A stretch of DNA of 64,000 bases from Tubulanus polymorphus (taxonomy: Eukaryota > Nemertea > Palaeonemertea > Tubulaniformes > Tubulanidae): assembly GCF_964204645.1 (NCBI RefSeq), contig NC_134032.1, forward strand, positions 15,934,775 through 15,998,774, in the 5' to 3' direction. A program made the position numbers and the translations under genes. Below, in pieces: positions 1-64,000 of this stretch. Under the pieces are notes generated by a model. That model saw nothing but the letters and a program-made list of their open reading frames with translations, searched no databases and had not been told where the DNA came from. Each line of letters starts with the position of its first letter. Position 1 is the first letter of the stretch.

Positions 1-187
1 AGATACCTCTCAGATTGATATTAAAATGGAATTTCTTCTTTCTGGTAAATATCAATAATGTGACCCCTTCTTTAATCTATTTATTGAATATTTTCAATTA
101 ATAGAATTATCAAAGAGATCGATATTTGTCGCTCGGAAAGATCTGAGAATTGCGTCGAAATCTCACGTAAATTATTTCGTTTTGCAG

Positions 188-3100
188 ATGATAAAACGCC
201 ACCTGGTGAAAACTCGGTGGTCATGGTTAAACGAGAGGTTTCAGATTCAGATTTTCATCCCGATCTCATAAAAGCGTTTGAGGTTTGTGTTAATTTAATC
301 CCCTCCACTCCCCTTATACCCACCCCCTATACCCACCCCCTCTACTCCCCTCTCCCTCTCGCTGTCTCTCCCCCTATATCTGAGTTACCAACTGTTCCTG
401 ATTTTCAGTGTTTGTTACTCTTTTATAATGAGAAATACTGATTAGATTAGATTGATGGGTACAGAAATATGAAAGATTTTATTGAGGGTCTTACTGTTGA
501 TTACTGATTAATTTGAACAGAAATATGAAAGATTTTATTGAGGGTCTTACTGTTGATTACTGATTAATTTGAACAGAAATATGAAAGATGTTATTGAGGG
601 TCTTACTGTTGATTACTGATTAATTTGAACAGAAATATGAAACATGTTACTGAGGGTCTTACTGTTGATTACTGATTAATTTGAACAGAAATAAGAAAGA
701 TGTTACTGAGGGTCTTACTGTTGATTACTGATTAATTTGAACAGAAATATGAAAGATGTTACTGAGGGTCTTACTGTTGATTACTGATTAATTTGAACAG
801 AAATATGAAAGATTTTATTGAGGGTCTTACTGTTGATTACGGATTAATTTGAACAGAAATATGAAAGATGTTACTGAGGGTCTTACTGTTGATTACTGAT
901 TAATTTGAACATTTTCTTTCATATTTTAATGAAATAGTACTGAAAAAAATTCAATTAGTTACTGATAGCACTATTCAGAGTTTGGCAGCCCTGCTATATT
1001 CATATTAAACTGATTTGATTAATATGATATTTTTAGGATCAGTTGTCGACTGTGAAGGTATTGTTCTGTAATATGTGTTCAGTGAAGCCTCTATCGAGCG
1101 TCTCTTACGCTAAAACACATTATTTACAAGTTCATCCCGATGAGTGTCGCCGAGCGCCAGATCCGTCATTTCCATCACAACTTGAACTAGACTCGATACC
1201 AGCGCGACTCATTGATTGTTGGTCGGTAAGTCATCACCTAGCAACAATCACAGTTCGTATTGATGGATCAGGGTGAATCTTATCTTCAAATCCAGACATT
1301 TTCAATTGCTGTTCCTGTTGGGTTCGGTTTCACAAAAAAAGTTAATCTCAAATTTTTGGTGTAATCGCCATTGGTTACTTCATGTTTACAATGAGGACAA
1401 CAATTCAAACTTAACCGTTTTAGGCTCAAACTTTTTCGTGAAACTGGGCCCTGGTGATGAGTGACGCAAGGAACCTCTTGATAAGAAACAGCCCTCACTG
1501 AGGATATCTTATAATTTAATCAGGGAATTTGAATTTTTGGTGTCTTGTTGTTCTTGCTGGTGACGAGTGACACGAGGAACCTCTTGATAAGAAACAGCCC
1601 TCACTGAGGATATCTTATAATTGAATCAGGGAATTTGAATTTTTGGTGTCTTGTTGTTCCTGCTGGTGACACAAGGTACCTCTTGATAACAAACAGCCCT
1701 CACTGAGGGTATCTTATAATTTAATCAGGGAATTTGAATTTTCGGTTGTTCTTGCTGGTGACGAGTGACACGAGGAACCTCTTGTAAAGAAACAGCCCTC
1801 ACCGAGGATATCTTATAATTTGCTGAGTGAACGTGAATTGAATTGTTTGATTGTTTGATTTAGGAGATGTACAATGATAAATCTGGTAATATAGCATTAC
1901 CCAAAATGCACTGTCCATTGTGTCCGTTAACCACTCGTAATTTAGAATGTCTACGCCATCATTACGTTATCTGTCGTCGTGGTAACAGCAGTATGACCGA
2001 TGACGAAGTTATTGATTGTTTGAGTCAACCATCCATACCTGCAGACGTGTTGAACAAGTGGATCGTAAGTAAAGACACACGGGCACACGCCCAGCAGTGT
2101 GCGTGCTACTAGGGCACATGCCCAGCAGTGTGCGCGCCACTAGGGTGCATGCCAGCAGTGCGCGCTACTAGGGTACACGCCCAGCAGTGTGCGCACCTAT
2201 CATTCTTATCAGTCTATCTTATCTCTTCAGTCAATAAATGATATTCATTCACTGAAATGATTATTGAATTTTAGGAATCATTCAAACAGAAGAATTTGGC
2301 GTATTGCCCGAAATGTCGTTCGGCACGGCGACAAATGCAGTCGTTAAAATCTCATTACGTGTCTTGTTCGGCGAGAACGAAGCAAACAAAACAGCAGCAA
2401 CAGCAGACGCCGGTCTCAGTCGAGGAGCAGACGGCCTCAACAGAGGAGCAGACGGCCTCAGCTGAGCTGCAGTTAACCTCACTGGTACAGTGGCTCCATC
2501 TACCTCTACTTTTTCAATTTTATCGTTTTCAAAAGTTTAAAATTCTGATTTACAGTATTATACCCTTTCTATTCATACAATAGGACGATCCGTCTGTCGC
2601 TGCCATGAAAATGGAAGAACCGATGGATACGACCTTGACCCACGAGGTATGTCGTCATCGGTAACAGTTTGATTGTTGTCCATTCTAGTCGAAATTTGTG
2701 TAAATTTTTAGAGTGAAAGATGATTTGCATTTTTTTCAGGAGAATGTTTTGGTCGAAGATTCGGAACTACCAGACGCTTTGCATAATCACATAAAGGTAA
2801 GTGCAGATATGGGTCGCCCTCCGTACCAGAAATGGGTTGCGCTCGGTACCAGAAATGGGTTGCTCTCAGTACCAGAAATGGGTCACCCTCGGTACCAGAA
2901 ATGGGTTGCCCTCGGTACCTGAAACAATTGTCGCCCTCTGACGCAGAAACCTAATCAGGGTTTCCAGCGGTCCTTCCAAGTCTTTCTTAGTCCTTATTTT
3001 GGAAAAAGTTTGGACAAACATCTTTGTTCTTCTTTTTGACTCTAAGTCCTTCCTTTTGATAAAAAAAAAGTCCTTCAAAATTTGATTTTTATGTATTTTC

Positions 3101-6100
3101 ACATACATTTTCATGCAGATTTGTTGTGAATTCGACTGTTGAAGTATTTTCTTACTCAGACCTGGTAATTCAATTATCAGTAAGATTGAATATACAGGAA
3201 AGTGTTATGGAATTACCCTGAAATATATGACTGGTCTATATGACTAGTATTCTAGTAGAGGCATTGCGAAAATGCTCCCTTATGGGCCCTCATTATACTG
3301 GAAATAACTTCTTTCTGAGTCTCCTTTTGGGTCTAAAATTGCCGAAAAAGTCCTTCTTAGTACTTGTTTTTACTCTGGCCTTACCACTGGAAACCCTGGC
3401 CTAATGCACCTCGAAATCATTGATAATATTTCAGACATTGTCTACGACTGACGACAGTTTACAGTGCCCCCTGTGTACGACTATCGTAACTACACCGGTA
3501 GAATTGAAATATCACTACATCGAGAGTCACATGGTGGTTCGAGAACAGACTATACCTCTGAGTATCGTACAGGAATGGAAGGTATTTATTATTCCACCAC
3601 CAGGAGTCGCCTCCGTCCGCACAGAAAAATAGATCATATTTCCGTCGATTTCAATTCCAGGACCAGTTGAAAGAGGGCGCTGCGATGGTGTGTCCGTTTT
3701 GTAAAGAGAATCGTCACAATTTGAAAGTGATCGCGCTTCACTTCATAGCGTGCCGTAAACTACAAATATCCGCTATTCCGGACTCATTGCTGGCTGCGTG
3801 GCAGCAACCGGTTAATAGTGATATCCGGTGTCCGTTATGTTCTCGAGTCCGGCGTGGAATTGAATCGATGAAATCACATTACGTGCTGTGTAAAGTGCGT
3901 CGTCATGACGATGCCGTTGAACCTGATACAGGTAATTAATGATAAACGATTCATTCAGTTGAACTCGCTCTAAACTGCTGCCGATTCAACTTGAAAATTT
4001 CTTTCGTTTCAGTGATATCTCTACCTTCCGATACGGCTGCCATGACGACTGTCACTACGGCGTCGACGTCGAATCCGGTAAAGGTAGTTAGAGCGGACTC
4101 GATTCCGGCTGCCAGTCCGTCGACCTCTGCCGGTCGAGCGCAGCAAACAGTGCCCGCTGTAGTGATACCCATCCCACCGGTCGGTTCTACGATCGTGCTG
4201 CCATCTATTATCCAACAGCAGCAGCAACAGACCGTGTGCGCTTTAACTAAACTAGGTTTAAGCGGTAGTGGTAATCAAGCGATGGTTGAACTAGGTTTAA
4301 GTCAGGATGATGATAATTCGGATGATGAAGATGCTGACGCTATTGAAATAGATATATCTGATAGTATACGTGCTACATGGCTGGTGAGTGTAACCCCCGT
4401 ACACAGCCCTACACTACCCAGTACAGCCCCACACTGACCCATACAGCCCCACACTGCCCAGTACAGCCCCACACTGCCCCATACAGCCCCACACTGCCCA
4501 GTACAGCCCCACACTGACCAGTACAACCCCACACTGACCTGTACAGCCCCACACTGCTTCGTAAGCCCCACACTGACCCATACAGCCCCACACTGACCCG
4601 TAAAGCCCCACACTGCCCCGTACACAGCCCCACACTGCCCAGTACAGCCCCACACTGACCCATACAGCCCCACACTGATCCATACTGCCTCGTATAGCCA
4701 CACAGAGTCCATTACCTGGTATACATGCTACATTGCTCATAATTGTTCCTGACAACTCCAAACAGTCCTTCATTCCCGCACGGCCCCATAAATCCCAAAG
4801 GGTCAGTTTTATGTAAAAATATTTCAAACAAATTGTTGATTCTATGGTTTTAGCAACATCAAAAGGAGAAAGGTTCGATGCGATGTCCGATTTGTTACTC
4901 GAAACGCTCGGTAATGTCAACAATGGAAACTCATTATCGCGAGTGTTTCCGTAAAGGGGGCGTTGTTCGCAAATCACCTCAAAAACGTTACATTCGTGAC
5001 CCTAATAGTCGTCGCACGGTTACCGCGACGACCGCTACTCCGGCGTCTGTTGCTGTAGTAACGCAGTCAGCTGTTACCACGGATACACAATTGAGAGGTA
5101 ACAATCGTCGTTAGAAATTTTGATGTTTAAAATAACGACATGCGTTGCGTCTATTTTATGATTTGAGTTTGATTGTTACAGGTAAGAAGTCGACGGAGCC
5201 GCCCCAGTTAATGGAGCCACCCCAGCTGATGGAGCCGCCCCAGCTGATATTCGATGAGTTTGAGACGGAGAGTATCGTCAGCGATTGCACCGACCTGACG
5301 ACCGCGACTCAGGACAGCGAAACCTCGATAGAAACTCCTTCTCGTCGTCGTGGGCGACCGCCGAAAAAACGTAAACTAACATCAGCGGCGCCACCTGCGC
5401 AACGAGACACGCCTGGGCGGGATTATAACGATATATCGGAGATATCGCCGGACGATCTGAAAAACTGGAAGGTACGTTAACTTTCAACTAGAGCGGTTTG
5501 AATAATGAGGTAACCGTAGTGATAAGCGATTGTTGAATTTATTTACAGATACAACTAAAAACAAACGGATCAGCGAAATGTCCGTTATGTGGAGTTCATA
5601 GAAAACATATTGATAGCATTATCAACCATTATAATCACTGTATAGAGGTAATTTACTATACCATACATCTCACTCTGTCCTCCCGTCACCTCTCCTCACC
5701 TCTCTCCTCACCTCTCCTCACCTCACCTCTCCTCACCTCTCTCCTCACCTCTCTGTCCTCCCATGACCTTTCTCTCCTCTCCTGACTCCTCACTCCTCTC
5801 CTGACCTCTCTCCTCTCCTGATCTCTCTTTCCTCTCTTGACCTCTCTCCCGGCCCCTCTCTCCTGACCCCTCCTGGCCCCTCTCTCCTGACCTCTCTCCT
5901 CCTGACCTCTCTCCTCTCCTGACCTCTCTCCCGTCCTCTCTTGACCTCTCTCCCGGCCCCTCTCTCCTGACCTCTCTCCTCTCTTGACCTCTCCTCTCTT
6001 GACCTCTCTCCTCTCCTGACCTCTCTCCCGGCCCCTCTCCTCTCCTGACCTCTCTCTTCTCGTGACCTCTCTCCTCTCCTGACCTCTCTCCTGACCTCTC

Positions 6101-9100
6101 TTTCTCCTGACCTCTCTCTCCTCTCTGGTGACCTCTCCTTCATCTACACGATGTATTGTTATAATTTCAGACTGATTATACGTGTAAATTGTGCAACTCT
6201 GAATTCAAAACTTTGCCGTCATTAAAATTCCACTTCATGTCTGTTCATTCCGCCCTGGTAAGTGAGTCTGTCAGCAGGTTTAACCCCCCCCCCCCCGCCC
6301 CCTAGCGGAGGGTGTGAGTTGATAATCTGGTTGTACATATATTTCAGTGGAGTATGGATGTACCGGAAGGTTTAAAAGATGACTCGTCGTTAAGGGTTGT
6401 CATGCAGAAAGTCGGTCGTCTGCTTTGTCCGCGTTGTAACCGAGAAATTAGGACTTACTTCCAGTCGTATAAATACCACGTAGAATGGTGTGGTAGAGAG
6501 GTTAGTATCCTGTCTGTCTGTCTGTGTCTGTCTGTCTCCGCTGACTGTCCGTCTGTCTGTCTGTCTGTCTTTCTGTCTGACTGTCTGTCTTTCTGTCTGT
6601 CTGTTTGTCTGACTGTCTGTCTGACTGTCTGTCTCGGTTCACTGTCTGTCTGTCTGTCTGTCTGACTGTCTGTCTCAGTTCACTGTCTGTCTGTCTGTCT
6701 GACTGACTGTCTGGCTGTCTGTCTGTCTGTCTGTCTCGGTTGACTGTCTGTCTGTCTGTCTCCGCTGACTGTCTGTCTGTCTGTCAGTCTCGGTTCACTG
6801 TCTGTCTGTCTGTCTCGGTTCACTGTCTGTCTGTCAGTCTCGGTTGACTGTCTGTCTGTTTGCCTGTCTGTCTCCGCTGACTGTCTGTCTGTCTCGGTTC
6901 ACTGTCTGTCTGTCTGTCTGTCTGTCTGTCTCAGTTGACTGTCTGTCTGTTTGTCTGTCAGTCTCAGTTGACTGTCTGTCTATCTGTCTGTTTGTCTGAG
7001 CTAGGCCAACCGGAATGCTCTCAAATCGGGTTGAAATAGACATAAGGTGCATTCTTGTTATCGCGGATGATTTAAACTACCTTTTCACATTATATTCATT
7101 ATATATGAGAATCGGGGGTTATACACATTTAGTCAATATCATTAATTTGGGGTCTAAGGGCGCCTTCTATGTTATAATATATGATATTTATCTGCCAGTT
7201 GCCAACTATTCAGCAATTGTAGCCCCCGATGATTTCTGTGAATTTTACAGCTCTCTCCATTCACCTGGGCACAAGTTAAGCGCTTGATTTAAGTTTAATA
7301 AAGCGGTCTAACTGCAGTTTGGGTCACCTATCCACTGGGTGGCGCTAGTATTATTAAAGAATAGTGTTATGGTAAGGTTAGGTTCATAACCATTAAGGAC
7401 ACCTAAAATGCAGTCATACCAATAAAGTTTAAGAATGCTGAAATTTTAGGATGTCCCAGAAAATTGTTGGTGGTCCTGGGTTATGGGGATCTCTGTCCCT
7501 CGAAGCTGTGATTATAATCAGTTCAAATAAAGTAAACAATGATAGCAACAGAACAGTTTTAGTCTCCTCTTTACAATATTAAAATGTTGTGTTCATGTTT
7601 AAAGTTTGCATGAATAAAACATTTTATTACCCACTGTTTGTTTATCTGTCTGTCTGTTCTATCTGTCTGTCTGAAATGTCATAGTCCACTGCAACATCTA
7701 GTAAAAGTTATGTTTAATTCATAGTCTCCAAAATAAGTCAGCTACACAGATTTCAGTGGGTATCTAGGTCAAGGTTATTGCTTTGACATCATCAGTTATG
7801 CCTGGGTCAGTGAATTGAGCATGTCAATGGTGGTCATGTGACCTAGGGTTAGGGTTTGATTGGCTGGCTAGAGTCATGATGTCACTGGTGGTCATGTGAC
7901 CTAGGGTTAGGGTTTGATTGGCTGGCTAGAGTCATGATGTCACTGGTGGTCATGTGACCTAGGGTTAGGGTTTGATTGGCTGGCTGGCTAGAGTCATGAT
8001 GTCACTGGTGGTCACCTGACCTAGGGTTAGGGTTTGATTGGCTGGCTGGCTAGAGTCATGATGTCACTGGTGGTCACCTGACCTAGGGTTAGGGTTTGAT
8101 TGGCTGGCTAGAGTCATGATGTCACTGCACCTGACCTAGGGTTAGGGTTTGATTGGCTGGCTAGAGTTATGATGTCACTGGTGGTCACCTGACCTAGGGT
8201 TAGGGTTTGATTGGCTGGCTAGAGTTATGATGTCACTTGTGTTTACATGTGACATGCTCATGTAACATGTGATCAGTGATAATGAATGGTGCTAGTACAC
8301 ACACTAGTGACCAGTCATAGTGTAGTTTATACAGTGTAATCATGTGACCTCATTTCACTGAATAGTTTCATATTGCTCAATGCTGTAATTATCTGTTATA
8401 ATATAACATGTAATACAATATAATCCACATAACAATCAGTGAACTCTTCAATTTGGATAAAATGAGAATTGAATTTTCTACTGTCATAACACTGATTTTC
8501 ACATGAATTTGAATGAATTTATTCAAATAAAAGATAAACTGAAACTTTTTACTCCATAATTGACATCCCCGAAAACTAACAGTTTGCTACTGTCTAACTA
8601 TATTTCAACTGTGTAGTGTATTTAGTACATACAGAATTTTAAACCTTTGTGAATTCAGTGATGTCTGTTTTAATTGCTTTATTATTATTTCACACTTGCG
8701 TCCGGTCGCCTTTTTCTAACATCCTACCCTGCAGTAACTAAACTTGTCTGAACATCCTTTCGGATATACAGCCTCTACTCAGGCTCCTGTCACCTCATTG
8801 TCTTTAAACCTATTTTGTTATTATATATTTTGTATGTAATGATGGTGAAAAATAAACTTCTTAGTCAGATACTTCATTAAATCTGTCAATCAGATTAAAT
8901 CACCTTCTCAAGGGATACGAATTAAGCCGAATTTTGATTTACGGAATTTAAAATCTTTTTTTAAATTTCTAGAACGAAACAGAAGTTTGTACGGTGTGCG
9001 GTAACACTATAAAGCGGATGTATATGTTGGTTCACGCGAGGAAGCATCGCAAGGAACAAGCTTTAGAGGAACGCATTAAAGAGGAGCAAGAGAAGAAACA

Positions 9101-11397
9101 GTTTGAGGTCGACGACGATACTCCGCAGGTCGAGGGCGGACGACCGAAACGACGCGCCGCTAGACGGTTAGTTCAATAGGTGGCGCTGTTACTACCGGAT
9201 ATCTCTTCATTCGTCGCTATGACGACTGACCATTTCGATGGTTTCTATTTCAGAGCCGTCGAAAGTCTTCAGAATTTATCGAAGGAACTCGAACAGACCG
9301 GCGGAACGGGAGGTAACATTAAAAACCGGTTTATAAGTCCTCCGTTACCGAGTCCGCCGGGCGTGTTGATCGACCAGTGGAATAAACTGTTGGATGATGG
9401 AAAGAAACTGGAGTGTCAATTTGAGGTGAGTTTCACAAACTACTGGGACCCCCGTCCCTGCAAGGGATGCTCCCTCCCCCCTCCCTCTGGTATACTGATA
9501 TATCTATGAGTTGTTTGTTTACAGGGCTGTGGTAAGACACAGATAAGCGTACAGGCCGCTATCTATCACTCCCCCCTCCCTCTGGTATACTGATATATCT
9601 ATGAGTTGTTTGTTTACAGGGCTGTGGTAAGACACAGATAAGCGTACAGGCCGCTATCTATCACTCCCCCCTCCCCCTGGTATACTGATATATCTATGAG
9701 TTGTTTGTTTACAGGGCTGTGGTAAGACACAGATAAGCGTTCAGGCCGCTATCTATCACTCCTCCCTCCCCCTGGTATGCTGATATATCTATGAGTTGTT
9801 TGTTTACAGGGCCGTGGTAAGACACAGATAAGCGTACAGGCCGCTATCTATCACTCCCCCCTCCCCCTGGTATACTGATATATCTATGAGTTGTTTGTTT
9901 ACAGGGCTGTGGTAAGACACAGATAAGCGTACAGGCCGCTATCTATCACTCCCCTCCCCCTGGTATACTGATATATCTATGAGTTGTTTGTTTACAGGGC
10001 TGTGGTAAGACACAGATAAGCGTACAGGCCGCTATCTATCACTCCCCCCTCCCTCTGGTATACTGATATATCTATGAGTTGTTTGTTTACAGGGCTGTGG
10101 TAAGACACAGATAAGCGTACAGGCCGCTATCTATCACTCCCCCCTCCCTCTGGTATGCTGATATATCTATGAGTTGTTTGTTTACAGGGCTGTGGTAAGA
10201 CACAGATAAGCGTACAGGCCGATATCTATCACTCCCCCCTCCCCCTGGTATACTGATATATCTATGAGTTGTATGTTTACAGGGCTGTGGTAAGACACAG
10301 ATAAGCGTACAGGCCGCTATCTATCACTCCCCCCTCCCCCTGGTATACTGATATATCTATGAGTTGTTTGTTTACAGGGCTGTGGTAAGACACAGATAAG
10401 CGTACAGGCCGCTATCTATCACTCCCCCCTCCCCCTGGTATACTGATATATCTATGAGTTGTTTGTTTACAGGGCTGTGGTAAGACACGGATAAGCGTAC
10501 AGGCCGCTATCTATCACTCCCCCCTCCCCCTGGTATACTGATATATCTATGAGTTGTTTGTTTACAGGGCTGTGGTAAGACACAGATAAGCGTACAGGCC
10601 GCTATCTATCACTCCCCTCCCCCTCCCCCTGGTATACTGATATATCTATGAGTTGTTTGTTTACAGGGCTGTGGTAAGACACAGATAAGCGTACAGGCCG
10701 CTATCTATCACTCCCCCCTCCCCCTGGTATACTGATATATCTATGAGTTGTTTGTTTACAGGGCTGTGGTAAGACACAGATAAGCGTACAGGCCGCTATC
10801 TATCACTCCTCCCCCTCCCCCTGGTATACTGATATATCTATGAGTTGTTTGTTTACAGGGCTGTGGTAAGTCACAGATAAGCGTACAGGCCGCTATCTAT
10901 CACTCCCCTCCCCCTGGTATACTGATATATCTATGAGTTGTTTGTTTACAGGGCTGTGGTAAGACACAGATAAGCGTACAGGCCGCTATCTATCACTCCC
11001 CCCTCCCCCTGGCATACTGATATATCTATGAGTTGTTTGTTTACAGGGCTGTGGTAAGACACGGATAAGCGTACAGGCCGCTATCTATCACTCCCCCCTC
11101 CCCCTGGTATACTGATATATCTATGAGTTGTTTGTTTACAGGGCTGTGGTAAGACACAGATAAGCGTACAGGCCGCTATCTATCACTCCTCCCCCTCCCC
11201 CTGGTATACTGATATATCTATGAGTTGTTTGTTTACAGGGCTGTGGTAAGACACAGATAAGCGTACAGGCCGCTATCTATCACTTTCAACGATGTGATTT
11301 TAACGGATTCGAAGGTTTGTTCCGGTGTAAAAAGTGTAAGAAAGAAACGACGTCCGAACTGGGAATGAGGTATCATGTGACGACTAACCACGACTGG
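188..11397 (+). CDS. Zinc-finger half of the TFIIIC110-like gene: 13 fingers, mostly C2HC, with Trp linkers
   Basis: Exons here carry fingers at about 1070-1135 (C2H2), 1911-1973 (C2HC), 2314-2376 (C2HC), 3465-3530 (C2H2), 3700-3762 and 3829-3891 (both C2HC), 4884-4946 (C2HC), 5579-5641 (C2HC), 6183-6248 (C2H2), 6426-6491 (C2HC), 8988-9047 (C2H2), one split over 9411-9425 and 11239-11292 (C-x4-C, then H-x4-C), and 11329-11394 (C2H2). A typical C2HC finger is C-P-x-C, about 12 residues, H-Y-x-x-x-C or similar. Between fingers a short linker recurs, roughly I-P-x-x-L-x-x-W (IPARLIDCW, IPADVLNKW, IPLSIVQEW, IPDSLLAAW, SPDDLKNW). Most introns are phase 0, so one exon is close to one module. Extras are an AT-hook-like RRRGRPPKKRK in exon 5182-5471, possible SUMO sites VKRE and MKME, and an acidic stretch in 11599-11710. 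Nucleic-acid or protein binding is inferred. Confidence 0.8.
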
Positions 11398-14300
11398 GTG
11401 AGTACCGGCGTACACCACCAGGGGGCGTCACTTCATCTACTCTCGATATTTTGCAACATTTTCATCGATTTATTCAAAAAAGGAAAAGTTGAGACTAAAT
11501 AGAATCACTAAACGACTACTAGCGACACCTAGATAATGCTCACTTGCCGCAGTTAGAGCGTTGCCGTGGTATTTATTTCGATGTTTATATTGTTGCAGGA
11601 GACGAGCGATGCCAGCGACTACGAGGCTCAAATCTCAAACGAAGAGGAAGAAAGCGAGGAGGAAAGCGAGGAATCGGATCATTTATCGGACGACGATTCA
11701 TTCGTTAGAGGTTGGTTACCGTAGTGATTATAACCGTCGCGCCCATTGTTACTTAGTTTAAAATCCTCCCGAGAGAAAATTTAGATTCGTTTTATTTAAC
11801 GTCGATTTTAACGAAATCGCAACCAGAAATCTCGTTACCGTAGTGACGACTGTCGTGCATTGTTAGAGTTTTGATATTTCAGAATCTCACTCGTCGACGT
11901 CTAAGAGACGAACGGCGTCTGCTGCTGGTAACACGTCGTCTGCTCGTGTGTCACGTGACGTACCACATCGTCAACGTCCGGCAGCCGCTCATCGCAACTC
12001 GCAGAATTTCTGCATTAAACCCGACCCCGAATATATCAAACGTAACTACCGATATCACGATCGCCATGACGACGCGTGGATTTACGATTGTTGGCGACCG
12101 TCGCGATCGGATTGGTCTGAAATACCGTACAGGTTCGTAATGACGATGATATCACGAAGGCGGGTCGGGGAGGCTGTTGGTTCGGGGAGGCGGTCAGGGG
12201 GAGGTGAGGTATATTAACTGTTGATTGTTTATAATTTCAGCGATCGGGAGAATTATTTACCGGTTGCGAAATTCAGTCCTCAATTCCGAGTGATTAAAGA
12301 TCAGCAGACGACAGTTGAATCAATTACATTACCGCTGTTTCAATCAGTTACTGCTAGTAAGTGTTTCATTATATTACTCGCATCTCTCCCCAGGGGAAGG
12401 AGAGATGGGAAGGGAGGTATGGGGAGCAGGGAGAGGGAGAGGGAGAGATGAGGAGGGTGAAGGAATGAGAAGGAGGGAGATGGCTCCTCTCAATGTTAAA
12501 ACTTCATTCAAATTTTTCAGCGAATTTGGTCGCGTTTTTTGTCGGTGGACCAGTTTGGGCGAGCGACTGGTGCCCGACGCCATTGGCTGAAAAATCGGCG
12601 AATCAGATCGCTGCGTTAGCCGTACAACGACGACAGGAAGCGATCGACACGGACGTACCGTCTTTACAAATCTGGGATTTCGGTGTTTTGGATCCGACGA
12701 GTTTAAACTCGTGTGAACCTCGTATTAAAACCATCATCGACGTCGGAACTAAGAAAATCTGGACGTTAAAATGGTGTCCTAGCGGGTGTTGGGAAAATAA
12801 TATAACCGGAAAACAGGTTCGTTTCATGAAGAGGTGTTCAAGGGGGTGTTTGCAAAAACAGGGTTTTGGCTAAAAAGTTAAATCAGTTAAATTTAAATTA
12901 AATCTAGTCCAATCGATGTTTTTAAATCTAAGCCATTTGCTCATTAAAGCTTTTAATAAACTCGTTTTAGTTTTATATGTTTCTATGTTCTCTTAGTAAA
13001 TTATAATAATAATAATTATTATTATTAATAACTGATGTATAAGATCAGCCCGTAAAGATACACAAGCCCTCGATAGTTATATTTTGTTATGATATGTTTT
13101 AGGATGGTTCTATAAATAGACTCGGTTTACTCGCTGTTGGATGTCATGAAGGTCACATTAATATCTACAGGTAACTATTCGGGTTTTCTGTTACCGATTG
13201 ACTGACTGGGGGGATTCCCCAGACAACTGCGTGCCTTACTCTACTCGCATTTCCAATAAATGACTTTTGCTGAGAGTTGTCTCATGAAAACAGATTTTGC
13301 ACAAAGATAAAATTAGTTGTTCAGTGGCAGCTAAAACATCCACTGACATCTAGGGATAGAGAATCAACTGGCCCGACTAGAATTCCTCGGAGCCAGCAGC
13401 CAGCAGCCAAATCACTGATTTATGTCGATGTATTTGTAGCATTCCTCATCTGTCGTCTGTTGAGTCTGAATCTGATCTGTCCATTCATCACGTTACACCG
13501 AAACTGAAACTCACGCACTGGCAAAAACAAAAACAGGGTAAGACAACAATTAAACTGTCACATGATATCTCGACCTAGTAACGGCTTTATCACAATTCAT
13601 AAAAAAAACTGAATTATTCATTTCACAGGTGGTGCTAGTTGCACGTGTTTAGATTGGTCGCGTAGCAACGGTCATAAAACCATCGCCGCCGGTTACAACA
13701 ACGGAGTCGTCTGCACGTGGGATTTAACGTCGAGATCGCCGTTGCTAACGACGACCGATCCGGAGTTGACGATGTATCCTCATCGCGCGTTCCAGGCTCA
13801 TCTGCTCGCCGTGGAGAAACTGTCGTTCTGTTTACAGCAGGACTCTCATTTCGCGACGTGTTCCGGTGATCATTTCATACGAGTCTGGGACATGAATAAC
13901 GTTACCACGGCGATGGAAGCTACGAGAATGACGTATCAATCGGATATTAAATGGTGCGGTAACGGCAGTTCGTACATAGCAACCACTAATCAGGATTGTT
14001 ACAGGTACGTGTTACCAGTACCAGTTATTCCACTAGATGGCGTGCTGCCCCATCAATAACTAACTATTCCATTCTGACAACTAATCACGGCAACATTCCT
14101 AAAAATGTAATTGAGTTATTTAGAATAGAACGATGATTTATACTTAACATTAATGAGTTACGAGTGAAAGTGAAAGATTGTCGTTGATTACAGATTTCAC
14201 AGAGATAATTCTATTTGATGTATTTATTACAGTTACAATAACGATAGGCTGATTGTATTTGATGTATTTATTACAGTTACAGACAGTAATGATAGGCTGA

Positions 14301-16816
14301 TTGTATTTGATGTATCTATTACAGTTACGGTTCGACTTGTTTGTCGTTATCGACAGTAGGAGACGAGTCTCTAGTGAGCGCTAATCGTAGACGTGTCACC
14401 AGTCATAAAGCATCCATATGGGTACGTACATTACCTCCGTTACCTCCGTTACCTCTATCCTTTAAATCTCATCCGTTACCTCTATCCTTTAAATCTCATC
14501 CGTTACCTCCGTTACCTCTATCCTTTAAATCTCATCTGTTACCTCCGTTACCTCCGTTACCTCTATCCTTTATATCTCGTACGTTACCTCCGTTACCTCT
14601 ATCCTTTAAATCTCATCTGTTACCTCTATCCTTTAAATCTCATCCGTTACCTCCGTTACCTCTATCCTTTAAATCTCGTACGTTACCTCCGTTACCTCTA
14701 TCCTTTAAATCTCATCCGTTACCTCTATCCTTTAAATCTCATCCGTTACCTCCGTTACCTCTATCCTTTAAATCTCATCCGTTACCTCTGTTACCTCTAT
14801 CCTTTAAATCTCATCCGTTACCTCCGTTACCTCTATCCTTTATATCTCATCCGTTACCTCCGTTACCTCTATCCTTTATATCTCATCCGTTACCTCCGTT
14901 ACCTCTATCCTTTAAATCTCATCCGTTACCTCCGTTACCTCTATCCTTTAAATCTCATCCGTTACCTCTGTTACCTCTATCCTTTATATCTCATCCGTTA
15001 CCTCCGTTACCTCTATCCTTTATATCTCATCCGTTACCTCCGTTACCTCTATCCTTTATATCTCATCCGTTACCTCCGTTACCTCTATCCTTTATATCTC
15101 ATCCGTTACCTCCGTTACCTCTATCCTTTAAATCTCATCCGTTACCTCCGTTACCTCTATCCTTTATATCTCATCCGTTACCTCCGTTACCTCTATCCTT
15201 TATATCTCATCCGTTACCTCCGTTACCTCTATCCTTTAAATCTCATCCGTTACCTCCGTTACCTCTATCCTTTATATCTCATCCGTTACCTCCGTTACCT
15301 CTATCCTTATTAAATCTCTTCCTCATTTTGTATTGTCAGTGTCAAAGTTATTCCTCGGTTAACGATAACTTTTTGTTTCGATGAAGAAAAAAGACCAAAA
15401 GACGTGTAACCGTAGTAACGTGTATTTATTGTATTTCTAACAGTGTTTGTCTCAATCTGATTGGTTGAATATGGGAGTAAGCGGCGATACGGTCGGTGAA
15501 GTGATCGGACGATCTCTCGTTATTCCGTCGAGTTGGGAGAAAATGATGCCTCGAATTCGTTACGTGAGTTCTTACTTTTAAATTTGAAAATTCAACTCCC
15601 TCGATTGTTGATCCGCGTTTAACCGCTGAAAGATTTCTGGATGGGTTTTCGCTGCGTGTTTCGGACGTATGACCTTGGCCCTAGAAAAAGTAAAAAAAAA
15701 AACTAGCTTAGGAAATCTGAGTAGCCACTAGAAAAATCTAGAAAATATTGAGAATTTGAGAAATTTTTGTAAAAATTTGGAAAACTCATGGAATTCATTG
15801 CTTTGATGCGTGAAATGAAAGAAACGTTAAACAGGTTTAACCCTTTCAGTGCTGACTAATTAATACCCTATAGTGCTGGGCCCAGTTTCACGAAGAAGTT
15901 TAAGCCTTAAACGGTTAAGTTTGAATTGTTGTCCTCATTGAAAACATAGATAATTTGAAAATTTTTAGAAATTCCACCGTAGTTTGTTGAATAACGGGAA
16001 TACCATTATAATGCGTCTACACTGCGGCGCGGTGTATCGTTAGTTACTAGTATTTCACTATGTTTGACAGGTGCTGCCATCTTTCAATAGAGATAAAAAC
16101 TAATTACCAATTACATCAATACACCACAATGCGGTGTACTAGCGAAATCTATCACTGATTTATACACCGCACTGCGGTGTAGACGCACTGAAAGGGTTAA
16201 AGAGTTCGATTAAAAAGTCGGATTATTGATTATATTCCAGTGGATCGTCCGGTTTTTAGTGGAGCAGAAAAATGCCGCTCCGAACGACATCTTCGAAATG
16301 ATCAAACCGAAGGAAGGCGGTCCGGTTGGGGGAGGTAAGAAATCAGGTCGCGGACGTCCGGCTAAACCGGTACGCCCGCGTGGACGTCCGCCGAAACGTC
16401 GTCGAGGCGGAGGGACATCCGGTGGCGGCGGTGGGAGTGCTCCGACAGAGCAGCCCGACGAACACGAAGCGAAAAACGAAGTCGAACTGGAAATGATTCG
16501 TCAACGACAACTGAAAAACGTCGGTATTTTGATGGACGAGATTTTACACTTTTCGAACCGCGATAGATTGGACGATATAATCGCCGAGATGGAGGAACGT
16601 GAGGATATGAAACATCGTCAGAGGCTGGCCGCCGCGAAACTACGAGACGTTCTCATTGACTTTCACGATCTACAGGAACAACGCATGAAACAACGATCGG
16701 AGATAGCAGGCACTGGCGAGCGAGTAGTAGCGCCGGCAGGTGGCGCCGGCGGTGACACATTCGCCAAGAATATGAACGATCTACTTACGACTAAACAACA
16801 ATTCCTGACTCAGCAT

Positions 16817-16849
<33 letters not shown>

Positions 16850-19800
16850 CACGACGCCCATGACAACGGCTCGATCGATGACATCATAGACAGTGTTGTA
16901 TTTCAGTCGTCGGAGGGAAATTTAGACACGAGTTTCATCGAATCGTTCATGAACGACGAACTCTCTGAGCTACCGGCGCCACCTACACTACCCGCTACCG
17001 TTAACAACGCTCCCGTCGCCGTGGTTATAGACAACAATAATCACGAGAATAAACCGGTAGTCAAGGAAACGGCGGTAGCGTTAACGCAGGAAGTCGTAGC
17101 GCGACACGATTTAAACAGGTATCACCCGCACGCCGTAACCGTGGTAACCAGTACCGTTAACACGCGACCGTCGTCGGCTCCGAGTCTCATGCTAGCTCGT
17201 TACATCGACACGCAGAACACGGCGCCATCTATACCGGTCTCGGTTACTGACGAGAAAACGTTACGTAAAACAACTCAGCAGCAGCAGCCCGATAACGGAC
17301 TGGTTAAACGACCAGCGCAGAACAAGCGGCGCCACCACGAGGCGGAATTCAGCGATAACGAGACGACGAAGTCGAGTCGTCGGAGTTCGTTAAACGCGAT
17401 CCTCACCGAGGTGATGGATCAAACCGATCACGAGTGTTCCAAGTTCGAGGGTTACGAATCGTCGAAACTCTATCTGGACGAGATGATCGAAACGGCGCTT
17501 CATTCGTCGCGACGTCGTGTCAACTCGGAGCGCGACGTCGTACGCGAACGTGTCAACGTGTCGACGATGAGCGACGCCGAACTGTCGTCGTTAACCCGTG
17601 ATTTAACGCGTCACCTCGACGACGATACGATCAATCAGGTCGTCAAGTGGAACGTCGATCAGATATTCCGTAAATGCGGTTACGATCGGAGGCCGAAACG
17701 ACTGAGACAACGCAACAATAACTCGAATCTACGAGCTAATGTTCGCATGAAGAATTCACTCATCAAAAAAAGTCTAAGGTTTTTCCGTGAAGTGACAACG
17801 CACCAGCAGCACCAGCAGCGTCAGACAGTTGAGCACCAGAAGCAGCAACAGCGACAGACAGACGCGCAGTTGACACAACTCCAGCAGCAGCAGATGAAAA
17901 AACAAAAAACAACAATCAATAACGTCAAAACAGACCAGCAGACTGTCGTCATGACGACTAATTGTTATTCGAACGACGGCGTAATTTTATACGGAGACTC
18001 ATCAGCGCCATCTATTATGAAGAATAGTCCGACATCGCGTAAATGTGAGAGTTCAAATGAAATTGAAAAGGCTGTTGAGATGAGCGAGAAAGAGGGGACA
18101 CCACAGCTGGAGCAGTCCTCACAGATGGAGCAGTCCTCACAACTGGAGCAGTCCTCACCGATGGTTAACGGAGGTCAAACATCTCCGCTGGATTTATCCG
18201 TACTCCACGTCGAAAATAACACCGACCAAACAGTGGATATCACTAAAACACAGTACGCCGCGCTGGATGGAACGGTGGATATCACTAAAACACCTTACGC
18301 CGCGCTAGATGGAACGGTGGATATCACTAAAACACCTTACGCTACGCTCGTCGCGCATTTAACGTCCGGAGTTGATTTAGATTCGGTCGCTACGGATGGG
18401 AAATTACCGAACAACGTCGTCATGGCTACGCAACAGAAGAACGACGATACGTTGTGTTTGATGAAGAAAGAAGACGATTGCGGATTAGATTTATACGAGA
18501 TTAAACCGTTATCGGCGTCATGTGACCCGGTTCAACGCGACTTACTACCGAATCTAAACGTACTGGCAGCAGTCGCCACGGGAACGGCTGTATCCAACGC
18601 AACAATGAACGTTATACCCGGTTATAACGTGGTGGCGCTACCGTCGACTCCGGTCGTCGGGGCGATAACGATCAGTAGTGTTGAGACTAATAACTCGACG
18701 ACCGCGGCGACGTATACGATATCAGCTCTTCCGAATACGGGTTCGTCGGTTACCGGGGGTGATAGCGGTATTCCAAAACGACCTCAAACTATCGAAATAA
18801 TACCCTCCGCGCAATCTCAATATCACGTTCAAAATATCGCCAAACAGGAGCAGTTTGATTTATTGAAATCGGAGGAACGCTTACCTTCACTGCCTCCGCT
18901 CCAGAAAGTGGTTAGTACTCCGGAGTACGAGATGTACGGTACCCACCCTGCGGAGGTAGTTACTCCAGCGCTCCAGAGTACTCCGGAATATGAAGTATAT
19001 GGTACTCACGCTGTTCCTCCAGCGCTCCAGAAAGCCAGTACTCCAGAGTATGAAGTATATGGTACTCACGCTGTTCCTCCAGCGCTCCAGAAAGCCAGTA
19101 CTCCGGAGTATGAAGTATATAGTACTCAGGCTGTTCCTCCAGCGCTCCAGAAAGCCAGTACTCCGGAATATGAAGTTTATGGTACTCAGGCTGCACCTCC
19201 AGCGCTCCAGAAAGCCAGTACTCCGGAGTATGAAGTTTTCGGCACTCACGCTCCGAGACTCATTGAACTGCAGCCCGGAATGAAACCTACTGCGGCAAGT
19301 TATGTACTACACGACATGTCGACATTAAACAGTCTTTCGTCGGAACTATCGTCAGTCGCTAGTACGCCTATAGATGGCAGCAGTAGTACAACGGCTTCCG
19401 ATACGTTATTATTCAACAACGACGTATCCGCGGTAACGAATAACGAGTATATGTCGTCGTTAGGTTCGTATTTAACGGATGTAATTCAAGTGACGATGAA
19501 ACAGAAAGAAACGATCGATAATTTAACGGCACGAACGACGAACGCGTTCGATAATCACATGCCTGAATACATGGAACTGTGTCGCCGTAACGACGAATTA
19601 AATTCGACGTTCGAGGACGATAAACACGTTCCGGAAATCCCGTCGTCGTCGTCGTCGAGGGCGACAAAGTGGATGAATTTCGACGGAGTAGTTTCGGACG
19701 TCGTTGCGGCGGCCGTCGCTCGTAACGACGAGAAAATATTCGAGAGAGTTTTACGCAAACGATGGCATCGTGAAAACTGGATGAAATATAACCGTAAAAC

Positions 19801-22800
19801 CGGACTGGAACCGGTCGCAGTCGGACCCGACTCGCGACCGGTCGGACCAGTCGGCGGACCGGAGTCGGCGAGTTGCGAGTCTTGTCGCGCGGTCGAAGCT
19901 GCGAGGCACTACGATAAACTAGCGTGGGACACGGTTTATCTCGTCAAGTGCGAAAACCGTTCTAAAACTATCGAGGATATACCGAGCGGAGTTCGATATT
20001 TCGCGCGTCGATTGAAACGCTCGAAATCGGTCGAGAATATCCACATGCGTTGGGTCGGTATGACCGATAAATGTTCGCGGTGTCAGAACGGCGGAAAACC
20101 GGTCGCCGTCGTCACGCGTCCCGACAACGCATCGCAATTAAAACCGTGGTCGACGCTCGATCACGTGTTAAACAGCGTCGTCTGTAACCCGGAGAAAGCT
20201 ATCAAAAATCTACCGGAGAATCGCGTAAAGCGCCACCTGGAGGCGGTTCTACAACGCGTTATAAAGGACGATAGTTTAACGGTGAATATGGCGGAGATTA
20301 ATCGCGATCTCAAAGGTGATCCGTTAATGATTGAATTCCACCGCGAACGTCGTCTTAAACGTAAACTGCGTAAACAAAAACAGACAGTAAAACGACTTCA
20401 ACAACAACAATCGGTCGTTACCGCGCCAACGGCGACCGCTCAACGACGATACCCGACGCAGGATTACGACGTGTTTATGAATTCGGCGTGCGTCGCCACG
20501 ACGACCGAGCACGGTTTCCGTCTGCCGAGCGTCGCCGAATTATTGCAACCGATGGCGACGATTCAATCACAAAACAATCAGGGTTCGTTACCCCCGATAT
20601 CGGCGCTGAGGAGTTCGTTAGAGAGTTCACCGGACCACCAGGGGGCGCTACCTCCGCCGGTCGTGTATTCACCCGGTTACTACGGTAACTGGTACGGATA
20701 TGATCACTCGCCGCATTCGGCTCTTCTCTCGCCGTCCGACCTCGTGACCTCGACCTCTGCTCCGTTACCGACTACCGTTCTCGATATGACGGACGTCGTC
20801 ACGGCGCCAACGCAACAATCCGAGCAGACGGATTTAACGTTGAAACGTAAACGATCGCCGAACGAAGAATTGGCTCCGATATCGGACGTGATGAGAAACT
20901 GTTACAGCGTTCCGTCTGTCGATCAGATCGTCATCGGTGACAATAAAACACGCCACAACAATAACAACAACAACATGGCCGCCGCCGCCGGGGTTCGTGG
21001 GAAAATTCCATCAACAGTGCCATCTGTGTCTACACAACACATTAATTATACCCCGGAGCCAGCAGCAGCAGCAGCAGCAGCAGCGGTAAACGTGAACCAG
21101 GAATACACGGATTATCCCGTTACCACGACAACTGGAGGAGGATATTCGAGTGTTGCCACGACGACCGGAGGTGGTTATTCTAGCGTTGATCACGTGTTAG
21201 GTAACGATAGCTGGACTCAGAGCGCGATCGCGGCCATCGCGGAATCTCAATCTAATCTGCATTTACTCGCTGAATTAATGGACATGCATCATCAACACGA
21301 GTTAAAACAACAGCAACGTCAGGAGACAGCAGCAGCTGCAGCTGCAGCAGCAGCAGGTGCAATCCATCAAAACAGCAGCAGCAGCAGCAACAATCACCAA
21401 CAATCACTCTCCACGCCAAACCAGTTCAACTCGGCTACAGTCACAGTGCTGCCATCTATTGATCAAATACAGCAATCTGTTATTCCAGTTGCACCAGCTA
21501 CCACTGCACCAGCTACGTCTGCACCAGCTATGAGTGCACCAGCTGCACCAGTGAGTCATAGAGCCACGAATAAAACCATGCCGCCTAAAGGTAACAAGGG
21601 TAAGGTCAAGGTCGTTGCGAAAAAACGCGCCCCGCGTAATTCTTCATCCGTAACCGCGACGACGAAAGGAAAATCGAGTAAAAAGACGATGGCGAGCTCT
21701 ACGGGTGTTGCCGTGACGACAACGCCGAATAATACCATTCAAACGAATCTCGGCGCGATCGTTTGTCCAGACGCGCCAGTAGAGGGCGCCACCGCTGTCG
21801 ATAACGGAGATATACAAGTTTTATGTTTGGAAGAATGCGGGGAAGAGAATTACGCGACGCTCGTATCGATAGACGAGGAGTTCAATGAGACGGAGAATCG
21901 AGTTCGTGTAGATATACCGATTCAACAATCAGCGCCATCTACGTCTAAACAATCAACAGCAGTTTACACAAGTAACGCGGATCTGGAGAAAGTATTCGCT
22001 GATGTTCGTAACGATTGTTTGAAATGGGCGGAAGAACGAGATCGTGTTAATTCGGTACAAACTGCGTCTGCCGAGAACATCGGTACCGTCGTCGAACAAC
22101 AGGTGGCAGCACCTGATGGTGAAGAGGTGGACGACGAGGAGGAGGAGGATATGAAACCGCTGTACGATAGCGATGATGAAATAGTTTGTCACGGATTGTT
22201 GGAATATCATCGAAAAATCATCGATTTATCTCAAACTGACGACGATGCAGAGAATGTTGTCAAGGTCGATGTGGAGAATGTCATCAAGGTCGATGCGGAG
22301 AACGTCAGCAAGTTCGATGCGAAGAATGTCAGCAAGGTCGATGCGGAGAAAGTCAGCAAGGTCGATGCGAAGAACGTCAGCAAGGTCGACGTGGAGAAAG
22401 TCAGCAAGGTCGACGCGGAGAATATCAGCAAGGTCGACGCAGAAAATGTTGTCAAGGTCAATGCGGAGAATGACGTGAAATCCCAGTCCCTGAAGACAAC
22501 CTTGACGGTTCAGCCAAAGGTCATCGCTATGGAGATCGATGGTAACAATAGTAAACCGAATCCTGGTGATGGTGGTGATGCCGATGGTGAACAAAATAAT
22601 GGTGGTTGTGGTGGTGGTGATGGCGATGCGCCATCTGGTGGCATTCAGGAATCAACGCCGCCTGGTGGTAGCGATGGTAAACAACCAGCAGACGATGGAA
22701 AAACTGATGAAAAGACGAATTCAGAATTAAACGATGAGTTCAACATGGTGTTACAGGAATTTGATTTGGTAAGTTTTCAATCCTGCTGCCTCCTCTCACT

Positions 22801-23937
22801 GCCTACCTCTCTCTCACTGCCTCCCTCTCCCCCTCACTCTCTCCCTCTCCCTCTCCCTCCCTCTCTCCATCTCCCTCTCCCTCACTCCCTCTCCTTTCCT
22901 CATTCTCTCCCTTCTCTCCCTCTCCCTCACTCCCTCTCTCCCTCACTCCCTCTCCTTTCCTCATTCTCTCTCTCCCCTCTCTCCCTCTCCTTTCCTCATT
23001 CTCTCTCTCCCCTCTCTCCATCTCCCTCTCCCTCACTCCCTCTCCTTTCCTCACTCCCTCTCCCCCTCACTCTCTCCCTCTCCCCCTCACTCTCCCTCCC
23101 TCTCTCCATCTCCCTCTCCCTCACTCCCTCTCCTTTCCTCATTCTCTCTCTCCCCTCTCTCCATCTCCCTCTCCCTCACTCCCTCTCCTTTCCTCATTCT
23201 CTCTCTCCCTCACTCTCTCACACTGTATTTCAATGTTGCCAGTAATAGACAGTAATGTTGATATGTTTGTAGAAGGATATAGTTTCTGATTCGAGATTGA
23301 GTATGATGTCAGATCTACGCAGTTCACAGGTTGACCACACTCCGATTACTTCAGTTACACAGGTACGACGTCAGTTAAACAGTTCCAAACTTCTGTCCAA
23401 ACCCGCACTGTAGATTTGTAGAAAGAGTTTATTTTCTAACAGTTTCTGAACAGGCTCTGAAGATGAGGTTTAGAATTAACCTAGAAAGAAATTAAACCTA
23501 GTTAGAATTAACCAAGTTAGAAAATAAACTTCAATTTCTACAAATCTACTGCGGGTTTTACTTTCTATACTGATATTTATATCAGTTCACGACAGTCAGT
23601 TTCAAACGTCAGTTCATCGAAAGATTTATTCAGAATTCAGAATTTTCAGTTTTAAACTATAAATTATTTTAAACTATAAATTATTAATTCAGTCGGTTCG
23701 ATGTATTCATTAATTGTTGCGTGTTGCTATCGGCGACGCATCGCCCTCATGAATTAAACGACGACGATTGTTGTTTTGTAGTTATGTTGGAATCCGAACT
23801 ACAGCTCGTACACGTGGTTACTAGTGACCAGTCACTCGGGTATCGCTACGATACACTGTCTGTCGGGACTCGCGGCAACAATCGACGAGCGCAACGCTAC
23901 GACAACAGACGGCGCCGCTGCATCAACTACGACGTGA
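188..23937 (+). CDS. GTF3C2: TFIIIC110 (GTF3C2)-like WD40 protein fused to a 13-zinc-finger N-terminal region; 5' partial
   Basis: I join 29 exons whose phases match throughout: 188-282, 1037-1225, 1864-2064, 2275-2484, 2584-2646, 2740-2796, 3435-3581, 3661-3931, 4013-4383, 4854-5097, 5182-5471, 5549-5647, 6171-6257, 6348-6500, 8973-9166, 9254-9425, 11239-11397, 11599-11710, 11883-12132, 12241-12356, 12521-12816, 13103-13170, 13440-13537, 13629-14004, 14325-14421, 15444-15563, 16241-22768, 23273-23362, 23782-23937. About 3,768 residues lie in the window; the first exon begins at an acceptor, so the start is upstream. The family subunit belongs to TFIIIC, which binds the B box of tRNA genes and recruits TFIIIB and Pol III in the nucleus. 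Motifs FVGGPVWASDWCP, IAAGYNNGV and WLLVTSHSGIATIH match the order of the TFIIIC110 propeller from memory of that family. Human GTF3C2 has no comparable finger array or giant exon, so the fusion is inferred from continuous splicing phase. Two genes sharing a read-through transcript is the alternative. Confidence 0.78.
460..912. repeat. 56-bp tandem repeat, about 8 copies, in an intron
   Basis: Unit GAACAGAAATATGAAAGAT followed by TTATTGAGGGTCTTACTGTT recurs at 515, 571, 627, 683, 739, 795 and 851, exactly 56 bp apart, with only a few substitutions. Confidence 0.95.
1318..1455. mobile_element. MITE-like inverted-repeat element, family 1 (GTTTCACGAAAAAGTTT ends)
   Basis: The left end GGTTTCACAAAAAAAGTTAA pairs with the right end AACTTTTTCGTGAAACTGGG. 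The core contains GGTTACTTCATG and ATGAGGACAACAATTCAAAC. The same element occurs at 49791-49926 and 51359-51511, as a half copy at 15886-15985, and as short relatives at 46676-46753 and 24958-25025. No coding capacity is seen. Confidence 0.7.
1453..1830. repeat. About 100-bp tandem repeat, 4 copies, in an intron
   Basis: CTCTTGATAAGAAACAGCCC recurs at about 1475, 1581, 1680 and 1779 with the same downstream sequence. It begins at the end of the family 1 element, so the element's right edge may have been caught up in the duplication. Confidence 0.85.
2080..2200. repeat. Short tandem repeat right after a 5' splice site
   Basis: A unit of the form GCCCAGCAGTGTGCGCGCTA plus about 15 bp is repeated three to four times, starting about 15 bp after the donor at 2065. 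Confidence 0.75.
2808..2925. repeat. Tandem repeat right after a 5' splice site
   Basis: GTACCAGAAATGGGTTGC-type units of about 24-30 bp, four copies, beginning about 12 bp after the donor at 2797. The rest of this intron (2930-3434) shows no gene. Confidence 0.8.
4390..4705. repeat. 20-bp minisatellite right after a 5' splice site
   Basis: CAGCCCCACACTGACCCATA-like units repeated about 15 times, beginning within 10 bp of the donor at 4384. Long open frames on the minus strand here are products of the repeat. Confidence 0.92.
5655..6140. repeat. CT-rich simple repeat in an intron
   Basis: Irregular CCTCTCTCCTGACCTCTC units fill the intron between exons 5549-5647 and 6171-6257, ending about 30 bp before the acceptor. 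Confidence 0.92.
6507..7000. repeat. CTGT tetranucleotide satellite beginning at a 5' splice site
   Basis: CTGTCTGTCTGT runs with interspersed CGGTTCACTGT units start about 9 bp after the donor at 6501 and continue to about 7000. Confidence 0.95.
7001..8972. other. Long intron without a gene
   Basis: AT-rich intron sequence of the TFIIIC110-like gene. Apart from the repeat at 7825-8238 I see no exon or RNA gene; short open frames lack splice or homology support. Confidence 0.6.
7825..8238. repeat. 58-62-bp tandem repeat with telomere-like core
   Basis: About seven copies of a unit containing CCTAGGGTTAGGGTTTGATT, GGCTGGCTAGAGTCATGATG and a variable GGTGGTCATGTGA end. Each unit has roughly two TTAGGG-type words. 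It is intronic, so it is not a telomere. Confidence 0.92.
9515..11285 (+). repeat. Tandem array of a 3' splice site plus exon start (18 extra copies, about 95 bp each)
   Basis: Each unit holds a C-rich tract, a possible branch sequence TACTGAT, a T-rich tract with acceptor TTGTTTACAG, and then the first 45 nt of exon 11239-11397 (beginning GGCTGTGGTAAGACACAG and ending CTATCTATCAC). I count 19 acceptors from 9524 to 11238; only the last continues into the complete exon with TTTCAACGATG. Reading through from any earlier copy meets an in-frame TGA in TATACTGATA. Each exon copy also contains GTGGTAAGAC, a good 5' splice site 7 nt after the acceptor. Units are nearly identical, so the expansion is recent or homogenised. 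Confidence 0.93.
11599..15563 (+). CDS. GTF3C2: WD40 propeller part of the TFIIIC110-like gene
   Basis: Nine exons (11599-11710 through 15444-15563) encode an acidic linker, a basic Ser/Arg-rich stretch, and then propeller blades. Visible blade signatures are VWASDWCP and SLQIWDFG (12521-12816), GLLAVGCHEGHINIY (13103-13170), CTCLDWS, IAAGYNNGV and CTWDL (13629-14004), HFATCSGDHFIRVWDM (13629-14004) and VSGDTVGEVIGRSL (15444-15563). The small exon 13440-13537 was placed because skipping it puts a stop in frame, while including it restores phase on both sides. In the family this propeller holds subunits of the B-box-binding half of TFIIIC together. The sixth intron of this block (14422-15443) is almost wholly a 36-bp minisatellite. 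The match to TFIIIC110 rests on blade order and wording of several motifs, which I consider strong. Confidence 0.82.
14216..14327 (+). repeat. Triplicated 3' splice-site region before exon 14325-14421
   Basis: TTTGATGTATTTATTACAG followed by TTAC occurs with acceptors ending at 14232, 14276 and 14324. The third is the real exon border because only it continues into GGTTCGACTTGTTTG in phase. Confidence 0.85.
14433..15313. repeat. 36-bp minisatellite, about 24 copies
   Basis: Unit ATCCTTTAAATCTCATCCGT plus TACCTCCGTTACCTCT, length divisible by three. This keeps two frames open for over 300 codons, but both are repeat artefacts. It starts about 12 bp after the donor at 14422. Confidence 0.95.
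15886..15985. mobile_element. Half copy of MITE-like family 1
   Basis: GGGCCCAGTTTCACGAAGAA to about TCCTCATTGAAAACATAG matches one half of the element at 51359-51511; the other end is missing. Confidence 0.6.
16241..22768 (+). CDS. Giant 6,528-bp exon (2,176 codons) inside the TFIIIC110-like gene
   Basis: One uninterrupted phase-0 exon between acceptor TTCCAG and donor GTAAGT. It starts with two AT-hook-like motifs (GRGRPAK and RPRGRPPKRRR), then becomes mostly low-complexity and probably disordered. It contains a polyQ run near 16819-16850, further Q-rich stretches at 17800-17910, poly-Ala at 21060-21087 and 21329-21358, a 14-residue repeat (VDITKTPYAALDGT, three copies, 18235-18350), a 20-residue repeat around STPEYEVYGT (six copies, 18915-19250), and an 8-residue repeat of the type KVDAENVS (about ten copies, 22258-22478). 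A Cys pair-rich patch (CESCRAVEAARHYDKL, later CSRCQNGG) at about 19875-20090 might bind metal. I recognise no enzyme domain. It lies between the sixth and last WD blades, where the human protein has only a loop of roughly 150 residues. Confidence 0.8.
22775..23222. repeat. CT-rich repeat right after the giant exon
   Basis: CCCTCTCCCTCACTCCCTCT-type sequence fills most of the intron between 22768 and 23273, extending the open frame of the giant exon artificially. Confidence 0.93.
23273..23937 (+). CDS. GTF3C2: Terminal exons encoding the last WD blade of TFIIIC110-like protein
   Basis: Exons 23273-23362 and 23782-23937, both entered in phase 0. The second reads LCWNPNYSSYTWLLV, then SHSGIATIHCLSGLA, and ends at TGA 23935-23937. 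This resembles the C-terminal blade of human TFIIIC110, where a similar Trp-Leu-Val, Ser-Gly, Ile-His, Gly-Leu-Ala order occurs. The longest open frame over this exon (23721-23969) is a different frame and lacks this match, so splicing phase decided the call. The blade completes a propeller whose other blades end at 15563, about 8 kb upstream. Confidence 0.78.
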
Positions 23938-24090
23938 CAATAGAGAGCTTCAATCGAAACCTAGTCTAATTCACGGTTAGACTACCAGGTGGCACTACTG
24001 TACCGAGTACCTGCATTTCAGAGTTTTATTTTTGTAACTTCAGAGTTTAAAAAAGAAAGAACAATTTCACGGTTTGTGGAATGAACGTGG

Positions 24091-24096
24091 AATAAA
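24091..24096 (+). terminator. Probable poly(A) signal of the TFIIIC110-like gene
   Basis: AATAAA lies 154 bp after the stop codon. Other AATAAA-like sites follow at about 24640 and 24672, so the exact 3' end is uncertain. Confidence 0.4.
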
Positions 24097-24404
24097 TGTG
24101 GATATTCCACATGTGTATCTATTACACTGGAACTGAAAACCAATTCCTGGCAGCTGTATTTCACTATTACAGTAACAACAAGGGAATAGAATAACTAGGG
24201 GTGATTCAATATGTAGGGGTAGGCAGGAGTGGGAGGAAGGAGTGAGAGGCAGGAGTGGGAGGCAGGAGTGGGAGGCAGGAGGGGAATGAATGAGTGCGAA
24301 TTATGCGTACATTCTTATGAAGAGAGTTGAAGATGTGTCATCACTATCCGTGTGGTTTTTATCTGCGTTTTTAAAAAAAAGTTTTGAAATGATTTTAACC
24401 GCTG

Positions 24405-24512
24405 GGGTGACTAGTAAACCTGGCCAGGGGTGACTAGTAAACCTGGTCAAGGTTGACTAGTAAACCTGGCCAGGGTTGACTAGTAAACCTGGCCAGGGGT
24501 GACTAGTAAAAC
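24405..24512. repeat. 24-bp tandem repeat, 5 copies
   Basis: GGTGACTAGTAAACCTGGCC units at about 24-bp spacing. Confidence 0.9.
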
Positions 24513-24702
24513 GTAACATTTTCTAGTTAAATTCTGATGTTGTTGGTGAACAAGTTCCTATTTGTAACGCTATGAGGCTGTTTTGAAATAATGAATAATA
24601 GAAACAAAATTCTGTGTGAACTTTTGACCTTTTTGTAAATAAACAAATAGTGTAGAAAAAACTCCTTATAGGAATAAAAACTGATTGAATTGATGTTGAT
24701 CA

Positions 24703-24850
24703 CTGGTTAATGCTGACCAGCTGACCACTGGTTAACGCTGACCAGCTGATCACTGGTTAATGCTGAGCAGCTGACCACTGGTTAACGCTGACCAGCTGAC
24801 CACTGGTTAACGCTGACCAGCTGACCACTGGTTAATGCTGACCACTAGTT
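24703..24850. repeat. 25-bp tandem repeat, about 6 copies
   Basis: GACCACTGGTTAACGCTGAC plus CAGCT, repeated with C/T variation. Confidence 0.9.
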
Positions 24851-27011
24851 AACCAATCCGCTTTGTAGTTAGTTAAAGTACGGGTTATTCTTTACATCTC
24901 TTCCATTTTTGTGTTGGATCCGGGTCTCAGTCCGGTTCCACAGTTTGTTGTAAACCCGCTGGGCCCAGTTTTACACAAAGAGATGAACTTATTAGAAAGT
25001 TATTTGGGAGAAACTGGGCCCGGGTAGGCATCGGGAAGGGAAGGGAAGGGAGGGGAGGTTGAGGCAGATATCTCCTGTAGAGTAGAAGTTCTCATTGGCT
25101 CATAGACTGTTTATTCTAGTATACCTTTGTCTCCCCTCCCCTCCCCCTCTCCTCCCCCTCCCCCCTGTATTTGTATCAATAGCTTGTAGATTTTGAATTC
25201 GGTCTGGGATTTATCATTGTTGTTGTAATTGTAAAATATTTTTTGTTATTATCCGTTCTGAATTCTTTGATACATGTATTCTTCGTGTAGGCATTTATAT
25301 TTCATGTGTTTGTATTTTCCACTTTCTGAGAAATGTAAAAAAAAAAACGCTGAAACCGATTGTTGGGCACTTGTTGTGTCCCTGGACCCTTGTGAGGGCT
25401 GTTCCTGGAACCCTAAGGACATTTTATTGTGTCCGTGGATCCTTAGTTTGTGGTCTCCGTAGTTTTGAAATTTGTTAATTTACAAACTATAGTTGAAAAG
25501 GTTTTGCTAAAGTACCCGCCAGGTCGGCAGGTTCCTTTTCTCTTAATTTGTTTGTTTCGTATTTTTGTATTATTTCTATTAGGTTCGGTTCGTTGCATGG
25601 TAGTTATAAAACATAACATTGTAATTGTGTGATGAATTTTCGGTAAATCGGGGACCATTTATTTTCATCACTACTTCATTCGAGGAAATGAAACAAAACC
25701 AGAAGATGACGAAATAACGTCAATATATGCATAAAATGAATGATCCCTCGTGTCTTATTAATCTTGTAATTAGGGAGTAGTGAGTAATTATTATGTTCAC
25801 CGGGAATTCTGCGATGCTGCTCCGTTGAAGTTGACGTCAAAACATTTTAAGTATCGATATTTGGAAACCGTTTTATCGTTTGAAAAAACTGTTGATGACA
25901 GAGTAAATAAGAGCACATGGAACGTTGAACTCTGTGAACTAAACAGTAACATCGCGCATCTCCTGGGTCTCACTCGTAAATAGTATAATCTCTCTCATGC
26001 AGTTGTATTTTTACTAATTTGATGTTGTCAAATCATATCTACTATTATCGATCCATATGTATTATTTGCATAAATAGCCACACCTTCATTAATCTCATTT
26101 ACATAATCGCATATGCGACATATATTCTCATTTATATATTCTCATCATTTATTGGCTAGATATAATCAGAATTATGATGAAATTCGTTTTATGAAAACGA
26201 ATTGGGATTGAAGTAATTCAATACGTGAATAATTAATTAGTGAATTATAATAGAATTGTTAACTCCAACGCTTAAATATCTATTCATGCGTACAAAATAT
26301 TAATGAAAAAAATGTATTTTTTTATGACGTAAATAAAATAATGAAATACTTTTTGCCATGAATATTAATCGATCACATTAAATACATTAAAAGTTACGGT
26401 GCAAATAAATGGTTCGTATTCAAAATTATTTCTTTTTGTATCTTTTTTTTGAATCTTTTCATATCGCGTTGGATTTTCAGGCCCAGTTTCACAATTGTGC
26501 GCGGGTTTGTGACTGGTGGTATTTCCTCGGGAATTGCCACAGAATTTCAGTCAGAACCCGGGCCCACCTCCAGTCGCGTCAGATATAACTTTTTCCTCCT
26601 GACTGAATTAATGATAGTATAAGGAGGTCCTAAAAAGATCACAGAGAAAATAATACAGTCTTTAGAAAATACGAATACGCTGATAAGAGGATGTAAAGGG
26701 GTGTCCCAGGTTCGAACCCAGTAATTACTGATACTGATTCAGAGTGGTCCTGATGCTGAATACAGGATGTACAGGGGTGTCCCAGGTTCGAACACAGTAA
26801 TTACTGATACTGATTCAGAGTAGTCCTGATACTGAATAGAGGATGTACAGGGGTGTCCCGGGTTCGAGCCCAGTAATTACTGATACTGATTCAGAGCGGT
26901 CCTGATGCTGAATAGAGGATGTACAGGGGTGTCCCGGGTTCGAGCCCAGTAATTACTGATACTGATTCAGAGCGGTCCTGATGCTGAATAGAGGATGTGC
27001 AGGGGGTGTCA

Positions 27012-27192
27012 CGACCGTACGGTGCTGCCGCTATGCTCATCGTTAGCGGGATTTTCATACACTAACTAAAGTCAACTCTGGCAATCGACGTGCTCTCCAG
27101 TTATACTCCGTAACCCTTGCTTGCCAAAGTTGACTTACGTTAGTGTATGAAAATCCCGCTAACAATGAGCATAGCGACAGCACCTTACGGTA
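27012..27192. mobile_element. Hairpin (foldback) element, copy 1
   Basis: Arms of about 64 bp, roughly 90% complementary, run from GGTGCTGCCGCTATGCTCAT to TCAACTCTGGCAA and back from TTGCCAAAGTTGACTTACG to GAGCATAGCGACAGCACC. They flank a loop of about 36 bp. No coding capacity is seen. Further copies lie at 27346-27527, 28068-28248 and 28402-28584. Confidence 0.85.
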
Positions 27193-27345
27193 AAATGTTG
27201 TTATCTTAGTAACTTCTGATACTGATTCAGTGTGGTACTGATGCTAAATAGAGGATGTACAGGGGTGTCCCGGGTTCGAACCCAGTAATTACTGATACTG
27301 ATTCAGAGTAGTACTGATGCTGTATAGAGGATCTACAGAGTATCC

Positions 27346-27527
27346 CGGCCGTACGGTGCTGCCGCTATGCTCATCGTTAGCGGGATTCTCATACACTAAC
27401 TAAAGTCAACTCTGGCAATCGACGTGCTGTCCACTTATACTCCGTAACCCTTGCTTGCCAGAGTTGACTCACGTTAGTGTATGAAAATCCCGCTTACAAT
27501 GAGCATAGCGACAGCACCTTACGGTAT
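27346..27527. mobile_element. Hairpin (foldback) element, copy 2
   Basis: Same arms as copy 1, with GTGCTGTCCACTTATACTCC in the loop and TTACAATGAGCATAGCGACA in the right arm. Flanked by satellite units. Confidence 0.85.
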
Positions 27528-28067
27528 TATGTTGATATCTTAACAAAAGTAATTACTGATGATGGATGTTGGTCAGTCCAGATGCTGAGTAGAGGATGCA
27601 TAGGTGCGTCCCGGGTTCGAACCTAGTAATTACTGACACTGATTCAGAGTGGTCCTGATGCTGAATAAAGGATGTACAGGGGTGTTCCGGGTTCAACCCA
27701 GTAATTACTGACACTGATTCAGAGTGAGTCCTGATGCTGAATAGAGGATGTACAGGGGTGTCCCGGGTTCAACCCAGTAATTACTGTTACTGATTCAGAG
27801 TAGTCCTGATGCCGAATAGAGGATGTACAGGGGTGTCCCGGGTTCGAACCTAGTAATTACTGATACTGATTCAGAGTGGTCCTGATGCTGAATACAGGAT
27901 GTACAGGGGTGTCCCGGGTTCGAGCCCAGTAATTACTGATACTGATTCAGAGTGTTCCTGATGCTGAATAGAGGATGTACAGGGGTGTCCCGGGTTCGAG
28001 CCCAGTAATTACTGATACTGATTCAGAGCGGTCCTGATGCTGAATAGAGGATGTGCAGGGGGTGTCA

Positions 28068-28248
28068 CGACCGTACGGTGCTGCCGCTATGCTCATCGTT
28101 AGCGGGATTTTCATACACTAACTAAAGTCAACTCTGGCAATCGACGTGCTCTCCAGTTATACTCCGTAACCCTTGCTTGCCAAAGTTGACTTACGTTAGT
28201 GTATGAAAATCCCGCTAACAATGAGCATAGCGACAGCACCTTACGGTA
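28068..28248. mobile_element. Hairpin (foldback) element, copy 3
   Basis: Essentially identical to copy 1 and at the 1,056-bp offset, so it arose by segment duplication rather than a new insertion. Confidence 0.85.
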
Positions 28249-28401
28249 AAATGTTGTTATCTTAGTAACTTCTGATACTGATTCAGTGTGGTACTGATGC
28301 TAAATAGAGGATGTACAGGGGTGTCCCGGGTTCGAACCCAGTAATTACTGATACTGATTCAGAGTAGTACTGATGCTGTATAGAGGATCTACAGAGTATC
28401 C

Positions 28402-28584
28402 CGGCCGTACGGTGCTGCCGCTATGCTCATCGTTAGCGGGATTTTCATACACTAACTAAAGTCAACTCTGGCAATCGACGTGCTGTCCACTTATACTCCG
28501 TAACCCTTGCTTGCCAGAGTTGACTCACGTTAGTGTATGAAAATCCCGCTTACAATGAGCATAGCGACAGCACCTTACGGTATT
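28402..28584. mobile_element. Hairpin (foldback) element, copy 4
   Basis: Counterpart of copy 2 at the 1,056-bp offset, differing at a few positions. Confidence 0.85.
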
Positions 28585-29160
28585 ATGTTGATATCTTAAC
28601 AAAAGTAACTTACTGATGATGGATGCTGGTCAGTCCAGATGCTGAGTAGAGGATGCATAGGAGCGTCCCGGGTTCGAACCTAGTAATTACTGACACTGAT
28701 TCAGAGTGGTCCTGATGCTGAATAAAGGATGTACAGGGGTGTTCCGGGTTCAACCCAGTAATTACTGACACTGATTCAGAGTAGTCCTGATGCTGAAAAG
28801 AGGATGTACAGGGGTGTCCCCGGTTCGAACCCAGTAATTACTGACATTGATTCTGTGGTCATGATGCTGAATCTGTGGAGCACGGCAGGGTCGAATACGA
28901 ATACACTACGAAATTTATAACAACCATTGCCGGAGCATAACAGTATTTACAATTATTTACAAAAATGGTCCGGTGATCGAGGTCGCCCGCTTTACAGGCG
29001 TGGGGCATAATCTATCGGACAGAGTAGATGGCGATTTGACAATTTATTTACAGGTAAGAGATTAGACCCAATCCTGAACTGGAATAAACAGGTCACTAAG
29101 TCGTCATCAAGACGATTTATATAGTTTTAGCAATCCTTCTTATATTGCTAAAAAAATTAT

Positions 29161-29304
29161 TCCCGTCAAGTCCTGCCCCTGTACGAATCAGTAGCGGTTA
29201 ACATGTGAACTAACGTCGCAGTATAAAATTCTTACGGTGGCATGCGAGTTATAAGTTAGTTCACGGATTTGCCGTTTACGATATAGGGGCAGCACTTGAC
29301 GGTT
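29161..29304. mobile_element. Short inverted-repeat element (GTCAAGTCCTGCCCCTGTA ends)
   Basis: CCGTCAAGTCCTGCCCCTGT at the left and ATAGGGGCAGCACTTGACGG at the right form imperfect 20-bp terminal inverted repeats about 140 bp apart. A single matching end is found at 44830-44852. Confidence 0.65.
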
Positions 29305-29518
29305 CAAAATTTCTGAAATTGCCTTTTTAGATACAAAATTCAAGAATGAAAACTTATGAAGTTTAAATTTTCTGAAGGATTAGTCCTTTACACCCCAAAA
29401 CCCTGTATCAATTGCTGCGCCTTGCGGGCTTTATACTCAACCCACTTCTCGTTCCAATCCGACTTCTTAGACACCAGGCATCTCATGGCAATAAAATAAA
29501 CTGAACAGAAGTTTTCTA

Positions 29519-29995
29519 ATAATTCTTAAAATGAATTTTTATTGAAATTGCCCAGCAATAAGAGTGAATATACCATGTACAGGTTTTAATATGACTTGTA
29601 CAGCGACCAGCGCTTTATTCTAAATAACAGGAAACACTTGCTGAAAAGTTGGTTAAAGATAACTTACTGGCGGATAAATACCAAAGTAACAACAAACGTT
29701 AGATTGTCACTATGTCAACTATCCACTGATTAACTGTAATCAAGAATAATTTTTAAAATGAATTTTTATTGAAATTGCCCAGCAATAAGCAATTAGAGTG
29801 AAAACACCATGTACAGGTTTTAATATGACTTGTACAGCGACCAGCGCTTTATTCTAAATATAACAGGAAACACTTGCTGAAAAGTTGGTTAAAGATAACT
29901 GGATATATATCAGAGTAACAATGATATTTCAATAGTCACTATGTCAACTATCCACTGGTTAACTGTAACCAACTTTTCAGCAACTGCAGCGCCCC
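29519..29995. repeat. About 235-bp direct duplication containing family 2 MITE sequence
   Basis: TTTTATTGAAATTGCCCAGC, CATGTACAGGTTTTAATATG and TTGCTGAAAAGTTGGTTAAA occur in order twice. The second copy ends with the complementary TAACCAACTTTTCAGCAACT, typical of family 2. Confidence 0.85.
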
Positions 29996-30103
29996 ATAAA
30001 ATGCAAATCCAGCCTCAGCTTTTTAATTAAAGAAAGGATAAAACTTTGGGACTTTAAATGCAAGGATTTTTTCATTATTTTTAACAATGTTTGGATTTTT
30101 CAA

Positions 30104-32189
30104 TCATATTGAGATTTCAGTTTTAAGTTGTGGCGACTCCATCTTTGTCCGCAGTTTCAAATACTGAAAAATAGAAACAACAGTGACAAACGAATATTTA
30201 GAATGAGAAGTTGGTTTTGACGACTGTTCACCGCTAGTATCAGTTTTAAACTGCTTACATTCTTACGACTGTCTATCGCCTGTTGAATCCACAGAATTTC
30301 CAGACACATTTTCTCTCTCAATGCTCTCAAAGCTTCTTTATCTCCGGCTTTAGACTCGATCTCATCATCGGATATGAACAATTTCGCTGCGTTTTCTCGA
30401 GATTCCGAACCATTGTTTCGTACAGGATCTACAAAATTAGAAATAATGATTACAAAAGAAATATTACAAGTTGAGCAAAAAGCTTATCTACATCGATTAA
30501 ATGAAATTGTAATTTGATGATGTCATAGGGGGATTCATTCCACCTACACGACATGTGCTACCAAAGAGTGATGCATTGTCTTGCACAGGGTCTAACCATC
30601 TTCACCCGTCAAGGGATTCACCCACTACGCTAAAGCTGTTCCCCGAACCCCTTGACCTCACGAGTCGTTGAAGTCGTTACTAGCCGACCAGAATCCGGTC
30701 GTACCAATCACAGCGCTTGTAACAAACCGACAGTAGACTTCTGTTGGTTTTCCCGTTAAATGGACCAATCAGCGAACGTTTTACCGAACAAGGAAGTATT
30801 TCGCAAATCGATATATGACGTCATGCGCAACAGCGCCAGTAATGAAATCACGCTTCGTGAGGCCAGGGGGCTGGTGGAAGCGAGTTCGGGAGTGTGATAT
30901 CGGACCCCTGGCAAGCGAGGATGGGTCTAACAAGATAATCACAAATTGAATTATTGACAGTATCTTAAGTTTAGCAAGCCTCGATTACTTCAATTACACG
31001 CCAATCGCAATTGATGATGTCATAGGGGGAATTACCGACGCAAGTCGATGATAATGATGTCATAGGGGGAAAATAATCAGCCATAATCAGCCATCTTCAG
31101 GTGACAGAAAAATAGTTACTTCATAAATATGTTGATTGTGATTCGCAGAGTTAGTTGGGTATAGGTACCTTCAGAGGGGTTAATGACACTGGATACCTCC
31201 CACAGTGAAGCATCCACCGTTAGATTCAGAGTTTCATCTTTAGCCGGAGAACTGGAAACAGTAACACGTCCGGCTCCGACTTGCTCCGACGGTGCGTCCC
31301 GAGTCGGCTCCTCTGCCGTTATTTCCAGTAAGGATTTGTTTCTCGTGATCGGTTTATCTCGGCGACAAGCCGCGAACGAGTCCACATTTCTGGACTCTTT
31401 TATTAAATTGTTATTCGCGATCAGTGAAGGAGTTGAGCTCCGTGGAGTTGGGGTCAGCTGGTTCCCTGGATCAGCTAAATATTCATCTCTCCTGCTGCTG
31501 AATCGCGGTCTGCAGGGTGTGTTAACTAGCCGGAACGTCACGATCGTCGATTTGGACTCGGTGTCCTTATTTTCCTGTTCGATCGTGTTGAATATATCTT
31601 CGTAAAGACTTCTCAATTTATCGAATTTGCGTTGAATCAAGAAACGTCGAACGACAGACTGAAATTACAACAACACCAGAAACATTCAATAAAACCAGAC
31701 CCGATATAACTCACTACCATACAACAGCGCCACCTTCTAGTATTGTATGAAACTACCCCACGCGTATTTCTGTAAGATACGTATTGCGTATAGCATCCAC
31801 TTGTCTCTGGTTCCCTCCCCTCACCCGGCCTCTAGTTCTAGTTCTACCTATTACTGGCCAACTTCATCATGTTGTAGATTTTTTCCAGGGACAGACTTTT
31901 GTTTTTAAATCAGTGAGTCAACCTCTCGGTTGTGAGTCAAACACCTTATCCACCATGCCACAAGAATGACAGGACAATGTCTGGAATTAGGCCAATCCAT
32001 CTCTAATCACAAAAACTTCAACTTTCTTGGGATTAATCTTTAAGTTTTTAAGGTCACCTTTCCACAGTGTGGCGCTAGTGTTATCAAAGAATAGTGCCAT
32101 GGTTAGGTTAGGCACATAATCATTAGCGCCTTGAAACTACAGTCACTCTAAATATTTACCTGAATCTTTATGATTTTCGCTTCTTCCAT
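30104..32189 (-). CDS. IQCC: IQ motif-containing protein C (IQCC)
   Basis: Four minus-strand exons: 32160-32189, 31169-31658, 30259-30428 and 30104-30163. They give 750 nt, 249 residues plus stop, with phases 0, 1, 0. The start ATG at 32189 opens MEEAKIIKIQ, which joins SVVRRFLIQRKFDKLRSLY to form one IQ motif (residues about 7-26), a calmodulin-binding helix type. The C-terminal part reads LEILWIQQAIDSRKN then YLKLRTKM, matching the conserved Leu-Trp-Leu-Gln-Gln-Ala-Ile-Asn-Ser-Arg-Lys stretch I know from human IQCC. The middle is Ser/Thr/Pro-rich and likely disordered. The family's molecular function is poorly known. It is head-to-head with the zinc-finger gene at 33511. An out-of-frame ATG at 32229 starts a short overlapping upstream frame. 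Length is near half that of the human protein. Confidence 0.85.
30517..31070. repeat. Dispersed GATGATGTCATAGGGGGA motif, three copies in an IQCC intron
   Basis: Copies lie near 30517-30534, 31012-31030 and 31053-31070, the first just outside exon 30259-30428. Reverse-complement copies occur near 48706, 48765, 48842 and 56223. The core TGATGTCA or TGACGTCA is CRE-like. Confidence 0.7.
31905..31972 (-). mobile_element. tRNA-like SINE fragment
   Basis: On the minus strand TGGCATGGTGGATAAGGTGT resembles a tRNA A-box region. About 30 nt later GAGGTTGACTCAC is a weak B box. It sits in IQCC intron 1. A decayed tRNA pseudogene is equally possible. Confidence 0.4.
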
Positions 32190-33510
32190 GTCTGACCGTC
32201 AAAGAATTCGATTCGCAAGCGTCCGCCATAACTCAATAATCCATTCCCAGCCGGTGCTGCCATCTATGAATTATCTACGAATTATGGAGATTTTTTCTCT
32301 CTCTTTTCTTATCTCTATGTCTCTTGTTTGTTTTAATTCCTTAAATGAATTGCCAAACCGATGCATTTGGTTTACATTAAAAACCAATTAAGTTAAAATT
32401 TGAATTTGCATTTGAGTAATCGAGTAGACCGTCTGGTGCTGTCACCTATCAGTAATCGAGTAGACCGGCCGGTGCTGCCACCTAGCAGGGGTTCATTTAT
32501 AGCCAGCACTAGGGTTATCGCTATCACACACAGTACTGCTTGAAACAAAGAGGCTGTAACGGCACTTTTATTGCGGAGTATATTGGGAGATTAGGAGATG
32601 CGGGTCTGATTGTAATCTGTGAAATATATTTCAGGTAAGCAAAGATTTAGATTCTTCGTTCCATCGATCTAATTGATTTGATTGATTCCTGAAAAATTTT
32701 TAGGGAGGGCTGCTAAATTTTTAATTTGGGCCCTGCTGCCGTGCTGCGCTGGCCCCGTGACTGATCATCGGCTTTCACTTTACTGTAACCTGTAAGAGGA
32801 TATAGGGCTGTGTGTTTGTGTGTTGAGGAGCTCTCTTCAGTCACTCAGTACAAAGATCTACTTATGGGCTACCTGCCCAAGGGCGGCATGAGACAATAAG
32901 TGGGCTGGGTGGGCGTCTTCCTTTTGGCTGGGTGTGGGCTTCAGATATTGTGCTGGGCTGGGGCTGGGGCTGGCTATTTTGTGCTGGGCTGGGGCTGGGG
33001 CTGGGTATTTTGTGCTGGGCTAGACTGGGGCTGGGTATTTTGTGCTGGGCTGGGGCTGGGTATTTTGTGCCGGGCTGGGGCTGGGTATTTTGTGCTGGGC
33101 TGGGGCTGGGTATTTTGTGCCGGGCTGGGGCTGGGTATTTTGTGCTGGGCTGGGGCTGGGTATTTTGTGCCGGGCTGGGGCTGGGTATTTTGTGCCGGGC
33201 TGGGGCTGGGTATTTTGTGCCGGGCTGGGGCTGGGTATTTTGTGCCGGGCTGGGGCTGGGTATTTTGTGCCGGGCTGGGGCTGGGTATTTTGTGCCGGGC
33301 TGGGGCTGGGTATTTTGTGCCGGGCTGGGGCTGGGTATTTTGTGCCGGGCTGGGGCTGGGTATTTTGTGCCGGGCTGGGGCTGGGTATTTTGTGCCGGGC
33401 TGGGGCTGGGTATTTCGTGCTAATCAGTTAATGAACGCTAATTTACTTCTAGATCATACACGTAACTGTATTAGTGATTGGATGCTGGTTTAACAAGTGA
33501 AAGTGCCGCC
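32190..33510. promoter_or_regulatory. Head-to-head interval between IQCC and zinc-finger gene
   Basis: 1.3 kb separates the two opposed start codons and should hold both promoters. No clear TATA box was seen. The interval 32885-33420 is a 30-bp minisatellite; 32400-32490 has a short duplicated stretch (CAGTAATCGAGTAGACC type). Confidence 0.4.
32885..33420. repeat. 30-bp minisatellite, about 17 copies
   Basis: GGGCTGGGGCTGGGTATTTT plus GTGCTGGGC or GTGCCGGGC. Its length is a multiple of three, so three frames stay open; these are not genes. G-rich on the plus strand, so quadruplex formation is possible. Confidence 0.95.
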
Positions 33511-36500
33511 ATGTTGTTATTGGATGGTGTTGGGTTACACGTCGTCGAGAGTGAATTAAAACAATGTATACAGCGCCACCTGGATTGGTTAGATGATATT
33601 GTATTAACGGTAGATGAATCGACGTGGTTACGTTGGAGTAAACAGAGACGCAGCAATGCCGCTAAATGTAAGTCATCCTCCCCTGCCAGAGGAAACTACA
33701 ATATTTAAATCAATTTCGATACAAATTCCGTTGATTTTGAATTTTTTTCGAGGTCTAATTTTATTTTTTATTTTTTTGTAAGAATTGTAATCAAACGCAG
33801 AATTTTAGGCTAAAAAAAAATTGATACCTTGTTTCTCCGCTCTGCTGAGCTTAAATGTTGACCCGGCCGGCCGCCTATCTGAACTGTTTATAAATTTTAT
33901 CATATTTTACAAAAATGACCCGGCCGCTGCGGAGAAACAAGGTATCATTTTTGTTTAGCCTTAGTGACTTCAAAATCGAGGGATAAATTATTGAAATTAT
34001 GAATAAGAAACTGAAGATGTTTTTTGTCAATAATTTCAGGTCAAATTCGACAACAATTCAACAATAGCGGCGTTGCCGGTGGCAACAAAAATCAAAAACA
34101 ATTAAACTGTAAGGCGGAATACAAGCACGAGAGGGCGCCACTGAATAGAGATTTCTACGAACAGGGGGCGCCACCGAATCGAGGTGTCGGTCAGAAACGG
34201 CGGTTAGAAATGAACCGAGCGAAACTCGTCGCTCAGAATGTTTTACGGGCAGTTAAACGACGCCGGCCGACGGGACCGAGCCCGGGGGCACGTCGCCCAT
34301 CAGCCCTCGTCGCGAGCCCGGGGGCGCGTTGTCCGGCGAACTCTGCAGTCAATAACGTTCAAATCCTTCACAATCCCAACAGACGACTTAATCAAACGGT
34401 TACCACGGCGATGTCGCGTACTCCGTCTCATATACGAGTTGTAGCTAATCACCATGACGACCGTAAATTAGACATTGTCACCGATAGAGCGGTGCCATCT
34501 GTGAACAATACCGAACATCACGCACCGTCGTCGTCAGTGAACTGTACGAATAATGGCGGCATAACAATTAAACAAGAGGAAGGTAATAGTTGTCATGACG
34601 ACAGTGTTGAGTGTCAGCAGCAGACGGATGGAGCGGCGTCCGAGTCGAGTAGTGGCGATAATGACTGTGATACAGCGCCACCTAGTGAAAACAAACCGAT
34701 ACCTCCGATTACTTACTTCAATGCGGTGAAACTAGAACCAGACGACACAGATTACTACACGATAAATGATGATGTCATCACCGATAATGATCAGCAACAA
34801 TACGGATTTACAATACCTGCGGGCAGCAGCGGTGTGGGCTCGGGCGGCGCGGGCTCGGGCGAGGAAAATGGACCAATACCTGGAACTAGTGCTCAAATAA
34901 CCGGTAAGATTCTTAACTATTCATATACTAACTAGAGTCCGGTTACTGGACCAAATCTGCAGTCCAGTTACTGGACTAAACCTGCAGTCCGGTTACTGGA
35001 CTAAATCTGCAGTCCGGTTACTGGACTAAATCTGCAGTCCAGTTACTGGAACAAACCATAGTCCGGTTACTGGACTAAACCTGCAGTCCGGTTACTGGAC
35101 TAAATCTGCAGTCCGGTTACTGGACTAAATCTGCAGTCCAGTTACTGGAACAAACCATAGTCCGGTTACTGGACTAAACCTGCAGTCCAGTTACTGGACT
35201 AAACCTGCAGTCCAGTTACTGGACTAAACCTGCAGTCCAGTTACTGGACTAAACCTGCAGTCCAGTTACTGGACTAAACCTGCAGTCCAGTTACTGGACT
35301 AAACCTGCAGTCCAGTTACTGGACTAAACCTGCAGTCCGGTTACTGGACTAAATCTGCAGTCCGGTTACTGGACTAAATCTGCAGTCCAGTTACTGGAAC
35401 AAACCATAGTCCAGTTACTGGACTAAACCAGCAGTCCAGTTACTGGACTAAACCTGCAGTCCTGTTACTGGACTAAACCATAGTCTGGTTACTGGACTAA
35501 GTCAGTTTGATCCTATTTTAAAATGATATTTGTTTCAGGAGAATGTTCTAAATGACAAATGAGTTATACTTATTGATTCTCCTAAAGTGTGCAAGAGTGA
35601 ACTGTAACTATTTTAAAGTGTTTTTTGGTTGACACTATTAAGTGTAGGGCTGTGTAGGCCTCTATATCATCAGCCTAAATTGAGGGCCTTCCCTCTGGGT
35701 CCGTGGCCCTATGAGGTTATATTGAGGGCCTTCACTCTGGGTCCGTGGCCCTATGAGGTTATATTGAGGGCCTTCACTCTGGGTCCGTGGCCCTATGAGG
35801 TTAAATTGAGGACTTTCACCCGGGGTCCGTGGCCCTATGAGGTTGAATTGAGGAAAACTGTGTACTACTGCAGAGTACTTATATATCTGTATCAGGTGCC
35901 TTTTTGTCTAAGGCTGTTTTTTTGTGCCATTCCGATCAGTGTAGATTATGTTACTATGAGCCCAGCAGAAAGGGCTGTTATCACTGAACATCAGGAATGC
36001 AGATAAATGGTGTTTTTCTTGTTAGAAAAGTGCCTTATTCCTATTGGTTGAATGGTCAGTTTTTACCCCAAGATTGGCCCATTTCAGGAGGTAGAAGATT
36101 TACTGCTTGCTGGTGCAATTTTCAAGCTCAATAAATGAAGTCCTGGTGCAAAGTGCTTTCTAGAAAATTCACAGCATTGAGATTTAGTTTCTCGGTAATA
36201 AAGATGAAATCCCGAAGAACCGTGTGATACCTTTTTGTGAAAGATTATCTAGTAAAAATGGTTTACCATAAAGTGTAAAAATAAAAAAGGAATCTGTGGT
36301 CTCCATGCTGCTGCATGTTGGGCTCATAAATATTCTACAGTTATAGGATCTAAAAGTAAAGCCCCGATACTGTGTAGTACTCGGAAGACAGGTAGCCTGT
36401 TCCAGTATCTCACAGTAAGCGTCTGCTGCTGCTTGTGTAGTTAGAACTGTTAAACATTGCCCTAGAACTATTCTCTCAATATCAGTTGAGTAGTAGTATA

Positions 36501-36696
36501 GCCTACTGGTGTGTTATACTGTATAGCTGTGCTGCCCTATAAACTACCAACAGACCCTGTATATATATATATGTGTGTAATGTGTATATGATTATACTTA
36601 GAATGACGCATTGCCCTAATTTAACTGTTAGCTATTATTATCAGGTCCCAGGAATACTCATTTCTAGGTAGCAGGCGGGCAGACACTGGCAAGCGT

Positions 36697-36795
<99 letters not shown>

Positions 36796-39700
36796 GTGTG
36801 TAATTCTTCTGTTCAGGAAATGGCCCCATTATAGTATTAATTATTTCAATAATTGATCTGAGTTAGATCATTCTCGAACCCATCGTGTCCAAAATTATTC
36901 GACTTTAATCTGGATGTTTGCTGTTTGTCCTATTAGAATGTGTAGAGTTGAGGGTATACGGTGAGTGTACTGTAGTGTTAGTCAGTGTGGAGCTGTGGGT
37001 TTTTACTCTTGGCTCACGAGCAATCTGTATGTACCACAACTGACTGACTGTATCCCTGAGCGTACTTCTCATCCGTACCCAGCTTCTCTGCTGGCTCCCG
37101 TCGCCATGGTTACATCTATAAGATAACCTGCAGGGTAGGATGATAATCAGGAGAGCCCTGGGTTAACCCTTTATCTGCTACAACAGCAGCAGCAGTAGTA
37201 GTAAAGCCCTGGGTTAACCCTTTATCTGCTACAACAGCAGTAGTAAAGCCCTGGGTTAACCCTTTATCTCCTACAGCAGCAGCAGCAGTAGTAGTAAAGC
37301 CCTGGGTTAACCCTTTATCTCCTACTGCAGCAGTAGTAAAGCCCTGGGTTAACCCTTTATCTGCAGTAGCAGCAGCAGTAGTAAAGCCCTGGGTTAACCC
37401 TTTATCTCCTACAGTAGCAGTAGTAAACAGCAAAAAACATATCTGAAAATCTATAGCAGAAACTTTTAAATGACATGAAAAGCCTGGCTCAGTAAAAGTC
37501 GAATCAATTAGAAGCCTTCACTATTTGTTAGTGGTGTTGAACAAGAAGTGATAAGTGGGTCCAGGCCGGGGGGAATTAAATGGGCCCCCAGCAATAACAA
37601 ATTTAAGAACCTTAACAAATAGCAGGGGGGGTGGGTGTGAGGTCTTCCAATCTGTATCTGTATAATTTACATATCTAGATAAATTTTGAATTGTGCAGGA
37701 ATTAATCAGACTGACTTTTAGAGGAGTTGCCTGTAGTCCGCCCGTAGGTTGCCCGTAATCCGCCCGTAGGTTGCCCGTAGTCCACCCGTAGGTTGCCCGT
37801 AGTCCACCCGTAGGTTGCCCGTAGTCCGTGGTCAACCACCAGTCCGCCTGTAATCACTCCGTAGATGTGACCTGTTCACGGTCGTTTGTTACAACTGCCT
37901 CCATTGTTGCAGTGTTTCAGTGATGATACGACTCCGGTTCGTAGTAAATCTCTAGTTTCCCTTCGCCTCTTCCAGGTGGCGTTGGCTTCATCGCTATGGC
38001 GACGAAATCGTCGATAATGTCACCGCTGAGGAGGGAACGGAGAAATCACTCATCGTCATGGCAACAACAACAGAACCGCGACGGGGATGATGTTACTAAA
38101 CGAGCACTAGGTGGCGCTGTTTTTGATAAACCACGGGTAGACTGGTCATCTTGCAGGCCGCTAGATGGCGCTGTTGTTGATGGACGGTCATCTGGCAGGG
38201 CACTAGATGGCGCTGCGTTTGACGGACAGTCGTCTGGCAGATTCCCGTGTCCAACATGTGATAAAACGTTTAAACATAAATCTAATTTGTATCGACACGT
38301 CAGTGTTCACTCAGGGCGTAACGTTCACACGTGTCCGGTGTGCGCAAAAATATACTTCAGATCAGACCTGTTTAAATCACACCTTATTAATCATCACTCC
38401 TCCAAAACTACGCCCCCTCTTCCTCCGAGGAGGAGGTAACTCCTCATCCTCCTAAACTACACCCCCTCCTCCAAGGAGGTAACGCCTCCCGGACCCTGCC
38501 GTTCATTGATAGATTATTATTGAGATTAGAGTATGATATAAAGTCAAACTTTTGATAATTAGATATTTTGCGAAATAATAAATATGTATTGTGAAGTGTG
38601 ATTCATTGGTTTGATTTATTCCTTGGTGTAGAACTGGGTTCAGAACTGTGGAACTGGGTTCAGAACTGGGTTCAGAACTGTGGAACTGGGTTCAGAACTG
38701 TGGAACTGGGTTCAGAACTGTGGAACTGGGTTCAGAACTATGGAACTGGGTTCAGAACACTGTGGAACTGGGTTCAAAACTGTGGAAATGGGTTCAGAAC
38801 TGTGGAACTGGGTTCAGAACTGTAGAACTGGGTTCAGTACTGTGGAACTGAGTTCAGAACTGTGGAACTGGGTTCAAAACTGTAGAACTGGGTTCAGAAC
38901 AGTCGAACTGGGTTCAGAACTGTAGAACTGGGTTCAGAACTGTGGAACTGGGTTCAGAACTGTAGAACTGGGTTCAGTACTGTGGAACTGGGTTCAAAAC
39001 TGTGGAACTGGGTTCAGAACTGTGGAACTGGGTTCAGAACTGTGGAACTGAGTCCAGAACTGTGGAACTGGGTTCAGAACTGTAGAACTGGGTTCAGAAC
39101 TGTGGAACTGGGTTCAGAACTGTAGAACTGGGTTCAGTACTGTGGAACTGGGTTCAAAACTGTGGAACTGGGTTCAGAACTGTGGAACTGGGTTCAGAAC
39201 TGTGGAACTGGGTTCAGAACTGTGGAACTGGGTTCAGTACTGTGGAACTGGGTTCAAAACTGTAGAACTGGGTTCAGAACTGTGGAACTGGGTTCAGAAC
39301 TGTAGAACTGGGTTCAGAACTGTGGAACCGCATTCAGAGCTGTGAAAATGGATTCAGGATTGTGGAACTGGATGCTGAACTGTAGAACTGGGTTCAGAAC
39401 TGTGGAACCGCATTCAGAGCTGTGAAAATGGATTCAGGATTGTGGAACTGGATGCTGAACTGTAGAACTGGGTTCAGAACTGTGGAACCGCATTCAGAGC
39501 TGTGAAAATGGATTCAGGATTGTGGAACTGGATGCTGAACTGTGGGTGGAACTTTGTGTAGGGTTTATGGGTTTTGCTGGATGGAAATCTTTTAAATATT
39601 TTTTGTATGATTTCAGATGCGTGTGATGATGAGCCTGTCAGTGGTTGGCACGGTGATGAGTCTGTCAGTGGTTGGCACGGTGATGAGCCTGTCAGTGGTT

Positions 39701-40482
39701 GGCATGGTGACGTATATGTATTACCCCCGAGTGATTGTGAGGATGATACGATCGTTACAGGGGGCGCCACTGGTTTCAACTTTAAAATAGAATCGGTCGA
39801 GGGTAGTTACTACGACGACGGTGATGATGATGATGATGATGAAGATGATGATAGAGGAATCGGAGAATCACGATTCCTGCGTACCGATTCAGATGACGAG
39901 GTTATCGTCGTTATGCCTCCCTCCTCCGTTCAGCCTCATTCTCATTCATCTCGTAAATCGTCGACTCCTCGTAAAATCAATAAACACGGGTTTATACAGA
40001 GCGTTACCGCCGGCGACCATAACAATACGAGTAGCGTCGGCGGGGTCGTCGTCGGTAACGATTCGAACGAACAATGTCAGTCGATTTTCCCCGAGTTACC
40101 GCAGCAGTTCGTCGTCGGTGATTCTAGTCAACAATCGGAGCAGTTCGGAGACGTTTATTACGCGTCGTCGACGGCGACCGATCATCAGCGATCGCCGGGC
40201 GCGGATAAAAGTAAAAAACGGTTCGGATGCGATCAGTGTATGGCGACGTTCGCGAGTACCCGTAATCTGCGGCGTCATAAACTCATCCACACGGGAGTCC
40301 GTCCGTTTAAATGTGACTATTGCGATAAAGCTTATTGTCGTAGAGATCAACTGAAAATGCATATGACGAGTAATCATTTAGAACGTTTCGATGAGTCGAC
40401 TGACAATCAACAATCATCATCACGTCACATGCAGGACAATCATCAGCAGCAGCAGCAGCACGCCTTAAACGAGACTATTTGA
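33511..40482 (+). CDS. C2H2 zinc-finger gene with two alternative terminal exons
   Basis: Common exons 33511-33667 and 34040-34903 end in phase 1. Two possible last exons accept that phase: 37976-38439 (form A, 494 residues) and 39617-40482 (form B, 628 residues). The start ATG has a strong context (GCCGCCATG). The N-terminal 52 residues ([17 protein letters not shown] and on) are not a domain I recognise. The second exon is basic, then Ser/Asn-rich, with possible SUMO sites IKQE and VKLE. Each terminal exon has two C2H2 fingers, its own stop and downstream AATAAA. The product is probably a nuclear DNA-binding protein whose fingers change with the isoform. Intron 34904-37975 contains several minisatellites. 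The alternative is a single transcript plus one silent exon; RNA data are needed to decide. Confidence 0.75.
33807..33961. mobile_element. MITE-like element, family 5, copy 1
   Basis: Left end GGCTAAAAAAAAATTGATAC then CTTGTTTCTCCGC pairs over about 33 bp with the right end GCGGAGAAACAAGGTATCAT then TTTTGTTTAGCC. Short TTA-like flanks may be a target-site duplication. A second copy lies at 50761-50977. Confidence 0.85.
34930..35510. repeat. 25-bp minisatellite, about 23 copies
   Basis: CAGTTACTGGACTAAACCTG plus CAGTC units with CCGG/CCAG variation. It starts about 30 bp after the donor at 34904. Confidence 0.95.
35685..35855. repeat. 42-bp tandem repeat, 4 copies
   Basis: TTGAGGGCCTTCACTCTGGG then TCCGTGGCCCTATGAGGTTA, repeated with drift. 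Confidence 0.9.
36699..36794. repeat. TA dinucleotide microsatellite, about 96 bp
   Basis: Uninterrupted TATATA run ending in TACGTGTG. Confidence 0.97.
37135..37432. repeat. About 45-50-bp repeat with GTAGTAAAGCCCTGGGTTAA, 6 copies
   Basis: Units contain CCCTGGGTTAACCCTTTATC separated by a variable CAGCAGTAGTAG part. Confidence 0.92.
37730..37835. repeat. 22-bp repeat, about 5 copies
   Basis: GTAGGTTGCCCGTAGTCCAC-type units just upstream of terminal exon A. Confidence 0.88.
37976..38439 (+). CDS. Alternative terminal exon A with two C2H2 fingers
   Basis: It enters in phase 1 after TCTTCCAG. It contains three copies of a short Leu-Asp-Gly-Ala repeat ([11 protein letters not shown] type) and then fingers [17 protein letters not shown] and [17 protein letters not shown] with a C-terminal His-His. 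It stops at TAA 38437-38439 in a Pro/Arg tail. AATAAA at 38577-38582 would end this form. Confidence 0.75.
38577..38582 (+). terminator. Probable poly(A) signal for terminal exon A
   Basis: AATAAA 138 bp after the stop of exon 37976-38439, followed by TGTATTGTGAAGTGTG, a GT-rich downstream stretch. Confidence 0.5.
38630..39545. repeat. 21-bp minisatellite, over 40 units, ending in a longer repeat
   Basis: GGTTCAGAACTGTGGAACTG units fill the interval between terminal exons A and B. The last 210 bp are three near-identical longer units containing GCATTCAGAGCTGTGAAAAT and ATGCTGAACTG. Confidence 0.95.
39617..40482 (+). CDS. Alternative terminal exon B with two C2H2 fingers
   Basis: It enters in phase 1 after TGATTTCAG. 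It starts with three copies of DEPVSGWHG, then an Asp-rich run, a Ser/Val/Asn-rich stretch, and fingers [17 protein letters not shown] and [17 protein letters not shown] with the standard HTGVRPFK linker. The C-terminus is His/Gln-rich and stops at TGA 40480-40482. AATAAA at 41123-41128 could serve as poly(A) signal. Confidence 0.78.
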
Positions 40483-40484
40483 AT

Positions 40485-40830
40485 ACTTGAGTACTAGCCA
40501 TAGTTAACTCATGGTTTAAACACAAGACTATTTGAGTACTCGAGTACTAGCCATAGTTAAGTCATGTTATAAATACAAGACTATTTGAGTACTCGAGTAC
40601 TGGTCATAGTTTACTCATGGTTTAAACACAAGACTATTTGAATACTCGAGTACTAGCCATAGTTAAGTCATGTTATAAACACAAGACTATTTGAGTAATC
40701 GAGTAAACTATAGTTAAGGCATGTTATAAACACAAGACTATTTGAGTACTCGAGTACTGGTCATAGTTTATTCATGGTTTAAACAAGACTATTTGAATAC
40801 TCGAGTACTAGCCATAGTTTAGTCATGTAC
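40485..40830. repeat. About 56-bp tandem repeat, 6 copies
   Basis: GACTATTTGAGTACTCGAGT then ACTAGCCATAGTTAAGTCAT and a variable TTATAAACACAA part; the first copy overlaps the stop codon of terminal exon B. Confidence 0.92.
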
Positions 40831-41124
40831 ACTGGTTATTGTATTCGATGAGTACCCATTCTGATAGTTGAGGTACTCTTACTCATTCTGTTAAATACCG
40901 ATTAACAGTTCTAAGAGTACCCCATCTCCCAAAATAGGTTTCATGCTTATGATATTAGGTATCCGTATTTCGTCTGTGGATTAATTTGTTCATCCCTCAG
41001 AATATTGAGTTTTGCCCAATTAAGAAATTCTTGAATGAAATTAGAATCAACTTTGTTAACTGATTTCAATTAACAGTCTCAGATCTACAGTAGACTGTAA
41101 GCAAGTAGAGTCCAGGGCACGTAA

Positions 41125-42435
41125 TAAACAGAGGCATTCTGCTCTGTGGCAAGCACAGTCTGGGGCACTCTACTCTGTGGCAAGCACAGTCTGGGGCACT
41201 CTGTTCTGTGGCAAGCGCAGTCTGGGGCACTCTGCTCTGTGGCAAGCGCAGTCTTGGGCACTCTGCTCTGTGGCAACCACAGTCTGGGGCACTCTGCTCT
41301 GTGGCAAACACAGTCTGGGGCACTGCTCTGTGGCAAGCACTGTCTGGGGCACTCTGCTCTGTGGCAAACACAGTCTGGGGCACTCTGCTCTGTGGTAAAC
41401 ACAGTCTGGGGCACTCTGCTCTGTGGCAAGCACAGTCTGGGGCACTCTACTCTGTGGCAAGCACAGTCTGGGGCACTCTGCTCTGTGGCAAGCACAGTCT
41501 GGGGCACTCTGCTCTGTGGCAAGCACAGTCTGGGGCACTCTGCTCTGTGGTAAGCACAGTCTGGGGCACTCTGCTCTGTGGTAAGCACAGTCTGGGGCAC
41601 TCTGCTCTGTGGTAAGCACAGTCTGGGGCACTCTGCTCTGTGGCAAACACAGTCTGGGGCACTCTGCTCTGTGGCAAACACAGTCTGGGGCACTGTGCTC
41701 TGTGGCAAACGCAGTCTGGGGCACTCTGCTCTGTGGCAAACACAGTCCGCAGCACGTGATATCCAGTGGTTATCATACAGTCTGGGGCACTCTGCTCTGT
41801 GGCAAACACAGTCTGGGGCACTCTGCTCTGTGGTAAGCACAGTCTGGGGCACTCTGCTCTGTGGTAAGCACAGTCTGGGGCACTCTGCTCTGTGGCAAAC
41901 ACAGTCTGGGGCACTCTACTCTGTGGTAAGCACAGTCTGGGGCACTCTGCTCTGTGGCAAACACAGTCCGCAGCACGTGATATCCAGTGGTTATCATACA
42001 GTCTGGGGCACTCTGCTCTGTGGCAAACACAGTCTGGGGCACTCTGCTCTGTGGTAAGCACAGTCTGGGGCACTCTGCTCTGTGGTAAGCACAGTCTGGG
42101 GCACTCTGCTCTGTGGCAAACACAGTCTGGGGCACTCTGCTCTGTGGCAAACACAGTCCGGGGCACTCTGCTCTGTGGCAAACACAGTCTGGGGCACTCT
42201 ACTCTGTGGTAAGCACAGTCTGGGGCACTCTGCTCTGTGGCAAACGCAGTCTGGGGCACTCTGCTCTGTGGCAAACGCAGTCTGGGGCACTCTGCTCTGT
42301 GGCAAACACAGTCTGGGGCACTCTGCTCTGTGGTAAGCACAGTCTGGGGCACTCTGCTCTGTGGTAAGCGCAGTCTGGGGCACTCTACTCTGTGGCAAAC
42401 ACAGTCCGCGGCACGTGATATCCAGTGGTTATCAT
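41125..42435. repeat. 31-bp minisatellite, about 42 copies
   Basis: CAGTCTGGGGCACTCTGCTC plus TGTGGCAAACA (variants GTGGTAAGCA). It is interrupted near 41745, 41970 and 42405 by a different unit containing GCACGTGATATCCAGTGGTT. All frames stay open on both strands because a 31-bp unit cycles through frames without a stop. Confidence 0.96.
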
Positions 42436-42551
42436 ACAGTCTACTCTTTTGCTTATTATTCATTCATTGTTCTTTATTTAATTCCGATGAAATATGTTAA
42501 ATAATTGTCTCAAACCAGTTGAAATTTGAAAAACAAACTTTACTCAAACAC

Positions 42552-42703
42552 ATCAGGGGCTGGTTGCATAGTCATGGCTTAGACTTAAGACTAGTCGAAG
42601 ACCAACTTTGTTCTATAGCCAATCCAACAATTTAAGACCGGTCTTATGATTTAAGACCATTTTTAGACTTAAGTCATGACTGTGCAACTGGCCCCTGATC
42701 TAT
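42552..42703. mobile_element. MITE-like element, family 3, copy 1
   Basis: GGTTGCATAGTCATGGCTTA at the left pairs with AAGTCATGACTGTGCAACTG at the right. A second copy is at 58450-58563. Confidence 0.75.
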
Positions 42704-43394
42704 TTATGTTATTAGTAAAAGAAAAAATATCCACAATTCAGATTGATTTTCGTACGCTTCGCGGATGCCCTTGACCAGCTTTAAAAATACAACAAACAAC
42801 TTGAATATTTCTTCGACCGTTTAAGTTTAGTTTCGGTTGTCATAATTTTCAGAAGCATAATTGTATAAATCTTGATTAACAAGAATTTTGAAGAAACTTG
42901 TGGTAGTAACAACCTGCGTATATCTGGTATGATTTGTTGTTTTTTATGTTACGGTGCTTCAATGCATTTAAATTATTATTCTAATATTGTAACTGGGCAG
43001 AGTCTGATGATGTCATCGCGTTCGAAACTTGAGTGAGTTGACAATATTAATCTGCCTTAACTCGCAAATTCTAATCAATGAAAGCAAATGTAAATCAATT
43101 TAATTATCATTATTATTAATATTATTATTATTATTATCATTGTACTGTATTGAATAAGTCTGAAAAATTAGTCGTATTTCCTGATGAATTTCTAATGAAT
43201 TATTTGCTGGATGATGACTGTCATATTAAACTCTGTCTCAAAATTATTGTCTAATACCACTTAGGTGCATTATCTGTGCAGAGTTGCTAGTAGTCTCCGT
43301 TCAGTCTGTGCTAGTAGTCTTTGTTCAGATCTGGTTTTTGAGCTTATCCGACCTGGCTACTGGATGTTTTGCATGACCCTGTCGTTCATTTAGA

Positions 43395-43430
<36 letters not shown>

Positions 43431-45185
43431 AATAGGTTAAATTCTATTTTATGAATTGCATATAAAGATTGTAAGTAGATTGTTGTGCATGGATCGATAT
43501 TATTACTTTCATAATGATATTAAGTAAGTAAAAAACAGCAGTACCTTTTAATAAAAATAGGTGGCGTACGTGTATGTGTGTGAGTATCCGGAGATTATTG
43601 AATCAGTTCTGTTAGATAATAATCACTCTGATATTCAGATAAATATTATTGAAATCTTTTTGTCATTTTGAGTCGCATTCAGTATTTGCAATTCACATAA
43701 TTGTAAGTCTTCATTTTGGATAAGTCGTCAAAACGTCCTGACTGATGGCTTGAGCTGTGAGTCCATTGTATCTTTGCGTCAAATTTGATGATCGAACTGT
43801 GTCCAGTGTCAAGGGCGGATCCAGATATTTTGCGTGGCCTCAAAATTGTTAGGAAATTTAAAAAAAAGAATTTTATAAGAAAATATGAATTATCTGTCAC
43901 ATAGCCTTGGAGAACTCCAAAATATCAAATATCATTGGGAAGCCGTTCGTGATTACTTTTATGCCCTTCAATACCCTGGTCCCCCACCTTCCAAAAATCC
44001 TGGCTCCGCCCTTGAGTTTGTTCAGCTTTGTTGCTCATCTTGTTGATTGCAAAGATATTGATACAATATTTACCTAAAAACTAAACCGGGTTATTTTTGT
44101 TTTGAAATATGAGTTTGTGATGTGTAGGGGTGTGTGTGTGCGTGTGTGTGTGCGTGTGTGTGTGCGTGCAGGTGTTATCAGAAAATTTGAGAAGAAAAAA
44201 ATAATAAATCGACCCATTGTGGTATGAATAGGTAAAATAATGAGGTGTTGTGTTCGTAGACTCGAGGATCGTGGTTCCCACAGAACCACCGGGGGGAACC
44301 ACAGAACCACCGGGTCGAACCACCGGGAATTCGGGAAAAACTTGGAAATTTTGAGATAATGATTCCCAGTTTGGAAATATTTGGAAAAAAATTTCCTCAA
44401 ATCAGGGAAAATATTTGGAAAATTCATTTACATTTCACATATTGCATTTGATATTTCAGCAATTTCCCATTAAAATCACCTTTATTAACGAGTCGCCACT
44501 AACATGTTGACTGTAGAATGATGATATCTATTAATTTTTATGAAGTCCCGATTTCCCATTTTGGAAAATTGAAAAATCACCGATCATGAAGTACTTTGGA
44601 AAAATCCTGGGTGACACTGTTGGAACCATGGAGGATGTTTTTGAGGATACCACTGTCATTGATTCATTGACTCGCACTCGCTTGTTAACCAAGAACCGGA
44701 TAATTAACAACATGAAATTGGTGGCTGATTTCCTAAAATGAATCCAAAAACATGATCAGTCCTTGAATAAGGGCGATTCAGGACATCGGAAAACGCGATA
44801 ATAGTTCACGTGTTCGCCGCCAATGGTTTATAGAGGGGCAGCACTTGACGGTCAGAATCTGACCTACCTATATTCCAACTGTGGCACGCGAGTAACAACG
44901 TATACATCATTCCACGCTATTTTAGACGTCATTTGTATTTGTATGTTATTTCCCGGCATCGGTTTAACTAGATTTTAGCAGCATTGGCGATATGATAAAA
45001 GAAAGGAACATTTTGCAAACTTCTCACAATAAACATACATTTGCAGTTGTGTTTCGTGGAGCTGATTTATTGCATCCCTCAGACCTCATGTTCCATGGAG
45101 CCTCCCTTAATGAATGTAAAATACAAGTACAAATAAACTTTATTGAACAAAGGGTGACAAGCTAGCTGTCATTATCAGTAAAATA

Positions 45186-48100
45186 ATGAGTATTAGAAGT
45201 CGAAGTGATGTTTGGTTGTTCGCTCATCAGTCGATGGAGAGTCTGGCAAACAGTATAGCGGACAGGTGTCAGGATGACACATTCAAACTATCCGACGAAT
45301 CCACTGCCAAAAGACAGGTCAAACCACCAACTAGACCCCCGGCGGCCGGCTATCCCCCTCCCCACACACAGCTGTTTAATTACTGCACTATCAATAAGTG
45401 CTCTTAGCTTTATCTTTATCGAATTTTAAGCTTTTTGCCAAAATCTTTGCCGAAAAAAATGCCTGTGTAAGGCGTTGAACAAGGCTACAGTCTACTAGAT
45501 CTGCGACTCACGTAGTGGACCTCGCTGAAGCCGTGGATGTGGTTAGTCAGTACCCGCCTTTACCATGGAGCAGTCACCAGTTCACTGGTACTGAAACTAC
45601 TTTAAACCCTCAGAATCCCATAAAAACAGCGCCTAGGATACCGGTGCTAAGGGGCGGGGGCAGTGGGTATGAGGCCCCCAATAACCGTTCTTTTATCTTG
45701 TATCCTTGGCCCCGGGGGTTTGGGCTCGTTTTCTGGCCGGAATACAGGTTGAAGATTAGACGATTGTGTTTTACAGGAATACGTGAGGCAGCTATCAGAA
45801 CATCGGTCCACGACGAAACGATCGTTAGAACTTAAAACCACGATTCAATGGAAGAAATTTCCCGACGGTTTTCCAAATTTATTCATCGAAGATGTTAAAC
45901 AAATGGCTGGCAAAGATGGTACGCATGCAACGTTTGATTGGTTCATCGGTTTTAGACACAGTTCTGCTGTTATGAATCCAGGGGCTGCAGTTGCTCAAAA
46001 GTTCGAGTTAACCATTGTATAGTTGACAATTAAAAGTTCATTGTTACTACAATGGTTATCTTTAACCAACTTTTCAGCAACTGCAGCCCTAGTTCCACGG
46101 TTATGAATCCATTTCCACATTTAAGCTGTGAATCTGGGCCTAGTTTCATAGACCGAGTATCAAAGTTATCCCTAGGGGTAAATCCTCAATCTGGGTGACA
46201 ACCACCATAGTTACAATGAGAAACCATGGTTATAACTGACAAATTTCAAAATGTTCCCAGGGAATAATCTTTAACGCTGACACTTTTTTCCGTGTAATGT
46301 TTTAGGATACTGTGATATTTTTCAGTTTTATTTCTGGCTAGTTTCCACACACCGGAGGTGATATTTCAACAGTTGTCCGTCCTGTATGCGATACCAAAGT
46401 AAGTCCTGTCGGCAGCTGGTGTCCGGTCTGTTGTAAAGGGCTCTTCGGGTTAAATGTTTTAGTGTTTTTGAATATATTGTAGATATCTGGCGAGGTCGTT
46501 TACTGTAATACTGCCGTATTTCCCAACTGGTACAATGGAACGAGTCGATACCGAAGGACAAATCGCTACTGCTAAGGTAACGTATGGTAGCTCATCGGTA
46601 ACAGAGTTTTAAAACATTCAAAATAAACTGCTTCAGTTAAAATCAGCCGAGAACTTCATAGAACTAGATACAGGACACAGTTTCACAAAAAGGATTAAAA
46701 AAGGCCTTAATCGATTTAAGAAGTAAACCTTTTTGTGAAACTGGGCCCAGAGGTTTAATTCCAGTTAAAATCAAAACTCTCTTCTTGCCTCAATCTGTTT
46801 GGGTCCCCACAGTTTAGTGAAAGTTGTAATTCATGTTCAATTCTTAGTTAATTATGAGTCAAATTTTAATACCGCGATCCATCTCTTCAACTGATTGAGT
46901 TCATTTTTGACTTAAGATCAGTTCTTTTTTCATTGGTTTAACTCAAATCAACAAAACAACTGTGGAACTGGATCCTGGTGCAGTCAGAGGCTGCAGTTGC
47001 TGAAAGGTTGTTTAGAGTTAACCAGTGGGTATTTGACATAGTGACAATTAAAATTTCATTGTTACAGGGGAATTTATCCGCTGGTTATCTTTAACCCAAT
47101 TTTTGAGCAATTGCAGCCCCTGTATTATAGATATATAACCAGGTTTTTCTGGACTGATTTATTTCAGACATTAGCGACAATACTATCGGCGATACCGATG
47201 ACATCACGAGGTCCGGCTCAGATCATGGTGTTCGATATTCACGCTTTACAAGAGCGATTCTACTTCTCGGAAACCGTCATTCCAAGGTCAGTCGGTCAGC
47301 GAACGACTCCTCACAGTCGCAGCGTATAAATCTGGTTGCTTGGCTACCTTTGATTATATATCGTAAAAGTCCTCCGTGATAATGCCATTGTTGGGATCCA
47401 TGAAAAACAAAGCGTTATGATGAATTTGGCAGTGTTATAAATAATGGTATTTATACTGAATTTGAATTTGATCGAGCAAATTTGTTCTCTGACGTTAAGC
47501 GAGCGGTGGTATAAAACAAGGGGTCCAGGGACGCCGCGCCTGCTCGGGAAAGTTGTTTCAAATTCTCAACAATCTGACAATTTCAATATTCAACGCCCCC
47601 TGGTGACCATATACAAAATAAAATATTGACGTTAAGCGAGCGATGGTATTAAACAAGGGGTCCAGGGACGCCGCGCCCGCTTGGGAAATTTGTTTCAAAT
47701 TCTCAACAATCTAACAATTTCAATATTCAACGCCCCCTGGTGACCATATACAAAAAAAAAATATTGACGTTAAGCGAGAAGTGGTATTAAACAAGGGGTC
47801 CAGGGACACCGCACCTGCTCGGGAAAGTGGTTTCCAATTCGCAACAATCTAACAATTTCAATATTCAACGCCCCCTGGTGACCATATACCAAAAAAAAAA
47901 TATTGACGTTAAGCAAGCAGTGGTATTAAATAGATTGTAGGGTTATAACGTATTGTAACTGTGCATCTGCGATTGTTGATTGTTTGTAGACTTGAGACGG
48001 CGATTCCGTTGTTACACCGAGAGGTCTCGACCCGTCCGGAGATTAACGGTAATATCGCATACGCGTTTCCCGACGACGGAGCGTTCAAACGATTTCATCA

Positions 48101-49189
48101 TTTTTTTCCCGAATCGCAGACGATAATTTGCACGAAAATCCGGGACGGCAACAAACGCATCGTTAAAATCAAAGACGGTGAGTTTAATTCATCGCCGTGG
48201 TTACCGTACGGGTTAGTAGCCGTGGTAACGTTGTGAATTGTTGTCGTTGCAGGTCCGGATCCGGCTGGTTTAAACGTGATCATCATAGACGACCTCATTC
48301 AAACTGGCGGAACTATGAAAAACTGTGGCAAGGTAATTTATTAGATAGCCGTTTAAATTTCAGTGTTTAAAGCCCGACGCTAACGACAGGAGACAGAAAC
48401 ATAATTCCTGTTTCTTATTAATACATGGGGTGCAGAGAAATCGTGTTTCAGTGTTTCCTGCGTCAAGTGGACTGGGCTTTAGTTGGTAAAATATGGACAG
48501 AGTCCTGGGGCCAGTTGCTCAAAGGTTAGTTAAAGATAACCGGCGGATAAATTCCCCTGTTACAATGCAATTCTAATTGTCACTATGTCAACTAAAACTG
48601 GTTAACTCTAACCAACTTTTGAGCAACAGCAGCGCCGGGTTTTGTTTCTGTGATTGCTGAAAGTGTTTAGAGTCTCTGTTTAGAATAGATGTCTGTCTCC
48701 AAGGAATCCCCCTATGACATCATCAAATATCCTACAGATAGAACAGATATCTGCGACAAGGAATCCCCCTATGACATCATCGAAATTGTCTAGTGATTTA
48801 ATGCGAAGCCTCCTTTAGGAAAAGATGTCTGCATCCATAAATCCCCCTATGACATCATCAAATTGTGTACTAGTGATTAAATGCGAAGCCTCCTTTAGGA
48901 AAAGATGTCTGCCTCCATAAATCCCGGTGTGTATATATTTCAGGCTGTGTTGGATCGTGGAGCGAAGTCAGTGAGCGCGTTCGTAACTCACGCTGTTTTC
49001 CCGAATGAATCGTGGAAACGATTCACTACGGAATCGAACACCGGAGCAGACGCCGTGAAGTTCGATAATTTCTGGATCACCGATTCGATTCCGCATGCCG
49101 CGGAAATCTCGAAACATCCTCCGTTTAAATTACTGTCGCTAGGAGACGTCATCGCTGATATTCTACTCGGATACGACTTATTACGATAA
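45186..49189 (+). CDS. Class II (plant-type) ribose-phosphate pyrophosphokinase
   Basis: Eight exons: 45186-45317, 45777-45918, 46326-46398, 46483-46576, 47168-47286, 47990-48177, 48253-48332, 48944-49189. They total 1,074 nt, 357 residues plus stop. The enzyme makes PRPP from ribose 5-phosphate and ATP for nucleotide synthesis. Visible motifs are KKFPDGFPNLFIED, FLASFHTPEVIFQQLSVLYA, VILPYFPTGTMER, MVFDIHALQERFYF, AYAFPDDGAFKRF, ICTKIRDGNKRIV and the PRPP-binding loop VIIIDDLIQTGGTM (residues 258-271). They match plant PRS3/PRS4-type enzymes better than the class I animal PRPS loop. The first exon is the least certain: its donor CAG|GTCAAA is weak and was chosen because it keeps phase. AATAAA at 49301-49306. 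Whether class II enzymes escape phosphate and ADP control here is family knowledge, not shown. Confidence 0.88.
45980..46090. mobile_element. MITE-like element, family 2
   Basis: GCTGCAGTTGCTCAAAAGTT pairs with AACTTTTCAGCAACTGCAGC across a core containing TTCATTGTTAC. Other copies: 46985-47118, 48512-48634, 49930-50054, 61412-61550, and within 29519-29995. Confidence 0.75.
46138..46270. mobile_element. MITE-like element, family 4, copy 1
   Basis: GTTTCATAGACCGAGTATCA, ATCCCTAGGGGTAAATCCTC and a core with CCATGGTTATAAC. A copy in the opposite direction is at 52330-52455. Confidence 0.65.
46676..46753. mobile_element. Short relative of MITE-like family 1
   Basis: CAGTTTCACAAAAAGGATTA at the left and AACCTTTTTGTGAAACTGGG at the right, with a 78-bp span. 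Confidence 0.55.
46985..47118. mobile_element. MITE-like element, family 2
   Basis: GGCTGCAGTTGCTGAAAGGT at one end and TTTTTGAGCAATTGCAGCCC at the other, in a PRPP synthetase intron. Confidence 0.7.
47490..47935. repeat. About 137-bp tandem repeat, 3 full copies and a fourth start
   Basis: GACGTTAAGCGAGC starts at about 47491, 47627, 47766 and 47905; each unit has AGGGGTCCAGGGACGCCG and CGCCCCCTGGTGACCATATA followed by an A-run. Confidence 0.92.
48512..48634. mobile_element. MITE-like element, family 2
   Basis: CAGTTGCTCAAAGGTTAGTT and AACCAACTTTTGAGCAACAG as inverted ends. Confidence 0.7.
48670..48925. repeat. Degenerate tandem repeat with CCCCCTATGACATCATC
   Basis: Three units near 48706, 48765 and 48842 and a decayed fourth near 48918, just before the last PRPP synthetase exon. 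Confidence 0.85.
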
Positions 49190-49234
49190 ACAACAAACAA
49201 CAATCTCTGTTTACAGTCAAACTTGTATTGTTAC

Positions 49235-49640
49235 TAAGTCGTAAGTCGTCATTTAGGATAAGTCGTCACATGACTGAAGTCATCTTTATTTTTGAGCCTC
49301 AATAAACTGAATTTCTAATTCAATTAACTAAGTGTAAGTCATCATTTGGATAAGTCATCACATTACTGAAGTCATCTCTATTTTTGAGTCCCAATTTCTA
49401 TTTCTAATTCAATTTACTAAGTGTAGGTCATCATTTGGATAAGTCATCACATTACTGAAGTCATCTCTATTTTTGAGTCTCAATTTGTATTTCTAATTCT
49501 ATTTACTAGGTTTAAGTCATCATTTGGACAAGTCGTCACATTACTGAAGTCATCTCTATTTTTGAGTCTCAATTTTCCATTTCTAATTCAGTTTATTAAG
49601 TGTAAGTCGTCATTTAGGATAAGTCAACATAATGATAATT
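49235..49640. repeat. About 98-bp tandem repeat, 4 copies
   Basis: AAGTCATCATTTGGATAAGT, CATCACATTACTGAAGTCAT and TCTATTTTTGAGTCTCAATT recur; it includes the poly(A) signal region of the PRPP synthetase gene. Confidence 0.92.
49301..49306 (+). terminator. Probable poly(A) signal of the PRPP synthetase gene
   Basis: AATAAA 112 bp after the stop codon. Confidence 0.45.
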
Positions 49641-49790
49641 GCAACGACTTAAGCAACGAGTTTTAGACTGCTGTATATTAAGTTGGATAGTGCAATTAAT
49701 AAAATTAAGTGTAAAATATATGTCGCCCTTTAATTGGGGAAAATGAGTGTAAATCATGTAATAGAACCAGATTCTATGTAGTCTGAATAC

Positions 49791-50054
49791 CAGGGCCCAG
49801 TTTCACGAAAAAGTTTAACTCAAATTTTTGGTGTAATTGCCATTGGTTACTTCATGTTTTCAATGAGGACAACAATTCAAACTAAACCATTTTAGGCTTA
49901 AACTTTTTCGTGAAACTCGGCCCAGGGGTCGATTGCTCAAAAGTTGGTTAGAGTTAACCAGTGGATAGTTGATATGGTGACAGTTGAAATTTCATTGTTA
50001 CTATGGTATTTAACGGCCGGTTATCTTTAACCAACTTTTCAGCAACTGGCCCCA
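49791..50054. mobile_element. Adjacent family 1 and family 2 MITE-like elements
   Basis: Family 1 (GGGCCCAGTTTCACGAAAAA to TTTTTCGTGAAACTCGGCCC) ends at about 49926. Family 2 (TTGCTCAAAAGTTGGTTAGA to TAACCAACTTTTCAGCAACT) follows with almost no gap. Confidence 0.75.
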
Positions 50055-50362
50055 GACCTTGTTACGGTCCGTTGTTTGAGGAATAACGGCTGGATACTAG
50101 CCTAGATTCTATATTATGTTTGGATGAGTTATTAATTTGAAAACCTCATATTTATTTCCCCAATTTCTGCTGAAAAATAAAATCTCCATTCTTTGTGCTA
50201 TAATTATTTATTTATTTATTTATAAATCACCTTTTATTGTCTCTATTGATGGTGGTACTCGTCGTATCCGTATTGTAGTTTTTGATAGGTTGATATTTTT
50301 GCGTAACTTTATTATATTCGTAGGCACAATATTTTTGTTATTTTATCAGTTATAATGGATCT

Positions 50363-50617
50363 TTGGGTTCGAATAAATACACATTCAATATAGGTACATA
50401 CTTGGATTTCATTTCTGGCTGGGTTTCATCAGAAGTGCGCGAATTTGTTGATTTTTGCAATAGGATGGATGAGGATGAAATTGTTCGTGGTCATCCTTAT
50501 GGACCCATTCCCTTTTCCTCTATGTATTTCATTCCTATAGCTCTTTATACTGAATCTACTTGTTTTGTTTTTAACATTCTCCGTTCATTTCGGCAACTTA
50601 TGAAAGAAAATCTGTGA
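50363..50617 (+). CDS. Orphan AT-rich open frame, unknown, possibly a remnant
   Basis: 84 codons reading MGSNKYTFNIGTYLDFISGW (start codon is not ATG) and continuing with acidic and then hydrophobic stretches. Codon use is far more A/T-rich than in the recognised genes, and a second hydrophobic frame (50137-50355) ends just upstream, one stop apart. I recognise no family. It may be a decayed element or chance. Confidence 0.15.
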   Translation: MGSNKYTFNIGTYLDFISGWVSSEVREFVDFCNRMDEDEIVRGHPYGPIPFSSMYFIPIALYTESTCFVFNILRSFRQLMKENL

Positions 50618-50760
50618 TAAACATTTATAAAATCTGATGTGCACTTTAAACAGATGAGTTTGATTTCATGTCCAAAACGAGAGACACGAAATTTGGACAT
50701 TTTGACTCGATGATTACCCTATACACTCGTTGCGTGTAATGTCAAATAGATTTGGTGCCC

Positions 50761-50977
50761 AGGCCAAAAAAATTGATACCTTGTTTCTCCGCTCTGCTGA
50801 GCTTAAACTCGACCCGGCCAGCCGCCTATCTACCCGTACATTACTTTTTTAAATCGTGATCAATTTTACCATAACAGACCCGGCCGCTATAGAAATGAAC
50901 TGTTTACAAATTTTATCATATTTTACAAAAATGACCCGGCCGCTGCGGAGAAACAAGCTATCATTTTTGTTTAGCCC
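50761..50977. mobile_element. MITE-like element, family 5, copy 2
   Basis: TTGATACCTTGTTTCTCCGC at the left and GCGGAGAAACAAGCTATCAT at the right; the inside carries an extra duplicated GACCCGGCCGCT segment compared with 33807-33961. Confidence 0.85.
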
Positions 50978-51358
50978 CACACGAGTCTCATCAGAGATCA
51001 GAGATAGCTGAAACTTTCTCAGCCTCCATTAGTTATCACGTTCTCCATCTGAAGTTTTAGTCCCACCAACTATGTCTCTACAGTAGATGTCACCAGCAGG
51101 GTTTGGTGTAAAGGGGATTTTCAAATCGAAGAAATTGGTTTTGTCTGGCCGATAAAGGTCGAGCCAAAATACATGTGGAGCCGGTTGACATTAGGACTGC
51201 AGGACTCTCTACTCTAAAAGCCAGCAATGTGATGTAAAGCGCTTGTTATGCTCTTTATGGGAACGATTTTGCAGCTGTTAGATTTTGGTAAACTGTTTAG
51301 TCAGTGATCTGATCACCTCTCAGGCCCTTCCACTCCGTCTCGCTTGTTTAATTATCAG

Positions 51359-51511
51359 AGCCCGGTTTCACGAAAAAGTTTAAACCTAAAACGGTTAAGT
51401 TTGAATTGTTGTCCTCATTGAAAACATAAAGTTACCATTGGCAATTACACCAAAAATTAAACTTCTCAAAGTTTTAAAATAAAACTTTTTTGTGTAACTG
51501 GGGCCAGGGCT
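51359..51511. mobile_element. MITE-like element, family 1
   Basis: CCCGGTTTCACGAAAAAGTT to AACTTTTTTGTGTAACTGGG, in the opposite orientation to 49791-49926. Confidence 0.75.
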
Positions 51512-52329
51512 ATTCTAAAGCTTGTCTATTTTTGGATTTCGAAATTGTGAGAAACCAAGCTTTTTCTGGCATAGTTTGGTGAGCATAATCGAGGCCATAA
51601 ATTCGACTTTTTGATTATAAGGGTTTTTATGGCATTTACCATTTTATTTCTTAAACGTTGAACCATCAGTAGGTCTGTTCAAACAACCTATATGTAATAA
51701 ATTTACAAAATGCCCACACAATGCAATAAATATTTGGTGATACGGAAATCTAATCTGGTCATTCGATGATAAATGATGACATAAAACTAGTATATTAACT
51801 TCTGGAAATATCGTCGCTGATATTCGAATCCATCGGTTTCGTTAGACGACGATTCTAGTTCGACTGCAGATTGTCTGTTGTTCCTATTGGTATCAAGTAA
51901 GTAAAACTCCAGAATATCGGTTTAGAATGAAGCTTGATTATTTGTGTTTTAGAAATTTCGAAAGGTGTCTAATTCCAACAGGAATTCAACAGGTTCTAAT
52001 AGCCGATTTCGGGTGCCATGAAAACATAGGAAATAGTGAAAGTTGATTCATTAAAATGATAGTCTCTTTTTTCTTATACAACTAGACTAGAATTAAAATC
52101 TTTACAATTTTTCAGAAAATAATGTGGTATATGGTCATTTCATAATATAGTCAATTCAATACCAAAAATCACGTAGCTTATGTGCTATCCTAAAAAACAG
52201 TTATGGCACCCGAATACGGTGGTAAAAATGAAATCGCGTCACACTTAACGTACACGTTCGCCATCGCATTGAACTTTCGAACAACTTCAACTCCTGCGCT
52301 CTGTTTCAAAGATGTGATAGAAAACTAGT

Positions 52330-52455
52330 TCCTGGGAATATTTTGAAATTCGTCATCAGTTATAACCACGGTTTCTCATTGTCACTACCAGGTTCAGATT
52401 GAGGATTTATCCCTAGGGGTAACTTTGATACCCAGTCTATGAAACCGGGCCTGGA
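52330..52455. mobile_element. MITE-like element, family 4, copy 2
   Basis: Contains TTATAACCACGGTTTCTCAT, GGATTTATCCCTAGGGGTAA and CCCAGTCTATGAAACCGGGC, the reverse of 46138-46270. It lies about 220 bp upstream of the next gene's start. Confidence 0.65.
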
Positions 52456-52673
52456 TTTTATGAATAACTGAAGAAGTTTATTGAGAAATTTATTCTTAAA
52501 TGAACATATTCTGAAAATGGATTCGTTTAAATTGGTTTTGACCGTGACAAATCCCAATACGCGTGAATTCATCGTAATTTAGGAAGCTTATTCGAATAAG
52601 ATGAAAATAAAACGATGCTATGATATTTTCAACCCCCTTATTTAACGAAAGGTGTTTACTGGGAAAAAGAAAA

Positions 52674-54174
52674 ATGGTCGCCAGGTCGCTAAGCGTCGTA
52701 GCTATTGTTCTGTTGTCGGTAATCTGGGTCAATGCCAAGGCCGTTGACGAGCAGCAGGTGAGTCTCGACTGTTCGATACATATTCCATAGGTATTGTTGC
52801 CGTTTTGTAAAATTCACAAAAAAAGATTAATCAATTAAAAGTTCTTTGTTTGATTCGAGTTGTGAAACTAATCATTGTGTATTATTTTTTTTTCCAGTTT
52901 GAAAGCGAGGCGCATTCGCTTACTGATTTAGAAGGGTTAACAGCGGCAGGTCAGCGAGGTAAGCAAAGTGAAAGGGCTCGGAACAAACAAGATCGTTAGG
53001 ACGGAAGAAAATACACACCCGCAATTGTAAACATAAACTAAGAGAGTAGTGACGTTTTGACTCGATTCTATGAGACATTTTCAGAAACTAAGACACTAGT
53101 GACGTTTTGACTCCCTTAGGTTCTGAAAATGTCTCATAGAATTGAGTCTAAACGTCACTACTCTCTTAGTTTCTAAAAATGTCTCATAGAATTGAGTCTA
53201 AACGTCACTACCCTCTTAGTTTCTGAAAATGTCTCATAGAATCGAGTCTTAACGTCACTACTCTCTTAGTTTCTGAAAATGTCTCATAGAATCGAGTCTA
53301 AACGTCACTACTCTCTTAGTTTCTGAAAATGTCTCATAGAATCGAGTCTAAACGTCAATACTCTCTTAGTTTCTGAAAATGTCTCATAGAATTGAGTCTA
53401 AACGTCAATACTCTCTTAGTTTCTGAAAATGTCTCATAGAATTGAGTCTAAACGTCAATACTCTCTTAGTTTCTGAAAATGTCTCATAGAATTGAGTCTA
53501 AACGTCAATACTCTCTTAGTTTCGGAAAATGTCTCATAGAATTGAGTCTAAACGTCACTACCCTCTCTTAGTCTCGCTTCAAAATGTGGTGTTTTCCTTC
53601 AAGTGAATTATGCACAGTCACTGTGGTCTATGGAAACCAATAGTAGTTAGGACTTACGCTTAAGACCTTCATTCTCGAACACCGCGAATCAACAACTTTA
53701 GATTTTTATAGTTTATATTTTTTTCTACCAGAAGTCAGACACGATCGGGAACCCTCAAATTTCGAGAAAAAGCATGTAGTGATGATAAACGACGTCATAA
53801 CTCTCAAACTAAATGACCCTAGCAAATGGCAGAAAGACATGACGTCGCGGCTATCAAAAAGTCCCGCGAATCATAGGTTCAACAATTCATTGATTGTAGT
53901 CAAAGATAGGCACCAGCGCAATCAACTAATGGCGGAAAGGTCAGCACTAACGCCGTACGACAACTTCACCACGACGAAAAGGTATTGCGTGGTTGAATTT
54001 CAGATTCAAAAAACCGGTAATGTAGTACAAGTCCTCCGAATTACCGTGCTCGGCGACGTGAAAGTAGAGTTGGGTCTTGATAAAAAAGGCCTGATTAATC
54101 ATTTCAATAAAATCGTTCATCCTGGAAACGGAACCTGCAAGGTGTTAAAAGATAATCGTATTCGCACAAAGTAA
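52674..54174 (+). CDS. Small secreted protein, family not recognised
   Basis: Exons 52674-52757, 52898-52958 and 53732-54174 give 588 nt, 195 residues plus stop. The N-terminus MVARSLSVVAIVLLSVIWVN is a clear signal peptide, with cleavage probably after NAKA or nearby. A short acidic stretch (ESEAHSLTDLEGL) follows. The main domain begins near HVVMINDVITLKLNDPSKW and ends in a basic tail. It has only two Cys after the signal (in RYCVVEF and NGTCKVL), which could pair. The spacing of hydrophobic residues suggests mixed alpha/beta folding; a cystatin-like fold is a loose guess without motif support. AATAAA at 54207-54212. The gene is tail-to-tail with the glucosidase, whose stop is 408 bp away. 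Confidence 0.75.
53040..53572. repeat. 60-bp tandem repeat, about 9 copies, with an inverted first copy
   Basis: CTCTTAGTTTCTGAAAATGT, CTCATAGAATTGAGTCTAAA and CGTCACTA recur in an intron of the secreted-protein gene. The first unit or so (53046-53118) runs in the opposite direction (GTGACGTTTTGACTC), so the array begins with a hairpin. Confidence 0.92.
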
Positions 54175-54206
54175 TGAATGAAAGCAAAGCATTGTTCAAT
54201 TCAATG

Positions 54207-54212
54207 AATAAA
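54207..54212 (+). terminator. Probable poly(A) signal of the secreted-protein gene
   Basis: AATAAA 33 bp after the stop. On the opposite strand the glucosidase gene has a candidate AATAAA at 54253-54258, so the two 3' ends may overlap. Confidence 0.5.
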
Positions 54213-54402
54213 GTCAAGTGAAAAAATCGAAACTTAAGACTTAGTCTATCTGTTTATTCTAATGAGGATCATTTCGACTGCGGCCGTAAGAAAATGGTTT
54301 TGCTTATCATGGTGTATATTTTTAGGAAACGTCGGCGACACCGAAACATTTTCGGTCAATTTTAAGGATAAAACTGACTTCAATTGATATATCGCAGTCA
54401 AT

Positions 54403-54507
54403 CAATCAACAAATCAATCAATCAACAAATCAATCAATCAACAAATCAATCAATCAACAAATCAATCAACAAATCAATCAATCAACAAATCAATCAATCA
54501 ATCAACA

Positions 54508-54540
<33 letters not shown>

Positions 54541-54541
54541 G
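54403..54541. repeat. AATC-type microsatellite
   Basis: AATCAATCAACAAATCAATC runs between the two convergent gene ends. Confidence 0.95.
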
Positions 54542-54581
54542 TAGTCTCTAGCTGTTTCTCTGCTTTATCCCAGTATAAAGG

Positions 54582-63600
<9,019 letters not shown>

Positions 63601-63632
63601 CTTACCCTCGCGTCCTTAAAATCCTTTATGAT

Positions 63633-63643
63633 CTTATATAAGG
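63633..63643 (-). promoter_or_regulatory. TATA-like box upstream of the alpha-glucosidase start
   Basis: On the minus strand CCTTATATAAG lies about 35-45 bp before the ATG at 63600. If it is used, the 5' untranslated leader would be only about 10 nt, so a chance match is quite possible. Confidence 0.3.
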
Positions 63644-64000
63644 CGTTTCAAAATTACTACCGCTTTGTATGCTATGCTATCTATATAGGGTGTTTAGAAG
63701 ATTGAATTCTGTATCGATTGGGTCACGCGACTAGCGGTGCTGATCTAATCACTAAAAATATTACTGAATATATCAATCAACCCAGTAAAATTCTAATGTC
63801 ATTTCTTAAACTGTCAACCAGAATGAGCTTGATAAGACTTGTTAAGGTGTCGTTTGATAAAAAATGATAAAGTCATTTATCTGGCGGATTCTCACATGAC
63901 ACAAGTTGAATACGCTTGAAGTCTTTGGGGTCAGAAAATTTTTCAAATTAAAGATAATTTTCCGAAAGGTTTATACATATTTCAGACGGTAGCAGATCGG
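63644..64000. other. Upstream flank of the alpha-glucosidase gene
   Basis: AT-rich sequence to the window end. I see no exon, repeat or RNA gene here; it is presumably promoter and spacer. Confidence 0.4.

Follow-up and report, generated by a model that had tools for sequence, protein, structure and literature searches.

The intron that precedes exon 11239-11397 in a gene of the nemertean Tubulanus polymorphus carries 19 near-identical 3′ splice sites, which raises the question of how they arose, which of them is used and whether the surplus ones serve any purpose. The locus amounts to an unusual natural competition among acceptors with an almost equal local context, in a gene presumably needing a working product. 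The stretch of DNA that was analysed, referred to below as the window, comprises 64,000 nucleotides (positions 15,934,775-15,998,774 of contig C8, which is 16,677,571 bp long) and stops about 0.68 Mb short of the contig terminus. All coordinates are those of the window unless a sampled piece is named, and the main features are listed in Table 1.

Table 1. Positions of the array, its splice signals and the neighbouring coding features in the window
Feature	Position	Strand	Remark
Coding exon upstream of the array	9254..9425	+	Ends in CTGGAGTGTCAATTTGAG (LECQFE), phase 0
Upstream donor GAG/GTGAGT	9426..9431	+	Score 10.4 (12 introns of the gene, leave-one-out: 3.2-12.3)
Tandem array of 19 units	9474..11284	+	95-bp unit composed of a CT tract, 36 nt of intron and 45 nt of exon
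First decoy acceptor TTTACAG	9518..9524	+	99-nt intron if joined to donor 9426
First potential 7-nt microexon GGCTGTG	9525..9531	+	GGCTGTG in 17 of 18 decoys; GGCCGTG in copy 4
First internal donor GTAAGA	9532..9537	+	88 nt before the next acceptor
Last acceptor TTTACAG	11232..11238	+	Only acceptor leading directly into the full exon
Working exon (GCGKTQISVQAAIYHFQRC...NHDW)	11239..11397	+	First 45 nt equal the array consensus
Following coding exon, frame kept	11599..11710	+	In the same open frame as the working exon
WD40-repeat ORF	13613..14056	+	Top PDB hit: human general transcription factor 3C polypeptide 2

Minisatellites are head-to-tail arrays of similar units of about 10-100 bp, and positions 9474-11284 of the forward strand hold such an array, with 19 head-to-tail copies of a 95-bp unit (TRF: period 95, 19.0 copies, 97% matches). 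Each unit takes in roughly 50 nt from the end of the intron plus the opening 45 nt of exon 11239-11397; the duplicated stretch spans the intron-exon boundary and includes the splice site of a coding exon. Eighteen copies stand upstream of the working exon and the last copy is the real junction, as had been described in a sequence-only reading of this DNA, which is confirmed in this respect. The acceptor TTTACAG/GGC is present 19 times, with ends at 9524, 9619 and so on up to 11141 and 11238, at a spacing of 93-99 bp (95 bp in 13 of the 18 intervals). In 12 of the 18 upstream copies the exon part matches the opening 45 nt of the real exon perfectly, and each of the other six carries a single substitution. 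The CT tract varies between copies in both length and sequence, and the pairwise identity of the 81-nt core averages 98.7%, with a minimum of 95.1%. Given this length and identity, the array is not a chance match. The genome search (267.8 Mb, 77 contigs) yielded nine matches to the array units, all within the array and none elsewhere, in a procedure that scored only the best candidates and skipped very common words and does not thereby prove uniqueness. Over-assembly of a true array of one or a few copies is extremely unlikely: scattered substitutions and unequal CT-tract lengths set the copies apart, the array spans 1.8 kb, and the assembly (77 contigs for 268 Mb) appears to be based on long reads.

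The exons around the array belong to a single open frame of 290 codons, made up of 8973-9166, 9254-9425, 11239-11397, 11599-11710 and 11883-12115, the end of the last having been placed by us within the exon and not at a donor. The frame joins 9425 to 11239 across the array, and this junction splits a finger-like segment (CQFE/GCGKTQISVQAAIYHFQRC). Two more open blocks are found upstream, one of eight exons and 553 codons at 2712-6500, the other of three exons and 200 codons at 1037-2484, both containing finger-like motifs. Joined as one, these 11 upstream exons gave no open frame overall and, as we counted it, junction 2484/2712 is out of phase. Among PDB entries, ORF 13613-14056 matched 8cli_C best (human GTF3C2 / TFIIIC110; E = 3.6e-14, next best 1.2e-10; 71 matching sequences), in agreement with the TFIIIC subunit proposed earlier. 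We infer that a single gene comprises both the finger-like exons and the WD40 ORF, with stretches 6501-8972 and 12116-13612 lying outside the gene model.

Pfam matches to exon 11239-11397 were found only below the curated cut-offs. The comparison of this exon with the genome gave 20 matches, comprising one full-length match (the real exon), 17 decoy copies and two sequences elsewhere (E = 1.32 and 3.62), which were set aside as weak. Since no other sequence was found to match the real exon over its full length, the working product presumably needs this exon. A paralogue with a single-copy junction, which might have represented the ancestor, was not found in the genome search.

An internal donor follows 7 nt of exon in all 19 copies (GTAAGA in 18, GTAAGT in copy 15), as had been claimed, and the distance from this donor to the next acceptor is 88 nt in 13 of the 18 units, 86 nt in two, 90 nt in two and 92 nt in one. 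Splice sites were scored with matrices trained on 12 introns of the gene model that have in-frame neighbouring exons, which is a small training set. The array donors scored 7.7, except for that of copy 15 (10.6). The acceptor scored 9.8 in 18 identical copies and 9.0 in copy 9; the 19 acceptors reported before are nearly equal in predicted strength. The doubtful introns 283-1036 and 2485-2711 were excluded from the final matrices; with them, the scores were 7.8 for the donor and 11.3 for the acceptor. In the leave-one-out scoring of the 12 introns, the gene's own sites ranged from 3.2 to 12.3 for donors and from 5.0 to 13.4 for acceptors. Outside the array, equal or higher scores on the + strand of the window were reached by 50 of 4112 GT and 62 of 3302 AG dinucleotides, the gene's own sites counted. 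Five of the 12 gene introns are short (77-87 nt), the remainder being 172-700 nt long. The unit length and splice signals resemble the gene's own, and each unit is therefore a possible intron. The branch-like TACTGAT noticed earlier is present at -32 to -26, although it is only branch-point-like and an AG (offset -14, score -0.5) stands between it and the acceptor. The masking of decoys by RNA structure was considered and rejected: unit 10283-10377, the one folded, was no stabler than its shuffles (z = +1.05), 170 of 200 of which folded equally well or better.

The agreement of the site scores with the gene's own range, the rarity of such scores outside the array and the length of 86-92 nt against 77-87 nt for the short introns speak for a serial mode of splicing, in which every unit is removed as its own intron, from the copy's donor to the next acceptor, with 7 nt left each time. 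The possibility of stepwise splicing or 7-nt microexons, raised by the sequence-only reading, draws support from the same scores and spacing. The same duplication geometry has given a spliced intron in the potato RdRp gene, where a tandem duplication over an intron-exon boundary gave rise to a new intron, with its splicing demonstrated by 106 RNA-Seq reads (PMC4974935). The potato segment, like the nemertean one, takes in the 3′ end of an intron together with the 5′ end of the exon behind it, and a cryptic GTAAG of the exon part becomes the donor, the acceptor side being inherited (PMC4974935). The nemertean unit has an exon-derived donor and an inherited acceptor as well, both of usable strength (7.7 and 9.8). 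The two cases differ in that the potato gene has two copies and the nemertean array 19, that splicing is shown by RNA in the former and predicted from DNA in the latter, and that the nemertean unit would keep only 7 nt of exon (PMC4974935). Serial removal is a possible but doubtful mode here, since it requires 18 accurate steps and a single skip shifts the frame.

The reading frames bear on both the chain and the single use of an upstream acceptor. Read-through from the 18 upstream acceptors always meets a stop, which is TGA in 16 cases and TAA in two (copies 14 and 18, where the TAA falls in the following unit); the TGA claimed for all earlier acceptors holds for those 16. It had also been claimed that the cell has to choose between the last acceptor and nonsense products. 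This is correct for read-through, but when the first k units are taken as 7-nt exons, the frame remains open through 11599-11710 at k = 0, 3, 6, 9, 12, 15 and 18 and meets a stop at the other 12 of the 19 values, in a test of first-k sets of units. The frames left open by the first 0, 3, 6 and up to 18 decoys favour serial removal, and the 18 upstream copies do make up a multiple of three, yet this would happen by chance in one case out of three. The inclusion of all 18 microexons would produce an in-frame insert of 126 nt, or 42 codons (five GCGLWAV and one GRGLWAV), in the finger-like segment, and such an insert would alter the spacing of the CQFEGC motif. Moreover, the donor lies 7 nt from its own acceptor, and at such a distance the joint recognition of both sites may be hindered. 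It seems rather unlikely that the array represents 18 newborn micro-introns spliced stepwise, with a message readable only at multiples of three retained 7-nt exons. If it did, the array would represent junction-duplication intron gain repeated 18 times, and changes in its copy number would work as a frame counter. The multiple-of-three rule is a sharp genomic prediction of serial splicing.

We favour, with a probability of about 0.6, the explanation that the array is a neutral young minisatellite grown from a duplicated junction, with the last acceptor reached mainly by exon definition. Over the 45 nt that follow the acceptor the copies are almost the same, so local sequence can hardly decide which acceptor is taken, and exon definition is probable as the main means of choice. 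It favours the last copy because no other copy has a normal exon, here of 159 nt, extending to a donor (11398). Intron definition would act differently: the distance from donor 9426 to the first acceptor is close to the length of the gene's short introns, which would favour the first acceptor and the chain. The joining of donor 9426 to the last acceptor takes an intron of 1,813 nt, compared with at most 754 nt for the other modelled introns (stretch 6501-8972 being outside the model). The splicing pattern of the array would distinguish intron definition, which predicts the first acceptor and chains, from exon definition, which predicts the last acceptor. The last acceptor is probably favoured, with the chain in second place. 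The use of upstream acceptors, single or chained, would be a side product that is cleared by nonsense-mediated decay.

Neutral expansion of a duplicated junction is likely as the origin of the array. A segment across the intron-exon junction would have been duplicated in tandem, in a region already rich in tandem repeats, and the duplication may then have expanded by slippage or unequal exchange, fairly recently, with the splice signals carried along passively. Arrays with a period of at least 15 make up 26.6% of the window. In comparison, 24 sampled 10-kb pieces averaged 5.8% (4.6% for the first 20), with a median of 5.1% and a maximum of 24.5%. The window has a GC content of 43.1%, the first 20 pieces lying at 27-40% and the remaining four at 35-42%. 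The few pieces sampled do not support nearness to the contig end as the cause of this repeat density. Tandem repeats made up 10.5% (L037), 6.9% (L039) and 5.3% (L040) of three pieces located 0.3-0.7 Mb from contig ends, and the densest piece (L038, 24.5%) lies on the same contig as the window, at 14.0 Mb and 2.7 Mb from the end, so end proximity alone does not explain the density. Among the other intronic arrays of the gene (window 283-6347), five of six start 7-38 nt past the donor (P = 0.013 under uniform placement), in a test picked post hoc that counts intron 283-1036, itself doubtful, but neither the array 9474-11284 nor another at 6510.

The survey of arrays with a period of at least 62 in the window and the 24 pieces revealed three splice-capable arrays out of 24, the array 9474-11284 included, versus 0.46 expected from single-base shuffles (donor at least 7, acceptor at least 9, intron at least 60 nt; the cut-offs were fixed after the array scores were known, and the matrices still held introns 283-1036 and 2485-2711). 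The other two are L036:3777-4321 and window 26872-28747. No pattern is claimed from this survey for splice-capable arrays in general.

The abundance of tandem repeats throughout the window also speaks against the graded control of a TFIIIC subunit that the sequence-only reading had inferred from the array. In such an explanation, a selected array of regulatory decoys would trap spliceosomes at the upstream sites and lower or tune the mRNA level via nonsense products or intron retention. The stops met on read-through from every decoy (TGA in 16, TAA in two) would suit such a role. Decoy exons are discussed together with intron retention in the literature. The 81-nt core of the 19 copies contains ten substitutions, which are distributed alike over the intronic (4/684) and exonic (6/855) positions (Fisher p = 1.0); the more variable CT tract, upstream of the branch-like motif, was excluded from these counts. 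The splice signals, counted as the 27 of 81 positions in the acceptor, donor or branch-like motif, hold four of the ten substitutions (P(≤4) = 0.79) and are not depleted, although the power of this comparison is low. Conservation of splice signals above the rest of the unit was not found with these ten substitutions in 19 copies. Five of the six exonic substitutions change an amino acid, and the real copy carries none of the ten. Nothing indicates selection on the decoys, at this low power, and a regulatory role is very unlikely. The observation made in the sequence-only reading is confirmed, while its interpretation is supported in part, graded control being the part without support.

A tandem repeat that adjoins an exon and contains its splice site is also known from intron 18 of human ABCA7, where a VNTR with a 25-bp unit that includes the exon 18 donor is present in about 12 to 427 copies (PMC5954066). 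Longer alleles accompany more skipping of exon 19, and a product retaining one repeat unit occurs independently of repeat length (PMC5954066). The ABCA7 unit is a 25-bp donor-only sequence, in contrast to the 95-bp nemertean unit with an acceptor, an exon start and a donor (PMC5954066). The near-donor starts of the gene's other intronic arrays resemble the position of the ABCA7 VNTR at its exon. As far as the available parts of the two reports go, the potato and ABCA7 cases each match a part of the nemertean locus, and neither has an array of complete acceptor-donor units.

Consecutive reactions are a feature of two further systems, recursive splicing, in which a long interval is removed stepwise (as at the ratchet sites of Drosophila), and the stwintrons of fungi, in which nested introns are removed one after another. 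A chain along the array would likewise clear one long interval by consecutive reactions. However, in recursive splicing the acceptor is directly followed by the donor, with an exon of zero length, whereas 7 nt intervene in all 19 units of the array, and the array introns lie side by side, unlike the nested ones of stwintrons. No tandem array of acceptors or of complete acceptor-donor units was found in the titles and abstract openings searched, which leave most subscription journals outside and the absence unproven. The array bears on whether intron gain by junction duplication can recur many times at one place.

Several other features of the region were observed. At 5175-5189, at the start of exon 5182-5471, an acceptor abuts a donor-like sequence (ACAG/GTAAGAAG), an arrangement that resembles a recursive splice site. 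Positions 16214-23245 form one uninterrupted open frame of 2343 codons, which contains coding tandem repeats, e.g., of 18, 42, 60 and 24 bp; Pfam gave no match above the cut-off for the two 1000-codon pieces of it that were searched. A scan of the window against Rfam gave no hit at the gathering score. At 26679-28872, in the same window as the TFIIIC-like gene, lie arrays whose 75-76-bp unit contains GGTTCGAACCC, which we take to resemble the B box of tRNA genes. Arrays with a period of 153-154 bp were detected on four contigs (L019:3605-4208, L026:7889-8167, L027:4238-4830 and L036:3777-4321) and, judged by the period alone, are perhaps one dispersed repeat family.
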